From the NCBI RefSeq assembly GCF_017114985.1, contig NZ_JABXKP010000022.1, positions 1-64,000 on the forward strand: a DNA stretch of 64,000 nt. Reading direction: 5' to 3'. Source of the DNA: Nostoc sp. JL33 (GTDB taxonomy: Bacteria; Cyanobacteriota; Cyanobacteriia; Cyanobacteriales; Nostocaceae). The position numbers and the translations under genes are program-made. Numbering within the stretch: position 1 is the stretch's first letter; each line of letters starts with the position of its first letter. The notes under the pieces are model-generated. The model was not told the origin of the DNA. It ran no database searches and saw nothing but the letters and a program-made list of their open reading frames with translations. Shown piece after piece: positions 1-64,000 of the stretch.

Positions 1-40
1 CTGTCCTGGGGGAATTACTATGGTGCTCTTTATTTTTTAT

Positions 41-649
41 TTATAAACACCCTCTAAGACCCAGAAGGAATAGATGAATAACATCGACTACAGTACTTAT
101 TTCTTGGAGTTCAGCATGTACAGTCTTGTAGAGCCGTATTAGATGCGTCTTGCCATTTGGTTTCCTACGAATGAGTTTTAAAACTTGAACGGGTAATATG
201 CCCGATGAGCCCGCGTAAATTGTCTCTGGAAACCACTGAATTGATTCAATTTCATTGAGAAAATAGTCTTTCTTATAATGCCAGAACAGATAGGTATACT
301 TGATTGTTAAAAGATGACTATTACAGTCAAAGATAATAGTTCTAACTGGGAGATGAAAGTCTGCAATCGTCATAGCGAATAGAAAGCACCCACAAATAAT
401 TAGTGCTATGGAACTAAAATAATAAAGCGCAGGAGAAGCTACGATCTGATATATTGATTCCACAGCTTTTTGACTCAGACCAAATATTGTCCATTTTTTT
501 AATGTAGAGATTAATAAAAAGTAAATAGCAACATAAATAAAAAGGACTATTATTTTGGCATCAAAATTTCTTCTTTCTTCCTTGATGACAAGTCGATTGG
601 GTGTTGTTTCTAAAATTTTCAACATTTTGACTGATAATTTCTTCTTCAA
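41..649 (-). CDS. hypothetical two-helix membrane protein
   Basis: A 202-residue product of unknown function. Two hydrophobic stretches (about residues 30-52 and 75-95) suggest an inner-membrane protein with a soluble C-terminal half of about 100 residues. The reading frame begins with TTG, and this codon overlaps the stop of the upstream response-regulator gene (TTGA overlap), so the two genes are probably translationally coupled. An in-frame ATG eight codons later is an alternative start but has no better Shine-Dalgarno sequence. The coupling suggests a link to the regulator, for example as an accessory or sensor-side protein; that is inference only. Confidence 0.6.
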   Translation of the reverse strand: MKKKLSVKMLKILETTPNRLVIKEERRNFDAKIIVLFIYVAIYFLLISTLKKWTIFGLSQKAVESIYQIVASPALYYFSSIALIICGCFLFAMTIADFHLPVRTIIFDCNSHLLTIKYTYLFWHYKKDYFLNEIESIQWFPETIYAGSSGILPVQVLKLIRRKPNGKTHLIRLYKTVHAELQEISTVVDVIHLFLLGLRGCL

Positions 650-1386
650 TCCTGCTCTGAATCAATAATTCGTGGGAAAAAATAACCGCTACCTCTTGCT
701 GTAATAATGAATTCTGGGTCGTTGGGATCGGATTCTACCTTTGTCCGCAATCGTGAAATATGCACATCTACCACACGGGTGTCTGTATTCATCTCTGGTA
801 CAAAGCCCCACAATTGCTGTAATATTTCAACCCTTGAAAAAATCTTTCCCGAATGATTCACTAACAACTCTAATAAGCTAAACTCCACACCTGTCAACCG
901 AATGCGTTGCTCATTTTTATGAACTTGCCGCTTACTTGCATCGATTTTGAGATTGCCCACATGGATTATAAGAGAGTTAGAAATAATATTGATACTGGTT
1001 TTGTGGGAGCGCCGTTTTAGTACACAGGCAATTCGAGCTTCTAGTTCCTTGGGTGAGAAAGGTTTCGCCATATAGTCATCAGCACCTAGCTCCAGTCCAG
1101 TGATTCGGTCTGCTACATCTCCTAAAGCTGTGAGCATAATAATTGGCACATCTGACTCTTTCCGTAATTCTTGACAGACACCATAACCATCTAGTTTTGG
1201 CATCATTACATCCAAAACTATTAAGTCAGGAGTTTCTCGATGAAAGGCTGACAAAGCTTCTTCGCCATCACTAGCTGTAACTACACTGTAGCCAATCATC
1301 TCAAGACGCGTCTGTAAAATCCGGCGGATGCTGGCTTCGTCATCTACTACCAGGATTTTTCCTTTCTCACCTGATAAGTTTTTCAA
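646..1386 (-). CDS. OmpR-family response regulator, RpaB-like paralogue
   Basis: Two-component DNA-binding regulator with an N-terminal receiver domain and a C-terminal winged-helix domain. The receiver shows the acidic pair DD, the phospho-acceptor Asp in VLDVMMPKLDG (about residue 59), and the conserved Lys in the AKPFSP loop. The stretch LRKESDVPIIMLTALGD is nearly identical to RpaB, the cyanobacterial regulator of light-responsive genes. The C-terminal half has the winged-helix signature TRVVDVHISRLR. I place the start at a TTG at 1386, because GGAGG lies seven bases upstream, rather than at the ATG 33 bases further out. RpaB is normally chromosomal and essential; a copy among plasmid genes looks like a paralogue. 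No histidine kinase lies beside it. Confidence 0.92.
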   Translation of the reverse strand: MKNLSGEKGKILVVDDEASIRRILQTRLEMIGYSVVTASDGEEALSAFHRETPDLIVLDVMMPKLDGYGVCQELRKESDVPIIMLTALGDVADRITGLELGADDYMAKPFSPKELEARIACVLKRRSHKTSINIISNSLIIHVGNLKIDASKRQVHKNEQRIRLTGVEFSLLELLVNHSGKIFSRVEILQQLWGFVPEMNTDTRVVDVHISRLRTKVESDPNDPEFIITARGSGYFFPRIIDSEQD

Positions 1387-1695
1387 CGCTGTTCCTCCAC
1401 AGCGAGAACTATTAACCATCCATTATCTGCTTATTAGGAGTCAAAAACGCAAAACAATCTTGAAGTACAGTCATGAGGAAAGAAGCGATCGCTTAATACT
1501 TGCATCTGTGCAACAGATTATGCTGGGGCATCTACCCGAAAACAAATTTGTACACAATTAATAAATTCTTCAATAAGGGACTCGTATTTCCCATAGATTT
1601 GGTGTACCTTGTTAATTCTGTGCAAATTATTAATACCTACCTTCCCCAACTTTAGCCATCCAAATTTTAAGCCAATGCCTTTGAGGGAACAGCCA

Positions 1696-1983
1696 ATGAA
1701 TACTTTTAATCATATAGATACCAAGAAGATCATCAAAAAATCCGACAAGCTTACCCTGAGACAGATGAAGTTAATTGAAGAAGCAGAAGACCAACTTCAA
1801 GAAGCTAATACTGTCAAATATACAGCTCCTGTGGTTGAAGAAAAACCAGTAATCGCTCCAGAGCCTAGAATTCCTGACTATATTCCATTCTTTGACAATC
1901 CTCCAGTACAATCTGTGGGCAACTCTGGCTGGCAGATTTCTGACATTTGGCGGGATATCCGGGTGGATGATTTTTGTGGGTGA
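1696..1983 (+). CDS. hypothetical small protein
   Basis: A possible 95-residue protein, Lys/Glu-rich at the N-terminus and Pro-rich in the middle (PVIAPEPRIPDYIPFF). No family recognised. The frame is open from 1609, but the ATG at 1696 looks like the more natural start; a GAGGGAA element sits about 10 bases upstream. It could be a chance open frame, so confidence is low. Confidence 0.35.
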   Translation: MNTFNHIDTKKIIKKSDKLTLRQMKLIEEAEDQLQEANTVKYTAPVVEEKPVIAPEPRIPDYIPFFDNPPVQSVGNSGWQISDIWRDIRVDDFCG

Positions 1984-2113
1984 TACCAGGGCGAAGATAG
2001 GCGCAAAAGAATATATTTCTCTTGTGGTGTACGTAACATCTGCTTATACAGCAGGTTTCAAGTCTGCTTGTGCCAAATTTCGCAATTGTCGTTGGTTGAT
2101 CGCTATTGGAATT

Positions 2114-2132
2114 TGCCGACCATTGGTCGGCA
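2114..2132 (+). terminator. perfect hairpin, possible terminator
   Basis: TGCCGACC and GGTCGGCA pair perfectly (8 bp) around a 3-base loop, followed by CTTTT on the plus strand. It lies between a small plus-strand gene and the minus-strand gene ending at 2175. The T-run is short, so termination is only plausible. Confidence 0.4.
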
Positions 2133-2170
2133 CTTTTGAAGATTATCATAAACCACTCTTAAAGACACTA

Positions 2171-2505
2171 CTTTTTAAAATGTGATTAGTTCACAACCAA
2201 TTAGCAATTCGTTGTATACAGTTAGTTGCTGTGTTTTTAAGTGGTTTGGCAATGAATCGTCATCAAAGGTTAAAGTAACAATATGAGTATTTTTGAGACT
2301 AATAGATGATTTGCTGATATCGGTTATTGCCGCGCTCATGCCGCTTCGAGTACCGATCAGATACTTCACCGATTGCCCGATCTTTAACTCTGCTGCCGGA
2401 ATAGCCATAAATGTTAAAAGTGTACTTCAAGAGTAGCCTGGTTGGATGCGACCGTTGCTCCCATGTTGGGCATGGGTTTTATTAAAGGCGCACAACTGCG
2501 TCAAT
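2171..2505. repeat. duplicated segment, copy A (partner near 27346-27790)
   Basis: The 77-codon gene, the spacer with the hairpin CCCATG-TTGGG-CATGGG-TTTT, and the 3' tip of a recD2-like gene occur here and again near 27346-27790. Copy B carries about 100 extra bases of GTTATCAG-type repeat in the spacer. This shows past duplication or recombination between two plasmid segments. Confidence 0.8.
2175..2408 (-). CDS. hypothetical 77-residue protein, copy A
   Basis: A small acidic protein starting MAIPAAELKIGQ. A near-identical protein is encoded at 27351-27584, where it lies downstream of a RecD2-like helicase gene on the same strand. Here the helicase has been lost except for its last codons, just upstream at about 2482-2520. 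Conservation of two copies with mostly synonymous or mild substitutions supports real coding. Function unknown; it looks like a small beta-rich fold, and it may be a plasmid accessory protein tied to the helicase. Confidence 0.65.
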   Translation of the reverse strand: MAIPAAELKIGQSVKYLIGTRSGMSAAITDISKSSISLKNTHIVTLTFDDDSLPNHLKTQQLTVYNELLIGCELITF

Positions 2506-2520
2506 TGCTGTATCAATAGT
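2482..2520 (-). pseudogene. 3' remnant of recD2-like helicase gene
   Basis: The minus strand reads TIDTAIDAVVRL then stop, matching the C-terminal residues DSAIDTVLRL of the intact RecD2-like protein at 27759-30068. Similarity ends at about 2520, where the sequence becomes unrelated. Only a dozen or so codons remain, so this is a breakpoint scar and not a gene. Confidence 0.7.
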
Positions 2521-2550
2521 TCCCTTTACGGATAATGATTTTAAAAATTT

Positions 2551-3009
2551 TCAAGCCACATCAGAATTAACAGACTCCTTATAGGGAAAACCACAGTAAG
2601 GACAGAAGCGGAATTTCACCGACGTAATCGGTTCGTTACACCTGGCACAACTATTACGTAACCCAGTCCCGCACAGAAAACAGAACTTGGAGCGTGGCGA
2701 CAACCAAATATCTTCAAGTGTTGTTCCAGGCTGCCAACAGTGGGGACAAAATTTGATCACATCTGATGTCCCAAGAGCAACCCCACGGACAACCGCATCC
2801 AGGTACTCAGATGGAACCTGCAATGCAATTGCTAACCCACGCTGACTTTTGCTATTAAGCTTAGTCGTCATCCCTCGTTCAATCTTACCTAAACTTTGAA
2901 GATGAATTCCGGCTTTTAGCGCCAGTTCAGTTTGACTTAATGAAAGGCTGGTGCGTATTCTTTTAACGTACTCTGCCAGCGATTCTTGGGGTTGAGGGGT
3001 ATTGTCCAT
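2551..3009 (-). CDS. XRE-type HTH protein with double zinc ribbon
   Basis: A 152-residue predicted DNA-binding regulator. Residues about 8-70 form a helix-turn-helix of the Cro/CI (XRE) type (SLSQTELALKAGIHLQSLGKIERG). The second half carries four Cys pairs: CPHC, CFLCG, CARC and CPYCG. These fit two zinc ribbons. It is transcribed divergently from the tyrosine recombinase gene at 3103, with an AT-rich gap of about 90 bases, so it may control that gene and itself from this region. Fusion of an XRE domain to double zinc ribbons is seen in cyanobacterial mobile DNA; targets are unknown. Confidence 0.8.
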   Translation of the reverse strand: MDNTPQPQESLAEYVKRIRTSLSLSQTELALKAGIHLQSLGKIERGMTTKLNSKSQRGLAIALQVPSEYLDAVVRGVALGTSDVIKFCPHCWQPGTTLEDIWLSPRSKFCFLCGTGLRNSCARCNEPITSVKFRFCPYCGFPYKESVNSDVA

Positions 3010-3102
3010 GATAAAGTATGTATTAAAATATGTGTTTATTTATTTTACTTAAATATTTTTTTTGAAATCGTACACTGCTTATAACCTAAAAAATAGTAAA
3101 AT

Positions 3103-3999
3103 ATGACAACTACATTAGCACAAGTTGCTACAGCATTCCTCTCACGAGATGGACTAGCTATTAGTACACTTAAATCTTACGAGCAAACGCTACTATCTTT
3201 GCTCAAAGAACACGGCAAAACACCTGTAGAATTAGTAGACCGTCAACTACTTAAGGATTATCTCCAAAGCTTAGATGATTTAAACTACACAACCCATAAT
3301 CGTCATCAAGCGATAATCAGCGCTCTGTTTAACTTTGCTGTAGATGAAGGCTACATTCAATCCAACCCAGCCAGCCGTTTAAATCGGAGGAAACCAGAAC
3401 GAGAACGGGGAGAACACAAGACAGACGAAGTAATACGCTATCTCACGCCATCACAGCTAGATATTTTATATCACTTAGTAAAAAAATCTAATGCCAGACT
3501 GGAGACGATAGTCCGCTTGCTGCATCGGAGTGGAGCCAGGATTGGAGAATTACTCTCCTTAGAGTTAGCACACATAAATATGGAGCAACGCAAGTTTCAA
3601 GTTGTAGGTAAAGGTAACAAACAACGCTGGTGTTTTTATAGTAAAGATGCAGAAATTGCTTTACAAGACTATATCAAATATTATCGCCACTTCGCATCTA
3701 GGGCATTATTTACCGCCCAGCACCCAACGACCAAAGTTATAACGCCAGTAAGTTATGAAGCAGTTCTGGCAGACTGGCGAAAAGTAATTAACCAAAGCCA
3801 TGATTTGAAAGGCATTCGGCTGCATGACCTGCGGCATACCTTTGCCACTGAACGGGTTGGACTAATGGCGATTGAGGAGCTACGGGCGCTGATGGGGCAT
3901 GAAAATATCCAAACTACCTTGCGCTACCAGAAAATCACATCGTCACGGGCGGAATCAGTAGCTAAGTCAGCTTTAGATAACTTGGTAAATAATATATAA
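3103..3999 (+). CDS. tyrosine recombinase/integrase
   Basis: A 298-residue site-specific recombinase of the phage-integrase family, complete in length. The N-terminal SAM-like core-binding domain spans about residues 1-95. The catalytic domain shows Arg I in LLHRSGARIGELL, a Lys in the VVGKGNKQRW hairpin, HDLRHTFAT (His and Arg II), LMGHENIQTTLRY (His/Gly and the nucleophile Tyr). It would catalyse strand exchange by a 3'-phosphotyrosine link, for plasmid dimer resolution or for integration and excision. It lies divergent to the XRE/zinc-ribbon gene. No attachment site is evident nearby. Confidence 0.93.
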   Translation: MTTTLAQVATAFLSRDGLAISTLKSYEQTLLSLLKEHGKTPVELVDRQLLKDYLQSLDDLNYTTHNRHQAIISALFNFAVDEGYIQSNPASRLNRRKPERERGEHKTDEVIRYLTPSQLDILYHLVKKSNARLETIVRLLHRSGARIGELLSLELAHINMEQRKFQVVGKGNKQRWCFYSKDAEIALQDYIKYYRHFASRALFTAQHPTTKVITPVSYEAVLADWRKVINQSHDLKGIRLHDLRHTFATERVGLMAIEELRALMGHENIQTTLRYQKITSSRAESVAKSALDNLVNNI

Positions 4000-4324
4000 T
4001 TTGTTTTTTATTATGTGTAGCGATTGCTTAGTAAAGTATTGCTTATTTAAGTCATAACAGAGTATAGACAATACTCCGCATCAACAAAATCAGAGATCAC
4101 GAAACAAAACTCATAAAATCTGTATTTTTGCAAGTTTTTTAATAAAACTTTGCATTTAGGAAAAAAGCTTTATGTTTAAAACCGTACTGCGTCCCGCTAC
4201 GCGCTAACGCCTGCAAGTGGCGCGTACTCCTACGTCCAAGCAAGCTACGCGCTAGCGTCTCGTCAGAGAAACAGTTCTTGTATCCCAAGGTAGATAGAAA
4301 CCCTCTGCCCGTTGTGTCGGGCTT

Positions 4325-4430
4325 GATCAAAAAGCGAATGGGCGAAAAAGCGAGCTTGTACTGAGCTTTTCCTGAGCGTAGTCGTTCGCGGTAGCGTCTT
4401 TGAAGGAGAAGGGCGCAGCCGAAGTATTGC
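4325..4430. repeat. nostocalean dispersed repeat, copy 1
   Basis: A block containing 'gaaaaagcgagcttgtactgagc', 'gtcgttcgcggtagcgtct' and 'gaagggcgcagcc'. Related blocks occur at 21265-21370 and 21650-21785, and shorter pieces at 26255-26280 and 26430-26460. Open frames across it are low-complexity artefacts. The rest of 4000-4541 shows no gene. Confidence 0.7.
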
Positions 4431-4541
4431 AAATTGCTTTCATCCCCCGTTCTTGTTGGCGAATTTAAAATTCAATCAGGCGATCGCTATAAACCGGAAG
4501 TGAAAAATTGTTTTAACCCGTGTATTCCTCTTCTGAGTACC

Positions 4542-4664
4542 CTACGAGCGATCGGCGTTGAGGCAGACTCCACAATCCTTGCAGCGATAGCATTGTTTAC
4601 CCCGACGATGCCCGTTTTTGGATAACTGTTGCGATTGGCAATCGGGGCATATCATTACTTTCAT
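4542..4664 (-). pseudogene. fragment of IS1-family InsA-like zinc-finger protein
   Basis: About 40 codons from an ATG at 4664 encode MKVMICPDCQSQQLSKNGHR followed by RGKQCYRCKDCG. The CPxC...CYRCxxC pattern with KNG-RGKQ is the zinc-finger N-terminus of IS1-family InsA/transposase proteins common in cyanobacteria. The frame stops shortly after the second Cys pair, and no catalytic DDE part follows, so the element is dead. The inserted or decayed sequence downstream is unrelated. Confidence 0.7.
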
Positions 4665-4700
4665 TACATGGCTCAACTGATTGTCCCCTATATACGATAA

Positions 4701-4829
4701 GAACCATTGGTTCCCAACAAATAAGCTGCACAACCAAGAGTTAGCTAGATTCTAGGAACCATTAGTTCCCAACAGATAAGCTACATAACCGAGAGTTAAC
4801 TGGATTCTAGGAACCATTGGTTCCCAACA
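4701..4829. repeat. three direct repeats of 55 bp with near-palindromic core
   Basis: GAACCATTGGTTCCC starts at 4701, 4756 (with one change) and 4811, so the period is exactly 55 bp. The spacer (ataagct-aca-aac-gagagtta-ct-attctag) is also repeated. The core GGAACC-ATT-GGTTCC is an inverted repeat of the kind bound by dimeric DNA-binding proteins. The same 15-mer occurs at 19944-19958, inside the coding sequence of a candidate plasmid DNA-binding protein. Confidence 0.85.
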
Positions 4830-4914
4830 GATAGAAATTCCCCTCTCTGTGCCCCTCAAGGACTTCTGCACAAGTGCAATCCCTACCCTGCCTACCCTTC
4901 AGCTTCACAAGCGT

Positions 4915-5110
4915 GCCATTCAACAGTTATCAGTTACCAGTTTTACTGCACGAAAAGATAACTGTTCACTGTTCACTGATTCAATTCTGACTCCTGACTC
5001 AATTTCAGCTTATTCTAGAAATTACCCTCTTTAAATCAGTCAACAGTTATCAATTATCTGTTATCGCGGTTTCTGACTGATAACTGACAACTGACAACTG
5101 ACAACTGACT
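4915..5110. repeat. GTTATCAGT-type short repeats with (TGACAAC)n run
   Basis: Cyanobacterial intergenic repeats: CAGTTATCAG, AACTGTTCACTG and, at 5083-5108, tandem heptamers of TGACAAC ending just before the ATG at 5112. Similar blocks lie at about 19270-19350, 21065-21080 and 27600-27700. No coding potential. Confidence 0.7.
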
Positions 5111-5111
5111 A

Positions 5112-5834
5112 ATGCTTGATTATTTGACAGCAAATATTGCCTTTTGGATGACTTTATTTGGAGTACAAGAGTCTTTGTTAGAATTACGCCTGGGTTATCT
5201 CGGTCGCTACTGGTTTCTTGCGATTAGCGCTAGCTTATTTATCGGCTTTTTGCTCTCTGCTCTGGTTACTGTGCCACTAATCATTAACTTGACAGTAGAT
5301 CCCTTCACTTTCCCAGGTAATCTGATTCTGTCTGGAATTGCTGCTTTCATCTTTGGTGTGATTCTCACTTCTTCACAGTGGCTGATACTTCGTCAAACCG
5401 AGATGACACCGAGAGTTTTTGCACTAATCAATACAGTTGTTGGAATTTTTGTCTACTTTCTACTTGTGTGGATCAATGAAGGTACTTTGGAGTGGAGCGG
5501 TAATCCCATTCAGGGCTGGAAAACTGCCCTCGTCTTTTTAGCTGGTGGCGCAATTACCGGAGCAACGACAGGCAAGGCTTTGGATTTCTACTGTGGGCAA
5601 GTGGAGCGGCGATTAATTCAGCTTGAAAGAGACAGGGTAGAAAGAGAAACAAGAGAGAGAGAACGAATAGAAAGAGAACGAATAGAAAGAGAAAATCTTG
5701 AAAGAGACAATCTTGAAAGGGAAGCCCTAGAAAGAAAAAGGATCTCAAGAGAAATCGCTTTGGAGGAAGAAAGAAAGTGGTATGAAGAACATGGCGATGA
5801 TGATTTCGATTATGAGGATGAAGACGAGGATTGA
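5112..5834 (+). CDS. membrane protein with charged coiled-coil tail
   Basis: A 240-residue protein. Residues about 1-165 hold four predicted membrane helices (AISASLFIGFLLSALV, LILSGIAAFIFGVIL, FALINTVVGIFVYFLLV, ALVFLAGGAITGATTG). Residues about 170-225 are an almost pure Glu/Arg heptad-like helix built from repeats of RERIERERIEREN type, and the end is acidic (DDDFDYEDEDED). The family is not recognised. Such a layout suggests an inner-membrane anchor with a cytoplasmic charged rod. The start ATG follows a run of TGACAAC repeats without a clear ribosome-binding site. Confidence 0.7.
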   Translation: MLDYLTANIAFWMTLFGVQESLLELRLGYLGRYWFLAISASLFIGFLLSALVTVPLIINLTVDPFTFPGNLILSGIAAFIFGVILTSSQWLILRQTEMTPRVFALINTVVGIFVYFLLVWINEGTLEWSGNPIQGWKTALVFLAGGAITGATTGKALDFYCGQVERRLIQLERDRVERETRERERIERERIERENLERDNLEREALERKRISREIALEEERKWYEEHGDDDFDYEDEDED

Positions 5835-6637
5835 AGAATACCCTGTTTTACTTGCACTGTTAACGCTCTCCATTATCTGTGTTGGTACGAGTTCTGGCGG
5901 GAGCACTACTGACAAATATCGCAGGGCAAACAGACAACCAAAAGGCCCCATCAGTTATTTTCTTTCTGCCCAAGGAACTCCCTAAGCCTGGAGTCGGCTG
6001 GGAAATTACCACAACTTCCGCCAAGGCAAACAGGCATTAACTGAAATCTTAATTAAGATATCATGTTATTTGCTGGTTATAAAATATTTTTGTCTTTTGA
6101 TGCCCACATTCAGGTACAGAGATTAAATATATCCCTGAAAACGACAATCTTCTTGGGCAAGATTGGGGTACTGCCGAGAGCCAATAGGGTTTTTTCTTGA
6201 TATTTACTCTCACATTGCTTAAGTTCAATGTCAGAGGATGTTTGAAAAGTCTTCCAGCATGTGTTTCACTACCCTGGCTACCGAGAAATTGCTACGAGAG
6301 AATAGGAGTTTTGGGATTTGAGATCGTGCCCCTGAGTTCCACTTGAGGCTCAAGCTGACCCTTTTCAAACAACCTCTCATAACCCCGATCTTCACTGGCG
6401 TAGACTTTCCTCTTGTGAGAGTTTTTTCTTATAAAAAGAATCAATTTTTAGATTGGTCAGACATGAAGAATACATCAGCAAAGCAAATATTGCTCCGCAG
6501 CAATGCGTCGGAATCATTTTTCATGTCGTGTTTCAACAACTACTTGGAAGCAGTGGAAGAAGAATTTTTTCTATTGAATTATGAGGACTAACGAGTGTAT
6601 TCTATTTTGATAAGTTCCCGATTGATGTTCCCCATTA
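5835..6637. other. gene-poor stretch before tpsB
   Basis: No convincing gene. A short frame at 6463-6591 (42 codons from ATG, ending LEAVEEEFFLLNYED) could be a small protein, but no ribosome-binding site is seen. A hydrophobic frame directly after 5834 looks like chance or remnant sequence. The promoter for the two-partner secretion gene at 6638 should be in here. Confidence 0.4.
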
Positions 6638-8395
6638 ATGACCGCTAACTTCCCTAGAAAAATTTCTGCTCTGGGACTATTTGTATTACTTAACAGTATA
6701 GTTTACAAACCATTAAAAGCACAGGTTCCAGCACGCCCTCCTACAATCCCTCAAGTTATCCCTAGAGATATCCAACCACCTTCGACTGCCCCTCTGCCAA
6801 CACCACAACCACAGCGATTGCCTCCACCTCAACAAATACTCCCGCCTTCTAACTTAAGTCCTAATCCTGAAGAGCAGTTTCCTGACGCAACTAAAGAAAC
6901 TTTCATCGTGAAACGGTTTGAAATTCTTGATGGCACAGTTTTTAGTCAAATTGAGCTAGATAAACTTCTTGAAGAATTCATCAATCGCCCGATCACACTC
7001 AATGATTTGTATCAGGCACGACAGAAAATTACTGATCTCTACATCAGTAAAGACTACATTTTGTGTGGTGCTTATATTCCACCTCAAAAAATCCGGTCTG
7101 GTATCGTTAAGATTCAAATTGTCGAAACTAAGCTCAGGGATATCGAAATCAAAGGTACACAACGCTTAAACAAGAGTTATATTCGTAGTCGTATAGCAGC
7201 AGCAAACAATGGCCCTCTCAATCAACAGCGTTTGCTAAAGTCATTGCAACTGTTAAAGCTCAATCCTTTAATTCAAAACTTATCTGCTAATTTACAACCT
7301 GGGAATCTTCCTGAGCAGATTAAGCTAGTTGTAGAAGTTGTTGAGGCAAAAACCTTTAGTACCCAAGTAATTCTTGACAATGGACGATCCCCTAGTGTTG
7401 GCAGTTTCCAGCGCCGAATACAACTAAATGAAGCTAACTTACTGGGACTAGGAGATAGTTTAAGTGTCGGTTACAGCAATACTGATGCTAGCAACTTTTT
7501 TTATGGCAGTTACACGCTACCCCTCAATCCCAAAAACGGAACCCTCTCTTTTAACTATGGAACTGGCAACAGCAGTGTTATCGAACATCCTTTCGATACC
7601 TTAAATATCAAATCTGCTTCCCGATATTATGAACTAATATTGCGCCAACCAATATTTCAATCCCCTACTGAAGAATTGACTTTGGGTTTAACTGCCTCTC
7701 GACGAGAAAGCGAGGCCGATTATGCTCCACTAGGAAAACAAATTCCTTTTCCTCAATTAGGAGCTAACGACCAAGGAAAGACCAGAGTATCCGCATTGCG
7801 ATTTTTTCAAGAATGGATTACTCGTGGCAGTACTCAAGTCTTTGCAGTGCGATCGCAATTTAACTTGGGGGTAGATGCATTTAATGCCACAGTTAATCAA
7901 GATGCTCCTGATAGTCGTTTTTTTTCTTGGCAAGGGCAAGCGCAGTGGTTAAGATTATTAGCTCCTGACACCTTACTATTATTTGGTTTCAATACTCAAT
8001 TAGCGACTAGATCCCTTGTACCTTTAGAACAGTTTAGTCTGGGTGGAATTGAAAGTGTACGTGGCTATCGTCAAGATTTACTGCTAGCTGATAATGGTAT
8101 TTTCGCTTCGGCTGAGGTACAAATTCCAGTACTTCGCATACCTAAGATAAACGGGATGTTGCAACTTATTCCATTTACTGATTTTGGTGTAGTCTGGAAT
8201 AATTCAGTAAGCACAACTGCTAACACCAATAGCCCTAATACTCTTGCTTCCATTGGACTGGGATTACGATGGTCGCAGGATGTCAACTTTACCGCTCGTA
8301 TTGACTACGGCATTCCTCTTGTATCTGTTGACCAGCCAGATCAAACATGGCAGGAAAATGGACTGTATTTTTATTTCCAATACAATAATTTTTAA
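6638..8395 (+). CDS. two-partner secretion outer-membrane transporter (TpsB, ShlB/FhaC type)
   Basis: A 585-residue Omp85-superfamily transporter that exports the large TpsA partner across the outer membrane. It has an N-terminal signal region (to about residue 29), a Pro/Gln-rich linker (30-85), a POTRA_2-type domain (about 88-165, FIVKRFEILDGTVFS...), a second POTRA (about 166-245), and a C-terminal beta-barrel with ShlB features (TFSTQVILDNGRSPSVG; FSLGGIESVRGYRQD, the VRGY/F element of barrel strand 12 to L6; C-terminal aromatic strand ending FYFQYNNF). Its cognate TpsA is most likely the FHA-type protein at 10047, separated by a minus-strand P450 gene. Confidence 0.92.
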   Translation: MTANFPRKISALGLFVLLNSIVYKPLKAQVPARPPTIPQVIPRDIQPPSTAPLPTPQPQRLPPPQQILPPSNLSPNPEEQFPDATKETFIVKRFEILDGTVFSQIELDKLLEEFINRPITLNDLYQARQKITDLYISKDYILCGAYIPPQKIRSGIVKIQIVETKLRDIEIKGTQRLNKSYIRSRIAAANNGPLNQQRLLKSLQLLKLNPLIQNLSANLQPGNLPEQIKLVVEVVEAKTFSTQVILDNGRSPSVGSFQRRIQLNEANLLGLGDSLSVGYSNTDASNFFYGSYTLPLNPKNGTLSFNYGTGNSSVIEHPFDTLNIKSASRYYELILRQPIFQSPTEELTLGLTASRRESEADYAPLGKQIPFPQLGANDQGKTRVSALRFFQEWITRGSTQVFAVRSQFNLGVDAFNATVNQDAPDSRFFSWQGQAQWLRLLAPDTLLLFGFNTQLATRSLVPLEQFSLGGIESVRGYRQDLLLADNGIFASAEVQIPVLRIPKINGMLQLIPFTDFGVVWNNSVSTTANTNSPNTLASIGLGLRWSQDVNFTARIDYGIPLVSVDQPDQTWQENGLYFYFQYNNF

Positions 8396-8490
8396 GCTTG
8401 ATCCACACACATCCCTTAAATTCTCCAAAATTAATCTTGGCTAAAGTTACGGTTTTTAATCAGACCTATTGATTTACTTCTACATCTGAA

Positions 8491-8640
8491 ATGAAACACA
8501 ATAGCAACCTTCATAGTTATTTTAAAGACGTTAAAAGTTTACATCCTGATTTGGTTGAATGCACAAATAAAGATATTCCTAAAGAAATAAATTTAGATTC
8601 TATTAACGCACTCCAGTTACTACCATTTCAAAATTACTAG
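8491..8640 (+). CDS. possible small protein or gene fragment
   Basis: A 49-codon frame from ATG to TAG (MKHNSNLHSYFKDVKSLHPD at its start). It overlaps the 3' end of the P450 gene on the opposite strand by 38 bases. No clear ribosome-binding site and no recognised family. It may be a remnant of a gene replaced when the P450 gene arrived. Confidence 0.25.
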   Translation: MKHNSNLHSYFKDVKSLHPDLVECTNKDIPKEINLDSINALQLLPFQNY

Positions 8641-9946
8641 GAGGTACCATAAGAATTCCACGTCGAATAGGCTTAATAGGAGAGGTCGTAATTAACCTTA
8701 ATTTCAAACGCGACAGCATAGTTGCCAATACGAGTTTAATCTCAAGCTGCGCTAAAGCTGCGCCAACACATCGGTGATTGCCACCACCAAAAGGCAAGTA
8801 TTCGTAAGGAGAAAATTGACGCTCCAAAAAGCGTTCGGGATTAAAACGTTTGGGTTCTGGGTATACTTCTTTTCTTTGATGAGCTAAGTAAATTGAAACA
8901 TTCACAATTGTTTGAGGTTCAAGCTGATAACCTCCAATCTCCATAGGCTTTTGTACAACCCGTGTAAAGGCATTTAAGGCAATTGGATAAAGACGCAATG
9001 TTTCAGAGCAAACTGCGCTGAGATAAGGTAGCCGAGAAATTTCGCTCTTATCTTTAGTAGAGGCGAAACAGTTAAGTTCAGATAAAAGGCTTCTTTGAAC
9101 TTCTGGCAAGTAGTGACTCCAGTACAATGCCCAAGAAATAGCAGATGCAGTAGTTTCGTATCCAGCGAATATTAATGTCAATAAGCAATCACGAAGCTCA
9201 ATGTCTGTCATTGATTTACCAAACTCGTCCTGTGCCTCCATAAGCATACTCAGAATGTCTTTATAGGGAGAATTATTTTGTATTGCCCGTTCAGCAATCA
9301 GAGTATACACCACTTGATCTAACTGCTCTATTTGATGCATTAAATTTGCCTGTGGACTCCATATTCCCGAATCCTTTTGAACTCTAGAGAACAATAGCAT
9401 AAAAATAGAACTCAAAGGATTATCAAAAAGCTCAAACAGCGAGTTAAGCATCTCTCGCAGTTTATTGTAATATTTACCCGTTTGCAATCCAAACACAACA
9501 TTAAGGATGACACGCAAAGAAATTTCCTTCATGACTGAGTGAACTACAAAAAACTTTCCGGGAGCTAACTGGCTTATTACTTCTTCAGTAATCTCACAAA
9601 TAACCTGACTATACAGACGCATTCGTTCTGAATGAAAAGGAGGCAATAACATTCGTCTTTGATGTTGATGGCGTTCATTGCCAAGAAAAATAATAGAATT
9701 TTCTCCTAATAATAGTTTCATAAAATCACTATTTTGAATAGAACTAAGATCCTCTAGAGAGGATGTAAAAATTTTTTGAATGGCTTCTGGACTGCTAAAG
9801 TAAATAAGAGCAGGAAGTTCGTTTCCTCTAAGTCTAAAAACACTACCATAGTCCTCAGACCAGGCATCTAAAGTCTCTAATGGGCGAAGTAAAAACTGAA
9901 TATTCTGTAATAAAGGTGAGGTTTTTGGGCCATCAGGTAGATACAT
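8603..9946 (-). CDS. cytochrome P450, CYP110-like
   Basis: A 447-residue haem-thiolate monooxygenase of usual bacterial class length. Motifs seen: I-helix AGYETTAS (oxygen activation), K-helix ETLR (ExxR), the PERF element in FNPERFLERQFSP, and the haem-binding loop FGGGNHRCVGA with the axial Cys at about residue 393. The general look (MYLPDGPKTSPLLQNIQF start, PPFHSERM) recalls the CYP110 family widespread in Nostocales, whose members oxidise fatty acids, alkanes or terpenes. It is on the opposite strand inside the two-partner secretion locus, so it is probably an insertion and not a functional partner. No ferredoxin or terpene synthase is next to it. Confidence 0.93.
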   Translation of the reverse strand: MYLPDGPKTSPLLQNIQFLLRPLETLDAWSEDYGSVFRLRGNELPALIYFSSPEAIQKIFTSSLEDLSSIQNSDFMKLLLGENSIIFLGNERHQHQRRMLLPPFHSERMRLYSQVICEITEEVISQLAPGKFFVVHSVMKEISLRVILNVVFGLQTGKYYNKLREMLNSLFELFDNPLSSIFMLLFSRVQKDSGIWSPQANLMHQIEQLDQVVYTLIAERAIQNNSPYKDILSMLMEAQDEFGKSMTDIELRDCLLTLIFAGYETTASAISWALYWSHYLPEVQRSLLSELNCFASTKDKSEISRLPYLSAVCSETLRLYPIALNAFTRVVQKPMEIGGYQLEPQTIVNVSIYLAHQRKEVYPEPKRFNPERFLERQFSPYEYLPFGGGNHRCVGAALAQLEIKLVLATMLSRLKLRLITTSPIKPIRRGILMVPPSNFEMVVTGVR

Positions 9947-10046
9947 AAAAATATATTTTAAATTTACAAAAAATATTTTATCATATAATTAGTAGCTTTA
10001 TATGCTAATTTTTCATAACTGCCATTAATAGGCTTTAAACTTGATT

Positions 10047-12614
10047 ATGAACATTTTTTCTATCCGTAACTTAATGGTATCTATTTTGATATTTCATCCT
10101 TTTTATTTACCTATTCTTTCTGTTTCAGCCCAAATAGTTCCAGACAAAACACTACCTGTTAATTCGCTTGTTACCCCTGAAGGAAGGAACAATATAATCG
10201 AAGGGGGAAGTCAGGCAGGAAGCAATTTATACCACAGCTTTGACCAGTTTTCTGTTCTTACTGGAGACACTGCTTTTTTCAATAATCCTGTAAATATTAA
10301 AAATATTATTACTCGTGTAACAGGTGGTTCCGCCTCGAAAATTGATGGATTAATTAAGGCTAATGGGAGTGCAAATTTATTCTTTATTAACCCCAATGGA
10401 ATTTTCTTTGGTCACAATGCACATCTAATTATTGGTGGTTCTTTTATAGCCAGTACTGCCAACAGCATCAATTTTCCTAATGACATTCAATTTAGCGCTA
10501 AAACTCTTGAGAACACTCCACTATTAAGTGTGAATGTTCCTATAGGGTTAGAGTATGGTGGTAATTCATCAGGATCAATTAATGTCCAGGGTCCTGGACA
10601 CAGCCAGGTTATATACGGTAATCAGGTAGCTGCTTCAATTACCTTATTAGGAGCAGGAGAAAGTCAAAATGGTCTGCGTTCACAACCTGGTAAAACTTTA
10701 GCTCTAATAGGAGGTGATGTTTTATTTGATGGTGGACTAGTAACTGCTCCTTCTGGACAAGTTGAAATAGGTGCTGTTGACACTGGGATAGTTAATTTTA
10801 CTTTTAATAATTCGGGTTTAAATTTAGATTACAAAGGAATAAATGGCTTTAAAAATATTAATTTCATTAAGCAATCTTTGTTGGACGCTAGTGGTTTTCT
10901 GCCAGGATATATTTCTGTTCAAGGTAAAAATATAAATTTTACAGATGGTTCATTAGCTTTGATTGCAAATCTCGGAACTTTTAGTTCAGGAGCTATACGT
11001 GTAAAGGCAACTGACACTTTAGATTTAACAGGAATAACATCTTTTAATATACAACCTTTTCTCAGTGCGACAAGAATTAATCGAGGTATTATTACTTCAA
11101 CTAATTCTGGCAGAGGAGCGGATATTATCATTTCAGCATCAAAAATAATTGCTCAAGACTCAGAAATAATTACTCCTCTAACTTTTGGTAATGGTAATAG
11201 TGGAAATTTAACTATAGATGCTTCCGAAAAAGTAGTAATTCGTAGTGTAGCAGTTAATGAAAGTTCTGGAGTTGCTTCTGCGTTAGGGACTATAACTTAC
11301 GGTTCTGGGAACGCAGGCGATGTAATATTATCGACCAAAGAATTATTAATTGAAGATGGAGGAAGCTTAGAATCTTTGACTTTTGGTGATGGCAGAGGAG
11401 GTAAGGTAACTGTAAATGCTTCTGAGCTTTTAAAAATTTCCGGTGGTCATCCTAACTTCGTGTTACTAGCTTACGGAACACCACCTATTCCTACTTTTTC
11501 GGCAAGCAATATAACCTCTCTCTCCGTTTCTGCTGGTGATGCTGGTGATCTAAGTATTAATACAAGACGATTGATTGTTGAAAACGGAGCTGGAATTGCA
11601 GCATCGGGGCTAAAAAGTGGTAATTCTGGTACTGTAAATATTAATGCCCTTGAATCTGTTAATATTAATGGTTCAAGTTCAGTTAATCCTTCTTTAAACC
11701 GTAGCAAAATAACTTCCTCTGTAGGTACTGGCGACCCTTTTGTAAGCTACATATACAATCTCAAGCAACCATCTGATGCTTTGTCTGGAAACATTTTTAT
11801 CAAAACAGGAAACTTAAATTTAGAAAATAATGCTCAAGTTGAAGTTAGAAATGATAGTACAAAAAATGCTGGGATAGTGACAGTTATTGCAAATTCTATT
11901 AGCTTAGATAATCAAGCAGGAATAACTGCTTCAACTAAAAATGGTCAAGGTGGTAATATCAATTTGCGAACTAAAGTTTTGAATTTATATGACAACAGCT
12001 TTATTTCTGCAACCGCAGGTGGTATCGGGAATGGGGGTAACATTACTACCAATGCAGATATTATAAATGTTTTGGAAAATAGTCGGATTACAGCTGATGC
12101 TTATAAGGGACGTGGTGGTAACATTCAGATTAATTCTCAAGGATTTTTTGCTTCTCGTGACAGCCAATTTACAGCCAGTTCCGAGTTAGGAATTAATGGC
12201 AATGTCCAATTTAACATTTTAAACGATAATATTGTACCTCCTAAAGCAGTAGCAGAAACAATTCAATTACCTCCTGAGATTATTTCAGCTTGCCAAGGAA
12301 ATTCCCGCAACGCAGCTAGTAAGTTTGTAATTATTGGAACTGGTAATCTCCCACGTAGTTATAAAACCCAAGTATCTAACAATAGTGGATGGCACGCTAA
12401 TTCTGCTGCTATAGCCCCAACTTCTAACAATTTAGACAAACAAAGCTTACCAAATAATGAAATTAAACCAATTGTAGAAGCACAATCAGTGTTGATAGAA
12501 CCATCAGGGGAAGTCAATTTATTAGCGTCTAGCAATCAGGTTGCTGCTGTTGCTTCACAGTTGCCTAAAAGTGCTTGCTTTGCTATAAATTCTACATCCA
12601 AATTATTTCCATAA
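10047..12614 (+). CDS. filamentous-haemagglutinin-type exoprotein (TpsA)
   Basis: An 855-residue exported protein. A signal peptide (about residues 1-29, ending ILSVSAQ) is followed by the TPS secretion domain (about 35-270) with hallmark elements GGSQAGSNLYHSFDQF, ASKIDGLIKANG, and FFINPNGIFFGHNA, equivalent to the NPNL/NPNGI boxes recognised by the TpsB POTRA domains. The remainder is Gly/Asn-rich beta-helix repeats with GNSGNL / GNAGDV / GNGGNI turns. The C-terminus (PPEIISACQGNS...FVIIGTGNLP) matches the usual end of cyanobacterial TpsA proteins. I use the ATG at 10047; a TTG two codons earlier is possible. It is probably secreted by the transporter at 6638. Confidence 0.92.
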   Translation: MNIFSIRNLMVSILIFHPFYLPILSVSAQIVPDKTLPVNSLVTPEGRNNIIEGGSQAGSNLYHSFDQFSVLTGDTAFFNNPVNIKNIITRVTGGSASKIDGLIKANGSANLFFINPNGIFFGHNAHLIIGGSFIASTANSINFPNDIQFSAKTLENTPLLSVNVPIGLEYGGNSSGSINVQGPGHSQVIYGNQVAASITLLGAGESQNGLRSQPGKTLALIGGDVLFDGGLVTAPSGQVEIGAVDTGIVNFTFNNSGLNLDYKGINGFKNINFIKQSLLDASGFLPGYISVQGKNINFTDGSLALIANLGTFSSGAIRVKATDTLDLTGITSFNIQPFLSATRINRGIITSTNSGRGADIIISASKIIAQDSEIITPLTFGNGNSGNLTIDASEKVVIRSVAVNESSGVASALGTITYGSGNAGDVILSTKELLIEDGGSLESLTFGDGRGGKVTVNASELLKISGGHPNFVLLAYGTPPIPTFSASNITSLSVSAGDAGDLSINTRRLIVENGAGIAASGLKSGNSGTVNINALESVNINGSSSVNPSLNRSKITSSVGTGDPFVSYIYNLKQPSDALSGNIFIKTGNLNLENNAQVEVRNDSTKNAGIVTVIANSISLDNQAGITASTKNGQGGNINLRTKVLNLYDNSFISATAGGIGNGGNITTNADIINVLENSRITADAYKGRGGNIQINSQGFFASRDSQFTASSELGINGNVQFNILNDNIVPPKAVAETIQLPPEIISACQGNSRNAASKFVIIGTGNLPRSYKTQVSNNSGWHANSAAIAPTSNNLDKQSLPNNEIKPIVEAQSVLIEPSGEVNLLASSNQVAAVASQLPKSACFAINSTSKLFP

Positions 12615-12627
12615 ACCAGAGCGATAA

Positions 12628-13407
12628 GTGAAAATTACTAGACGTAGATATTTATTTTGCAGTGTTGCAGGTTTCCTTATTGCAGTCAGCAAACCATCTC
12701 GGCTGATGGCTCAAAATGTCAATAAAATCACCGAACAAGCAGAACTTTTGACTGAAAAGGGGCATGAGCTATTAAATCAAGGTAAGTATTTGGAGGCGCT
12801 GGAGGCTTGGAAAGAAGCCACTAACATTTATCGTCAACTCCACTTCGATGAAGGCATTGCTGGAAATTTAATCAACCAGAATCTTGCGCTACAAGGGTTA
12901 GGCTTGTATCTTAATGCTTGCGATGTGCTTTTATCAGCTTTAAAAATGGATACTTGGAGATATTTTCCAACACTTAATGCGCCTGATAAATCTAGCAAAA
13001 AAGCACTTTATACTGCAATCTATCAAGTTAAACCAACCCCAGTAAATTTGTTAGGATTACAAAACTTGGGAGATATTTTACGTTTGCTCGGTAAGTTAGA
13101 TGAATCAGAAATAGTTTTAAAAGAAACTTTGTCAATGGCTCAACAGATGACACTCAATGCAGATATTAGTTCAATTCTTCTCTCATTGGGAGATACTAAA
13201 CAGTCAATGTATGAACGTTCGATCGTAGAGTATAGGTGGATAGGAGAACTATTGTTCCAAAAAGACACTGTTACTAAAATTCAGAAAAATGCGTTAATAT
13301 CGCTTGACTATTACCAACAGGTAAATAACACAACAAACGCTCCAATAGCTATAAAACTACAAGCTCGTCGGGTTTTGGCTTCCTGCTGCCACTCTTGCTT
13401 TCAATGA
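12628..13407 (+). CDS. exported TPR protein, truncated at the C-terminus
   Basis: A 259-residue product with a GTG start and a twin-arginine-like signal (TRRRYLFCSVAG). Residues about 35-250 are tetratricopeptide-type helices (ELLNQGKYLEALEAWKEA; LQNLGDILRLLGKLDESEIV). In cyanobacteria such genes directly after tpsA usually encode TPR-CHAT proteins of many hundred residues. Here the TPR part ends after APIAIKLQAR and the last dozen residues (VLASCCHSCFQ) are read from the antisense of the neighbouring gene. This points to a deletion that removed the C-terminal part, including any CHAT protease domain. The 13-base gap to tpsA suggests one operon. Confidence 0.7.
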   Translation: MKITRRRYLFCSVAGFLIAVSKPSRLMAQNVNKITEQAELLTEKGHELLNQGKYLEALEAWKEATNIYRQLHFDEGIAGNLINQNLALQGLGLYLNACDVLLSALKMDTWRYFPTLNAPDKSSKKALYTAIYQVKPTPVNLLGLQNLGDILRLLGKLDESEIVLKETLSMAQQMTLNADISSILLSLGDTKQSMYERSIVEYRWIGELLFQKDTVTKIQKNALISLDYYQQVNNTTNAPIAIKLQARRVLASCCHSCFQ

Positions 13408-14214
13408 CTCAATCGTTTCATTTAAAAGATTTCTTGCCATAAACACAGCATCTAAATCCCATATTGCAGCTTCATCTGGAGGTAAATTTAATTCTTTAAT
13501 CTGCTTTATCCTTTCTGCGAAAGCATCTTGTTCTTCTTGCCTCAAAACACTAACTACTAACGTTTCAGAGGAACTAATGGGAGTATCGCCTACATTAGCA
13601 AGGACGGTAAATTTATAAGTATTAAAAAATTGCAATTCTTTTTGTTCTTTTGGATAGGGTAGTGCAGTAATAGTTTTATCTACTGTCTTCTCCCAGTAAA
13701 ACTCATAACCGCTAACAACTACTGTGTAACTAGTAGCTTGAGGTACAGCATACCAAGAAATTACAGGTCTGGTACTCAACATTGAACTGCCATAGGGACT
13801 AATTAGCATTGGTACATTTGTTGGGCCTTTAATGCCGTCACATTCAGTTGGGTTCAATCCCGTACATAGCCTTACTCTGTCGTGCGGTAGCCTACATTTA
13901 TCTTCAATATCGAAAATGCTACTTTGTTTAAAATCTAGAAATTCTCCGTTCAAGTAACATAAAGTATTAACTGTTCGTCCATTCATTGGAGTAATGCGAT
14001 CTCCTGAACACAATAAGCTATTTACTCGCCAGCGAACATCGCTCACGCTAGTAACTCGACCAATAACCTTACACCTACGTTTTGCTTCTGGCTTTCCCTG
14101 ACCCCACGCATTACTCCAACCGAGAAGAAGTATCGTTGAGGCAACTACTAAAATTTGGAAGATGTAGATTTTTCTCCCAATTTTGTTCTTTTGTCTGTGT
14201 GTACTCAGCATCAA
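13357..14214 (-). CDS. exported protein of unknown function, truncated at the C-terminus
   Basis: A 285-residue protein with a signal peptide (hydrophobic IFQILVVASTILLLGWSNAWG). The middle resembles a fibronectin/sugar-binding-like beta sandwich (TRPVISWYAVPQATSYTVVV), a pattern of cyanobacterial exported proteins found near CHAT and kinase genes. The C-terminus (FAERIKQIKELNLPPDEAAI... AAGSQNPT) is the usual entry to a helical TPR tail, but the frame ends SL-stop. The final bases overlap antisense the cut-off end of the TPR gene. Both genes therefore seem to have lost their 3' parts at one junction near 13360-13372. Confidence 0.65.
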   Translation of the reverse strand: MMLSTHRQKNKIGRKIYIFQILVVASTILLLGWSNAWGQGKPEAKRRCKVIGRVTSVSDVRWRVNSLLCSGDRITPMNGRTVNTLCYLNGEFLDFKQSSIFDIEDKCRLPHDRVRLCTGLNPTECDGIKGPTNVPMLISPYGSSMLSTRPVISWYAVPQATSYTVVVSGYEFYWEKTVDKTITALPYPKEQKELQFFNTYKFTVLANVGDTPISSSETLVVSVLRQEEQDAFAERIKQIKELNLPPDEAAIWDLDAVFMARNLLNETIESLKARVAAGSQNPTSL

Positions 14215-14337
14215 AAATTTTATATAGCTATATGTAAGTTAATAGCATACAAGAATTAAAGAGATAAAAAAAGGTGTTTAGACTTTTAAGTTTGAATAAT
14301 ATTTTGTTACTATTGAAACCTATTAAATTCAAGAAGC

Positions 14338-16203
14338 TTAATCTTCAATTAAATTAGGAGCTTTTTGTCTAATTCTTTCTATTATTTCGGCTCGCCAGAT
14401 GAAAACCTCTGGTTCTCTAGATTCAGTTAGCAAACAGGCTTCCCAGGAAAGCCAAGAGTTATCAAAATCACCTAAAACTCCCTGCACTTTTGCCAGCAAA
14501 CAGTGGGTAGATGTTCTTTGGATATCTAATTCTTTCGCTTTCTCTAAATATCGCTTCGCCTCGCTATATTTCTTCTGTTCAAATTTTGCCCAACCTAAAT
14601 TTTTATACAAAACTGCTTGCCATCTGGAATTTGTAGTTTTTTGTAGTCCTTGTTGGGCGAGAGAAATTGCTGTATTATAATCACCTTGTAGAATTTTTAC
14701 TCTAGATAAATTATTGATAGCAATTATCGCTTGTCTATTAATTTTTATGGCTAACTGGTATTGTTGCTCCGCTAAATCATATTTCATTCGTTCATCGTAG
14801 TAAGTTCCCAATCCATAATGCCCTTCCCAATTATCAGAGGTTAACTTAAAAGCCTTTTCATAACTATCTATTACACACTGAGAATCTTGTAATTGTTTAC
14901 ACACAATGCCTAAATTATTATATGATTCTACATTTGTGTCATTATATTTAATTGCTAATTCATAGTATCTTTTAGCTAATTCTAGACTCTTCGTACTACG
15001 AAGTCCTTTTTCAAAATAAAATTTGGAAATTGTGTATCTGGCTTGAGGATTAATTTTTATAGCTGAGTCAAAAAACTCTTGTGCGGTCTGAAAATTATTT
15101 GCTGCCTCAGCCTTCTCCCCTTGAGACAGTAAATATTTAGCTCTTAGTGGTAATAATACTTTGAAAGTCACAAGGACTGTCAAAATCATAAATCCAATTA
15201 CTGCGCTGACTCTGAACGTTTTAGACTTCGTTACTCTATAAATTTTATTTTGCTGAGGAAGTATTTTTAACCGTTGCAGGATAACTTCAGTACTTTGCGG
15301 ACGTTGCCCTGGTAAAGGAGCCGTCAACTCATCAATAAAATCAGCAAAAGGTTTGTCAATTTGCGGTGCTTTGTTTCTCCATATTAATCTTCCTGTCTGT
15401 TTATCCGTAGGTAAATCGATTAGTTGAATTGCAGTAAGTAGATGGACAAAAGTACGACCCAAAGCATAAAAATCTGATTGCGGTACTGCCTGTCCATCAG
15501 TTTGTTCTGGCGGAGAGTAACGAGGTGTGCCAACAGATGTAATTTCATATTTTCCTCCTCTAGACGTGCTGTCTCCTCCACTTCCGCTTATTTTAGCTAA
15601 GTAAGTACTAGTCACTCGCCGTGCTACACCAAAATCCACTAACGCTAATTGACCATTTGACTGGAGAATTATATTAGAAGGTTTAATATCTCTATGAAAA
15701 AAATTAGCACGGTGTACTGCGGCAAGAATTTCAACTAATTCTTTTAGCCATTCTAATGCTTTAGATTGCAAAATACGCCCATTAGATTCTATCCATTGCT
15801 CTAAATTCTGTCCCTCGATTTTATCCATAACCAAGCAATGTAAGGTTAAAGAACTATTGACAGGAACAAAAGTGAAAAAGTCATCTAAGGTACTTTTGGG
15901 AATATTTGAATGATGGATTAGCCGTAAACTAAGAGATTCCCGCTCGATTAACTCAACCAGTTTCGGCGAGTTCAATTTCAGAACTTTCATGACTCGCTGC
16001 TTGCGGACGGGATTCCATTGAGTACCAGCGTCCTCCACTTCAAAAACTTCAGTATAGCTGAATGGATTTTCATTTAGCGGTCTTAATGGCTTAATCAAGC
16101 GGATACGGTTATTAATTAGCAGCGAAGTACCACAAAAAAGACATTCTTCAATGTCTTTAGGATTTTGACGTTGCTCGCATAGGGGATTTATACAGTAACT
16201 CAC
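14338..16203 (-). CDS. Ser/Thr protein kinase with zinc ribbon, one TM helix and TPRs
   Basis: A 621-residue Hanks-type kinase. An N-terminal zinc ribbon uses C4, C9, C21 and C24. The kinase domain spans about residues 40-310: VMKVL Lys at about 73, HRDIKPSN at 170-177, DFGVA at 190-194, and the APE-like box YSPPEQ. A membrane helix lies at about 330-350 (VSAVIGFMILTVLVTFKVLL). The C-terminal part is a run of about seven TPRs (AIKINPQARYTISKFYFEKG; YNNLGIVCKQLQDSQCVIDS). It would phosphorylate Ser/Thr at the inner membrane with the TPRs facing the periplasm. It lies downstream of the exported protein gene on the same strand, with a 124-base gap. Target unknown. Confidence 0.93.
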   Translation of the reverse strand: MSYCINPLCEQRQNPKDIEECLFCGTSLLINNRIRLIKPLRPLNENPFSYTEVFEVEDAGTQWNPVRKQRVMKVLKLNSPKLVELIERESLSLRLIHHSNIPKSTLDDFFTFVPVNSSLTLHCLVMDKIEGQNLEQWIESNGRILQSKALEWLKELVEILAAVHRANFFHRDIKPSNIILQSNGQLALVDFGVARRVTSTYLAKISGSGGDSTSRGGKYEITSVGTPRYSPPEQTDGQAVPQSDFYALGRTFVHLLTAIQLIDLPTDKQTGRLIWRNKAPQIDKPFADFIDELTAPLPGQRPQSTEVILQRLKILPQQNKIYRVTKSKTFRVSAVIGFMILTVLVTFKVLLPLRAKYLLSQGEKAEAANNFQTAQEFFDSAIKINPQARYTISKFYFEKGLRSTKSLELAKRYYELAIKYNDTNVESYNNLGIVCKQLQDSQCVIDSYEKAFKLTSDNWEGHYGLGTYYDERMKYDLAEQQYQLAIKINRQAIIAINNLSRVKILQGDYNTAISLAQQGLQKTTNSRWQAVLYKNLGWAKFEQKKYSEAKRYLEKAKELDIQRTSTHCLLAKVQGVLGDFDNSWLSWEACLLTESREPEVFIWRAEIIERIRQKAPNLIED

Positions 16204-16438
16204 ATTCGCAGGAGGATAGCCAGATATAAACTACCTACCCTAAATCTAGTCTTTCTTCCTATCAACGATAATGTAAGTGAAGATTTAAAATTTTGAGTAG
16301 TCATTTTCAATAAAGAAAGTATAGTTTCTATCTTATTAATAAAGAATAACTAGGAAAGTTGTTAATATTTGTGTATTGGTGGTAATTTAACAGCAGCATT
16401 TAAAGTAATTCATTTGATAACTGCTACTGTGATCTAGT

Positions 16439-16730
16439 GTAAGCGTTCAGGGGGTGCAAAAAAGAGGAAAAACAGCCCCCAAAATAAACTAATAAAATTA
16501 AGCAGCTTTCAATAACTCAGTATCATCAGAACAAGTAGTAACTTCTGGAAGCAAAGAAGGCGCAGTTTTACAACCACGAGAAGCAACAACAATGCAACAA
16601 GAGCCACTACTCTTACTCCATAACCACTTGGGTTCACATCTAAGCGTAATGTTGCACGAGTCATAGCCCCGCATTCATTGCAAGTCATGGCCTTTTTTAA
16701 CGATCACACTTCTACCCCCTGAACGGTTAC
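16439..16730. mobile_element. non-autonomous IS66-like element (MITE), 292 bp
   Basis: The left end GTAAGCGTTCAGGGGGT and right end ACCCCCTGAACGGTTAC are inverted repeats with one mismatch in 17. They begin with GTAA-CG like IS66-family ends. The element is flanked by perfect 8-bp direct repeats GATCTAGT (16431-16438 and 16731-16738), the duplication length known for IS66. It is too short for tnpA/B/C, so it would have to be moved in trans. Confidence 0.88.
16498..16674 (-). CDS. small Cys-rich ORF inside the MITE
   Basis: A 58-codon frame from ATG to TAA (MRGYDSCNITLRCEPKWLWS at the start, ending DDTELLKAA). It fills most of the internal part of the 292-bp element and has six Cys residues, but the pattern is not a known zinc finger. 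It may be a fragment of a passenger or transposase-accessory gene. No clear ribosome-binding site. Confidence 0.35.
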   Translation of the reverse strand: MRGYDSCNITLRCEPKWLWSKSSGSCCIVVASRGCKTAPSLLPEVTTCSDDTELLKAA

Positions 16731-16966
16731 GATCTAGTGACGGCAGTAGTTTTATTAACTACTTTTTCAAGATGCACGTAAGTAATGATTCTACTCTATC
16801 TTTCGTCCCCTTTGCATAATTGGTGACTTGAGTTATTATTTGTTTGGAGCAAACAGCTATTAAGTAGATAAATCAAGTATTACTGAGTTATATTTGATAC
16901 TAATGGTTGGCGGCTGCATTGAGAAAAAGCGTATGGGGTTGGTCGCTTGATCGCTTGAACAACAGA

Positions 16967-18490
16967 ATGAGTATAACTATGGATTCTAATGCTGTCCAGA
17001 TACTAAAATCACCAGTCTATTCTCCCCTTGCTTCAAAGAAACAAGAGCTTTTAGGGCAAAAACACTCTTCTGTGACAGTAAGTTTTGATGAAACTTTAGT
17101 AATAGTTAATGATTTAGTGCTTGCCAAAAGAGGTAGATACTTATCTCAACCAGAGATACTTATTATGAGGGGAGCGTGGCATAACCGTGAGTTTGTAGAG
17201 ATAGCAGAAAATTCAGCTTATAGCGTCAATTACTTACAACGAGGCGTAGCTACTCGGTTATGGGATATACTCACAAAAACAATTGGAAATGGCAAGCGAG
17301 TTACTAAAAAGAATGTACGGAATTTTTTAGAGCAAGTTGCACAAGAGTATTATGCTCAATCTGCTTTTACTAGTGAAGAGAAAAGCTCCCCTGTCAAAAA
17401 TTGGATACAAATTCTAGGAAGTAAACCTCCTGAGATATCAAGTTTTTATGGACGTGCAGGAGAATTATCTTGCTTAAAAGAATTAATAATAAAGCAACGC
17501 TGCGTATCGTTAGTAGGGGTAGCAGGCATTGGTAAAACTGCATTAGCTGCAAAGCTAATACAAGATATTAGTGTAGAATCAAAACCCAAATTTGATTGCA
17601 TAATTTGGAAATCAGTTGCCCATGCACCACTGTTTCAAGACTTTATAGCCGAGCTAATAGAGGTAATCCAACCTTTAGAGCCTAAGCTAGACTCACCTAG
17701 ATTTACTCAAGCAATGGTTTCAGCATTGATCGAGCAGATGCAATCGCGCCGATGTCTTTTGGTATTGGATGAATCTGATTCCTTGTTTGAAACAACTAAT
17801 TTAGAGCAACACCTAGAGTACAAACTATTTTTTCGCAGATTAATAGAGGAAATGGATCAAAGTTGCTTGCTCTTAACTAATAGAGTCTTTCCTGATGAAT
17901 TTGAGGATCTTATAATAGCAGGACGTCCTATTCAATATCTAAAAATAAAAGGTTTAGAGACTGATCCTGCAATGCAACTTCTATTTGATCAAGGATTGGA
18001 TGACGAAGAGAAATGCAACGAATTAATTAAAATTTACTACGGTAATCCTTTAGAGCTAAAGACGGTAGTTACCAGAATTCACCACTTTTTTGGCGGAAGT
18101 GTTCAAAAGTTTTTTGAAAATAGAACTACGCTTTTCAGTAGCCAATTTCAAGCAATGCTTGATAAAGCCTTTGGTTACTTATTAAGTAAAATTCAACAAC
18201 AAATTATGATTTATCTAGCAGAAGAGTTAACTTTAAACTCAAAACCTGTTAAACTTACTAGCTTATTAAATGGCTTGAATCAAAAGGAATCAATATCGTT
18301 ATCAATATCAGATTTAATTACAGCATTAGAAGGGTTGGAAAAGCAGTTTTTAATTGAAACTATTAAGGATTCTGCTTCTGAAGAAAGTAGTTTTACTCTT
18401 CAACCTATAGTCAAAAAATATATTAGGAAAAATATACCAGGACTGGTGCATACATCTAATGCTTCACCAGAATTAGCGCTCACATTTTAA
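16967..18490 (+). CDS. NB-ARC (STAND) ATPase with N-terminal HTH-like domain
   Basis: A 507-residue protein from the ATG at 16967; the frame is open to a TTG at 16907. Residues about 45-125 (RGRYLSQPEILIMRGAW... LQRGVATRLWDIL) match the helix-turn-helix domain that precedes NB-ARC ATPases in cyanobacteria (vMAP type). The NTPase follows: FYGRAGEL, Walker A GVAGIGKTAL (about 183-192), Walker B CLLVLDESD, and sensor-1 LLLTNR. Relatives usually continue into WD40 or TPR sensor repeats, but this one ends with a winged-helix-like region and about 60 more residues. It may be a minimal form or have lost its sensor. Its role (regulation or defence) cannot be told from sequence. The next gene begins 11 bases after the stop. 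Confidence 0.85.
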   Translation: MSITMDSNAVQILKSPVYSPLASKKQELLGQKHSSVTVSFDETLVIVNDLVLAKRGRYLSQPEILIMRGAWHNREFVEIAENSAYSVNYLQRGVATRLWDILTKTIGNGKRVTKKNVRNFLEQVAQEYYAQSAFTSEEKSSPVKNWIQILGSKPPEISSFYGRAGELSCLKELIIKQRCVSLVGVAGIGKTALAAKLIQDISVESKPKFDCIIWKSVAHAPLFQDFIAELIEVIQPLEPKLDSPRFTQAMVSALIEQMQSRRCLLVLDESDSLFETTNLEQHLEYKLFFRRLIEEMDQSCLLLTNRVFPDEFEDLIIAGRPIQYLKIKGLETDPAMQLLFDQGLDDEEKCNELIKIYYGNPLELKTVVTRIHHFFGGSVQKFFENRTTLFSSQFQAMLDKAFGYLLSKIQQQIMIYLAEELTLNSKPVKLTSLLNGLNQKESISLSISDLITALEGLEKQFLIETIKDSASEESSFTLQPIVKKYIRKNIPGLVHTSNASPELALTF

Positions 18491-18501
18491 CAGAGGTAGC
18501 T

Positions 18502-18816
18502 ATGATTGCAGGCAAATTAGAAATCACAATTAAAATCAATGAACTGCCACAACCCAAGATCGTAGAGAATGCTTGGCAGCAGTTTGACGTAGACTGTGAC
18601 GGACGCATCACAGCAATCACAGTTAAACCAAAGATTTACAAGAAACTGACTAATGTAACCAGTAATTACCCACAATTGGTAGCAGCGATCGCTGGCAAAC
18701 TTAGTCAGTCAACTGAGCATGGGTTCATGTTAGAAGAACCTAGCATACAAGTTTTCTTTTCGCAAGCCCAAGTCAGAAACAACCTCTGCCTTCGGTGCTG
18801 CTTCTTGAAAAAGTGA
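18502..18816 (+). CDS. FinO-like cyanobacterial plasmid protein, 3' frameshift
   Basis: A 104-residue product starting MIAGKLEITIKINELPQPK. It resembles the small proteins annotated as 'fertility inhibition FinO-like' in cyanobacterial genomes (FDVDCDGRITAITVKPKIYK; YPQLVAAIAGKLSQSTEHGF). The real relation to F-plasmid FinO is unproven. The last 20 residues are out of character. In the next frame, from 18761, the reading is RKPKSETTSAFGAAS-stop (TGA at 18806-18808), which fits the family better. One extra T in the TTTT run at 18757-18760 explains this, so the annotated tail is probably a frameshift product. A GAGGTAG ribosome-binding site precedes the ATG. It probably shares a transcript with the NB-ARC gene. 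Confidence 0.75.
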   Translation: MIAGKLEITIKINELPQPKIVENAWQQFDVDCDGRITAITVKPKIYKKLTNVTSNYPQLVAAIAGKLSQSTEHGFMLEEPSIQVFFSQAQVRNNLCLRCCFLKK

Positions 18817-19494
18817 TTACCCAACTAGGGTAAGCTGGAACCAATACTGATAAATATGGAGGAGTCAAACACAAAGTTGCAGAATCTGGCTACATACGGA
18901 AAGACGACAAGTTATGTAAAATCAAGCTAATTGATAGGAGGTATGAAGGTGAAAATACAACACTACGAGAATTTAACGCACAAAGCGCCACTAAGGAGTA
19001 GCGCTTCGTGCGTGGCTTAAATTTCATATAACCTCAGAGCGGGGTTGATCTCGAAGGAACAAAATCAGTGGTCGTTAAAGTTTGGCGACTAAGATTACCA
19101 CTAAAAATGTCCGACTGAGTTTATCCGCGCTGCTTCCCCTATTGTACAGGGGTTGTTACCAGAACGTCGAATTTTTGGTGGCAAATTTTGGCTATTAAAA
19201 TTCTTCAAGTTTGGGAAATGTTAAATTTAATTAATAAATATCCCGAATTTTGTAGTTAAAAGCAGTAGCAGCGCGAGTAACAGTTATCAGTTATCAATTG
19301 GAATTTACAGTCCTTGATAACTGTCAACTGTTGACTGATAACTGATACAACCCCCTCTGAAGCTTGTCAACCAAGTTATCAGGGGAAAATATCGTGAAAA
19401 ATGACTTATGCCCAATACACCTTAGTGTCGGGATTAAGGTGACATCAAAATTTGTTTCAAGCCTCTCTCCTTATGATAATGACGGGAGAGAAAT
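18817..19494. other. gene-poor region with gene debris and repeats
   Basis: A short frame after AGGAGGT at about 18940 (24 codons) and a coding-like piece near 19110-19225 (reading FIRAASPIVQGLLPERRIF) look like debris of lost genes. At 19270-19350 GTTATCAG/CTGATAAC repeats can fold back on each other. CACCTTA-GTGTCGGGAT-TAAGGTG (19419-19442) is a 7-bp hairpin in front of the gene at 19495 and may be an operator or leader element. Confidence 0.45.
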
Positions 19495-21066
19495 ATGCTG
19501 ACACTAGATAGAGAAACCAAATCAGAACTTCATTACGATGATCTCAACAGCAGTATCAAAGACACCTTCGCTACCATAGATCGATTTGAGCTGCAAGCAG
19601 TAGAACAAATTCGCCTCATGCATGACGAGCAGATGTACAGAATCGCTGGGTACAAAAACTTCTCAGAATATTGCCAAGGCGAATTGCATATATATGGCGG
19701 CTATCGGCGTATAAATCAACTCTTAGGAGCATCAAAAGTTATTGTTGCAGCAGGGGAGTTGGGGTCACAGATTAAAAATGAGCGCCAAGCCCGTCCTCTT
19801 TTGAGGTTAGCCAAAGAACCAGAAAAACTTATTGCTGCGATAAGACTGGCTTTAGAATCAAACCCAGAGCCTAGCGAATCAGATTTCGCAGCTGCGGCTA
19901 ATATTGTTGCTCCCTTGCCAAGAGTAAGAAAGCCATTCCATCAGGAACCATTGGTTCCCAAAAATGTCATCACAATTTCATCACCATCACATCCCCGTTA
20001 TGGAGAATCAGGAGTAATTGAGGCTTCGGCTCCGAATAATTCGCAGCAGATTGTCACCTTCAGCGATGGTGAAAGGCTGCTGGTAAACAACACTGATTTG
20101 GATGCCGCAATTGTGTCCGAATCGACTGAGCGTACATATCCTCAAGAATATGCCGAAGCTTTAGCAGCACTCAAAGAGCAACACAAGCTTGAGTTAGAGC
20201 GCCTAGAGCAGGAATTGAGAATTGGACTACAAGCAGAAGTGTCAGCTAGAGCCGAAGCTCAAGTAAGTGAGCAAATCCAATCCTTGCAACAACTGTACAA
20301 CCAGCAAAAGGAGCAGAATATCCAGTTGCAGCAACGATTAGATGAAATGGAAGGGTTGAGAAAGCTCGATATTGAGAATCAGCAACTCCACCAACGTATC
20401 CAAGAATTAGAACACGCACTAGTTGAGCGCCCTCAACAGCAGTGGGGGAATACCATGACCCAACAGGCTACCAAAGTTTTGAACAAGCAGGTAAAAGAAG
20501 CGTTAGAAAAAACCATTGATTTGCGAACTCTTGCTCTTGAACCACCCAAAGAAAATGCGACTGAATGTCTACGCCTCATGGGCATGGCACTGAAAAACCT
20601 AAGCGTTGCTATGAACAATACTCAAGCTCTTGAGGCGGCGGCTCTCATTTTGGGTACTAGTCCCACACAGTCAGCGATCGCAATCAGGACGGAGCAATTA
20701 CAACTATTACCTGTGGCTATTAGGGAAATTAGGCAAGTACTTGCACGTATTGAGTTTACATGGCTTGACTTTTGGGCTGTGGCACAGAAATACGAGGTGA
20801 TAAAAGCAGACTACTGGGCTGAACTTACTACCTCAGAAAAAGAACTGATTTCTGCCCTGCAATCCGAAGCGAATGTTCCTTTAACGATTCAAGTTGGTTC
20901 CATTGTTTGCCATGCTGATCCAAATCATCCCTTATATATAGCGAAAGGAAAAGTTGTCCAGGATTTAGGTGAGCAAGTAGTCGTGGCATGGGATAACTCT
21001 CAGGATGAACCGAAAAACACCTCCATATACAACAAATACGAGTTGCGGTTACGCGATCGCAATTAA
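19495..21066 (+). CDS. plasmid coiled-coil protein, candidate DNA-binding/partition factor
   Basis: A 523-residue protein, not assigned to a family with certainty. The N-terminal 130 residues have the style of ParB/DUF3102-like helical DNA-binding domains (ELHIYGGYRRINQLLGASKV; NERQARPLLRLAKEPEKL). A beta-rich insert (PSHPRYGESGVIEASAP) resembles KOW/SH3-like segments and recurs near the C-terminus (DPNHPLYIAKGKVVQDLGEQ). A long Gln/Glu-rich coiled coil spans about residues 225-310. The GGAGAG before the ATG is a good ribosome-binding site. Its own coding DNA contains GGAACCATTGGTTCC (19944-19958), the core of the 55-bp repeats at 4701. This suggests, but does not prove, that it binds that motif. 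Confidence 0.6.
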   Translation: MLTLDRETKSELHYDDLNSSIKDTFATIDRFELQAVEQIRLMHDEQMYRIAGYKNFSEYCQGELHIYGGYRRINQLLGASKVIVAAGELGSQIKNERQARPLLRLAKEPEKLIAAIRLALESNPEPSESDFAAAANIVAPLPRVRKPFHQEPLVPKNVITISSPSHPRYGESGVIEASAPNNSQQIVTFSDGERLLVNNTDLDAAIVSESTERTYPQEYAEALAALKEQHKLELERLEQELRIGLQAEVSARAEAQVSEQIQSLQQLYNQQKEQNIQLQQRLDEMEGLRKLDIENQQLHQRIQELEHALVERPQQQWGNTMTQQATKVLNKQVKEALEKTIDLRTLALEPPKENATECLRLMGMALKNLSVAMNNTQALEAAALILGTSPTQSAIAIRTEQLQLLPVAIREIRQVLARIEFTWLDFWAVAQKYEVIKADYWAELTTSEKELISALQSEANVPLTIQVGSIVCHADPNHPLYIAKGKVVQDLGEQVVVAWDNSQDEPKNTSIYNKYELRLRDRN

Positions 21067-21817
21067 ATCAGTGAACAGTTATCACAGTAACTCTCAAAGG
21101 AGTTTGACCAATTATTCCTTGATGGTACAGAGGAAGTAAATTCATTTATGGATAGATAAATTTTAAACCTTGCTTGGTTCAGAGCAAGCGGATTTATCCT
21201 GGGGCATTAATTGCGTTAGCGACGCGCAAAGCGAGTCCGCGATAGCGACGCTCCTGCGTCGCGTCATGGGCGAAAAAGCGAACTTGTACTGAGCTTGTCC
21301 TGAGCTGTGTCGTTCGCGGTAGCGTCTCCGAAGAGAAGGGCGCAGCCTCTCCAAGAGTTGTATTGCGAATTGTGCTGACCCCGACTGCTCCCATCAATGA
21401 ACAGTTATCACAGACGATTTTCTTAACTGATAACTATTGATGCGGCGCTTACCCTGTTATGTTCACGCTCATTGCAGAACGAATTGAACAAGAAAGGCAG
21501 AAGTTCTCTTGCTGAGGGCAGAAGGTAGAGTTTCAGCGCTAAATCCTTACGTTCTGGCGACCGCTTGGATCTTCGGTCTGATTCCATTTCACGAAAAATC
21601 TGATCCAGACATAAACCCTGAAAGCTTTGCTGCATCTAAGTTTTTTAATTGCGAACTTGTACTGAGCTTGTCCTCTTGGTAGTCGTTGGCGGTAGCGTCT
21701 CCGTTCGCGTAGCGTCTCCGACAGGAGAAGGAGAAGGGCGTAGCCGTTGGCGCAGCCTCTGGTAAGAGAAGTATTGCGAATGGGTTGTTTTAATCATGGA
21801 AAATATTGGGAGAGATT
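21067..21817. other. repeat-rich intergenic region
   Basis: Copies 2 (21265-21370) and 3 (21650-21785) of the dispersed block with 'gaacttgtactgagcttgtcct' and 'ggtagcgtctcc' motifs lie here, with GTTATCA repeats near 21070 and 21400-21430. A 70-codon minus-strand frame at 21423-21635 is possible but unsupported. I see no secure gene. Confidence 0.5.
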
Positions 21818-22801
21818 GTGAATAAAAATAAAAATGCATTTAACGGTGGCAACAAAGAGTTCTTTGAGCCTAAACCAGATTCTAAGGTATCAGTTGAGCA
21901 GATATCACATCCTATTGTTTACCCAAACAACCTCTTGGCTGCCGAATACCATGAGTTGCTAACTGGCAGCGCGATTCATCCAGCGTTGATTAAGCGCAAC
22001 TTCTTCCACATTGAAGGGGAAACAATCTACAACTACCTGTTTATCTCCAATAAAATCCCTCGCAAAAATGGCGGTCGAGTCACAGATACATACATCAAAA
22101 AGTATGATCATCTCTTACTGGGGGGGATATGGATTCAATCCCTTGACCCGTTGAATAATTGGGAAACGATGGAATGGGGGCGGATTAAGCCCAACTTTCC
22201 CCGCATTGATTGGCAATCACAGAAACCCGTCAAATACGAATCACCTCCCAAGACAGCTAACCGCGTCACCTACTTCGATATTCCCAACTGCATTTTGAAT
22301 AAAGTTGCACGGCGCTACAACATCCCCGATATTCAAAAAGTACTTTTTGCAAAACGTGGTCAAAAGCTGCATGTTAAAAATCGAAGAAAAAACGCTCTCT
22401 ATGCTGCCAACTTACGTAATTCGCTCTCATACGCGCAGTCTAGTTCTCTTTTAGGACTATGCAGACAAGGCTATCTCAATCCCCTAATGTTTTGGTTATG
22501 GGTTGGGCAGCACAAACTGAATTTCATCGACTCTGGGCAGAAAGATATACAAATCACTTTCTGGGAGTGGATAAAGCAGCATCCAGAGATTCCAATAATA
22601 TTATGCGAGGGCGAAAAAAAGGCAGCTTGCTTGCTCTCTTTGGGGTTTGTAGCGATCGCACTCCCTGGAATTTGGAACGGGCGCGTCGGCAAACAAGATT
22701 TTGATGAACGGTTGCATCCTGACTTAGTACCAAGCGCTGGTGGCGTGACCAAAATCCTGATGCCAGATTTCTCAACAATGGACATCGGGTTAACTTGTTG
22801 A
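21818..22801 (+). pseudogene. CyRepA1-family plasmid replication protein, N-terminal part
   Basis: Encodes the DUF3854 module of a CyRepA1-type plasmid replication protein: GSAIHPALIKRNFFHIEG at the start and the Toprim-like core IILCEGEKKAACLLSLGFVA with LPGIWNGRVG. I use the GTG at 21818 because GGGAGAG precedes it at good spacing. After HPDLVPSAGG the usual second half of the domain (FDYETKP...KGIDD, as still seen in the relaxase at 45636) is missing. The reading jumps to VTKILMPDFSTMDIGLTC and stops. The next frame carries on the helicase part. Deletion plus frameshift make a functional full-length protein unlikely. Confidence 0.75.
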
Positions 22802-24966
22802 AAAATCTTGGCTTTCGCTTGCGGACGGCGATGTATTCAGACTTGGGTTACACAGGTTTAGCCCAGGCCCAAGCCCTTAGTATTACTATTGACAGCTTGC
22901 ATAAGCTGAATACTCAGTCTCTCACCTACGGCTGCATATTTATAGATGAAGCCTGCCAATACCTCACCCACCTACTACACAGTAATACTTGCAAACAGCA
23001 CCGTGCAGCAATTCTAGAAGTACTGGAATATATAGTATACAACGCGCCACTGGTCGTCATCGCTGATGCACACATGGATGACCTGACTGTGGATTTCTTC
23101 CGCTCCATGCGACCCAAAGGTGAAGTACCTTACATCATTAAAAACGAGTGGCGAAACGGGGAGCGCACAATTTATTGGTACGAGGGGGATAATGAGAGCG
23201 CTCTAGTCGCCCAAATCTCGGCAGCCCTGATGCTTGGTGAGAAAGCTATGGTTGCCAGTGACAGTAAGCGTTTTATCAAAAAACTCGACAAATCCTTTAC
23301 TATCAACTACGAAGAATCTAACTCCGAAAAATCACATACACAAAAAAAATGGCGTATCTGGTCGGTTCATTCTGACAATTCTGGCAGTGATGAAAATGTT
23401 GCTTTCATCAAAGATATCACCAACGCCGTCAAAAACTTTGATGCCTTGTTCACCTCTCCCAGTCTCGGTACTGGTGTCGATATTTCGGAGTATCATTTTG
23501 ATGCCGTATTTGGTGTGTTCCACGGCGTTTCCCAAACTGCTACTGAGTGCGCCCAACAACTGTACCGCTATCGCCCGAAAGTCCCGTTTCATATTTGGGT
23601 GGCCCCGCGTCCTCCCTTTGGTTACAAGGATACTAATGCTACTAAGATTAAAGAACGCTTGCTCCAAACCAATGAAATGACCGCTTTTCTGTTGCGGATT
23701 GACCGTCAAACAGGCAAACGCGGAGCCGAGAAAGATTGGGCCTTAGATGCTTATTGTCAAATTATGGCTAACCGCCACTATTCTCTAAATAATCTGCGTG
23801 ATGACTTGCGATCGCTCCTTACCGAAATGGGCAATACATTTATATATGTGGGAAATGATTCAGATCCTCAAGCAAGAGAAAGTCTAAAAGCGGCAGCACA
23901 AGCTTTGGATAGCGCCCACAATTCGGCTGTTGCCAAGGCTAAGAATATTTCTTTGAGTGAGTACCGCGCCCGTCAGAGCAAAGATTACCTTGACCCTAAT
24001 CAAATTTTTGAATGTGAAAAGTTCCGCATTTCTGATTCTTACGGCATCGAAGTAACCGAATCAATCGTAGAAATGGATAAAGGTGGCCGCTTAATTAGAG
24101 CGATCGCCGGACTTGAGGCCATTTTAGCCCCACCCGAAGAATCAATTGTTGACCCCAAAACTGGGCGAAGTTATCCTACCCCACCAAAAATTGTCACCCA
24201 AAAAGACCGCAGCGAACGGGACAATCTACCTTTGTGCATTGACTGGGGTAATTATTCGGCGCGGTGGCTGGCTAGATTTAACCTGGGGCTGCATCAAATT
24301 CTCTTAAGTTTAATGAGGGGTGAGGAAGTTGCCGCCTCGGATGCCACCTTACTCAAGATGACAGCGATTGCTAAAAACTGTGCTGCTCACGTTAAAGCAA
24401 TTCTTGGGTTTACTATTCCCAGTGACTGTAAACCTATTTGGTTGCTGGCCACAATGCTAGAGCAGCTGGGGCTAAAGTTGACCTTCCGTAAGCAAGGTAA
24501 GCGGGGTCAACAGGTGAAACTTTTCTCTTTATCTAAAGAGGAATTAGAATTTGCTCTCCAAGTGATTGCTCATCGTGAAACGAAGCGTAATCAAAAAGAA
24601 AATCGAACCTATTATGCTCCCCAAACCCCTACTGTATATAGTGTAAACCCCAATCAGCAGCCCGTATCCATCCCCCCCCTTGATGCTATAGGGAACTCCC
24701 ATTGCAAAGGGGAGGATACTACAGTTTATGTTCCACCCCAAACTGACCGGATTACTCTACTTCATTGCGTGGAAATACTACGAAGAGGTATTTCTCATGG
24801 AGTTGAGGCAATTAAAGGTATTCTCAAGCGATGGCAGAGTGATTTGCGCTGGGAGACGGTACTGGAACTTGAAGCGATCGCCGCAAATGAACTGCGACTT
24901 GTCGAGGATCAAGTCCCGGAATTTTACGCCTTGCTGAATGAAGATGTGTTGCCGATGGAGGGATAA
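22795..24966 (+). pseudogene. CyRepA1-family plasmid replication protein, helicase and C-terminal part
   Basis: A 723-codon frame from TTG, overlapping the preceding frame by 7 bases. It has the helicase part of CyRepA1-type proteins after the nucleotide-binding loop: ITIDSLHKLN, Walker B-like CIFIDEACQ, VVIADAHMDD, SPSLGTGVDI (motif V) and a CAQQLYRYRPK motif VI. The Walker A segment that should precede LKNLGFRLRTAMYSDLG is absent from both frames, so about 20 or more residues have been deleted at the junction. The long C-terminal part (from about residue 400) is intact. Either this is a decayed Rep gene, or the C-terminal protein keeps a separate non-ATPase role. Another Rep may lie outside the window. 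Confidence 0.75.
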
Positions 24967-25160
24967 AGTCGGCGATGTCGAAGGCGGGCAAAGCCTCGAC
25001 TGAGCTACGTAAATAAAGAGCAATTTCTGCCTCATTTTTATCAGTGGCTATCGCTTGAGGTGTTGCTGATGGAATTGTAAATGGCTTTTTGGGAAAATCC
25101 TTATAGCCTTTATTTACTCTCAGTTCTGTCTAGATCAACTAACATGTATTTCCTGATCTA

Positions 25161-25835
25161 TCACTCCAAGACGAAGTTAGTGTTATTCGCATTTGCGTTG
25201 TCAAAATTACTGCTGCTCATTGATGGTGGGGAGAGCATCGACAACGCCGCGATCGCACCCCGTACTTGGGATGGTTCCACCTCCAGGTAATGTTGCAGTT
25301 GCTCCAAACTGCGATGTCCGCTAATTTCTTGAATAACTCGCAATGGAATTCCAGCATTGCTCATCAGTGTCAGGGCAGTTCTCCGGCAACTGTGGGTGCT
25401 TGCTCCTTCGATGTCCGCACGTTCGCAAGCTTTTCGGAAGATTAGGCTTGCATATTCCGAGTGCAAGTGACCGCGCCCCCATCGGCCAGGAAACAAAAAA
25501 CCGTCACGGGAGTTTGTCGGTTTGTAAGTAGCTAAGAAGTTCCTTAGTTCTGACAAAATCGGAATGCTGCGGGTAGCTAACTTTCCCTTTGTATTCCCTT
25601 TACGGATGATCAGCTCTGCTCTGATCCGTCCCTTGCTGTTATAAACATCTTTAATTTTTAGGGTAACTGCTTCATTGACGCGGCAACCCGTATACAGCAT
25701 CACGCCTATTAGGGTTCTGTCTCGCTCTGTGGTTAACCCCGAAGTAAACAGACGCTGGATTTCTTCCGGCGATAAAACCTTTGCCTTCCCGTGACGGTCA
25801 ATCTTCACTGCCCCGAACCCCCGATAGTTAATCAT
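25161..25835 (-). CDS. tyrosine recombinase, catalytic-domain-only form
   Basis: A 224-residue site-specific recombinase. Motifs: Arg I in MLYTGCRVNEAV, Lys in IIRKGNTKGKL, THSCRRTAL (His and Arg II; most family members have SFRR), SGHRSLEQLQHYLEV (His/Arg and nucleophile Tyr). There is no separate N-terminal core-binding domain. Short recombinases of this type are common on nostocalean plasmids, so it is probably complete. It is unlike the 298-residue recombinase at 3103. Likely roles are multimer resolution or cassette exchange. A Ser/Asn-rich tail follows the catalytic Tyr. Confidence 0.9.
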   Translation of the reverse strand: MINYRGFGAVKIDRHGKAKVLSPEEIQRLFTSGLTTERDRTLIGVMLYTGCRVNEAVTLKIKDVYNSKGRIRAELIIRKGNTKGKLATRSIPILSELRNFLATYKPTNSRDGFLFPGRWGRGHLHSEYASLIFRKACERADIEGASTHSCRRTALTLMSNAGIPLRVIQEISGHRSLEQLQHYLEVEPSQVRGAIAALSMLSPPSMSSSNFDNANANNTNFVLE

Positions 25836-26584
25836 CCTATCAGCGATCAGAACAAAACAGTTTGTAAGTTAAAGAGTGCTGAGTAACCGCTTAGATTTAT
25901 CTTAGGGGATTGAAGCAAGGATAAATGCATTATTTCTCGTGCAATAATCTCGAAATAACAATACCTTCCCCAATTTACGAGGGTGAGTTGATGACGCTTT
26001 CACTATTAACTCGCTGTTCTCGCTCGGTTTGGGAAAAACAATAAGTTCTAAAAATTCCTTTAAGGTTTCCCACAAGGTTTTTTTTAACGTATTGACCGTA
26101 GTATAAGGGTTTGAGATGACAAACTACCTTTTAAGCGAAACGCTTATGTATGGGTAATTTTGCCAGTTTTGCCAAAATTTTTCTAGGCTCTTATTTTGGC
26201 AAAGGTATTGAATAAATATTTATTTTTTTCAGGGCTTAAAAGCAGGGGCAACTTTTAGAGACGCTACGCGTAGCTAGCTTTTGAGTAGGGGTACAGACTG
26301 ACTGTACTGAATGCAATTATTGCTTTTTTACTCAGCAATCTAACTAAGTACTCAGCACTGTTTCGGTGATCAAAAATTAGATAAGCAATCCTGCAAGTGT
26401 TTAAGCCTGAGATAATTTTTGATCGCCAATGGTAGCCGTTGGCGGTAGCATCTTTCCATAAAAGACATCGTTTGAAGAATGCGCTGACGCATTTGGCGAT
26501 GATAGCATCAAGGTAATTCATCATGATGAATTACACGATTTAATAAGCGTGGACAGTCCCAGTTTACCTAGATGATACGTGAAC
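25836..26584. other. intergenic region with 10-bp inverted repeat
   Basis: About 750 bases without a secure gene. TTGCCAAAAT (26169-26178) and ATTTTGGCAA (26193-26202) form a perfect 10-bp inverted repeat with a 14-base spacer; TTTTGCC is also repeated directly just before it. The surroundings are very AT-rich (26085-26230). This could be an operator or an origin element. Pieces of the dispersed 'gacgctacgcgtagc' and 'ggcggtagcatct' repeats follow at 26255-26460. Confidence 0.45.
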
Positions 26585-27151
26585 ATGAGCAATACAGGGC
26601 GCAAAAAAAAATTAGCATCTTTCAACTGTGACCAAAGGAAGTGGGAGCAGTTTATCGCCTGTTGCAACTCGAAAGGCACAACAGCAACAGCTACGCTGCT
26701 CGAATTTATCGATCTCTACTTAGGCGATTCCCAAGATAAGGTTGATGCAATAGGTGGAAATGATTTAGACGAACGCCTAGACTCAAAGATTAAGGCAAGT
26801 GTAGAGAAGTACTTAGTTGCTAGTCATAATAGTAACAGCAGTCCTACCAATGAAACGATAATAGCTATTTGCGAAAGACTTGATAAGCTTGAGTCAGAGT
26901 TATCAAGTGAATCTAATAGGAACCAAACCACAGCAATTGATAATTTCGCCAATTTAGAAGAAAAAACTGAGGGGATGTGTGCCCGAATGACACAGTTGGC
27001 TGAGGCGATCATTAAAGTTCAAGACTATCTCAACAACCAACAAAAGCGGGGACAGAAATCGTACTACAATAATTCATCATTCATTGTGCATAGTCCCCGA
27101 ATGCAGCCATTAACCGAAGAAGGTAAAGCCCCAGAGACTTGGTGTAAGTGA
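26585..27151 (+). CDS. plasmid DNA-binding/coiled-coil protein, frameshifted near the 3' end
   Basis: A 188-residue product with an N-terminal segment of about 45 residues that resembles small plasmid DNA-binding folds (GRKKKLASFNCDQRKWEQFI). A helical coiled-coil middle (ICERLDKLESELSSESNRN) follows. The frame ends abruptly at 27151, while the neighbouring frame continues coherently as PQRLGVSEETVRKERINLPP then GWEFNENTGLYQPAS, stopping at 27279-27281. LGVSEETVRKERIN looks like a helix-turn-helix. A one-base change near 27120-27130 therefore seems to have cut off the C-terminal DNA-binding tail. A related tail remains at 30490-30569. Confidence 0.65.
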   Translation: MSNTGRKKKLASFNCDQRKWEQFIACCNSKGTTATATLLEFIDLYLGDSQDKVDAIGGNDLDERLDSKIKASVEKYLVASHNSNSSPTNETIIAICERLDKLESELSSESNRNQTTAIDNFANLEEKTEGMCARMTQLAEAIIKVQDYLNNQQKRGQKSYYNNSSFIVHSPRMQPLTEEGKAPETWCK

Positions 27152-27345
27152 GGAAACTGTACGCAAGGAGCGAATTAATCTTCCCCCACCGCTTTTTGTA
27201 GCATGGTGTAAGGGCAAAGATAGAGCAGGGCTAGGGTGGGAATTTAACGAAAATACAGGATTATATCAGCCAGCAAGTTAGTATTTTGATTAATTTCAAC
27301 TTGTCGCGGCGGATGTGCGCTCTGCTGTTGCTGTTGCCAATTTTC

Positions 27346-27790
27346 ATTTTTTAAAATGTGATTATTTCACAACCTTCAAGCAATTCGTCATAAACAGTTA
27401 GTTGTTGTGTTTTTAAGTGATTTGGTAGTGAATCATCATCAAAGGTCAAAGTAACAATATAAGTATTTTTAATGCTAAGAGATGATTTGCTGATATCGGT
27501 TATTGCCGCGCTCATGCCGCTTCGAGTACCGATCAGATACTTCACCGATTGCCCAATTTTTAACTCTGCTGCCGGAATAGCCATAGATATTAAATCAGTG
27601 AAAAGTCAACGGTTATCAGTCCTGGCGGCGTATAGTGGGGAACTTAAACCCAATTATCAAAACTTTTAACTGTTTACTGATAATGCGGATACTTGATAAC
27701 TATTTAAGAGTAGTCTGGTTGGATGCGACCGTTGTTCCCATGTTGGGCATGGGTTTTATTAAAGGCGCAGAACTGTGTCAATTGCTGAAT
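27346..27790. repeat. duplicated segment, copy B (partner near 2171-2505)
   Basis: Contains the 77-codon gene, the hairpin CCCATG-TTGGG-CATGGG-TTTT (27737-27757) and the 3' end of the intact recD2-like gene. Compared with copy A it has an insertion of about 100 bases of cyanobacterial short repeats at 27595-27705. Confidence 0.8.
27351..27584 (-). CDS. hypothetical 77-residue protein, copy B
   Basis: Near-identical to the protein at 2175-2408, differing by about eight residues. It lies downstream of the RecD2-like helicase gene on the same strand and may be transcribed with it. Spacer 27590-27715 contains GTTATCAG-type repeats that are missing in copy A. Function unknown. Confidence 0.65.
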   Translation of the reverse strand: MAIPAAELKIGQSVKYLIGTRSGMSAAITDISKSSLSIKNTYIVTLTFDDDSLPNHLKTQQLTVYDELLEGCEIITF

Positions 27791-30068
27791 CAATCTCGTC
27801 AATTGCGGTAGTCTCATAGTGATAAGTATTAAAGCGAAACTTCCCGACAAGTTCGGGCTGTTTTGACGGACGATAACCATATTTAGACTCATACATTTGT
27901 AGTGCAAGACTACCAATAGTAGTCATCTCTCCTTGTGTAGCAGTCAGTTGGCGTTGTTTTAGCCTAGAAGCGACAGTAACAGTAGACGCAGATGTTGTCG
28001 CACAAGTGGTTTTTCTGGTGTTACTCAAACTCTGCCAGATTTCACTAAGTTGCTCAACAGGTGAAATGAGCAGATTGGTTAGTCCAGTAAAACGCTGGGC
28101 AGGTTTATCTGTAGCGACAGCAGTTTTCAATGCTTCATGCTGTCCAACTGCGATGAATGTACCCATTGCGCGAGTCATAGTCGTATAGAGCAACTGACGG
28201 GTTAACATCCGGTAATTAGCCCTGACCAATGGGAAAATCACATAAGGAAATTGGCTACCTTGACTTTTGTGGCAAGTTATACAAAACGAGTGCATAATTT
28301 GCTCGAAGTCTCCAGGATAATAATTAACAACTGCGCCGCCCTCCCAAGAGATCGTAACCAAAAATTTTTCCGGCTCCACAGCAATAACCTGACCGATCTC
28401 GCCATTCATCACAGGCGGGACAGTTTCATAACGGTTTTTCAGCTGGATTACGCGATCGCCGATTCGGTAGACAACCGACCCAGAGACAACTTGTGGTTGA
28501 TTTTCTTGTTTGGGATTAAAGATGGGGGCAAGAAGCAGATTGAGATTGTGAACTCCACAGTCTCCTTGTTTTTGGGGCGCTAAGATTATTAGTTGTTGAT
28601 TTAAATCAACACCTGACTGGGCAATAGCTTTAACCAACTCAACGATGGCTTGGGAGGTCGCTTGGGGCGAATCTTTTTGAATCATTGCACAGTCACCGAC
28701 ATCCATCCAATCAGAAACTTGATTAAAATTGTGCAGTGTGGGGACTATGCCAGAATTGACATCATTAGCTGCATAGATAATCGGGCTTTCGTGCCGTTGG
28801 CGATAAATCGTCTGTAAGAGAGTTGTAGGGACGAGTTCAGAAACAATTAAATCTCGCAAGACCATTCCTGCGCCAATACTGGGCAATTGATGAAAGTCCC
28901 CTACCAGTACAATTCTGGTTTTTTTGGGCAAGGCTTTGAGTAGCGAATTGAACAGAAATATATCAACCATTGAAAATTCATCAACGATTAGACAATCAAG
29001 ATTTAGAGGATTATCCTCGTTATAAAGAAAAACCGCATTGTTTCCCTGCCATTGCAATAAACGGTGAATAGTAGTTGCTTCAATACCTGTAGCATCTTTC
29101 ATCCGGTTAGCAGCTTTCCCTGTTGGAGCGGCAAGTGCGATTGCTTTATCAGTATGCATGAACCATTCAACCAAGGTTTTCAGTACATAAGTTTTCCCTC
29201 GACCTGGGCCACCAGTAATAATGCTAATTGGATGTTTGGCTGCCATCATCAAGGCGCTGATTTGTTCATCACTTAAACGTGAAAGTTGGCGATAGTCAGT
29301 AGTTTGGAATTGGGCTAACCAGTGTTCTAAATGTTCAGTGGGGTGAGTTGGTTGGTCAAGGAGAGCAAGAATTTTCAAAGTCACAGAAAGTTCAGCCCGA
29401 TAAGCAGCTTTGAGATAAACACTATTACCAACATCACCCGAAACTAAAGTCCCCTTGGAGAGTAACTGTTGAATGATTGTATTTAAAAATTGAACATCGG
29501 GCGTATGCTGTGGTGAAGAAAGCAGGTCAGTGGCAATACTTACTAATTGCTCAAACGGTAAAAAACAATTCCCTTCACGCAAGCCGGATTTTAAAACATG
29601 GATTAAAGCTGAGATATAACGAGTATCGCTGTATAGTGGGATACCAAGAGATATTGCTAGCTCATCAGCAGTCTTAAAACCGATGCCATCAATATCATCA
29701 ATTAATCTGTAAGGGTTGTTCTGAAGTACATTTGCAGTTTTGTGTCCGTAATAGTCACAAATTTTCAAAGCTAACTTCAATGAAGTTCCCACAGCCAAAA
29801 GTTGGGTAATTACTCCCAAGTTCGGATTCTTTTTACTCTCTGACCAAGCTTTGGTAATACCATCAATCCGATACTGAGTTAGTCCGGGAACAGTGTAAAG
29901 CTTTTCGGGGTTGTTATCTAATATCGATAAAGTCTCACTTCCAAAGCAATTGACCAAAGTTTGAGCAGTTTTCTTGCCAATCCCACGAAATAGTCCACTT
30001 TCTAAATACGCCTCGATTTCCGGCAACATCAGAATCGGAAATTTTTCGACTTGAAGGAGCCTGATCAT
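27759..30068 (-). CDS. RecD2-like superfamily 1 helicase
   Basis: A 769-residue 5'-3' helicase of the RecD2/TraA type. The N-terminal part has helix-hairpin-helix elements (GLFRGIGKKTAQTLV; DIDGIGFKTADELA) as in RecD2. The helicase core has Walker A GGPGRGKT at about 286-293, motif Ia APTGKAANRM, Walker B LDCLIVDEFSMVD, motif III LVGDFHQLPSIGAG, an SH3-like barrel (MNGEIGQVIAVEPEKFLV), CHKSQGSQFPYV (motif V) and LLYTTMTRA (motif VI). The last 100 residues, including TATQGEMTTIGSLALQMYES, are an extra tail not typical of RecD2. It could work in recombination, plasmid replication or transfer. Confidence 0.92.
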   Translation of the reverse strand: MIRLLQVEKFPILMLPEIEAYLESGLFRGIGKKTAQTLVNCFGSETLSILDNNPEKLYTVPGLTQYRIDGITKAWSESKKNPNLGVITQLLAVGTSLKLALKICDYYGHKTANVLQNNPYRLIDDIDGIGFKTADELAISLGIPLYSDTRYISALIHVLKSGLREGNCFLPFEQLVSIATDLLSSPQHTPDVQFLNTIIQQLLSKGTLVSGDVGNSVYLKAAYRAELSVTLKILALLDQPTHPTEHLEHWLAQFQTTDYRQLSRLSDEQISALMMAAKHPISIITGGPGRGKTYVLKTLVEWFMHTDKAIALAAPTGKAANRMKDATGIEATTIHRLLQWQGNNAVFLYNEDNPLNLDCLIVDEFSMVDIFLFNSLLKALPKKTRIVLVGDFHQLPSIGAGMVLRDLIVSELVPTTLLQTIYRQRHESPIIYAANDVNSGIVPTLHNFNQVSDWMDVGDCAMIQKDSPQATSQAIVELVKAIAQSGVDLNQQLIILAPQKQGDCGVHNLNLLLAPIFNPKQENQPQVVSGSVVYRIGDRVIQLKNRYETVPPVMNGEIGQVIAVEPEKFLVTISWEGGAVVNYYPGDFEQIMHSFCITCHKSQGSQFPYVIFPLVRANYRMLTRQLLYTTMTRAMGTFIAVGQHEALKTAVATDKPAQRFTGLTNLLISPVEQLSEIWQSLSNTRKTTCATTSASTVTVASRLKQRQLTATQGEMTTIGSLALQMYESKYGYRPSKQPELVGKFRFNTYHYETTAIDEIDSAIDTVLRL

Positions 30069-30489
30069 GAGTCAAAGAGTAGTTGAGAGATTCTGTTATT
30101 CTACAAGGGTAGCTCTAAAGCTAACTCATCGTCTCAAATCGAAAATCCAATTGGCTTACGAACTCTAAAGAATCTCCTTGGGCGATGAAAGATGTTCATG
30201 GGCTTGAGCCTAAAATGGATGTGAAGAAATGTTTCTGTTAACGTCATCAAATTCAGCTTCAATACAAGGTTTAGTCATCTGCTAAGTTAATGGCAGTCAA
30301 GCGATGGCGTACCTGCCCGCCAAGAGTGCGATCGCCTGTTGCATTGCTCTCTACTTAACCCTCCCAAATATAACGATGATTGATTAAAAATCAAGAGATG
30401 GAAGTACGGATTAAAATCGTACTTTTATCTATTTCTTTGTCATTGCTCTTTGTGAGATAGTGGAAGCAATTCTCAGTTTGCAGTTAAGC

Positions 30490-30569
30490 ATGGTAGTTTT
30501 GGTAAGAATAGATCGGGTATTGTGTGGGAATTTAATGAAACTTCGGGATTATGTGATCTGGGAAGTTAG
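30490..30569 (+). pseudogene. 3' remnant of a second DNA-binding-protein gene
   Basis: The plus strand reads KNRSGIVWEFNETSGLCDLGS then stop, clearly related to GWEFNENTGLYQPAS, the out-of-frame tail of the gene at 26585. No start or body is left. It is a scar of a paralogous copy. The rest of 30069-30489 shows no gene. Confidence 0.55.
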
Positions 30570-30958
30570 TCGGGAGTATCCAAATGTTTCTTCAAAGTGT
30601 AGGGGCAATCAGGAGTTTTGATTCCACTGGCTTTCTGTAATTTATAGGATGCCCAAAGCTGCCACCGTAAAACATCAATCCCAATAGTTGAACTACCGAA
30701 TTGTACTCGACAGTCTTTGTCTGGGTTTTGTATAACATTTTTGATGATGGTATTTATCGCTTCTATCTTGAGATTATTCGGTATGCCCATTAATAGTTTT
30801 GTAAGCCACTGTTTGATTTGTGGTGACTGTAGCCAGTCTTTGATTTGGTCATCAGTAGGAGTTAAGCGATTGAGTAATAGCGTGGGATTCTCGTTATCTT
30901 CATTAACTTGACTTTTGGGTTGAAAGAGTTGCTGAAAATTAGTATCTGTGTTGGACAT
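30566..30958 (-). CDS. hypothetical helical protein
   Basis: A 130-residue protein, rich in Gln, Asn, Leu and Lys, with no membrane segment. Segments DQIKDWLQSPQIKQWLTKLL and VLRWQLWASYKLQKASGI suggest an all-helical fold. No family recognised. It starts with an ATG after an AT-rich region and ends at the paralogue scar on the other strand. Confidence 0.6.
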   Translation of the reverse strand: MSNTDTNFQQLFQPKSQVNEDNENPTLLLNRLTPTDDQIKDWLQSPQIKQWLTKLLMGIPNNLKIEAINTIIKNVIQNPDKDCRVQFGSSTIGIDVLRWQLWASYKLQKASGIKTPDCPYTLKKHLDTPD

Positions 30959-31160
30959 AAAGTTGATTGCTTAAAAGAGAATATCTCTATTATAGATAAA
31001 TTGGATAAATCCGATAATAGCTAATATATTTTAGAAAAATATTAAGATAAATAAATATAATAAAATTATTTATCCTCTGATACTAAATTATAAAGATTTG
31101 ACTAAGTAATTATGTTATAAATATTAAATAAGTTCCTTATGCAAGTATCAAATAAATACT

Positions 31161-31367
31161 ATGCACCCAATAGAGTTTAAGAAGAAGTGGAAATTAACTT
31201 ATCAAGAGATGGCGTTCGTATTAGGATACGAAAGTGATTACACTGTTCGCTGCTGGGGAATGAAAGGAAGATTTAAGCGAAACCCTCAAAACGTTGTTCA
31301 CGTAGCTTGCAGCCTTCTAGATGAAAAATGGGCGAGTCAGGGTAAGAAGCTAAATTCTTGTCTTTGA
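31161..31367 (+). CDS. small HTH-like protein
   Basis: A 68-residue basic protein (LTYQEMAFVLGYESDYTVRC at residues about 11-30) that looks like a helix-turn-helix of the type used by small plasmid and phage regulators. A strong hairpin terminator follows at 31404. It is preceded by a long AT-rich gap that may carry its promoter. It may regulate the conjugation operon downstream. Confidence 0.6.
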   Translation: MHPIEFKKKWKLTYQEMAFVLGYESDYTVRCWGMKGRFKRNPQNVVHVACSLLDEKWASQGKKLNSCL

Positions 31368-31403
31368 ACAAAATTTTTCTCTTGTAGTTGCATTTGCGAC
31401 TTG

Positions 31404-31430
31404 CCCGCCACGAAAAAGGCGGGTATTTTT
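31404..31430 (+). terminator. Rho-independent terminator
   Basis: CCCGCC (31404-31409) pairs with GGCGGG (31418-31423) across an 8-base loop and is followed by TATTTTTAT. It ends transcription of the small HTH-like gene, separating it from the gene at 31467. Confidence 0.8.
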
Positions 31431-31466
31431 ATATGTAGTTAGAAGTGACAAGAAGTTCTCAGAATC

Positions 31467-31757
31467 ATGGGGATAGGGGGGTTTACCTGGCAAAATGAAG
31501 AACTAACAAGACCAGAAGTTGCGGCGATGTTAAAGCCAAAGGTTTCTGCAAGACAACTACAAGCATATTTGAATATAGCTCGGAAGTACTTGCCAGAGTT
31601 CAAGAAATTCACCAACAAAAAAACAGGTGGTCTAAATGGCATGAGCAAGCTATACAAGTGTCATATTGCTCCCCTTCAAGAAATTCGCTCACTAGCTAGA
31701 GAGCATACTTTAGTTGACATAGAGAATGAGTTTCTTCAAAGAGGATCGAAAAAGTAA
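31467..31757 (+). CDS. hypothetical small protein
   Basis: A 96-residue protein (ELTRPEVAAMLKPKVSARQL at about 12-31) with a likely helix-turn-helix in the first half and a basic middle. No family recognised. It lies between a terminator and the conjugation operon and could be a second regulator of it. The ATG has weak ribosome-binding features, and a later start is possible. Confidence 0.5.
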   Translation: MGIGGFTWQNEELTRPEVAAMLKPKVSARQLQAYLNIARKYLPEFKKFTNKKTGGLNGMSKLYKCHIAPLQEIRSLAREHTLVDIENEFLQRGSKK

Positions 31758-31767
31758 TTTTTATCAA

Positions 31768-31912
31768 AACAGAATTCAGGAGTCAGTCGCCAGAATTCAG
31801 AATTGAATTCTGTGCGACACAACGACCGGCTCAGTGCATCGCTGGTGGATGTTAAGTATGGTGTAAAACCATACTTGATTGATTCTGACTTCTGAATTCT
31901 GAATTCTTGATT
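31768..31912. repeat. inverted-repeat leader before the conjugation operon
   Basis: CAGAATTCAG-type sequence at 31770-31817 is repeated in inverted form at 31881-31908, and AAGTATGG (31854-31861) pairs exactly with CCATACTT (31869-31876). This can fold into a large hairpin immediately upstream of the pilin-like gene. It may be a cyanobacterial repeat element, a regulatory leader, or both. Confidence 0.6.
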
Positions 31913-31938
31913 TTTATATGAAGAAAGGAGCAATTATC

Positions 31939-32388
31939 TTGGCATCTAATAATTCTGTGCGAAGAACACAATCTCAAGTTCTGGCTAAGGCGTTCGCGGC
32001 GATTGGGCGCAAGTATCAGCATCAAATTTACGCGGCAGGTACGGCGACAATCATTGTCATGCAGTCGATGCCTTCTTATGGGTGGGGCTTGTTCGATTCG
32101 GCTCAGACAGCAATGACTTGTATGTTCGGCGGCGCTGGTGGTATTGGTGGCGGTGGTGCGGCGGCGGCTACTACCGCGATTAAAGCACTTCCCGCAGTTA
32201 TCAATGCAACCATCACAGTGCTTTTGTTTGTATACTTTGTGGCTTCTGGGCTTAAGGTTGCCAACGGCATTGGTGAAGGACAGGAAGTAACGCAGATGGT
32301 TCAACAGCCCGTAGGCGTGTTTTTCATAATCCTGGTGCTTTGGATTGCTCAAAGTATCTTATTTAACGGCGTTACAGCCGCTTGTTAG
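31939..32388 (+). CDS. VirB2-like pilin candidate
   Basis: A 149-residue protein from TTG at 31939, chosen because AAAGGAG lies 8 bases upstream; an ATG at 31918 gives 156 residues. An N-terminal hydrophobic signal (QIYAAGTATIIVMQSMPSYG) is followed by a Gly/Ala-rich stretch (GGAGGIGGGGAAAATT) and two membrane helices (ALPAVINATITVLLFVYFVA; PVGVFFIILVLWIAQSILF). This is the usual make-up of VirB2/TrbC pilin subunits. It is the first gene of the type IV secretion operon, directly before the VirB3-like gene. Confidence 0.65.
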   Translation: MASNNSVRRTQSQVLAKAFAAIGRKYQHQIYAAGTATIIVMQSMPSYGWGLFDSAQTAMTCMFGGAGGIGGGGAAAATTAIKALPAVINATITVLLFVYFVASGLKVANGIGEGQEVTQMVQQPVGVFFIILVLWIAQSILFNGVTAAC

Positions 32389-32390
32389 TG

Positions 32391-32729
32391 ATGAGCGAGT
32401 ACAATAAATCGCCCATCAAACGGGTGAATCAGTCACTTGGTCAAAATGCAACAATAGGCATTTTTACTGGCTTTCAGTTTGCAGTCGCCTTATTTATGTT
32501 TGGCGTGGGCTTCATCATAGCGATTATGTTTGGGGCAGGAATAGTTTGGGGACTGCTGGCTGGTGTTTGGTTGAGTGCAACTGTGATAGTTTTATCTGGC
32601 AAACGTCCTTACTTGTTCTGGTCAAGAGTGTTCCCAAGCGTTCCAGTTTTCACTCGTGGCTATGTCAGATATTCTTCGCCCCAAAACAAAAAAAGGGCGG
32701 GTTCAAAGGGGATGCCTAAACTATGGTAA
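32391..32729 (+). CDS. VirB3-like inner-membrane protein
   Basis: A 112-residue protein with two closely spaced membrane helices (TGFQFAVALFMFGVGFIIAI; GAGIVWGLLAGVWLSATVIVL) and a basic C-terminal tail, as in VirB3/TrbD. I use the ATG at 32391, two bases after the pilin stop. Its last codons overlap the start of the VirB4 gene by 7 bases, so the three genes are probably coupled. Confidence 0.75.
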   Translation: MSEYNKSPIKRVNQSLGQNATIGIFTGFQFAVALFMFGVGFIIAIMFGAGIVWGLLAGVWLSATVIVLSGKRPYLFWSRVFPSVPVFTRGYVRYSSPQNKKRAGSKGMPKLW

Positions 32730-35461
32730 AAAGCAGCATTCGTAATCAAAAAATAGTACCCTTTGAAGACTTTCTAGACCTAGCAACTTTAGTGAAATTC
32801 AAAAAGGGTAACTATGAAATTGGGGCTTACTTGTTGAGCAAAAAACAAGTAAGCGACACTAACAACACCCTGCAATTAGTATTCGGATATGAATGCACTG
32901 GCTTTCACCCACTGTTTAATTCATCAGAGAGACTAGAGGCGATGTCCAAGGCTTTTGAGAACGGCTGTAAAGAGTTCTCGTCGGGTGAGAAATTCACCTT
33001 TCGTTGGTCTTCGTTTTGCGACGAAGAGAAAGTGATTGAAAGCTATCGCCAGAGACTAGATAGCCCTGTATCTCAAGAGATAGAATTTTTGGATTGGGGG
33101 CAGGTTGCGCGGATGCAAGAACTGACGCGTAATTATCAGCGCAAGGATATCAAGCTCAGTATTTACACGACTTTTACTGTCCGCCCAGGAGGGACCGAAG
33201 GTGGTGACGCGGTAGATAGAGCGATAGTTAAGCTGGCGAACTTTTTACAGCGCAAATTCACCCCAACAGGAGCAACCGAACTCACAACAAAAAACTTAAT
33301 TCAAGTTCTTGAAAAAGCGATAATTGTCTCTTTGCGCCATCAACAAATACTATCTGAGATGGGCTTGTTCCCCTCGCCAAAATCAGACAAGCAATTGTGG
33401 GGCGACCTAGTTGATAGAATGGGTGCGAAGCCGACAAAAGTGCCCCATGCTCTAGTTTATGATACTGGCGAATTAAAAGAGGAATTTAGCGAAGCCGCGC
33501 CCAACCCATCGCGGTATAACGACCAATTACACGCTACATCCGTACTTCTGAATAACGGCATACCCTACGCGGACAGACGCTGGGTATGTTTACCCCACCA
33601 GAGTACTGACAAAAAGAAGTATATCGGCGTAATGACGCTTGCCCAAAAACCAGAGATATTTGCTTCAACCCATCAGCAAGTACGCTTTTTATGGGACGTA
33701 TTCTCACGCGAGGTTATTTATGATGTCGAGATAATTACAGAGATTAGCCCAGCCGATCAAAAAATGATTAGGCTTACCCAACAATTGATTACAAGACGGT
33801 CAATAAATGCCTCCGTTAGCGCCAGCAAAAAGACTATTGACGTAGGAGCGCAAATTAATACGGAGCGGTCAGTTGATGCTCAGAAGCAGCTTTACACGGG
33901 TGATGTCCCGGAAAATGTAGCTGTCATAATCCTTGTTTATCGCAACTCTCCAGACGAAATCGACGACGCTTGCAGGCTGATTTCAGGGTATATCAATCAG
34001 CCTGCCGAGTTGATTAGAGAAATGCAATATACATGGTCAATCTGGCTTGATACTTTGCTGTTGAGACAGCGACCGCAGCTGACTTTTCCTTTCAACAGAC
34101 GCGCCACTTTCTTTGCCAGTGAAGTAATTGGTTTAACGCCAGTCGTTCAAACAGCGCACGGCGATAAACAAGGCTTTGAATTAGTTGCTGACGAGGGTCA
34201 ATCTTCGGTTCACATTGACCTGTCAAAGCCGAAAAACATGATGGTAATTGGCACTACCGGGAGTGGGAAATCGATAATAATTGCCTCTATTATTTATCAA
34301 TGCTTGGCGTTGGGAATGTCAGTATTAATGATTGACTTGCCAAATGATGATGGTTCAGGAACCTTTGGAGACTTCACGCCCTACTTTAATGGGTTTTACT
34401 TTGATATCTCTAAGGAATCAAACAACCTTGTACAACCGCTAGACCTATCAAAGCTTCCTGAGTCGCAGTGGGAGGAAAGAACAAAAGCCCATCGGAATGA
34501 TATTAATTTAATTGTGCTTCAATTAGTTTTAGGAACGCAAAAGTTTGATGGGTTGCTATCACAAACTATCGAGTCTGTTATACCTCTAGGCACAAAAGCT
34601 TTTTATGAAGATGCCGAAATCCAAGAGCGATTTGAATTAGCGCACAAAGCAGGAATTAATACCCCAGAGTGGGCGAATACTCCCACCCTAGTAGATATGG
34701 AGAAGTTCTTTTCTCCTGAGTGTATTTACTTGGGCTATCAGGATGACAATGTAGAAAAAGCACTAAACTACATCCGCTTGCGCTTACAGTACTGGCAGGC
34801 CAGTAGCATTGGTAGCGCAATCTGTAAGCCTTCAACCTTCCAGGCAGATAGCCAGTTGATTACCTTTGCTCTGACTAATCTGCAATCAGGGAAAGATGCA
34901 GAAGTGTTCGGGATGAGTGCATATATCGCCGCGTCTCGGCAATCCCTTTCGTCGCCCAACAGCGTGTTTTTTATGGATGAGGCTAGCGTCTTGCTGGGTT
35001 TTTCCGCCTTGTCGCGGCTTGCGGGTCGGAAATGTGCTACGGCTCGTAAACAAGGCTGTCGGGTGTTTCTGGCGGCGCAGGATGTGATTTCTATTGCTAA
35101 ATCGGAGGCGGGAGAACAAATATTACAAAATATGCCATTGCGATTGATTGGGCGCATTGTCCCAGGTGCGGCTAATAGTTTCTCTGAGTTACTGGGCATC
35201 CCTAGAGAAATTATTGATAAAAACGAAAGCTTTGTCCCTAATATTCAGCAGCTATATACTTTGTGGCTGTTGGATTATAACAACAAGTATGTGCGCTGCC
35301 GCTATTATCCCTCGTATCCCCTGCTGGCGTTGGTTGCTAATAGCAGAGAGGAACAAGCAACGCGAGATAAGTTCAAGAAAATTCACAGTGATAAGTTTAC
35401 CTGGGTGGCAGAATTTTCTAAATATTATGTCGAGTGCATCAAACAGGGAAAACCATTATGA
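32723..35461 (+). CDS. VirB4-like type IV secretion ATPase
   Basis: A 912-residue conjugation ATPase. The N-terminal half (about 1-450) is the VirB4/TraC-type assembly domain. The C-terminal half is the RecA-like motor with Walker A GTTGSGKS at about 510-517, Walker B VFFMDEASVLLG, and a CATARKQGCRVFLAAQD segment as in TraC/VirB4. It powers pilus assembly and substrate transfer at the inner membrane. It overlaps its neighbours at both ends (ATGGTAA and ATGA), which marks a tight operon. No VirB11 ATPase is found in the window, so this and VirD4 may be the only motors. Confidence 0.92.
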   Translation: MVKSSIRNQKIVPFEDFLDLATLVKFKKGNYEIGAYLLSKKQVSDTNNTLQLVFGYECTGFHPLFNSSERLEAMSKAFENGCKEFSSGEKFTFRWSSFCDEEKVIESYRQRLDSPVSQEIEFLDWGQVARMQELTRNYQRKDIKLSIYTTFTVRPGGTEGGDAVDRAIVKLANFLQRKFTPTGATELTTKNLIQVLEKAIIVSLRHQQILSEMGLFPSPKSDKQLWGDLVDRMGAKPTKVPHALVYDTGELKEEFSEAAPNPSRYNDQLHATSVLLNNGIPYADRRWVCLPHQSTDKKKYIGVMTLAQKPEIFASTHQQVRFLWDVFSREVIYDVEIITEISPADQKMIRLTQQLITRRSINASVSASKKTIDVGAQINTERSVDAQKQLYTGDVPENVAVIILVYRNSPDEIDDACRLISGYINQPAELIREMQYTWSIWLDTLLLRQRPQLTFPFNRRATFFASEVIGLTPVVQTAHGDKQGFELVADEGQSSVHIDLSKPKNMMVIGTTGSGKSIIIASIIYQCLALGMSVLMIDLPNDDGSGTFGDFTPYFNGFYFDISKESNNLVQPLDLSKLPESQWEERTKAHRNDINLIVLQLVLGTQKFDGLLSQTIESVIPLGTKAFYEDAEIQERFELAHKAGINTPEWANTPTLVDMEKFFSPECIYLGYQDDNVEKALNYIRLRLQYWQASSIGSAICKPSTFQADSQLITFALTNLQSGKDAEVFGMSAYIAASRQSLSSPNSVFFMDEASVLLGFSALSRLAGRKCATARKQGCRVFLAAQDVISIAKSEAGEQILQNMPLRLIGRIVPGAANSFSELLGIPREIIDKNESFVPNIQQLYTLWLLDYNNKYVRCRYYPSYPLLALVANSREEQATRDKFKKIHSDKFTWVAEFSKYYVECIKQGKPL

Positions 35462-36000
35462 AGGTTCTATCGTCAGTCATTCATACGAAGCTATTGGTGG
35501 CAATACTCGCGGGTGTCGTGTCAATAGGAGGCTTTCAGGTTTGGCAATACAACCAAGCTCAATACGCAAAATTTATTAGCGATTCAAAGATAAATTGCGG
35601 TGTCGATATAGAATTAGGCGAAGATGCCGTCAAGCGCAGTCCTAGTCTAAGAGCATTGAAGTATCAGAATAAGCGCTTACGTGAACTAAGGCAGCCGGGG
35701 ATTAACTCTGAATCCGCCAGCCCAGGTGCTTATGTTATGCTTCTTCGCTCCCCTGCTTCTACCCTTCCGCCTAATGCTTTGCCCTTTGACGATCCTTTCT
35801 TTACCAGTTTGTTGAATAAAGAAGAGTCGCCTAAAACATTAATAGTTCGAGCCGCTTCTTTTGATTTAGCAAAAAAACAAGCGACCGTAAAATCTGACTG
35901 TACTAAAAAACCTTTCGTAGTAGCCCTGGAGGACTTGTATCTTGAATACCAACCGATTGATCGTGATCTCAGGCGTAGTGATTTTGATATCCTTTTCTAG
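35458..36000 (+). CDS. conjugation-operon protein with N-terminal membrane helix
   Basis: A 180-residue protein between virB4 and the virB5-like gene. I use the ATG at 35458, which overlaps the virB4 stop (ATGA) and has AGGGA upstream. One membrane helix lies at about residues 8-28 (HTKLLVAILAGVVSIGGFQV). The rest is periplasmic, with only two Cys residues in SKINCGVDIEL and VKSDCTKK that could form a disulphide. No family recognised. Its place suggests an accessory part of the secretion channel. Its 3' end overlaps the next gene by 59 bases. Confidence 0.7.
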   Translation: MKVLSSVIHTKLLVAILAGVVSIGGFQVWQYNQAQYAKFISDSKINCGVDIELGEDAVKRSPSLRALKYQNKRLRELRQPGINSESASPGAYVMLLRSPASTLPPNALPFDDPFFTSLLNKEESPKTLIVRAASFDLAKKQATVKSDCTKKPFVVALEDLYLEYQPIDRDLRRSDFDILF

Positions 36001-36670
36001 CCTTCCAGCCAACGCTCAAACCAATCAAAACCAATCTTTCTTAACTCAATTTCAACAAATCTATAGCAGCTTGCAGACTTACATTAGTAATTATCAGAAA
36101 GAATTTACTAAAAGTTTGGGCAAGTTGTCAGCTGAATTAACCCAGGCAATTGAATCTAGCGTTGGCGATTTGGGTATTCCTGATCCCCTAAAAGCTGGCA
36201 AGAATATCGAGAAAGTGATTCAGAAACAAGAAGGCGCGTTGCTGATATTAGACCCTCGCATTCAAGCCGACAATGCTATCAAGGATTGGAACCAGCAATA
36301 TACACGCGGTCAGTCAGAATCAGTACTAGGAGTTGAGGGTCAACGAGTGCAATCGCAAGAGGCAGCAATAACTAATGATGCCACTGCTCAATCAAGCGAA
36401 AATGCTGCCGCCGCCCAACAGGATGTTATTACCCAAGACATTCTTAAAAAGGTCGCTATTCAAAACTTGCAAAATGTTGTGATTGCCAAGTCTATCCACT
36501 CAGAAGCACAAAAGCAATCCCGTTCCTTGGCTGTTGCAAATATTAACCTTGCCGATATTTCAGATAGGCTTGATGAGCAAGCTGCGGCGAAGGATCAGGA
36601 ATCTAACGCCGCTACTCGCCAGATAATCCAATCTGCTGCCGCTAACGATTCATTCTGGAAGAATCAATAA
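35942..36670 (+). CDS. VirB5-like exported helical protein
   Basis: A 242-residue protein with a signal peptide (LIVISGVVILISFSSLPANA, then AQ) and a mature part that is almost wholly alpha-helical and Gln/Ala-rich (AVANINLADISDRLDEQAAA), as in minor pilus-tip proteins of the VirB5/TrbJ group. The start is TTG, with GGAGG nine bases upstream and no in-frame ATG before the signal; it sits inside the end of the upstream gene. The order virB4-x-virB5-virB6 supports the assignment. Sequence identity to known VirB5 is not obvious. Confidence 0.65.
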   Translation: MNTNRLIVISGVVILISFSSLPANAQTNQNQSFLTQFQQIYSSLQTYISNYQKEFTKSLGKLSAELTQAIESSVGDLGIPDPLKAGKNIEKVIQKQEGALLILDPRIQADNAIKDWNQQYTRGQSESVLGVEGQRVQSQEAAITNDATAQSSENAAAAQQDVITQDILKKVAIQNLQNVVIAKSIHSEAQKQSRSLAVANINLADISDRLDEQAAAKDQESNAATRQIIQSAAANDSFWKNQ

Positions 36671-36673
36671 TCG

Positions 36674-36697
36674 AGTCACAATAACGTTACGATAACT
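36674..36697. promoter_or_regulatory. conserved palindromic site upstream of virB6
   Basis: AGTCACAATAACGTTACGATAACT is present here, three bases before the virB6-like ATG, and with one change at 39890-39913 before the virB9-like gene. It is a partial palindrome centred on TAACGTTA with AGT/ACT ends. It may be an operator or promoter element. Confidence 0.55.
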
Positions 36698-36700
36698 CAA

Positions 36701-37759
36701 ATGATAACGTTCTTAGTTATTCTTTTTGCCCAAACGACAGGGCAAAAAGCTGGAGAAGATACGGGTACTACGAATTCAGGCGAAATAGTCGAAGGCGCTA
36801 TCTCAGGCGCAGACCTAATCTATAAATCGTTTGAGAATGATTGGCTAGAATTAGCATCTGGAACAAGCCCAATTTATACGGCTGTCGTCGCTGTTTCTAC
36901 CCTCGCGGCTGTTGTGATGATTGGCTTTGCATCATTTGGCTGGTACAGGAAGTATGCAGAAGAAGGGTTTGGTTTTGATTTTATCTCTGAGATGGTTTTA
37001 CCCTTGCTAGTAATTGCAATGCTTAGTAATAATGGGTTCTTTCTCGCTAATACAACAGTCGCATTAAAAAACGTATCGACCGGACTAAACAGGAGTATTT
37101 TAAATATTACGAGAAATGGAGTCAATTTGAGAGATGCGATACGGAATGTTAATGCTGATCAAAGCTTTGTTTTAGCCGCACAATTAGCTATAGCTAATTG
37201 CGAGAAGAAAAGAGAAAAAAAGCAGGAAGGTGAAGAATTGAGCGAGAAACAAGCTTGCATCAAAGATGCTGTGGAAAATGCACGAAAAGACGCGCAGAAA
37301 GCTAGAGAAAAGACTGGCGCGGGTTCTGGAGTCGGAAGTTGGAACCCCTTAGACCTTAGTGGCGAACTAATCAATAGCGCAATCCAAGGTTTGGTTTATG
37401 TCATCCTGAGCGGGGTATCGGCAGCTTTTCAATACATCGTCCAACTGTCATTCTTAATGATTGCATTCGCCGCCCCAATCTTCCTAGTTCTATCTTTGCT
37501 GCCTTTCCAAAGCAAGCCTATTTATGCTTGGCTTGCGGGCTGGCTAGGACTAACATTGGTTCTCATTTCTTACTCCATAACAGTAGGCATTATTGCCAGC
37601 GCAATAGTCTCCAAGCCTTCCAGCAATCCTTTGCTATTGCAACTTTTGCAAGCCATCTTTTCGCCATTACTCGCGGTAGCCATAGGCACTGGTGGCGGAA
37701 TGGCTGTATTCTCAGCTTTCACTAGTGGGGTTAAATTCTCTGTGGGGTTACGAAGATGA
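36701..37759 (+). CDS. VirB6/TrbL-like polytopic membrane protein
   Basis: A 352-residue inner-membrane channel protein. Hydrophobic segments: TAVVAVSTLAAVVMIGFASF, MVLPLLVIAMLSN, LIVYVILSG-like segments near 225-245, FLMIAFAAPIFLVLSLLPF, WLAGWLGLTLVLISYSI and LLQAIFSPLLAVAIGTGGG. A charged loop (about 165-205, Lys/Glu-rich) separates the N- and C-terminal membrane groups. This layout fits VirB6/TrbL. The stop overlaps the start of the VirB8-like gene (ATGA). Upstream lies the 24-bp palindromic motif. Confidence 0.8.
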   Translation: MITFLVILFAQTTGQKAGEDTGTTNSGEIVEGAISGADLIYKSFENDWLELASGTSPIYTAVVAVSTLAAVVMIGFASFGWYRKYAEEGFGFDFISEMVLPLLVIAMLSNNGFFLANTTVALKNVSTGLNRSILNITRNGVNLRDAIRNVNADQSFVLAAQLAIANCEKKREKKQEGEELSEKQACIKDAVENARKDAQKAREKTGAGSGVGSWNPLDLSGELINSAIQGLVYVILSGVSAAFQYIVQLSFLMIAFAAPIFLVLSLLPFQSKPIYAWLAGWLGLTLVLISYSITVGIIASAIVSKPSSNPLLLQLLQAIFSPLLAVAIGTGGGMAVFSAFTSGVKFSVGLRR

Positions 37760-38475
37760 AATTATTAGAGAGAAAAGAGTTAAATTTTACCCCAATTTTC
37801 TTAATAGTCAATGCTATTTTATTAACGCTTTTATTATTCATAGAAATTGTCAATTTTGCTCGGATAGTCACAATTTCTAAAACTAAAGCTTCCACCCTTG
37901 TGGAGCTACATGATGGCGAATCTATTAGAGTTCTCCCTATAGGTAGCGGCGAACGCTCCCCGCAAGCGATTACACGTTTTGTCGGGCAAACAATGACGGG
38001 TCTTTTGAGTTGGAATGCTCTACCAAAAGCGACTGATGATTACAAGAAAGACCCCACCAAACAATTGAAATTAGATCCTGGGATATCGACATCAAAAGCC
38101 AAGATTACTACTAGCGCATGGGCTTCAGGCTTTGCATTGTCAGAAGATTTTCGCGCCCCATTCCTTGAGGAGATAAGTAATCTCACACCGCCCGATGTCT
38201 TTAATGGGTCTACGCAATCAATCCTAAAAGTCAGCCTAATCAGTCAGCCTACTCGCATTAAGGATGGGCAATGGAAAGTAGATATGGTTGCAGAGATTGT
38301 TGTTTTTCAAGGCAGTAATTTAGTTGGTAAGCCCATCGCTTTTAACAAAACTGTATTTGTCAGGGCGATTGATACGGCTGCCATTCCTAGATTTGCATCC
38401 GATGTTCAAGAAACCGCTTCTCGCGTTCGGAAAGCTGGGTTGGAAATTTATAAAATCCAAGATTTAGACCTATGA
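37756..38475 (+). CDS. VirB8-like bitopic assembly protein
   Basis: A 239-residue protein with a short cytoplasmic start, one membrane helix at about 12-35 (PIFLIVNAILLTLLLFIEIV), and a periplasmic alpha/beta domain of about 190 residues (GLLSWNALPK; ILKVSLISQPTRIKDGQWKV), as in VirB8/TraE. It would organise the inner-membrane complex. The gene overlaps the VirB6-like and VirB10-like genes by 4 bases each. Confidence 0.75.
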   Translation: MKLLERKELNFTPIFLIVNAILLTLLLFIEIVNFARIVTISKTKASTLVELHDGESIRVLPIGSGERSPQAITRFVGQTMTGLLSWNALPKATDDYKKDPTKQLKLDPGISTSKAKITTSAWASGFALSEDFRAPFLEEISNLTPPDVFNGSTQSILKVSLISQPTRIKDGQWKVDMVAEIVVFQGSNLVGKPIAFNKTVFVRAIDTAAIPRFASDVQETASRVRKAGLEIYKIQDLDL

Positions 38476-39884
38476 TCCAGAACAGCCAGGAACCCTTACC
38501 GTCGGCAACTATTGAGATAGAGTCGCAAGATTTTGCCGCCATGAACGGGGCTAAAACCTCTTCGATTAATGATTCAATTCAACCAGAACAGAACCCCGCA
38601 CCAGAGGAAATCGTTACCACTCGAACAGTCTCGCAATCTCCACTCTTGAAGATTGGTGTCATTGCCCTGATCATACTTCTCTTTGTAGTGATAATTGGGG
38701 CAATGCTAGGCAACTCGATGAATGCCCTAAAGTTTTCTAGTAGCAAAGTGCAACCGCCCCCAGAAGAGCAAACGCCCCTAGCAGAGCCAGAAAATGAGAC
38801 GGGCAAGGATAAAACAGCACTTGCCCTGACTAGCCAAAACTACGAATTTAAAAAGATTCGTGATCAGAAGCCAAGCCCAACGCCTACCTCTAGCCCAACC
38901 CCAGTAGCTGTAGCGCCTGTTACCCCCACCCTAAGACCAGTGCAGCGCGGACAACAGCCTTATTCCGTTACTAGCCATCCAGCGCCTAGAACCTTTCCCA
39001 CAGCTAGAGTATTGCAACCTCAACCCCAGCCCCAAATTGCCCAGCCAGTCAGACAATCTCCTCAATCGATCCCTCTCCCCCAAGCGAACGTCGCAAAAAT
39101 AGACCCCACTCAGCAATGGCTTATTGCTGCCAATGCTGGCAGTTTCAGCAGTTCAGCCGAGGAGCCAGAAAGTGAGGAATCTACTAAGACGAATGGAATA
39201 GAAGGAGGCACAGGAGGAGCTACGCAAATCGCCCAGAACACAACCATTAATTACAATACAAAGCGCGTATTCGTCGGCAGCACCGCAGAGGGCAGATTAG
39301 AAACGCCGATCGCCTGGGGTGCTGGTGATGCTGGCAACCAGAACTACTTAGTGAAAATATCGAAACCCTTAAAGGCTTCTGATGGTGGCGACGTACTAAG
39401 AGTAGGCGCTTATCTGGTTGTTCAACTAGCAGAGTCCAATGGTTCGGGTTTCGCCAAACTACGCGGCGTTTCAGTCCTAATTAACTCTAATGGCGATACC
39501 CAAGAAAAACCGCTACCACCAAACGCTGTTTTGATAATGGACAAGGATGGTGGCTTCTTAAAAGCAGAGTCTCGCAAAGGTAGCAACCTGGGTAACAATT
39601 TCATTGGAGCGATCGTCGCAGGAGTTGCCAAGGCTGCGGAGGTACAGAATCGCCCTGTAACTCAAATCAGCAGCAACTCTAATGGCTTCTCTACTAGCTC
39701 CACTACCAACGAACGAAAAGATTTATCCGCCGCTTTTGGAGAGGGTGCATTTAATAGTGTTCTTGACAATATCAAAAGCTCAAATGTCGCCCGTTCTCAA
39801 CAGTTGAGCGGTAGAGAAGAAGTATTTGTGATCGACGCTGGCAAGTCAGTTCAAATATTCATTAATCAAACAATATCGCTTTAG
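38472..39884 (+). CDS. VirB10/TrbI-like core-complex protein
   Basis: A 470-residue protein that spans both membranes in the core complex. It has a cytoplasmic start, one membrane helix at about 58-80 (LKIGVIALIILLFVVIIGAM), a long Pro/Gln-rich periplasmic linker (about 95-210), and the C-terminal VirB10 beta-barrel domain (FVGSTAEGRLETPIAWG; PLPPNAVLIMDKDGG; ending EVFVIDAGKSVQIFINQTIS). VirB10 precedes VirB9 here, the reverse of the usual order. Confidence 0.85.
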   Translation: MIQNSQEPLPSATIEIESQDFAAMNGAKTSSINDSIQPEQNPAPEEIVTTRTVSQSPLLKIGVIALIILLFVVIIGAMLGNSMNALKFSSSKVQPPPEEQTPLAEPENETGKDKTALALTSQNYEFKKIRDQKPSPTPTSSPTPVAVAPVTPTLRPVQRGQQPYSVTSHPAPRTFPTARVLQPQPQPQIAQPVRQSPQSIPLPQANVAKIDPTQQWLIAANAGSFSSSAEEPESEESTKTNGIEGGTGGATQIAQNTTINYNTKRVFVGSTAEGRLETPIAWGAGDAGNQNYLVKISKPLKASDGGDVLRVGAYLVVQLAESNGSGFAKLRGVSVLINSNGDTQEKPLPPNAVLIMDKDGGFLKAESRKGSNLGNNFIGAIVAGVAKAAEVQNRPVTQISSNSNGFSTSSTTNERKDLSAAFGEGAFNSVLDNIKSSNVARSQQLSGREEVFVIDAGKSVQIFINQTISL

Positions 39885-39889
39885 GCTCT

Positions 39890-39913
39890 AGTCACAATAA
39901 CGTTACGGTAACT
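39890..39913. promoter_or_regulatory. second copy of the conserved palindromic site
   Basis: AGTCACAATAACGTTACGGTAACT, identical in 23 of 24 positions to 36674-36697. It lies in the only other sizeable gap of the operon, 32 bases before the virB9-like ATG. The better match of the right half (GGTAACT) to AGTCAC strengthens the palindrome. Confidence 0.55.
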
Positions 39914-39945
39914 GAGGCTAAACAAGGATTTCAGGAGGGGAATAG

Positions 39946-40776
39946 ATGTTAAAGAAAACCACTATTATTGCAGCATTTTTAATCTTAACTAGCGCGGCAA
40001 AAGCAACGGCGATACCTGCTCGAACGGTTTACGAGAATGATGCAAACTCTAGCGCTATCGAATTAAAAGTATGGAAAGGCTATGGACTAACTATTAATTT
40101 AATGTCTACTGGGGAAACTATCAAGCAAGTTTGGATTGGCGATCCAAGTCGCTTCGCTTTTACCTCAAACGGTGGTTTATGCCCGTCATCAGGCGGCGAT
40201 TCTGAATGCGTGGGAGGTAAAGCGACCGTAATCTTTCTTCGCCAGATTGACCCAATCGATTTTCCTGTGTCCACAAGCGGCGATGGTAGCACTCAAATTA
40301 CACTACTTACCAGCCAAAAGCAATATCAGTTTAAGATAGTTCCCGCCACAGGCAACCCAGCCTATACAAGCTTGGTAGTTAAATCTGATTCGGATCGCCC
40401 ATTGCCCATTACCCGTCCGCGAACGCCACTTCCCGTAACAGTTGAAAAACCGCAATCAGCGCCGCCAGTAGTCCACCAGCCCTCGCCGCCACCACAAACA
40501 ATAACAGTCCAAAAGCCTCAGCCTGTTGCCGTTTTCCGCCCCAATCCTGGGACTACGCTAGACGGCGCGATTCAAAGGAACGATGCTAATGCCCTCGCTT
40601 TTGGGCTGGCAGAAGCTGGGCGGAAAGGTCAAGTTAAACCCGGATCTACCACCTGGAACAAGGTACAAGATGCAATTAAATTGTTACGGCGTGGCAAGAC
40701 TAGAGATGAGGCGATTTCACTTTCTCAGGTTGATAAAACCACTTTTAACCAATTACTTGAATGGGGGCAATTATGA
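39946..40776 (+). CDS. VirB9-like periplasmic core protein
   Basis: A 276-residue exported protein with a signal peptide (TIIAAFLILTSAAKATA). The N-terminal domain (about 25-140) matches VirB9: AIELKVWKGYGLTINLMSTG, VWIGDPSRFAF, TVIFLRQIDP and the end SLVVKSD. A Pro-rich linker (about 145-195) and a short helical C-terminal domain (about 195-276, AIKLLRRGKTRDEAISLSQV) follow instead of the usual VirB9 C-terminal beta sandwich. The ribosome-binding site AGGAGGGG precedes the ATG. Confidence 0.75.
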   Translation: MLKKTTIIAAFLILTSAAKATAIPARTVYENDANSSAIELKVWKGYGLTINLMSTGETIKQVWIGDPSRFAFTSNGGLCPSSGGDSECVGGKATVIFLRQIDPIDFPVSTSGDGSTQITLLTSQKQYQFKIVPATGNPAYTSLVVKSDSDRPLPITRPRTPLPVTVEKPQSAPPVVHQPSPPPQTITVQKPQPVAVFRPNPGTTLDGAIQRNDANALAFGLAEAGRKGQVKPGSTTWNKVQDAIKLLRRGKTRDEAISLSQVDKTTFNQLLEWGQL

Positions 40777-42035
40777 GCGATTTCTTGAGGTATATTCGTG
40801 AAGACTTACACGATTTTTTGTATTCTAAACTCTTTCTACTGACTGCTTTCGCCTCCCTGGTTCCACTTTCCGCCTCAATCGCAGAGACACCTAGTGAGGC
40901 TAGCAGCGCAACCCCGACAATCGATTATTCCCAAGGCTTGCACAAGACGGCTGCTCCCAATTGGTCAAAAATTACGTGGGACACTTTGCCAGCCATCCAG
41001 CAACCAGGATTTTTAAAGATACCTAAAAACCTGATTTCGACTTTTGGCTACGACCCCTCGCGCTCGTGGACAGCAGGGCAAAAAGTAGACTCTGTTGTGA
41101 TGTTGGGCGATGCAGATGATGCCTTTAAGATGTCTGCCTTGAGCTTAAAGTCCATTAGCACGGTGGCTTTGCCCACTACAGCCACAACCACCAAACCCAC
41201 CCTCAAAGACTTTGGATTAATGCAATGGCAAACGCCAAAAACATTGGTCAAGGCGATGCCTGAATTAAGCAATCTGAGCCTATCAGAAGTTCCCCCATTA
41301 GCGGCTCTATTTTCTAAGAATGGTGCTGGACTGGGTAGCAGCACTATTTCTCAAGCCATAGCCTCAAATCCTCAAGCCGCAAACCTGACACTAGATAAGA
41401 TTGACCTAAGCAAATATTCGCTTGATTCAATTCCTGGATTGAGCAAAACTCAGTTAGGGAAATTTAAATCATGGCAGCAAGCTTATGTCAATCAAATTCC
41501 TAAATTAAGTCAAGTTCCCTTTGATAAAATGCCTCAGCCTATTAGCTCTCTTCTTGGTGTTGTGGGTATCGCATCCGTTGTACTTGGTACGGCAGAGAAG
41601 GGCGACCCAAAGACAGGCAACGACTACTTTGTATCTGGCAGCGTTGTCAGAGGCGATCGCACTGTGACAGTAGCCTGTCCTCCTGGCAAGGAATGCTCAT
41701 ACTTAGAAATGGGGGATTTTGCTGGCAGTCAAGGCGGCTTGTATGGCAAACGCTGGGCTTCTGGCTCATCCCAACAAGTTAAGGGCGGTTATGGAATTCT
41801 TGCCGCCGTTAACGGAGGAAGGGAACCCACGGGGCGGCTAGTTTATGGTAATGGGTTCAAAGTGGCGCTAATTGGAGTCAGTGAATCCAAGGGGACTGCC
41901 GACTTTGGCTTATTCTTTAGAATTTGTGCGCGACCGCCATTTATGCAGAAAACTTGCACCCCTTATTTCATTGGCCCAGTACCCTGGTTGCCCGTGAGCG
42001 AGAATGAATTAGTCATTGTGGGGACTGGGCGATGA
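40773..42035 (+). CDS. exported protein of the conjugation operon, unknown function
   Basis: A 420-residue protein from the ATG at 40773, which overlaps the VirB9-like stop (ATGA). An uncleaved or cleaved signal lies at about 15-38 (SKLFLLTAFASLVPLSASIA). The middle (about 95-240) has Leu-rich short repeats in the style of LTLDKIDLSKYSLDSIPGLS. The C-terminal domain has four Cys residues (CPPGKEC and CARPPFMQKTC) and many Gly residues. No known family. Position between virB9 and virD4 in a gapless operon makes a role in the transfer pore or mating-pair formation likely. Confidence 0.7.
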   Translation: MSDFLRYIREDLHDFLYSKLFLLTAFASLVPLSASIAETPSEASSATPTIDYSQGLHKTAAPNWSKITWDTLPAIQQPGFLKIPKNLISTFGYDPSRSWTAGQKVDSVVMLGDADDAFKMSALSLKSISTVALPTTATTTKPTLKDFGLMQWQTPKTLVKAMPELSNLSLSEVPPLAALFSKNGAGLGSSTISQAIASNPQAANLTLDKIDLSKYSLDSIPGLSKTQLGKFKSWQQAYVNQIPKLSQVPFDKMPQPISSLLGVVGIASVVLGTAEKGDPKTGNDYFVSGSVVRGDRTVTVACPPGKECSYLEMGDFAGSQGGLYGKRWASGSSQQVKGGYGILAAVNGGREPTGRLVYGNGFKVALIGVSESKGTADFGLFFRICARPPFMQKTCTPYFIGPVPWLPVSENELVIVGTGR

Positions 42036-43795
42036 CAGAAACCGCAAACACTATTGTTAGCCCAAATCAATTTATTCCCCCAGGACTTGAATCAGCGCTA
42101 TTTTCCCCCGCAGGGATAGGGATACTCGCTTGCGGTGCGGTGATTGTAATCGCCAAAATCATCGATAGCAAAGGAGGGAAAGCCAAGTTAGCGACCGCGA
42201 GATGGGGCGGCGCGGTGGAGAAAAAAGCTGCTCGTCAACTGGCAATTAAGCAAATTAAAAGCCGCAAGCATAACCGAGTATCTTTATATGTTGGCACTCC
42301 CAAGAATATAAAGAGCGAGATTATCAATGGAATTAGGAAAACGAGTATCCCTGAAGATTCAAAAACCCTTTATTTTCCAGAGGCACAACGAGGCATCCTA
42401 GTTTGTGGTGGTCCGGGGAGCGGAAAGTCATTTTCGATGATTAATCCTTTGATTCGTTCAACTATAGATCAAGGATTTCCATTAGTATTGTACGATTTTA
42501 AATATGCACAGCAAGAATCTGCTACAGCTGCATCTAAAGGGCAAGCCCCGATTCTGGCTGGATATGCTCTCGAACGTGGCTATCAAGTTACTATTTTGGC
42601 TCCAGGCTTTGCAGAATCCTCAGTTGCAAACCCAATAGACTTTCTTCGTGACAATGAAGACTCGGAGATGGCGCGGCAGTTAGCAATTACACTCAATCGC
42701 AACTTTCAACTCGGACAAAAGGATTCTGGCAACAGCTTTTTTACTAATGCTGGAGATCAGCTAGTGCAAGCTGTTTTCATGCTGGCGAAAGGAACTCCTT
42801 ACCCAGATATTATGATGTGCCAAGCAATCCTGGGGTTGCCAAAGTTAGTTAAGCGTATGGAGCAAGCCGCCGAACTAAACTTCATGGTTAGAGAGGCTTT
42901 CGCACAGTTTGTATCTGTTGCAGGGTCGCCAGAAACAGCAGCTAGTATTGTGGGTACAGCTAGCGGATTGTTCAGCCGTTTTATGATTCCCTCTGCCTTA
43001 GCAGCGTTCTGTGGAAAAACTAATATTCCACTGGACTTGAAGGGACGACAAATGGTGGTATTCGGGATGAACAAAGAGAAGCGTGATGTAATCGCACCCT
43101 TGCTAGTCTCAATTCTTCACCTTCTGATTAGCCGCAACGTCGCCACCAAGCGCACCTCGCCTCTAGTATTAGCTGTTGATGAGTTACCCACCCTCTATTT
43201 ACCCGCGCTCGTTGATTGGCTCAACCAGAACCGCGAGGACGGCTTAATCTCTCTGCTGGGCTTGCAAAACTTATCAATGCTGATTGAAGCTTATGGAGAA
43301 AACACAACTAATGCAATATTTGGTGGTTGTGCTACCAAAGCATTCTTTAACCCCCAAGATGATGTCGCCGCCGAACGATTTAGTAAATTTTTAGGTGAAG
43401 AGGAAATTAAATACAAGCAACGTTCTCGCTCATCAGGAGGCAAGGGTGGTGCAAGTATTTCCAACTCTGACCAAAACAGTACTCGGAAGTTATTTGACAT
43501 TAACCAATTTAATACATTGCCATCAGGAAAAGCTGTAATTATTAGTCCAGGGTTTCGTTCTCGTGGACAGATAAGTTTGCCAATCTTGCAATCAATTAAG
43601 ATTCCTCAGCATGAAATCCAATCTGAAGCTGACAGTGTGAAAGCTTGGTACGAGTTTCAAAAGTTCTTATCTAAAAAGTCTACTCTCTTAACTCCAGCAG
43701 ATGAAGAAATGAAAATTCGCCGAGCCTCCGCGATAAAATTGTTACCTTTAATAGAAAACCAAGAGCAGTTATCATCATATGCAAGTCTGATTTAA
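42032..43795 (+). CDS. VirD4/TraG-like coupling protein
   Basis: A 587-residue type IV coupling ATPase. One N-terminal membrane helix lies at about 20-40 (PAGIGILACGAVIVIAKII), followed by Walker A GGPGSGKS at about 126-133, the VirD4 signature YDFKYAQQE, Walker B LVLAVDELPTLYLP, and LISLLGLQNLSML in the conserved Gln region. It would bind the relaxosome and pass DNA to the VirB channel. Most VirD4 proteins have two membrane helices; only one is clear here. It overlaps the preceding gene by 4 bases. Confidence 0.92.
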   Translation: MTETANTIVSPNQFIPPGLESALFSPAGIGILACGAVIVIAKIIDSKGGKAKLATARWGGAVEKKAARQLAIKQIKSRKHNRVSLYVGTPKNIKSEIINGIRKTSIPEDSKTLYFPEAQRGILVCGGPGSGKSFSMINPLIRSTIDQGFPLVLYDFKYAQQESATAASKGQAPILAGYALERGYQVTILAPGFAESSVANPIDFLRDNEDSEMARQLAITLNRNFQLGQKDSGNSFFTNAGDQLVQAVFMLAKGTPYPDIMMCQAILGLPKLVKRMEQAAELNFMVREAFAQFVSVAGSPETAASIVGTASGLFSRFMIPSALAAFCGKTNIPLDLKGRQMVVFGMNKEKRDVIAPLLVSILHLLISRNVATKRTSPLVLAVDELPTLYLPALVDWLNQNREDGLISLLGLQNLSMLIEAYGENTTNAIFGGCATKAFFNPQDDVAAERFSKFLGEEEIKYKQRSRSSGGKGGASISNSDQNSTRKLFDINQFNTLPSGKAVIISPGFRSRGQISLPILQSIKIPQHEIQSEADSVKAWYEFQKFLSKKSTLLTPADEEMKIRRASAIKLLPLIENQEQLSSYASLI

Positions 43796-43843
43796 AGTGA
43801 AATTTCCTGCCCTTAATCATCACAAATATTCAGGATAAATCCC

Positions 43844-44260
43844 ATGTCGTCACGCGATTTTTACTCACTTAATGATTATGACAGACGAGAAATTGCAAAA
43901 CTTCCACCTCAGATAGCAGCTTTAGCAGATAAATATCCATGTGAGATTGTAAATGTTGTCGATGCTTGGGACGATGAGCCTTTTGGGATTAATTATGTTC
44001 CTCAATATGTTGAAATTTATAGCGATGCTGGTGAAAAGGCTAGCTTGTGTATTTTAGACGGGGTTCTCACTGACTATACACCTGCTAATCCAGAAATTAA
44101 TACCTCAACTGTCCAAGTAATCATTGATGGCAAGTTTGCTTATATCGAAATTGAAGGAAGGGTAATAATCAATCATCTGGGCGGAATAATTCTTCCCAAA
44201 GTAACTGTCAATCCTTCGGAGTTAATTCAAGTTTTACTAAAGGAATCAAATCATGATTGA
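43844..44260 (+). CDS. hypothetical plasmid protein
   Basis: A 138-residue acidic protein, probably cytoplasmic and mixed alpha/beta (YVPQYVEIYSDAGEKASLCI; VQVIIDGKFAYIEIEGRVII). No family recognised. It overlaps the next gene by 8 bases, so the two are probably made together and may interact. Confidence 0.65.
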   Translation: MSSRDFYSLNDYDRREIAKLPPQIAALADKYPCEIVNVVDAWDDEPFGINYVPQYVEIYSDAGEKASLCILDGVLTDYTPANPEINTSTVQVIIDGKFAYIEIEGRVIINHLGGIILPKVTVNPSELIQVLLKESNHD

Positions 44261-45500
44261 TGATGGAGATGCCAAAGAAATTAAACGTGACTACTTGGAT
44301 ATTCTAGAAGCCCTACTTAAAAATATTCAGCAAAAAGCAAAATCAAAAGAAATACCGACTAGCAACGATATAAGTATTTATGCTGGTGGTCAGCAGGTAT
44401 ATAAAGGACTTGTCGGACAATCACCATCTAAAAATTTATTGACTTCCGAACAATTAGAAAATATTAACAAAGCGATAACTGACCCCAAAAATTCTCAAGG
44501 TACTATCTTGATCAAGATTGGTAAATCGGAAGTTTTTCGCGTTCAAAATGGACGGATAACCAATGATTTATTAGGTTTAGCTCCCCCATCACAGCCAAAT
44601 AAAGTTGTAACGAAGGAGCGAATTTATAGTGTAGAAGCTTTGCAAAAACAAGTGAAAGTTTTACAAAGTAAACTTCAAGCACAGCAAAAACTTGTTGAAA
44701 GTATCAAAGAGACGCAACAAACGCCTGAATCGCTGTCAAAGTTAATTGACCAAGTTGCCGAAATGGGTAAATCTTTGGAGAAACAACAGCAGTTGATTGA
44801 AAATACTCAAAAAGCATTGTCCCAGGTGAATGAACGTTCTTTACCACAAATTCAAAATACGGTTCTTCAAAACTGGGTGGGTACGGTTGAGAACCAGGTA
44901 AAACAAACTGCCAAGAATGTTTTTGAGTGGGTTAAAGATGCGCTAACACCTGAAGTTACCAAGCTCAGAAACGAAATTGCTTTACTCAAATCTCAAATTA
45001 ATGAACAAATTACTAGCTTCAAGGATGAAGTTAAATATCAGACTGACAGTGTAAGAAATGAACTCAATCAACAAGTTGGTAACTTAACTCAAGAGTTACG
45101 TACACAAGCAGATAGTGTTAAAAACACTGTTGAGCAAAGCCTTATGGGTGTTAAGTCAGCTATTGACAATACTCGAACTGAACTACGAGCTGCTGTTGAT
45201 GATGTTAAAGGTCAAGCTATCGAGCAAAGTGTTAAAGCACTGCTGAATATCTTGGGCAAAGATAACCCTGATGGTTCCAAGAGTTTTAAAAGTACAAATT
45301 TTGATTTTGAACGCCTTGGCGATAATGTAATTGTTCGTGCCAAAAACGGCGAGACTGTTCTCACTGATGGAGTTTTATCGCCTAACGTTTCAGAGAAACA
45401 GTTACAGGCACTTGATAAGGTTCAATCTGTTGTTGATATGCATCATCAAATTGAAAATAATGCTCAACAAAACTCAGAATTTAGAGCTATAAAGAGATAG
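44253..45500 (+). CDS. coiled-coil plasmid protein with shared C-terminal module
   Basis: A 415-residue cytoplasmic protein. A globular start (about 35-105, IYAGGQQVYKGLVGQSPSKN; VFRVQNGRITNDLLG) is followed by a long coiled coil (about 125-320, VLQSKLQAQQKLVESIKETQ; EELRTQADSVKNTVEQS-type heptads). The C-terminal 85 residues (GKDNPDGSKSFKSTNF; VIVRAKNGETVLTDGVLS) look like the last 85 residues of the large protein at 55735 (GKSNENGTQVLGK; LTISQKNGEVILNLQSG). The same module may link several plasmid proteins. It ends the plus-strand transfer operon, ahead of a hairpin. Confidence 0.65.
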   Translation: MIDDGDAKEIKRDYLDILEALLKNIQQKAKSKEIPTSNDISIYAGGQQVYKGLVGQSPSKNLLTSEQLENINKAITDPKNSQGTILIKIGKSEVFRVQNGRITNDLLGLAPPSQPNKVVTKERIYSVEALQKQVKVLQSKLQAQQKLVESIKETQQTPESLSKLIDQVAEMGKSLEKQQQLIENTQKALSQVNERSLPQIQNTVLQNWVGTVENQVKQTAKNVFEWVKDALTPEVTKLRNEIALLKSQINEQITSFKDEVKYQTDSVRNELNQQVGNLTQELRTQADSVKNTVEQSLMGVKSAIDNTRTELRAAVDDVKGQAIEQSVKALLNILGKDNPDGSKSFKSTNFDFERLGDNVIVRAKNGETVLTDGVLSPNVSEKQLQALDKVQSVVDMHHQIENNAQQNSEFRAIKR

Positions 45501-45585
45501 AAAATTGCGTCTTTATATGTCTTTATATGGCGCATTGATAAAAGTGGAATGGGTAAGGGATGATGAGGGGAAATAGGATTGTGGG

Positions 45586-45623
45586 GAAAGGGGAAAGGTT
45601 TTGAATACATCCTTTCCCCTTTC
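45586..45623. terminator. 13-bp hairpin between convergent genes
   Basis: GAAAGGGGAAAGG (45586-45598) and CCTTTCCCCTTTC (45611-45623) pair perfectly with a 12-base loop. It sits between the convergent ends of the transfer operon (45500) and the relaxase gene (45636). No strong T-run follows on either strand, so it may act as a bidirectional pause or mRNA 3' end. Confidence 0.6.
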
Positions 45624-45635
45624 TATCAGAAGTGT

Positions 45636-48600
45636 TTATCGTCTAAATCTACTTTGTTTGCTCTCATGGGATTGGGGAATTTCCAACAAGATCATAATCC
45701 GGGCTTTGTCCTCTCTAATTAATTGGCGAACCATATTCATTTTCTGTTCAAAAGTTAAAGATAAGTCAGCTTTACCGACAGGGTAAAATAACTTGTTGAC
45801 TTGATCACCTTTGACTTTTTCACCTTGAGCATATTTCCCTACTTCGATAAATAAATCTGACATTTTTTGTTTATCTAAATGCTGGAGCATCTGCCTTAGA
45901 AGTGACTTTATATTTGTTGTAACTTGTTCCTTTTCTTCGACAGCACCAGCAGTTTTTTGTTTAAGGCACTCCGACAATTTATCAATTATGGCGACTACAT
46001 TGGTGACAATCTTAGTAAATTCACTATTAGCAGGATAAAAGGATAGTTCCTTGATTACAGTTGGTAATGTTTCAGCCAGTGCAGACTCAACAGATGATTG
46101 GTCAACATAATCAACTATCGCATTTATGGCGAGTTGTGATATTTGACGTTGTTCTGATTGAATTAATGCTGTTGTCAGTTTGTCTAATGTAGTTGCTCCA
46201 TTGGTTAAAGAAAGCTGATATTGAGAGAGTTCCTTGATTAGTATTGGTAAATTAACCTCAAGAGACTCAACAGATGACTGCTCAACATAATCAGTAATCG
46301 CATTTACAGCAAGTTGTGAGAGTTGGTGTTTTTCCTGTTCAGCTAGGGCTGATGAAAGTTTGTCTAATGTGATTTTTCCATTGGTTAAATCCTGCTGATA
46401 ATGTGAAAATTCCTGGATTAGAGGTTGCAATGTTTCAGCTAGTGCAACCTCAAGAGACGATTGCTCAACAAAATTAGTAATTGCGTTTACAATTCGCTCA
46501 CTACTTCTATAACTTGTTGTCTGGTCAAGAATTGCTGAATTTTTTCTGTCAGTGTCTCCTGAGATACTCTCTGTTCGCTGATTTGTACCCTGACCGCCTC
46601 CAAAGAAGAGGTTAATTCTTGTAATGTCGTCTCCAAGCTGTTCGACTTCTTGGAGTTCAATGTCTCGGCTAATTGCTGTAAGAAATTCCTCATTTCTTCG
46701 GCTTGGCTCTGTTCTAAATGTAGGATTTTTGCGCTCAATTCCTGACTCAGTTTCTCGTGACTGCTCAACAATTTCTCTATTTTCTCGGTTAACACTACTA
46801 ATTCCTGTGTCGGTTTTGGGTTGTTGTCGGTTGATGTCATCGGTTTGTCCTATAGATTGGTTTTGCTGTAAAGAACGTTGTTCTGGTGTTAACTTTTGAG
46901 GTGGTGAGATCGTGGCAGCACTCTTGTATTGATTCTGGCGTTGCCAGTCTCTTAAATTCATAGCTTGATGACTCAATTTCTCGTAAGCCAGTGGCCCACG
47001 AGCGACTATAAAATCATCGACACCTTTAGAAGGCCCTGGCAAGCTGACGACCTTGACCCTAGCTCCAGCTTTTTGTAATAATCTTCCAGTTACGGAAATA
47101 TCTCGCTCAATATTGAGCTTCGTTTCAGGCTTGGTTTCATAGTCAAAGCAGAATTTGATTTCTCGAGAAGGTGTGGCGAAAACTGCTAACTCTTCATGTA
47201 GGTAAGACTTGCCAATTTTTTTGCCAAACTCATCTTTGGGAGTTCGGTATCCCGCCGAAATCCCAGGTAGACCAATGGCAGCATGACCCTGACTCAACAG
47301 ACTGGCTGCTTTTTTCGCGCCTTCTGCGATCGCACACGGGATATTATGTTTCCAGACACAGTACCAAAATCCTGATTTGCGCTCCTGTTGCGTGGGGTTA
47401 ACTTTGTGTTTGGAGTAGATGCGCTCGGCTATCTCATCGGGGACATTAAGCAGGAAGATGCTTAAATCAACCTTCGGGGGATGCTCATATTTAATGAATT
47501 TCCCTTCAATTATTTGATTATTCTCATCTTTTTTGGGTCTTGGTTGATTTGGCTTGTAGCATCCCCATCGTTTAAGAGTTGGTTTATCACCTGGGGTTAA
47601 ATCAGCGAATGAACGCGCATCAACTCCAGCATCACACCACCATCCTCCAGCATCAAGATGAGAATATGCTCTGATTAATCCCTCCGTTAACCTCCCGGTA
47701 TTTGTACGATTAAGTTTTTCACTAACCATGAGTCTTTCCCAAGACTCATGCTCACCACCTGCATAGTTGAATTGAAGACTCTCAAAGTTTTTTGCCGTAA
47801 TATCAGGATGAATGGCACTTGATTCAAACTCTTGCCAGTGCTTTGGTTCAATAAAATTAGGTATTTTTTCAGTCTGATTGGGTGTCCAGAATGGTTCTGT
47901 GGGGACAGGAGATTTCAGTACTGGCTTAGAGAAAACCGATTCAACAGTATTATAATTTGGTGTCTCTTTCAAGACGGGCAAGACTTTAGAAGCAGGGGTG
48001 CAGGGGTGCAGAGGGGCAGAGGAGAAGTTAAATTTATCCCCGGCATTTGGGTACAACCCCATACTATTGGGGTTTCTCACCTGCTCCCCATCTCCTCTGC
48101 CCCTCTGCTTCTTGTTGACTACAGGAACGAATGTTGATGAATCATGGCTTGTTGTCCGGCTAGATGCAACTGATTTCACAATTGGCTCGACAAAAGGAGT
48201 AGATACTGTCGTCTCTTGTTTTAGTACTGGCTTCTCAAAAGGGGCACTTATATTTATAGTTATTGCTTGCTGCTGCTTGAAAGTCGATTTCTGAATTTGT
48301 TTTCGTAACAATTCCAAAGCATTATCTTTGGCTTTCGACTGTTGCGCTAACCAGAGCAAGCGTGTTGGATCTTCGGTGTAAATCTTTAATTCATGCCTTG
48401 CACGGCTGGCAGCAACATAAAAACTTTCCTGTCCAATAGTGAAATCTGCCGAAATTAACACCCGATCCGCAGTTTTCCCCTGGCTACTATATGTTGTACT
48501 CACAAGGGCATAGTCTAAGTTTTGCGCCTGTGCCAAACTAATGCATTCAGTACGCTCATCAGCATATTTAATCTGGACTATGTTCAGGTCGATCCCTGTT

Positions 48601-50834
48601 ACAGTAAACTCCTGTCCGTTACGTCGTCCCAATTGCCGATCGTTTTTCTTCCATTGCAGGCGATCGCCCACAGCAATTTCAATCTGGTGACTGTGGTAAA
48701 CCGCTTTCTCAAAAGCCGTGTCTACATCCATTACCTGACGATCATCACTAATGAGTGTCAACTTATCAGTAGTTCGACCTACCACTTCATATAATTTGCC
48801 TTTATCCAGCCCCCGGCGTTTGTAATCCCGTGTGGGCATGATCACATCACCAATTTCAAAGTTATGGGCAAACCGCATCTGTACTTTTGTCAGATTTTTG
48901 GTTTGCAATTGGGTGATGGTTGCAGTTTCTCCCAAAGTTCCTTCACCCTTGAGCTTGTCTCGAATCGCTTGGGTAAGGGCAAGTCTTTCTGTATTTGTTC
49001 CAGCTAACACAAGAGTTTTGAGTCGCTGCTCTGGTGTCCCTACTATATAATCATTGGCGATCTGCTCTATTTTGGAAAAACTATCTATAGAAAGTATGGA
49101 ACCGTTGGCTTCTAGTCGTTCAAATCCTGCTTCTATTCTGCCATCAGCGATTAAATCTACTGCCAGCTTCAGTTGAGGGTCTTTTTGGCGCAACGATTCA
49201 TTGAGGTGTGCGGTTTTGATTCCTGCCTGTTGCAACGACTTGAATGGATTACCTGCTGATACTGCTGACAACTGCCGAGTGTCACCTACTAAAACCACCC
49301 TAGCTTGAAGTAAGGTTGCTCGTTGTAGGAGTGCATGAGCATCTTTAGCACTGAGTAAACCCGCTTCGTCCACAATCCAGATTTGATTTGGTTCAATCTC
49401 TGATGGTGGTTCCGAAACCAGTAATCGAGCAACAGTAAGAGACTGAATTTTTAACTCTTCGCTTAAAACCTTAGCAGCAGAGGAACTAGGAGCAAAGCCA
49501 ATAATAGTGTATCCGGCATCCCTTGCGATCGCTTTGAGTTCTTTAAGAGCAAAAGTTTTCCCAGCACCAGCTACCCCCTGCCATGCAATGAACTGGTCAG
49601 ATGTTGTTGCAGCTAATTCTACCGCTTGGCGCTGTCCAATATTGAGCAAGCTTTTCTCCAACAGACTTTCAACTACTTCTCTATTAGTTATTGGGACTAC
49701 TTTTCCAAGACCCTGCTGCATCAACTCAATCGTCGCCAACTCCCGCCGCACTGCTGTCATCGTCGTAAATTGGTGAGTCAACCCTGGCAAAGCGATTAAC
49801 TCCTGATGTTCTCTAATCAGGGCTGCTGTTGCTGTTACATCCGTAGCTAAACGTGACTCTAGGATGAATTTTTCTAAGTCCTCTTGTCTAAAGGCGACAT
49901 TTCTCTCACTGCAATGTGCGATCGCTAAATCCAAAACCTCTGCCAAACTTTTCTCATTGGCTGGTATATCCTGCCTTGTAAAAGAAGGCTTAACAAACCT
50001 AATCCCTAACGCCGCAGCTTCTGACTTCCAGAATGCAAGTAACTCTGATTCTGGTAGTTTTTGCTTGCGCTGGCGGGTATCATCCCAAATTTTTTCACGT
50101 TCTGCCCAAGTAGAATTAGGACCCGATGAAGCGATGATTTGTTGTCGTCGCTTAGAAAATGTTTCTAAATCCTGTTCCTTAAACCCTTTGATATCAAATT
50201 GCCCATGTTTAAGGGGTTCTATTTCATACCCTAGTTTCTGCACCTCACGCGCCAGATAACTTTGATACGCCATTCCCAAGAATTTCTTGTTGGCGAATAT
50301 CTCATTATTGCCCAGGCTCAACCATCTACCATCTGGGGTTTGAGTCATATTCATCAGCAAACAGTGTGTGTGCAGATGTGGGTCTAAGTCTCGGCTTTCG
50401 ATGTGGTCAAACTGAGCGACGACAAAGTTACCAGTTTTAACTCTATGTCTGTTGTTATCATCGGTCACTCTGGTATAGGCATAACGTTCTTCCATCAGTT
50501 TTATTACTTCAAATAATGCCTGATGGTGAGCATCGATTAAACGTGTATCCCCACCTACCAATGCCATCAAGCTCACACTTTTGGGGGCAGAGAATGTACA
50601 GTCTAATGCGGCTCTCTTCGTTTTTGGTTTGACTGCCCTGGCATTTAACTGCTCATGACCATCAGGCGATCGCCCCTCAATGATATTTTTAAAAGCATCT
50701 TCATCATCGATTGCCCCTGACAAACCCAACTTTTCAGCACCTTGACCACTCCAAAGCGACTTCCCTTGATGATAGTAATTCTTGACGAAGTAGTTCACCG
50801 CCATTTCAGAGGACACGTTAGCCGCTGTTAGCAT
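45636..50834 (-). CDS. MobF relaxase-helicase fused to DUF3854 Toprim-like module
   Basis: A 1732-residue conjugative relaxase. Residues 1-300: TrwC/TraI-type relaxase with Tyr pairs near the start (Y15, Y20, Y21) and the three-His metal site in DLDPHLHTHCLLMN (153-157). About 390-880: RecD-like helicase (GVAGAGKT at about 415-425; IWIVDEAGLLS; VLVGDTRQLSAVSAG; STTYSSQGKTADRV; VAASRARHEL). About 880-985: linker with an in-frame palindromic repeat. About 985-1300: DUF3854 Toprim-like module (SSAIHPDITAKNFESL; CAIAEGAKKAASLLSQGHAA; IKFCFDYETKPET; GPSKGVDDFIV), the same domain as in CyRepA1 proteins. About 1445-1605: three imperfect 60-residue repeats starting NAITNFVEQSS / NAITDYVEQSS / NAIVDYVDQSS. 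It would nick oriT, unwind DNA and perhaps prime synthesis. Confidence 0.92.
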   Translation of the reverse strand: MLTAANVSSEMAVNYFVKNYYHQGKSLWSGQGAEKLGLSGAIDDEDAFKNIIEGRSPDGHEQLNARAVKPKTKRAALDCTFSAPKSVSLMALVGGDTRLIDAHHQALFEVIKLMEERYAYTRVTDDNNRHRVKTGNFVVAQFDHIESRDLDPHLHTHCLLMNMTQTPDGRWLSLGNNEIFANKKFLGMAYQSYLAREVQKLGYEIEPLKHGQFDIKGFKEQDLETFSKRRQQIIASSGPNSTWAEREKIWDDTRQRKQKLPESELLAFWKSEAAALGIRFVKPSFTRQDIPANEKSLAEVLDLAIAHCSERNVAFRQEDLEKFILESRLATDVTATAALIREHQELIALPGLTHQFTTMTAVRRELATIELMQQGLGKVVPITNREVVESLLEKSLLNIGQRQAVELAATTSDQFIAWQGVAGAGKTFALKELKAIARDAGYTIIGFAPSSSAAKVLSEELKIQSLTVARLLVSEPPSEIEPNQIWIVDEAGLLSAKDAHALLQRATLLQARVVLVGDTRQLSAVSAGNPFKSLQQAGIKTAHLNESLRQKDPQLKLAVDLIADGRIEAGFERLEANGSILSIDSFSKIEQIANDYIVGTPEQRLKTLVLAGTNTERLALTQAIRDKLKGEGTLGETATITQLQTKNLTKVQMRFAHNFEIGDVIMPTRDYKRRGLDKGKLYEVVGRTTDKLTLISDDRQVMDVDTAFEKAVYHSHQIEIAVGDRLQWKKNDRQLGRRNGQEFTVTGIDLNIVQIKYADERTECISLAQAQNLDYALVSTTYSSQGKTADRVLISADFTIGQESFYVAASRARHELKIYTEDPTRLLWLAQQSKAKDNALELLRKQIQKSTFKQQQAITINISAPFEKPVLKQETTVSTPFVEPIVKSVASSRTTSHDSSTFVPVVNKKQRGRGDGEQVRNPNSMGLYPNAGDKFNFSSAPLHPCTPASKVLPVLKETPNYNTVESVFSKPVLKSPVPTEPFWTPNQTEKIPNFIEPKHWQEFESSAIHPDITAKNFESLQFNYAGGEHESWERLMVSEKLNRTNTGRLTEGLIRAYSHLDAGGWWCDAGVDARSFADLTPGDKPTLKRWGCYKPNQPRPKKDENNQIIEGKFIKYEHPPKVDLSIFLLNVPDEIAERIYSKHKVNPTQQERKSGFWYCVWKHNIPCAIAEGAKKAASLLSQGHAAIGLPGISAGYRTPKDEFGKKIGKSYLHEELAVFATPSREIKFCFDYETKPETKLNIERDISVTGRLLQKAGARVKVVSLPGPSKGVDDFIVARGPLAYEKLSHQAMNLRDWQRQNQYKSAATISPPQKLTPEQRSLQQNQSIGQTDDINRQQPKTDTGISSVNRENREIVEQSRETESGIERKNPTFRTEPSRRNEEFLTAISRDIELQEVEQLGDDITRINLFFGGGQGTNQRTESISGDTDRKNSAILDQTTSYRSSERIVNAITNFVEQSSLEVALAETLQPLIQEFSHYQQDLTNGKITLDKLSSALAEQEKHQLSQLAVNAITDYVEQSSVESLEVNLPILIKELSQYQLSLTNGATTLDKLTTALIQSEQRQISQLAINAIVDYVDQSSVESALAETLPTVIKELSFYPANSEFTKIVTNVVAIIDKLSECLKQKTAGAVEEKEQVTTNIKSLLRQMLQHLDKQKMSDLFIEVGKYAQGEKVKGDQVNKLFYPVGKADLSLTFEQKMNMVRQLIREDKARIMILLEIPQSHESKQSRFRR
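46487..46840 (-). CDS. possible nested coiled-coil gene in a second frame of the relaxase gene
   Basis: A 117-codon frame from ATG lies wholly inside the relaxase gene in another frame. Its product (VVLTEKIEKLLSSHEKLSQE; LEQSQAEEMRNFLQQLAETL) is an orderly heptad coiled coil, more protein-like than the charged, low-complexity relaxase reading of the same bases. AGGA lies about 8 bases before the ATG. Either both frames are used, or an old separate gene was fused into the relaxase frame. Chance is not excluded. Confidence 0.35.
   Translation of the reverse strand: MTSTDNNPKPTQELVVLTEKIEKLLSSHEKLSQELSAKILHLEQSQAEEMRNFLQQLAETLNSKKSNSLETTLQELTSSLEAVRVQISEQRVSQETLTEKIQQFLTRQQVIEVVSEL
48008..48109. 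repeat. palindromic cyanobacterial repeat inserted in frame in the relaxase gene
   Basis: GCAGAGGGGCAGAGGAG (48008-48024) and CTCCTCTGCCCCTCTGC (48093-48109) are perfect 17-bp inverted repeats; inside is AACCCCA-TACTAT-TGGGGTT. The left side is preceded by a second GCAGGGGT repeat. The type is common between genes in Nostoc, but here it keeps the reading frame and adds about 40 residues to a linker. Confidence 0.85.
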
Positions 50835-51571
50835 GGCTCACCTCGAAAAAGGAGTTTACAAAAGTTAATCCTTTTTCTATTCCATCTGTTGGTACTACCT
50901 ACTCTCGTCAAGAAATTCTGATTATTTTCTCTGTTGGCAAGATAATCACCTTTGCAATAAGTATTGAAGTGAAAATCAATCACCGTCATCAAACTTAGTG
51001 GTGCTTGATGGCGACTGAAAAGATTTGCGTGATTCTTTGACTTCAACTTTTTTCCCAAATGGGTAATTGATATTTAATATAGCAAAAAACTACAGCATTA
51101 TTTCCGCCAAATATGGCGTACTGTGCGTCAGAAAAAGATGGATTCTAAGGCTTCTGGTTATTTCAGCTAATTACTAGATAATTGGGAGAATCCTTGAAAA
51201 GATTGGGAAGTGTTGGGAAGTACTAGGAAGTCTTGGGAAGTCTTAGGAATTGTTGGAAAATATTAAGCTAATGAGAATTTGGTGACTAGATGATGTTGAA
51301 TAGTTGAAAAGGTAAGAAATGAATGGGAGATTTGATAGATATTGTCTAGATATTGGGAGAGATTGAATGTAATTGGTGAAAATTGGGAATTTGGAGATTT
51401 TGTGGAGATTTTCTCTCAGATGCATGAATTCATGAAAAGTCAAAAATTAGTACCAAAACTGTAATGTTTCTTGATAAACATGTCAATAATCACGGTTTGA
51501 GGGGTTAATACTGAGAGTACTTATCAATTAGATAGACAAAAAAAGGGTCAAAAACAGGGAGAAATTTTCTT
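50835..51571. other. relaxase-parM intergenic region, likely oriT and promoters
   Basis: The divergent promoters of the relaxase (minus) and parM (plus) genes must lie here, and conjugative origins are usually next to the relaxase gene. CGCCA-AATA-TGGCG (51105-51118) is a small inverted repeat that could belong to oriT; this is inference. Iterons follow at 51201. A 76-codon minus-strand frame at 50828-51058 (MGKKLKSKNHANLFSRHQAP at its start) overlaps the relaxase start by 7 bases and is possible but unsupported. Confidence 0.45.
51201..51260. repeat. six 10-bp iterons, candidate centromere (parC-like)
   Basis: Six consecutive 10-mers in helical phase: gattgggaag, tgttgggaag, tactaggaag, tcttgggaag, tcttaggaat, tgttggaaaa. 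ATTGGGA elements recur at 51350-51395. They lie about 310 bases upstream of a ParM-like and a ParR-like gene. Known ParMRC systems have 10-12-bp iterons upstream of parM that ParR binds, so this is the likely centromere. Confidence 0.75.
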
Positions 51572-52687
51572 GTGGATTTAATGTTGAGTCTTGATCCGGG
51601 AACTTCAATGACGAAGATGGTTTATCGTGTTCTCTCGGAGATTTCGTACAAGTCAGAATTGCTGTGTATGGAACCAGAGTTAATTAAGATTTCCAAAGAT
51701 TCGCTGGATTTATATGAGTCTGGGCAAATGAATCGGCCCAATCCAGAGAATGAAGCGTGGATAGAGTACAACGAAGAATATTATGCGGTTGGGTTTTTGG
51801 CACAAAAGTATTTTGAAGCGCGAATCAATTTTTTAGAACTCAAGTATGAGAACGCGATTCCAAAAACTTTGGCAGCAGTGGGGGCAATAGCGATTAGAGA
51901 TTCTTTGAAGGCAAACTTTGATTTATCATTGGGACTGCTATTGCCTTACGGGGAGTGGGAAGATAGAGAGAGATTAGAGAGGGGTTTAACTAAGGCACTG
52001 TCTAGTTTTAGCTTTCGAGGGAAACAATTTTGTATAAATCTGATTAACTTTCAGTGCTTGCCCGAAGGTGGTGGACTGATATTGACGCGAAGTAAAAAAC
52101 TTGGCACAGATTTTAATAAAATGAACATTGCTGTGGTGATGCTGGGTTTTCGGGATATATCAGCCGTAATCTTTGAGCGTGGTATCTCAACTGGAAAAAC
52201 GGAAGGATTGGGCTTGGCGTGGATGCTGGAGAGAATCAAAAGCCGAACATCAGGGCAAAACTTACATGATCTGTTAAAGGCTGTTCATCTATCAGGCCCG
52301 ACATTGAAACCGAGATACTGCAAACCTTTGGCTCGGAGCAAGAAGTCTGATTTTAAGGTTGAGGAAATAGCACAAATTATTGAAGTGGCTGACTTATCTC
52401 GTAAAGAATACTGGGAAAGGGTATCCACTTGGCTCAAAATTAATATTCCTGCCCATATTGAGCAAGTCATTATTGGTGGTGGAACGTCGGAATATTTAGG
52501 CTCGGAGTTGAAAAATTTGTTTACTCATACCGACATTTCATGGGCAGCAGAATTATCAGAGGATGTGCGTTTAGCTTTTAACCTACCGATTAAAAAAGAT
52601 GCCTTGTGCTTGCGTTTCACTGATGTATATGGATTGTTTCGTTACCAACACGCTATGTCATCCATTTCAAAGCATTGTGCTTCTTAA
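51572..52687 (+). CDS. parM: ParM/StbA-like actin-fold partition ATPase
   Basis: A 371-residue actin-like protein. The phosphate-1 loop is SLDPGTSMTK at about residues 6-15, and phosphate-2 is seen in IAVVMLGFRDISAVIFE (about 190-205). The adenosine loop is VIIGGGTSEYLG near 300. An AIRDSL and LSLGLLLPYGEW segment matches the usual Alp/ParM core. It should polymerise with ATP and push plasmid copies apart. I use the GTG at 51572, with AGGGAGA upstream; an ATG follows three codons later. It forms an operon with the ParR-like gene, 16 bases downstream, and has 10-bp iterons upstream. Confidence 0.82.
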   Translation: MDLMLSLDPGTSMTKMVYRVLSEISYKSELLCMEPELIKISKDSLDLYESGQMNRPNPENEAWIEYNEEYYAVGFLAQKYFEARINFLELKYENAIPKTLAAVGAIAIRDSLKANFDLSLGLLLPYGEWEDRERLERGLTKALSSFSFRGKQFCINLINFQCLPEGGGLILTRSKKLGTDFNKMNIAVVMLGFRDISAVIFERGISTGKTEGLGLAWMLERIKSRTSGQNLHDLLKAVHLSGPTLKPRYCKPLARSKKSDFKVEEIAQIIEVADLSRKEYWERVSTWLKINIPAHIEQVIIGGGTSEYLGSELKNLFTHTDISWAAELSEDVRLAFNLPIKKDALCLRFTDVYGLFRYQHAMSSISKHCAS

Positions 52688-52703
52688 TTAAAGGAATATT
52701 AGA

Positions 52704-53138
52704 ATGTTTTCAGATGTTGAGTTTCGCTTACGAAGTAGAGTTAAGGCTGATAGTTCCGAAGCCGTGGTAATTAAGTATCTAAACTCTAGGGACACTCTTT
52801 ATCCTGCTAGGGATATGGCGATGATTGCGATTAGCAGCTATTGGTTGCCTTTAGCTTATCAAGCTGTGGATCAATCTGTGGATTTAGAGCAACACATTCG
52901 TGGTTGTCTTTACCGCCTTCAACTACACTCTTCATATCTGATGGGACTGCTGGGAGAAATCCCCTCTCAGGGAACGCCGATGATTGCAGTAGCCTCTAAT
53001 CAATCACAACCACTACAACTAATACAATCAGAACCATTACAAATAGCCAGGACTTCAGCCAAAGAACCATTACAAATAAGCAGAACTCCCGTACCAGAAG
53101 AATTGGAGTCGGAAACTGACTGGTTAAATCCGTTTTAA
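52704..53138 (+). CDS. ParR-like centromere-binding adaptor
   Basis: A 144-residue protein directly after the ParM-like gene, with AAGGA before the ATG. The N-terminal half (about 1-70, RLRSRVKADSSEAVVIKYLN; MIAISSYWLPLAYQAVD) is helical and may be a ribbon-helix-helix DNA-binding fold. The C-terminal half is a flexible Gln/Pro-rich tail with repeated PLQI-type elements and the end DWLNPF, suited to contact the ParM filament end. Assignment is by gene order, size and layout, not by sequence identity. Confidence 0.7.
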   Translation: MFSDVEFRLRSRVKADSSEAVVIKYLNSRDTLYPARDMAMIAISSYWLPLAYQAVDQSVDLEQHIRGCLYRLQLHSSYLMGLLGEIPSQGTPMIAVASNQSQPLQLIQSEPLQIARTSAKEPLQISRTPVPEELESETDWLNPF

Positions 53139-53238
53139 GACTGACTATTTTTTGAATTGATTTGACGCATTGCTCCTTTCTTAGCATCTTTTTCATTAAA
53201 CGCAAAGAAGTCGTTTCAAGCTTTTTAACTAGGAGTGC

Positions 53239-54096
53239 ATGATTATGTATCAACCACAAGAACTTTTCAACAACCTCTCACCATCAGAAATTAGCCGGAC
53301 TTTACGCTTGAGTGGGATACCTGAAAAAGAGTTGTATACCGAGAATGATGCAGACAGGTTTCGTGAGTGTCGCACCTTAATTGAGCAGGGTGGAAATGAT
53401 GAGGAAGTAATGGCTCTATTATCTCCAGTTGTTGACAATGCACTGTCAGAAACTCAGGGCAATTCCTCGTCGTCAACGAAGAATGGGGGGAAAAAACAAG
53501 GGAAGAAAGCCCAATTACCATTAGACATCACTGAATTACTAGTTATTGCTCGTGAAAGAGGCTATAAAATCGCACTTTCTCAGGCTTTAATAATTCTTCA
53601 AGTCTGCGGACTATCTGAGCAAGATGAGTATAGCCCAGATGAGTGCGAGCGCTTTCTTGAAACCTACAAATCAATAAAAGAGCAAAACAAATCCTTTGAA
53701 GAAGTTGCATCTGAGTTAGCTGCTCTGAATGAGTCTGGGATTTCTCAGCAACTAAAATTAGATGCAGTGATTGAGAATGTTAGTGAAAAAGCTGTAGCTG
53801 CCAGAGATGAATTATCTAATCTTATTAATAGGATTACTGCCGCCGAAGCTGAAGAAATAACTGACTTAGTTCAATCACTTTACCTGAAAAATGTCGCATT
53901 GAAATTGCAACAGAGCGATTCGGGAAATAATCTGTTTGCTCAATTAGAAGAAAGAATCATGGCTCGAATCGCCCAAAAAAAGCAACAGAGGGCACAGTCA
54001 TCTGGAATGACTTGGGAGACGACACCCTTATTGCCTTCTTCGCCAATGCCGATGCTGTCGCCCAACGTATCCAAGAATGGAATGAATACCGATTAA
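53239..54096 (+). CDS. helical plasmid protein, zero-frame product of a candidate -1 frameshift
   Basis: A 285-residue protein with AGGAG before the ATG. It has two related segments of about 55 residues that start RTLRLSGIPEKELYTENDAD and ALIILQVCGLSEQDEYSPDE, each followed by a Glu-rich helix, so it contains an internal repeat. The residues after about 248 (SSGMTWETTPLLPSSPMPML) are Pro-rich and out of character, while the -1 frame gives a coherent helical and membrane protein. At codons 247-248 the sequence is A AAA AAG, a classic slippery site. Family not recognised. It may share a transcript with parM/parR. Confidence 0.65.
   Translation: MIMYQPQELFNNLSPSEISRTLRLSGIPEKELYTENDADRFRECRTLIEQGGNDEEVMALLSPVVDNALSETQGNSSSSTKNGGKKQGKKAQLPLDITELLVIARERGYKIALSQALIILQVCGLSEQDEYSPDECERFLETYKSIKEQNKSFEEVASELAALNESGISQQLKLDAVIENVSEKAVAARDELSNLINRITAAEAEEITDLVQSLYLKNVALKLQQSDSGNNLFAQLEERIMARIAQKKQQRAQSSGMTWETTPLLPSSPMPMLSPNVSKNGMNTD
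53975..53982 (+). promoter_or_regulatory. A AAA AAG slippery heptamer
   Basis: In the 53239 frame the codons CAA AAA AAG form the slippery sequence known from E. coli dnaX. A -1 shift leads to GCA ACA GAG ... ATC TGG AAT GAC TTG, which is the frame of the next gene. The other explanation is a natural or sequencing loss of one A. Confidence 0.55.
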
Positions 54097-54521
54097 AACA
54101 AGAAATTGCAGCCAAAGAACGCACCATTGACATTCAAGTAGATAAAGCCTCTGATGCTAAAGCCACCCAACTTGCTGCCCAAAAGCTTTTAAAGCTCCAA
54201 GCTTGGAATGAAGCACAAACACAACGTCAGAAACTTCGTCACAAGCGGTTTGAACAATTCAAAGAACTTCTTTTCTGGGCTGGTGCTTGGGTCGGCTCTG
54301 GTCGTGAAGGTACTTTATTTTTCCTGACTGCCATTGTCACATTCACTACTCTTGGGCTAATCGCAGGACTCAACTGGCCTACCACCATCGCTTGTAAAAG
54401 TGACTCTGGGGGATGTTATTTACTGCGATTAGATAAGAAAACCGTGATTTTTCCCCAACAATTCAAAAATATCCTTGCTGAGTACGAACGTAATAAGAAC
54501 AAATCCAAACGTCGTAAATAA
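54012..54521 (+). CDS. membrane protein, probable C-terminal half of the 53239 gene
   Basis: A 169-residue frame from TTG that overlaps the 53239 gene by 85 bases. It is open further upstream to 53982 (reading KATEGTVIWNDLGDD before the TTG codon's region). A helical coiled part (about 15-85, RIQEWNEYRLKQEIAAKERT) precedes one or two membrane helices (LLFWAGAWVG; LFFLTAIVTFTTLGLIAGL) and a basic tail. No ATG start and no good ribosome-binding site are seen, so it is probably made as a transframe fusion of about 427 residues with the upstream protein. Confidence 0.55.
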   Translation: MGDDTLIAFFANADAVAQRIQEWNEYRLKQEIAAKERTIDIQVDKASDAKATQLAAQKLLKLQAWNEAQTQRQKLRHKRFEQFKELLFWAGAWVGSGREGTLFFLTAIVTFTTLGLIAGLNWPTTIACKSDSGGCYLLRLDKKTVIFPQQFKNILAEYERNKNKSKRRK

Positions 54522-54528
54522 TTAAGAA

Positions 54529-54936
54529 ATGCTCATGTCTGAACTACAACAAACCAAGCTTTGGGATGATTGGGACGATATTAATTTGTCTACTACAGAA
54601 CGGCGGATAGAACGCTTAGAAATTCTGCTGTGCCAAAAAGTCCACAAAGGCGAGGACATATCTGAATGTCTGCAAGTTTTAGAGTACTTGAAAAATCGCA
54701 CGACTCAGCAAAAGTTAGAGTCTGTTTTCTTTAGGCGAGTTCAGTCTCAAGTGACTTTCAACTCGTGGAAAATAATTGGTCAGGCTACCTTAATCTCCCT
54801 AGTTACTATTTCTTGCTGTTTTGCCATGTATAAAATAGCTACTTCATCAATATCTAATAATTCTTTGTCGGAATTATCTTTTAGCAAACAATTATCAAAA
54901 AATACCCCACCACACAGTAAAAAACATCATAGATAA
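54529..54936 (+). CDS. small bitopic membrane protein
   Basis: A 135-residue protein (or 133 from the second ATG at 54535) with a charged helical N-terminal half (TERRIERLEILLCQKVHKGE) and one membrane helix at about 88-108 (IIGQATLISLVTISCCFAMY). It begins 7 bases after the previous stop and is probably co-expressed with that membrane protein. No family recognised. Confidence 0.6.
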   Translation: MLMSELQQTKLWDDWDDINLSTTERRIERLEILLCQKVHKGEDISECLQVLEYLKNRTTQQKLESVFFRRVQSQVTFNSWKIIGQATLISLVTISCCFAMYKIATSSISNNSLSELSFSKQLSKNTPPHSKKHHR

Positions 54937-54996
54937 GCACAGTGACAGTGCGGTATATTTATTTACTGCACTGCGATTACTGACTATGATACTCCA

Positions 54997-55203
54997 TCAG
55001 CAATCTCTAAAATCTTTCAAGTCAACGGAGTAAAAAGGCAGTTTATAAATATTTATTTTCATACCCAAGGTGAGGCGATCGCTTTCTTTCACATATTCAA
55101 GTAAAATCACTGTATTTGATGGATAAAAACTTTCTTTACAGCGTAACTCACCTACTTTAATAAGAGGTGTACTTGTCGAAAGGCAAACTGTCTTCCGGCT
55201 CAA
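54997..55203 (-). CDS. possible small protein
   Basis: A 68-codon frame that starts inside the end of the gene at 55157 (47-base overlap). The product (TPLIKVGELRCKESFYPSNT; SDRLTLGMKINIYKLPFY) reads like a beta-rich small domain, but no ribosome-binding site is evident and it may be chance. Confidence 0.35.
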   Translation of the reverse strand: MSRKTVCLSTSTPLIKVGELRCKESFYPSNTVILLEYVKESDRLTLGMKINIYKLPFYSVDLKDFRDC

Positions 55204-55687
55204 AGTTACGCAGGTCTTGCTCCATCATCTGACGACGTTGGACGTATGTTCTGCTATCTTCAATCCTTCGTCTCATCTGCCATGCACCAAAATTAATACC
55301 CTTTTCTGCGTATTTAGCAGACACTTTGTTGTAATCATCAACCTCAATTTTCTTGCGCCACTCAAGCTGTTCCAGCGCACTTTCACTGATGCCAATTTTC
55401 TGAGCATATTCTACATATTCAGGTCTGAGAGAACCATCTGGGTTAAATTCCTTTTTTTCTTGTTCAGTGAAGAAATCGTAGGCTGTGTAGATTGGCCACG
55501 GCTCTGGATCATTCTCATCCAGGTGCTTCCACTCGTCATACTCTTCTTTTGCTCGTAGAGCATAACTATCAATTGCTCCTGGATGTGCGCCTTTAGATAA
55601 CTTTTGTTGTCTTACTTCATTTTTTAAAGTTCCATCTGCATTGAATTCTTTCTTATGCATATTTATCCAACGCTTAATTCTCGACAT
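55157..55687 (-). CDS. hypothetical charged protein with repeated KKEFNxDG motif
   Basis: A 176-residue hydrophilic protein. The motif KKEFNADGTLKNE near the N-terminus recurs as KKEFNPDGSLRPEYVE near residue 80, each followed by Gln/Lys and an ISESALE- or AIDSYAL-like helix, so two related units are present. The C-terminal part is basic (MRRRIEDSRTYVQRRQMM). No family recognised. It is divergent from the large polymerase-like gene at 55735; the 47-base gap must hold both promoters. Confidence 0.6.
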   Translation of the reverse strand: MSRIKRWINMHKKEFNADGTLKNEVRQQKLSKGAHPGAIDSYALRAKEEYDEWKHLDENDPEPWPIYTAYDFFTEQEKKEFNPDGSLRPEYVEYAQKIGISESALEQLEWRKKIEVDDYNKVSAKYAEKGINFGAWQMRRRIEDSRTYVQRRQMMEQDLRNFEPEDSLPFDKYTSY

Positions 55688-55734
55688 ACAAACCTCTCAA
55701 TATATTAACCAAGTTTCATTAACTTCTTAAAACC

Positions 55735-58700
55735 ATGACTCTGGAAATTAAACATTTTGATCCCAGGCTCAATCAATGGATTTATACAGATGAGCGTAAA
55801 ACTATTTTAACTGAAAAGCTCAGTAATACTTTACTAGAATCATATTTCCCTAACAAAGAGTTTTCATTTGGCCACTCAGATGAATACAGTACCGCCGAAG
55901 AATTAAAGAATCATCCAGATGGACAGATTTTATTGCTCTCTTCTAAGACTCGCTTACTTTATGGAGAAAAGGAATGTTTAGAAACGATTCAAAAAATTTC
56001 TCCAGATAGTAAAGACCGTGGGGCTTACGGTTCCATCTTCCTTGGGGCTTGTAAAAATGCGATTTATGAGAAGCTAAATATTCTGGTAGTAGATGATTCT
56101 ACTGATAACAGGGGTGAAAATGGAGGGATATTATCGAATGATTTGGCATATAAATTAGTTGGTGACTGTTATGGGCAGATTTCAACACAACTTTATGACA
56201 AGCTAACCTTAAGAGAATCACAAATAGATAAAAGCTATCGTGTAATTCAGCATCGATTCGGTTGGGTGGATGGAGTTGGAGAAGATACTACTAAATACCG
56301 TTTTGGCAAAGGAACACTCCGACCATACAGACTAGATAGAATAGAATATGCAGATCCTAAAAATGAACCAAAAATCGATATAATTCTTCCTGTAAGCAGT
56401 TTTAAAGGAACAGACAAGGATAGACCCGAAGGCCCTACTAAACCGCAGATTCAACCAGGATTATATCAGCAAAATATTTGGTTAGCTGAAAAAGGACAAT
56501 CTCAACAAGGACAGATGTCTATCTCCCAACTGCTGGCATCTTTCTCCCAAGGAATTAAAGATTTTTCTGAGGAACTAGAGGTACAAGCTCAAAGATTAGC
56601 CTCTATTCAAGATGACCCTAGAAATGTTGCTGCTTACTATTGTGAAAGATACGAAAAACGTAAAGAATCATTGAGCCAAAATAAATTAAAAACATCAAAA
56701 ACTATTAATCAAGAAACAGATGTTAAAAACTTAGGGACAAATGATGACTTAGATGTAGATCAGGACTTGGATGACGAGAGTACTAAAGATGACTTGTTCA
56801 TGTACAAACTCATTAAAGCCGATTTACTTGGGCATCAGCAGTTATTAGAAACTGAGAAGGTCAAACAGGAATTAAGTCGGTTTGTACAAAGTGAGTGGCG
56901 AGATATTGCTATTGGGAAAACGCTTACTTTTGACCGAGGGATGATTATTCCATCCAAGGAACTCAAAAATGGTGAAATTTGTGTATCTTGGCTTGATGAG
57001 CAAGAAAAAATTCTTAACTTCCGTTCTCCTTTCCTCAACTCTAATGGTTTGTGTGTTTCTAATAATAAATATGTTGAGGATCAGCTAGGGCCAGATGGTG
57101 AACCCTTAGAAGGCATAATTGTAGTCAATGACGAAGACCACAAGCGCATACAGCAAAGAATCACAGAGTTAGAAGCACGAGGAATCAATGCTGATTTTAT
57201 CGACCCAGCAGAAACCGAATCAGAACGCCAAGCACGAGACTACGATGGTGACTGCATTGGTGTAGCAAAAGCCAGCTTATACCCTAATCTGACAGCAGAG
57301 GCAGAGCGAAGAAATCTTCCCCAAAACGCCTATTCGCCCACAGTTAAGCTCAAAAAACAATCATTTTATGATCCCACCGATGGAAGCCAGCCTCCATTTG
57401 AAAGAATCGCTATCCACATGAGTGATAGCATCAGCGTGGGCATAATCAACAATCAAGTTACTGCACTGGAAGCATTAGAATCAGAAATTGAGGTACTAAA
57501 CACTTATGGGACTTTAGAACAAAAATCAGAATATTTAGAGCAAGTATCTAGCCACTATCAAAGTTTATTTGAACAGGAATATGACGAGAAGCCTAAACCA
57601 ATTAGAGCAGAGTACAAACCCTTTATGCAATCTGTTGTAGCTCTAGCAGAGAATCCCAACAGAACTCCAGAGATTATTCAGCAGGCGATGGATGTTAACC
57701 GCCTGATGTACCGAGAAATGATTGGTGAGGGGTGTTATCAGAATCAAATAGCGGTGGATTTATTCAAAAGTGCAAAAAAACCTGAAATGGATTTAATCAG
57801 GGAAAACAGCCGCTACTTATATCGTGATGTTAATTATATTAAAGATAAGAAATCTTCGTCAGTTTATTTAAACACGGGGATAACACCAAAGGGCTACTCA
57901 CCAGTAGAATTATTGATTAGCCAAACTAATAAATATTTCCAGCAATCACAGTTAGAATCGCGCCCCATCGTCCAGTTTAAAGACTTATTCAAAGGAGTAG
58001 AATTTACACCACAGCAAAAACTTGCAGCGATCGCCGCCAAGTACGAGTTTGATCGGAAATTCAACGCTGCGGTTCGGATGTCCCAACGGCGTGAAACTGA
58101 GAAAGGGCCATCTGCAATTATCCAAACTCCACAGGGGGCGCAACTCGAAATTACCAACCTCACCCGCTACGGGCATCCCCTAATCTGGAAAGCCCAGACG
58201 TTGAATATTCGCTTAGATGAAATTTTAGAGAAATTCAGAAGTTTTGAACGCCCTCATAAATTATTAGCAGTCGCACAAATTAATAGCGAGGTTGGGGAAG
58301 ATGGAAAACCCGCTTACCGCAACCTGGGGACAGTTAGCCAACAATCTGTGACTGACCACAACCTCAAGGCGGGGATGACCATGCAGGGAGGTAAAGTAAT
58401 AGAACTAAAACCAGAACTTGCTAGAAGCCAAACTAAACTACTCTTTGCCTTGGCGCAGGAGACGGCAGAAGCATTTTACGCTTCAATACCAGAGTCGGAA
58501 AAACTTGCATCCGCAGCAGCCACTTGGAACATCTGTGCATCCCGCCAGGATGAACTCGAAGTTGCAAGAAAAGAAAACGCAAACCCCCAGGCAATCGCCA
58601 AAAAAGTTTCCAATTTTACTTTCGCTGCTTTCCCCAATGAGATTATTTCTCGGTTAGATAAGTTGCAATTTACTGAACCGAAGTTAGTCACACTGAATAA

Positions 58701-60525
58701 TGAAGCGAATCAATTTTTGGGTCGAGACTGGAACAAGCATGATTTGCACCCGATAGAAATTAGGGCTAGCCACCACCCAGTCGGACATGAACGCCACGTT
58801 TCCAGACTAATGTTTGTACAGGATAGTGACGGCGAATATAAGGAATTCGCCATGCTTGAAACCAGAACCGCACAGCTTCCTATTGGTACGAAAGCGCTCT
58901 CTTGTATGGTTGGGGTAGAACCTGCTACTGCCAAAGCAACTATTGGGCTGCTAGGAAACGAGCCGGTTGAAATTACTATCCGTGAACTCAAGAACTTCTC
59001 TTATGTAGGACTTGTTTTTAACGCCGAACCCCTAAACTTAGAATTTGGCACTGTGCCGGTGACTGACAAAACAGTAAAAATCAAACTTGATGGCAAAACT
59101 TTGGGTGAGTTAGACAGTGATTCTACCCAACAGTTAAAACAAATTGATTACTTGAAAAATGGTAATCCTCTAAAATTAAAACTCACGTCAATCTCTGAAA
59201 CTGGAGATCAAGCTTTTGTGTTGGGTGAGTCTCCCAATGGTCATCTCCTGAAAATTAATAAAATTAACTTTTATGATTTTTCTGGTCAGACATTCAATGA
59301 TCAAGATTACCGAAAACTGACTATCGAAACCTCAGCTTCTAAAACTAGAGATGCTGTATTTTTAAATGGTGAGCCACTGGGAGTATTACATTTTAAAAAA
59401 GACAAAGACGCGCTCAGACAGCTTGGACTACTCAAAACCGGACAACTTACACACGCCGACGCTATTATTGAAAGTAATTTTTCTGTGATTTGCGCTCAAA
59501 TTGACCCTAAGACCGTTGAATATCCCCAGAAATGGACGAAAGAATTCCAAGTTTTTGAGACTCAATCAGTGAACCCTCAACAGCTGTATATGATTGATAG
59601 TAGTGCGAAAATTCTACATCATATTAAAGAGCGGACTACTTTCTTATTTTCTACAGAATCAAACAAAAAACTTGGAGTCATGGGCTTGGCTGTTGACAAC
59701 CAGAAAGCTGAGACTGTAACTAAATGGTTAACTGCTCAAAAAGTTGAATGGGAGCAAGTACCAATAGAAGATGTTATCAGGGAAACTAAAAAAGGTCTAG
59801 CGGTATTTAACTTGGTTGATAGCTCCATCCCTGCCAAAACTTTGTCGAGCATGACCAAGAAATTTGGGGCTGTGATTGAATCTACTCTTGAGTATCAGCA
59901 AAAAGTTAGCTCCCTTGCCACACGACCGCAGTTTTTGAAACCACCAGAACAAACAGCACAATCCCCACCTAACCAATCTATAACTCCATTACTCTCCACT
60001 ACTCCTTCTACACCAGACATTAGTAATAGTGTGAAAACCGAACCTCTAAGTGTAGAGAAGCTCCCGACAATCACTATTGATGACTTGAGAAATTGGTATA
60101 ATGCCGCAGATAAGTTAGGGAAGTCGGAAAATTACAAAAAACGCATTGTAGAAGTGGCTAATGGGTTTAAAGCTGGTGAGCAATTATCAGCCGAAGCGTT
60201 GGCAGTAATGAATAAAGATACATTTGAGCTTGAAAGAATCAGTCGGCTGACTCAAATTGCTCAAAGGATTGGCATGGTCTGGGGTAAGTCTAATGAAAAT
60301 GGCACTCAAGTTTTGGGAAAGATTTATGACTTGGCTTTCAATACCCAACAGAGAGATTTAACTATTTCACAGAAAAATGGGGAGGTAATTTTAAACTTGC
60401 AATCTGGTCAGGTACAGACTAATAAACTAACTCCACAGATATTGCAAACTTTTGAGGATGTTAATACTCAAATTGATAAAATATTAGCTAAATCTATTGG
60501 ACAAGACATGGAAGTACAAAGATAA
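55735..60525 (+). CDS. candidate single-chain double-psi beta-barrel RNA polymerase (RDR/QDE-1/YonO-like)
   Basis: A 1596-residue protein. Several motifs of single-polypeptide RNA polymerases occur in the expected order: NGGILSNDLA at 129-138 (compare DGxGxIS..LA), VIQHRFGW...RFGKGTL with K192 (compare fQxRxxG.KGvl of barrel 1), RSPFLNSNG at 430-438 (compare RNPCLHPGD), DYDGD at 502-506 (the metal-binding DxDGD of barrel 2), SVGIINNQ at about 567-574 (compare IGxISN), and NQIAVDLFKSAKKPEM at 670-685 (compare the AVDFPKSG element). The C-terminal 700 residues hold beta-rich repeats (LDGKTLGELDSDS; LNGEPLGVLHFKK) and end with a module shared with the 44253 protein. It may transcribe the plasmid or make primers. 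No inactivating change is seen. Confidence 0.72.
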   Translation: MTLEIKHFDPRLNQWIYTDERKTILTEKLSNTLLESYFPNKEFSFGHSDEYSTAEELKNHPDGQILLLSSKTRLLYGEKECLETIQKISPDSKDRGAYGSIFLGACKNAIYEKLNILVVDDSTDNRGENGGILSNDLAYKLVGDCYGQISTQLYDKLTLRESQIDKSYRVIQHRFGWVDGVGEDTTKYRFGKGTLRPYRLDRIEYADPKNEPKIDIILPVSSFKGTDKDRPEGPTKPQIQPGLYQQNIWLAEKGQSQQGQMSISQLLASFSQGIKDFSEELEVQAQRLASIQDDPRNVAAYYCERYEKRKESLSQNKLKTSKTINQETDVKNLGTNDDLDVDQDLDDESTKDDLFMYKLIKADLLGHQQLLETEKVKQELSRFVQSEWRDIAIGKTLTFDRGMIIPSKELKNGEICVSWLDEQEKILNFRSPFLNSNGLCVSNNKYVEDQLGPDGEPLEGIIVVNDEDHKRIQQRITELEARGINADFIDPAETESERQARDYDGDCIGVAKASLYPNLTAEAERRNLPQNAYSPTVKLKKQSFYDPTDGSQPPFERIAIHMSDSISVGIINNQVTALEALESEIEVLNTYGTLEQKSEYLEQVSSHYQSLFEQEYDEKPKPIRAEYKPFMQSVVALAENPNRTPEIIQQAMDVNRLMYREMIGEGCYQNQIAVDLFKSAKKPEMDLIRENSRYLYRDVNYIKDKKSSSVYLNTGITPKGYSPVELLISQTNKYFQQSQLESRPIVQFKDLFKGVEFTPQQKLAAIAAKYEFDRKFNAAVRMSQRRETEKGPSAIIQTPQGAQLEITNLTRYGHPLIWKAQTLNIRLDEILEKFRSFERPHKLLAVAQINSEVGEDGKPAYRNLGTVSQQSVTDHNLKAGMTMQGGKVIELKPELARSQTKLLFALAQETAEAFYASIPESEKLASAAATWNICASRQDELEVARKENANPQAIAKKVSNFTFAAFPNEIISRLDKLQFTEPKLVTLNNEANQFLGRDWNKHDLHPIEIRASHHPVGHERHVSRLMFVQDSDGEYKEFAMLETRTAQLPIGTKALSCMVGVEPATAKATIGLLGNEPVEITIRELKNFSYVGLVFNAEPLNLEFGTVPVTDKTVKIKLDGKTLGELDSDSTQQLKQIDYLKNGNPLKLKLTSISETGDQAFVLGESPNGHLLKINKINFYDFSGQTFNDQDYRKLTIETSASKTRDAVFLNGEPLGVLHFKKDKDALRQLGLLKTGQLTHADAIIESNFSVICAQIDPKTVEYPQKWTKEFQVFETQSVNPQQLYMIDSSAKILHHIKERTTFLFSTESNKKLGVMGLAVDNQKAETVTKWLTAQKVEWEQVPIEDVIRETKKGLAVFNLVDSSIPAKTLSSMTKKFGAVIESTLEYQQKVSSLATRPQFLKPPEQTAQSPPNQSITPLLSTTPSTPDISNSVKTEPLSVEKLPTITIDDLRNWYNAADKLGKSENYKKRIVEVANGFKAGEQLSAEALAVMNKDTFELERISRLTQIAQRIGMVWGKSNENGTQVLGKIYDLAFNTQQRDLTISQKNGEVILNLQSGQVQTNKLTPQILQTFEDVNTQIDKILAKSIGQDMEVQR

Positions 60526-60546
60526 CATTTGGCTTGATAAGAAAGA

Positions 60547-60583
60547 GAAAAAACAAAGCGACGGGTAAAACCACATCGCTTTG
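60547..60583 (-). terminator. Rho-independent terminator of the strawberry-notch gene
   Basis: CAAAGCGA (60554-60561) pairs with TCGCTTTG (60576-60583); on the minus strand six Ts follow directly (60553-60548). It lies 6 bases after the stop of the gene ending at 60589. Confidence 0.8.
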
Positions 60584-60588
60584 CACAA

Positions 60589-63500
60589 CTAACCAAGAAT
60601 ATCAATCACAGCAGCTAGGATTGATGCCGCTTTTTCGTTAGCTGGAATAAACACCCGCTTGCGCCATTGAATAATTTCGGTAAAGCAACCAACAGCCACA
60701 ACCCTGTCAGCCAACGATAAAGCATTGACCAATTCAATCCGCCGCTCATTTGCAACCAATGAACTTCGCAACGTTACACCTCCAGGTAACTGTTCTGAAT
60801 AACGCTCATTCAGCACCAGTGAAACAAGTTCTGCTGGACTTAATAGCTTATTCTTCAATTGCAATTGTTCAGCAACAGCACGAATATTCTCCGCACTGAT
60901 TACACGACCTAGTACTTTCTCTCCATTACTTAATTGAAGTCGAAATACTCGGCTGCTCTGCTGTGGTAGAGTTTTCCAAATCGGTAGAAGAATGCCAGTT
61001 ACAAGGTGAATGTAGTCAGTGGTGAATTTGGGTAATTCATCCACTTCTTTTGACCAAGCTGCAACAAATTCGCGTGTTGAAACCTGCTTCCATTCAGAGG
61101 CTTGTAACTTGTCTTGTGGTACGCGAGTTTCCTTCTGTGGACGAACGAGTAAAACCCGTGGTACTACTCCACCTTCGGCATCAAAGATACTGTGAGTGGG
61201 AATGCAAACTGCGGCACTACCAGACTTGGAATTTACCATCAACCGCCCTTGATAGTTCGTGGCAAATTCAACCGCTTCAGCAGCAGTTTTGATGTCGGTC
61301 TTTTGGACACGCTCTATCTTCAAGTAGTTAGTCACGCTACCAGTACCTCTATGAGTATAAACAGACTCAATGCTGGCAACAGTGAACCGTTCTGCCCGAA
61401 GTGTTTCTACCCCAACCTCAAAAATCCCATTCGCTTTCGCTGTCTCGATCTGTTGACTTAGCAGCAACTCGAACCGCTCGAAAATGAGATTCTGCATTCT
61501 AATTCTTAAAGCCAGCAGACGATTGAGAAACTGCCGCAAAGGTGGTAAGTCAATTTTCATCCCGCCTTCAGTGGAAGTCAGCGATAACCCAGTCATTTCC
61601 TCAAATGTCCCTAAAGGAACTTCAGCAAACCTACCTTGGAAAATCTGCTTGAACAATTCATACAAAGCATATTCAGCATAGTTCGATTCCAAATTATCCG
61701 ATTCATTGAATATACCGTTGCCGCCCGTTTGCCTTTGTCCACGGGTAAGTGCGCCGAGACTATCCAATCTTCGAGCGATTGTGGAAATGAACCGACGTTC
61801 ACCTCTAACATTTGTAGTTACAGGTCGAAACACTGGTGCAGATGCTTGATTTGTACGGTGAGAGCGTCCAAGTCCTTGTATGGCGTTGTCTGCCCTCCAA
61901 CCAGCTTCTAGAAGGTAGTGCGATCGCCGTCTGCGATTCACAGCATTTAGATCAGCGTGATAACTGCGACCAGTACCGCCTGCATCACTGAAAATGAGGA
62001 TTTGTTTATCTCCCGCCATAAATGCGTTTGTTTCCGCAATATTCGCACCATTACCTCTGGAATCCACAAACAGCCGCCCTGCTTCATCTTTTAGGACTCG
62101 TTTGCTGCGACCAGTCACTTCAGCTACATTCTTGCTACCAAAATGCCAAAGCAATTGCTCTAAAGCTCCGGGGATAGGGTTAAGACTTGCAAGTTTGTCT
62201 ACCAATGCATCTCGTAACAAGAGTGCTGCTTGTGAAATAATGGGCGAACCATCAGCACCAAAAGCTGGTTCGGAGCGTTCTTCACCTTCAGAGGATGAAT
62301 GAATCTCATGGAGATGAATCGGAAAAGCACTCATCAAATAATCCATGACATATTCCCGTGGAGTTAGGTCAAGGTTCAAGTCTTTCCACTCCTCTGTCGG
62401 AATACCATACAGTTTTCGCTTCAGTAGTTCGGAGTTAGTCGAAACTATTTGGACGACAACAGCATGACCTTGCGCGATATCCTGCTCAATGGCTTTAATC
62501 AGTTTCGGGCATTTCATCCCAGTCAGCAAATGGTTAAAAAATCGTTGTTTGTGGGATTCAAACTGTGACATCGCGGACATTTTAGCCATACGGTTGTATG
62601 TTTTCGCGCCGGAGATGTTACACGCCTCCAATGCTTTGTGTAAATTATTATGAATAATTTGAAAAGCGTCGGCGTAACTATCGTAGATTCTTGACTGGGT
62701 AGGAGTTAAGTCAATCTCCAATGTGTCATATTCAACTCCCTCAAAGGAAAGCGATCGCGCCAAATACAAACCAAGTGCTTTCAAATCTCTGGCTACAACT
62801 TCCATTGCAGCAATACCACCCACTTGAATGGATTCCACAAAGTCTTCACCAGATGTAAACGGGAAGTCGCCAGTATGCCAAAGTCCCAGGCGATTAGCGT
62901 ATGACAAGTTAGAAACCTTCGTCGCTCCAGTCGCTGACACGTAGACAACCCGTGCTGAGGGCAATGCGTTTTGTAGCCGTAGCCCAACGATACCCTGGAT
63001 GGATGCTTTGACCATGCCCAGTTTACCCTCTTGTGCCATCGCGTTGCCCATTGCGTGGCATTCATCAAAGGCGATCGCTCCCTCAAAGTCTTTACCTGCC
63101 CATTCAATGATTTGTTTGAGTCGGCTTTTATCGCCTTTTTCTGATCTTAAGGTAGAGTATGTAGCAAAGAGAACACCTTTGGAAAAGGGGATTGAATCAC
63201 TTAGTTTGATATTACCCAGATCGATGATGTCTTTTTCACTACCACCCAAAGCACACCAATCACGTCGCGCATCCTCAATTAGTGCAGAACTTTTGGAAAT
63301 CCAGATGGCTTTTCGTCGCCCCTGACACCAATTGTCTAAAACGATACCAGCGACTTGTCTACCTTTACCCGCACCTGTCCCATCCCCCAAGAACCACCCG
63401 CGTCTAAACCTCACAGCGCTTTGCTCACTGTTCGCCGCCACCGTCACGTTATCAAGGGAATCATCCACCAAGTAGGAACCAGACAGGAATTCTGAGTGCG

Positions 63501-64000
63501 CCTGTCCTGCGTAAACCACGCTTTCAAGCTGTGCTTCAGATAACAATCCTTGTGCAGCAATATAGTCCGGTAGATGCGGCACATATGTGGGTGCTGGTGG
63601 AGAGATTAACGCCAGTGCTGCGCTTTCGCACAACAGTGAGGGATGAGGTAAAGCATTTTTGATTTTTAAGCGTTGTGGGCGATAGCTTTCATAAAGCACA
63701 TCTTTTAGCCCTTCGGTTGCAGTCCACTCAACAACCTCATAATCTATTGGAGCAACATCTAGAAATTGGGATATTGCTTGAGTATCTGGTATAAAGTGGC
63801 TTTGTTTTGGTTTAACAACACTCAGAGCAACTGCTTTTGACGTTGGAATTTGAGCAGTACTAGTGGAAGGTTGCCATACTGGTCTAGTTGGCAGTTGCTC
63901 AATCAACTTCAGCAGTTCAACAAGCTCCACTGTATGCGGTATACAAGCAATATCAGTGGGATCAACAGCCGGGACTTTATCAATCACGGTAATTCGTGTA
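60589..64000 (-). CDS. strawberry-notch-type SF2 helicase, partial at window end
   Basis: At least 1136 codons of a DEAD-like helicase of the strawberry-notch family. The N-terminal part in the window has YRPQRLKIKNALPHPSLLCE, typical of the region before the motor. Helicase motifs: GDGTGAGKGRQVAGIV (Walker A variant of this family), ATYSTLRS, GAIAFDECHAMGN (motif II), VYVSATGATKVSN (motif III), ILIFSDAGGTGRSYHADLNA and GWRADNAIQGLGRSHRTNQ (motif VI). The frame is open past a GTG at 63987 to the last base of the window, so the true start is outside. Bacterial relatives often carry an N-terminal DNA methylase domain; this cannot be seen here. It is convergent with the polymerase-like gene. Confidence 0.9.
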   Translation of the reverse strand, partial: TRITVIDKVPAVDPTDIACIPHTVELVELLKLIEQLPTRPVWQPSTSTAQIPTSKAVALSVVKPKQSHFIPDTQAISQFLDVAPIDYEVVEWTATEGLKDVLYESYRPQRLKIKNALPHPSLLCESAALALISPPAPTYVPHLPDYIAAQGLLSEAQLESVVYAGQAHSEFLSGSYLVDDSLDNVTVAANSEQSAVRFRRGWFLGDGTGAGKGRQVAGIVLDNWCQGRRKAIWISKSSALIEDARRDWCALGGSEKDIIDLGNIKLSDSIPFSKGVLFATYSTLRSEKGDKSRLKQIIEWAGKDFEGAIAFDECHAMGNAMAQEGKLGMVKASIQGIVGLRLQNALPSARVVYVSATGATKVSNLSYANRLGLWHTGDFPFTSGEDFVESIQVGGIAAMEVVARDLKALGLYLARSLSFEGVEYDTLEIDLTPTQSRIYDSYADAFQIIHNNLHKALEACNISGAKTYNRMAKMSAMSQFESHKQRFFNHLLTGMKCPKLIKAIEQDIAQGHAVVVQIVSTNSELLKRKLYGIPTEEWKDLNLDLTPREYVMDYLMSAFPIHLHEIHSSSEGEERSEPAFGADGSPIISQAALLLRDALVDKLASLNPIPGALEQLLWHFGSKNVAEVTGRSKRVLKDEAGRLFVDSRGNGANIAETNAFMAGDKQILIFSDAGGTGRSYHADLNAVNRRRRSHYLLEAGWRADNAIQGLGRSHRTNQASAPVFRPVTTNVRGERRFISTIARRLDSLGALTRGQRQTGGNGIFNESDNLESNYAEYALYELFKQIFQGRFAEVPLGTFEEMTGLSLTSTEGGMKIDLPPLRQFLNRLLALRIRMQNLIFERFELLLSQQIETAKANGIFEVGVETLRAERFTVASIESVYTHRGTGSVTNYLKIERVQKTDIKTAAEAVEFATNYQGRLMVNSKSGSAAVCIPTHSIFDAEGGVVPRVLLVRPQKETRVPQDKLQASEWKQVSTREFVAAWSKEVDELPKFTTDYIHLVTGILLPIWKTLPQQSSRVFRLQLSNGEKVLGRVISAENIRAVAEQLQLKNKLLSPAELVSLVLNERYSEQLPGGVTLRSSLVANERRIELVNALSLADRVVAVGCFTEIIQWRKRVFIPANEKAASILAAVIDILG

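Follow-up and report, generated by a model that had tools for sequence, protein, structure and literature searches.

A candidate single-chain two-barrel RNA polymerase gene beside relaxase and partition genes on cyanobacterial plasmids

What kind of enzyme is encoded by a large open reading frame (ORF) that lies beside transfer and partition genes, and on what template would it act? To our knowledge, the characterised single-chain two-barrel polymerases are either phage enzymes or eukaryotic RNAi enzymes. We analyzed a stretch of 64,000 nucleotides (the window: bases 1-64000 of one contig in a genome of 7.1 Mb and 106 contigs), for which the initial annotation had proposed a single-chain RNA polymerase with a long tail, carried by a conjugative plasmid. 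The gene and its parts were located as follows.

55735..60525, + strand: single-chain two-barrel (QDE-1/YonO-type) RNA polymerase gene, one ATG-TAA ORF of 1596 aa
55735..58668, + strand: polymerase core, residues 1-978, the span matched by the RDR2, QDE-1 and gp64 structures
56308..56310, + strand: K192 in the KGTL motif, candidate lysine of barrel B and presumed equivalent of the catalytic lysine, invariant in 63/63 rows
57022..57030, + strand: R430-S431-P432 (RSP motif), from the alignment and the YonO profile comparison
57238..57252, + strand: DYDGD 502-506, candidate metal-binding triad, from the alignment, the YonO profile comparison and the motif count
57439..57453, + strand: G569-N573 (GIINN), part of a long helix that follows the DxDGD barrel (residues 567-591 of the model)
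57751..57774, + strand: AVDLFKSA 673-680 with D675 and K678, from the alignment and the YonO profile comparison
58669..60522, + strand: tail varying among lineages, residues 979-1596; insertion slot near residues 1415-1440

All motifs on which the proposal had been based were found at their residue numbers, namely NGGILS (129-134), HRFGW (173-177), FGKGTL (190-195, including K192), RSPFLNSNG (430-438), DYDGD (502-506), VGIINN (568-573) and AVDLFKSAKKPEM (673-685). From the amino-acid composition of the protein, the expected number of DxDGD motifs was 0.017. When the window protein was aligned with 62 relatives, hand-picked from 240 among the matches listed, K192, R430/S431/P432, D502, D504, G505, D506, G569, Q671, A673, D675 and K678 were invariant in the 63 rows. 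In a broader 21-row alignment (A3), which extended down to 19% identity, D502, D504, G505, G569 and K678 were invariant, and K192, D506 and D675 were each conserved in at least 90% of rows; two rows (L053 and L056) were fragments lacking the K192 region. Thus, the homologues conserve the DxDGD aspartates (63/63 rows, and 20/21 in A3), and the sole A3 row that did not carry all three was L056, which has DTDGG.

The structure model of the window protein was of the single-chain two-barrel RNA polymerase type, with two double-psi beta-barrels in one chain, as had been predicted from the motifs. Together, this fold and the conserved aspartates support the reading as a single-chain RNA polymerase. 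In a Foldseek search of the PDB, all 13 matches at E<=0.001 were RNAi-polymerase entries. The TM-scores normalised to the model were low (0.27-0.37), and close superposition is therefore limited to part of the chain; matches to known polymerases stopped near residue 978. A multisubunit cellular RNA polymerase, in which the barrels lie on separate beta and beta' chains, was rejected because both motif sets occur in one chain. Among the matches listed, the large subunits of multisubunit enzymes aligned only with approximately residues 346-734.

Sequence searches with the window protein alone were largely silent. Pfam yielded no relevant family (best DExH14_plug, E 0.074) and no match to RdRP (PF05183), PHROGs nothing useful (best E 0.13) with no direct match to the YonO family phrog_8308 at E<=1, NCBIfam no match, and PDB sequences nothing relevant, also when the profiles A3 and A7 (five members) were used. 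Searches of the window's own genome with PF05183 and phrog_4291 found no match; control genomes were silent with PF05183 as well, and that search is hence uninformative. Two relatives, L041 (26.0 bits) and L045 (24.7 bits), exceeded the Pfam RdRP cut-off of 23.8, with matches spanning profile positions 379-539 of 582, and seven other relatives from the same scan missed it. L041 also matched phrog_8308 at E 0.0044.

The likeness to YonO of phage SPbeta, which the initial annotation had suggested, was borne out by profile comparison. When A3 was compared with a four-member YonO profile, the match had a probability of 95.6 (P 1.1e-8) and a score of 82.1, versus at most 22.2 for the reversed and 60 column-shuffled controls, and RSP, DxDGD, G..N and D..K were in register. 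The comparison of A7 with YonO was weak (probability 15.5, P 0.0017). That of the N-terminal half was weak also (probability 25, P 7.6e-4, score 33.3, with the best of 60 shuffles at 22.1), and the two KG motifs were left unpaired.

With QDE-1 and RDR2 (PF05183), the window polymerase shares the single chain, the fold match over residues 1-978 and DxDGD; the KG and Q-R motifs presumably follow the same order in these enzymes. It differs from them in that it has no PF05183 match, is encoded on a bacterial plasmid and carries a tail of about 620 residues without structural matches. The RNA polymerases of P23-45-type phages (gp64/gp62, non-virion, and gp96, virion) were only 10-15% identical to the window protein. 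These are described as phage transcription enzymes in the part of PMC10770324 available, where single-chain RNA polymerases of phages and plasmids are placed in one clade with QDE-1.

The long tail that had been proposed is present; its length is about 620 residues, not 700, given that the structural matches extend over residues 1-978. Among full-length relatives with this tail, lengths ranged from about 1,570 to more than 3,200 aa, the extra length coming from insertions around residues 1415-1440. The structure model of residues 1116-1596 was poor, and a Pfam scan of nine inserts or tails returned no match. In three relatives (L026, L062 and L109), the inserts in the tail slot comprised about 770 to 1,670 residues, again with no match in Pfam.

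The polymerase gene is maintained under selection: dN/dS was 0.131-0.190 against six relatives and 0.089 against one distant relative for which dS was saturated. Further, the dN/dS of the core was below that of the tail in 7/7 comparisons.

We then surveyed the distribution of the family. At E<=0.001, 350 of 7991 scored candidates were detected by phmmer and 253 of 7997 by a profile search. The closest named homologues, among the matches listed, were from Nostoc. The full-length query found relatives in 33/59 genomes near its own, and the relative L023, used as query, matched in 31/292 genomes drawn from the phylum. A scan of genome contigs identified 171 loci encoding a relative, and 80/80 among the matches listed had cyanobacterial titles. 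Some relatives lay on chromosome-sized contigs (L081 and L084). A relative was encoded in 78 of 72,556 plasmid records, 44 of which covered at least 80% of the query; 36 of the 78 were typed as conjugative, 15 as mobilizable and 27 as non-mobilizable. The conjugative setting that had been claimed was supported by a plasmid that was typed as conjugative and encodes a full-length relative, and by the 36 of 78 records so typed. Further, several plasmids of one strain each carried a copy (five records in Nostoc C052 and three in ATCC 53789).

Some source names, 'Ribonuclease HI' (P0023 and P0103) and 'ribonuclease H' (L022), were not adopted; among the scanned family members, Pfam RNase_H gave one sub-threshold match (P0239) and none in the window protein. 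A viral origin of the window gene itself was likewise rejected, as no relative of its protein was found in the phage records of INPHARED or in IMG/VR.

The genes on the 5' side of the polymerase were as follows.

45636..50834, - strand: MobF/TrwC relaxase-helicase with a DUF3854 domain (Pfam scan)
50984..51013: inverted repeat of the candidate oriT, 9-nt arms, 89% complementary
51106..51128, + strand: candidate oriT core of 23 bp, 22 positions invariant and one A/T, between the relaxase and the ParM-like gene
51572..52687, + strand: ParM-like (actin-like) partition gene (ALP_N E 8.9e-5, below the Pfam cut-off; phmmer neighbours)
52704..53138, + strand: small gene after the ParM-like gene, relatives in 6/80 loci, 4 with a MobF relaxase
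53239..54096, + strand: gene of 285 aa, relatives in 9/80 loci, 8 with a MobF relaxase
55157..55687, - strand: small divergent ORF of 176 aa, separated by 47 bp from the start of the polymerase gene; such ORFs occur at 64/80 loci

Thus, the order in the window was MobF relaxase (-), ParM-like gene (+), two small genes (+), more ORFs, divergent ORF (-) and polymerase (+). The plasmid setting was supported by the MobF/TrwC relaxase with DUF3854 and by a TraG/HerA-like P-loop protein with weak scores. A Strawberry-notch-type helicase gene (AAA_34 and Helicase_C_4; 60589-63987, - strand) is convergent with the polymerase; homologues were found downstream in only 5/46 loci.

To survey the neighbourhood, we inspected eight annotated plasmid regions, including 12 kb on either side, and ran phmmer on the ORFs of 80 genome loci. 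Upstream counts were restricted to the 52 loci whose upstream flank reached 7 kb or more (8 kb maximum), leaving out 28 loci with shorter flanks. Relaxase genes were present upstream in 37 of the 52 loci, ParM-like genes in 39, both in 35, neither in 11 and a divergent ORF in 46, whereas relaxase genes occurred downstream in none and ParM-like genes in two of the 46 loci with 7 kb on that side. These counts do not represent independent events, since the query genes came from the same plasmid group and several loci from one strain. In L092 and L093, which have short upstream flanks, the polymerase ORFs themselves matched MOBP_b; these matches were treated as spurious, and the two loci entered no count. 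Among the eight annotated regions, a SigA-family gene was located about 11 kb downstream in one (L058).

The divergent ORF (window 55157-55687, L022-L024, L058-L063, L065 and L079-L157) was separated from the polymerase by 31-49 bp in 42 of the 64 loci having it. It was of at least three sequence types, of about 176 aa (53 loci), about 64 aa (11 loci) and 117 aa (L022 and L065). Its dN/dS was 0.191 against L058, and two other comparisons were saturated.

To relate the polymerase to the relaxases, we built a FastTree phylogeny of 83 polymerases, considered without branch support and after dropping five of the 80 loci because their ORFs were short. Relaxase labels were available for 46 tips (MOBV 24, MOBF 11 and MOBP 11), and the class changed at least 11 times on the tree, whereas 500 shuffles required 19.2 changes on average and never fewer than 13. 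Therefore, relaxase class partly tracks the tree, yet has been repeatedly exchanged beside the polymerase. We think that the polymerase is part of the plasmid backbone.

The inverted repeat region and the 23-bp core were common to 9/9 aligned MOBF loci. The exact core was present in 10/11 MOBF loci and absent from L058, a MobF locus with the polymerase. There were 22 exact core matches, in 8 of 34 genomes, versus none in the backward-read control. All eight core sites that shared a contig with a polymerase were on the polymerase strand, with the polymerase 4.2-6.4 kb further 3'. No polymerase was detected on the contigs of the other 14 of the 22 cores, some of which belong to a genome of about 10 contigs. 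In the same genomes, the core was missing from 15 contigs that matched the polymerase strongly and from three that matched it weakly. The core and the polymerase are therefore not obligate partners. We take the 23-bp core to resemble the nic region of R388; if this resemblance holds, the polymerase side would enter the recipient first, and by this analogy the polymerase gene may enter with the leading region. The relaxase gene lies on the opposite side of the candidate core, and on the opposite strand, from the polymerase. As described in the accessible text of a 2024 Nature paper (PMC11541004), the relaxase typically belongs to the lagging region, and expression of some leading-region genes precedes conversion of the strand to duplex.

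That the polymerase adjoins transfer and partition machinery suggests that the means of RNA synthesis travel with some plasmids. Our preferred reading, held tentatively, is that the protein is a DNA-dependent two-barrel RNA polymerase of the QDE-1/RDR/YonO class that makes RNA on single-stranded plasmid DNA. DYDGD of barrel A would bind the catalytic magnesium, K192 of barrel B would face it, and the protein is probably catalytic. The template, presumably DNA rather than RNA and preferentially single-stranded, would be the strand entering a new cell or the strand displaced in replication. The RNA product may serve as primers for complementary-strand synthesis and/or as the earliest transcripts, at a stage when the host polymerase still lacks a double-stranded template; from this we infer a transcriptase or primer-maker role, as the initial annotation had supposed.

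Single-stranded DNA is favoured as template because of the plasmid setting and two published lines of work, each taken from the available part of its source: QDE-1 makes RNA on single-stranded, not double-stranded DNA, with internal initiation (PMC2950127), and for F-type plasmids the host RNA polymerase is proposed to act on Frpo hairpins, yielding primers and early expression (PMC7690428). The job proposed here, RNA synthesis on incoming single strands, is that of plasmid primases and Frpo promoters in the latter source; Frpo promoters differ in using the host RNA polymerase. The primases of conjugative plasmids are primase-fold proteins. One relative (P0230) is a fusion with DUF3854, the domain also present in the window's relaxase, which fits the priming readings. 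Also in favour of the preferred reading are the fold, the profile match to YonO, the Pfam RdRP matches of L041 and L045, the low dN/dS, the relaxase and ParM-like genes upstream, the copies on several plasmids of single strains and the constant orientation of the oriT-like core. Against the single-strand proposal are the 11 of 52 loci with neither gene upstream, the chromosome-sized contigs, the low Foldseek TM-scores, the weak A7-YonO comparison, the lack of the exact core in L058, the cores and polymerases that occur on separate contigs, and the absence of relevant Pfam, NCBIfam, PHROG or PDB sequence matches for the window protein.

A fuller scheme is rather doubtful as a whole. On cyanobacterial conjugative plasmids, an RNAi-polymerase-like enzyme encoded in the first-entering DNA would make promoter-free RNA on the incoming strand without the host RNA polymerase, starting complementary-strand synthesis and first expression, and the variable tail and the divergent protein would direct or regulate it. 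The divergent small gene may accordingly encode a regulator or loading partner, and the tail may have a role in polymerase function.

A plasmid-specific transcriptase on double-stranded DNA, which like YonO would act at own-plasmid promoters on a set of plasmid genes, is rather unlikely. The profile relation to YonO, described as a DNA-dependent RNA polymerase in the part of PMC5467207 available, and the repeated presence of the gene on different plasmids within one strain argue for it. YonO and the window polymerase share the four in-register motifs and residence on a bacterial mobile element; the window polymerase, however, is nearly twice as long and is encoded on plasmids beside relaxase and partition genes.

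Less probable is a primase or replication polymerase for vegetative plasmid replication rather than transfer. Across changes of relaxase class, the polymerase stays close to ParM-like genes, P0230 with its DUF3854 fusion is named DNA primase by JGI, and another relative (P0184) is a fusion with DUF3991, but relatives also lie on chromosome-sized contigs.

An RNA-dependent RNA polymerase, whose double-stranded RNA product might serve regulation, defence or counter-defence, for instance, is improbable. It would account for the exclusively RNAi-polymerase entries in the Foldseek search and for the Pfam RdRP matches of two relatives. However, QDE-1 itself is reported to be far more active on single-stranded DNA (PMC2950127, as far as available). 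Further, no product in the eight annotated regions, where most products are hypothetical, was named Argonaute, Dicer or RNase III, although DEAD/DEAH-box helicases occur, and an RNAi-like system was thus rejected; this sets these loci apart from QDE-1/RDR2. Finally, a scaffold protein that kept the fold and lost catalysis, as the large variable tail might suggest, is very hard to reconcile with the invariance of the candidate catalytic residues in 63 rows and the low dN/dS.

A backbone copy that conjugative and mobilizable plasmids keep across relaxase classes would provide them with RNA synthesis of their own, and would make it testable how a plasmid that has reached a new host starts RNA on single-stranded DNA. 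A large bacterial family, of which two members reach the eukaryotic RdRP model, also provides material on the origin of RNAi polymerases. A 2017 paper, in the part available, notes YonO-like proteins in cyanobacteria, and a review of jumbo phages (PMC7824862) names polymerases of the superfamily from killer plasmids and mobile elements. A literature search that combined this polymerase class with conjugative plasmids found no paper. Further searches, which covered titles and the starts of abstracts among the matches listed and had subscription papers outside their scope, returned none on a cyanobacterial plasmid polymerase.

A shorter cyanobacterial branch of about 880 aa was homologous to the window family by HMM and matched phrog_34895. 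It differs in lacking the long tail and in occurring partly in viral contigs (6 IMG/VR loci). In IMG/VR contigs L074-L078, a polymerase relative of about 805 aa was followed by a same-strand ORF of 1861-1967 aa, which in L074 had no PHROG match and sub-threshold Pfam matches only. In the Pseudanabaena plasmid ABRG53a (L027), a second, divergent polymerase-like ORF (7828-9309) was located about 1.7 kb downstream of the first.
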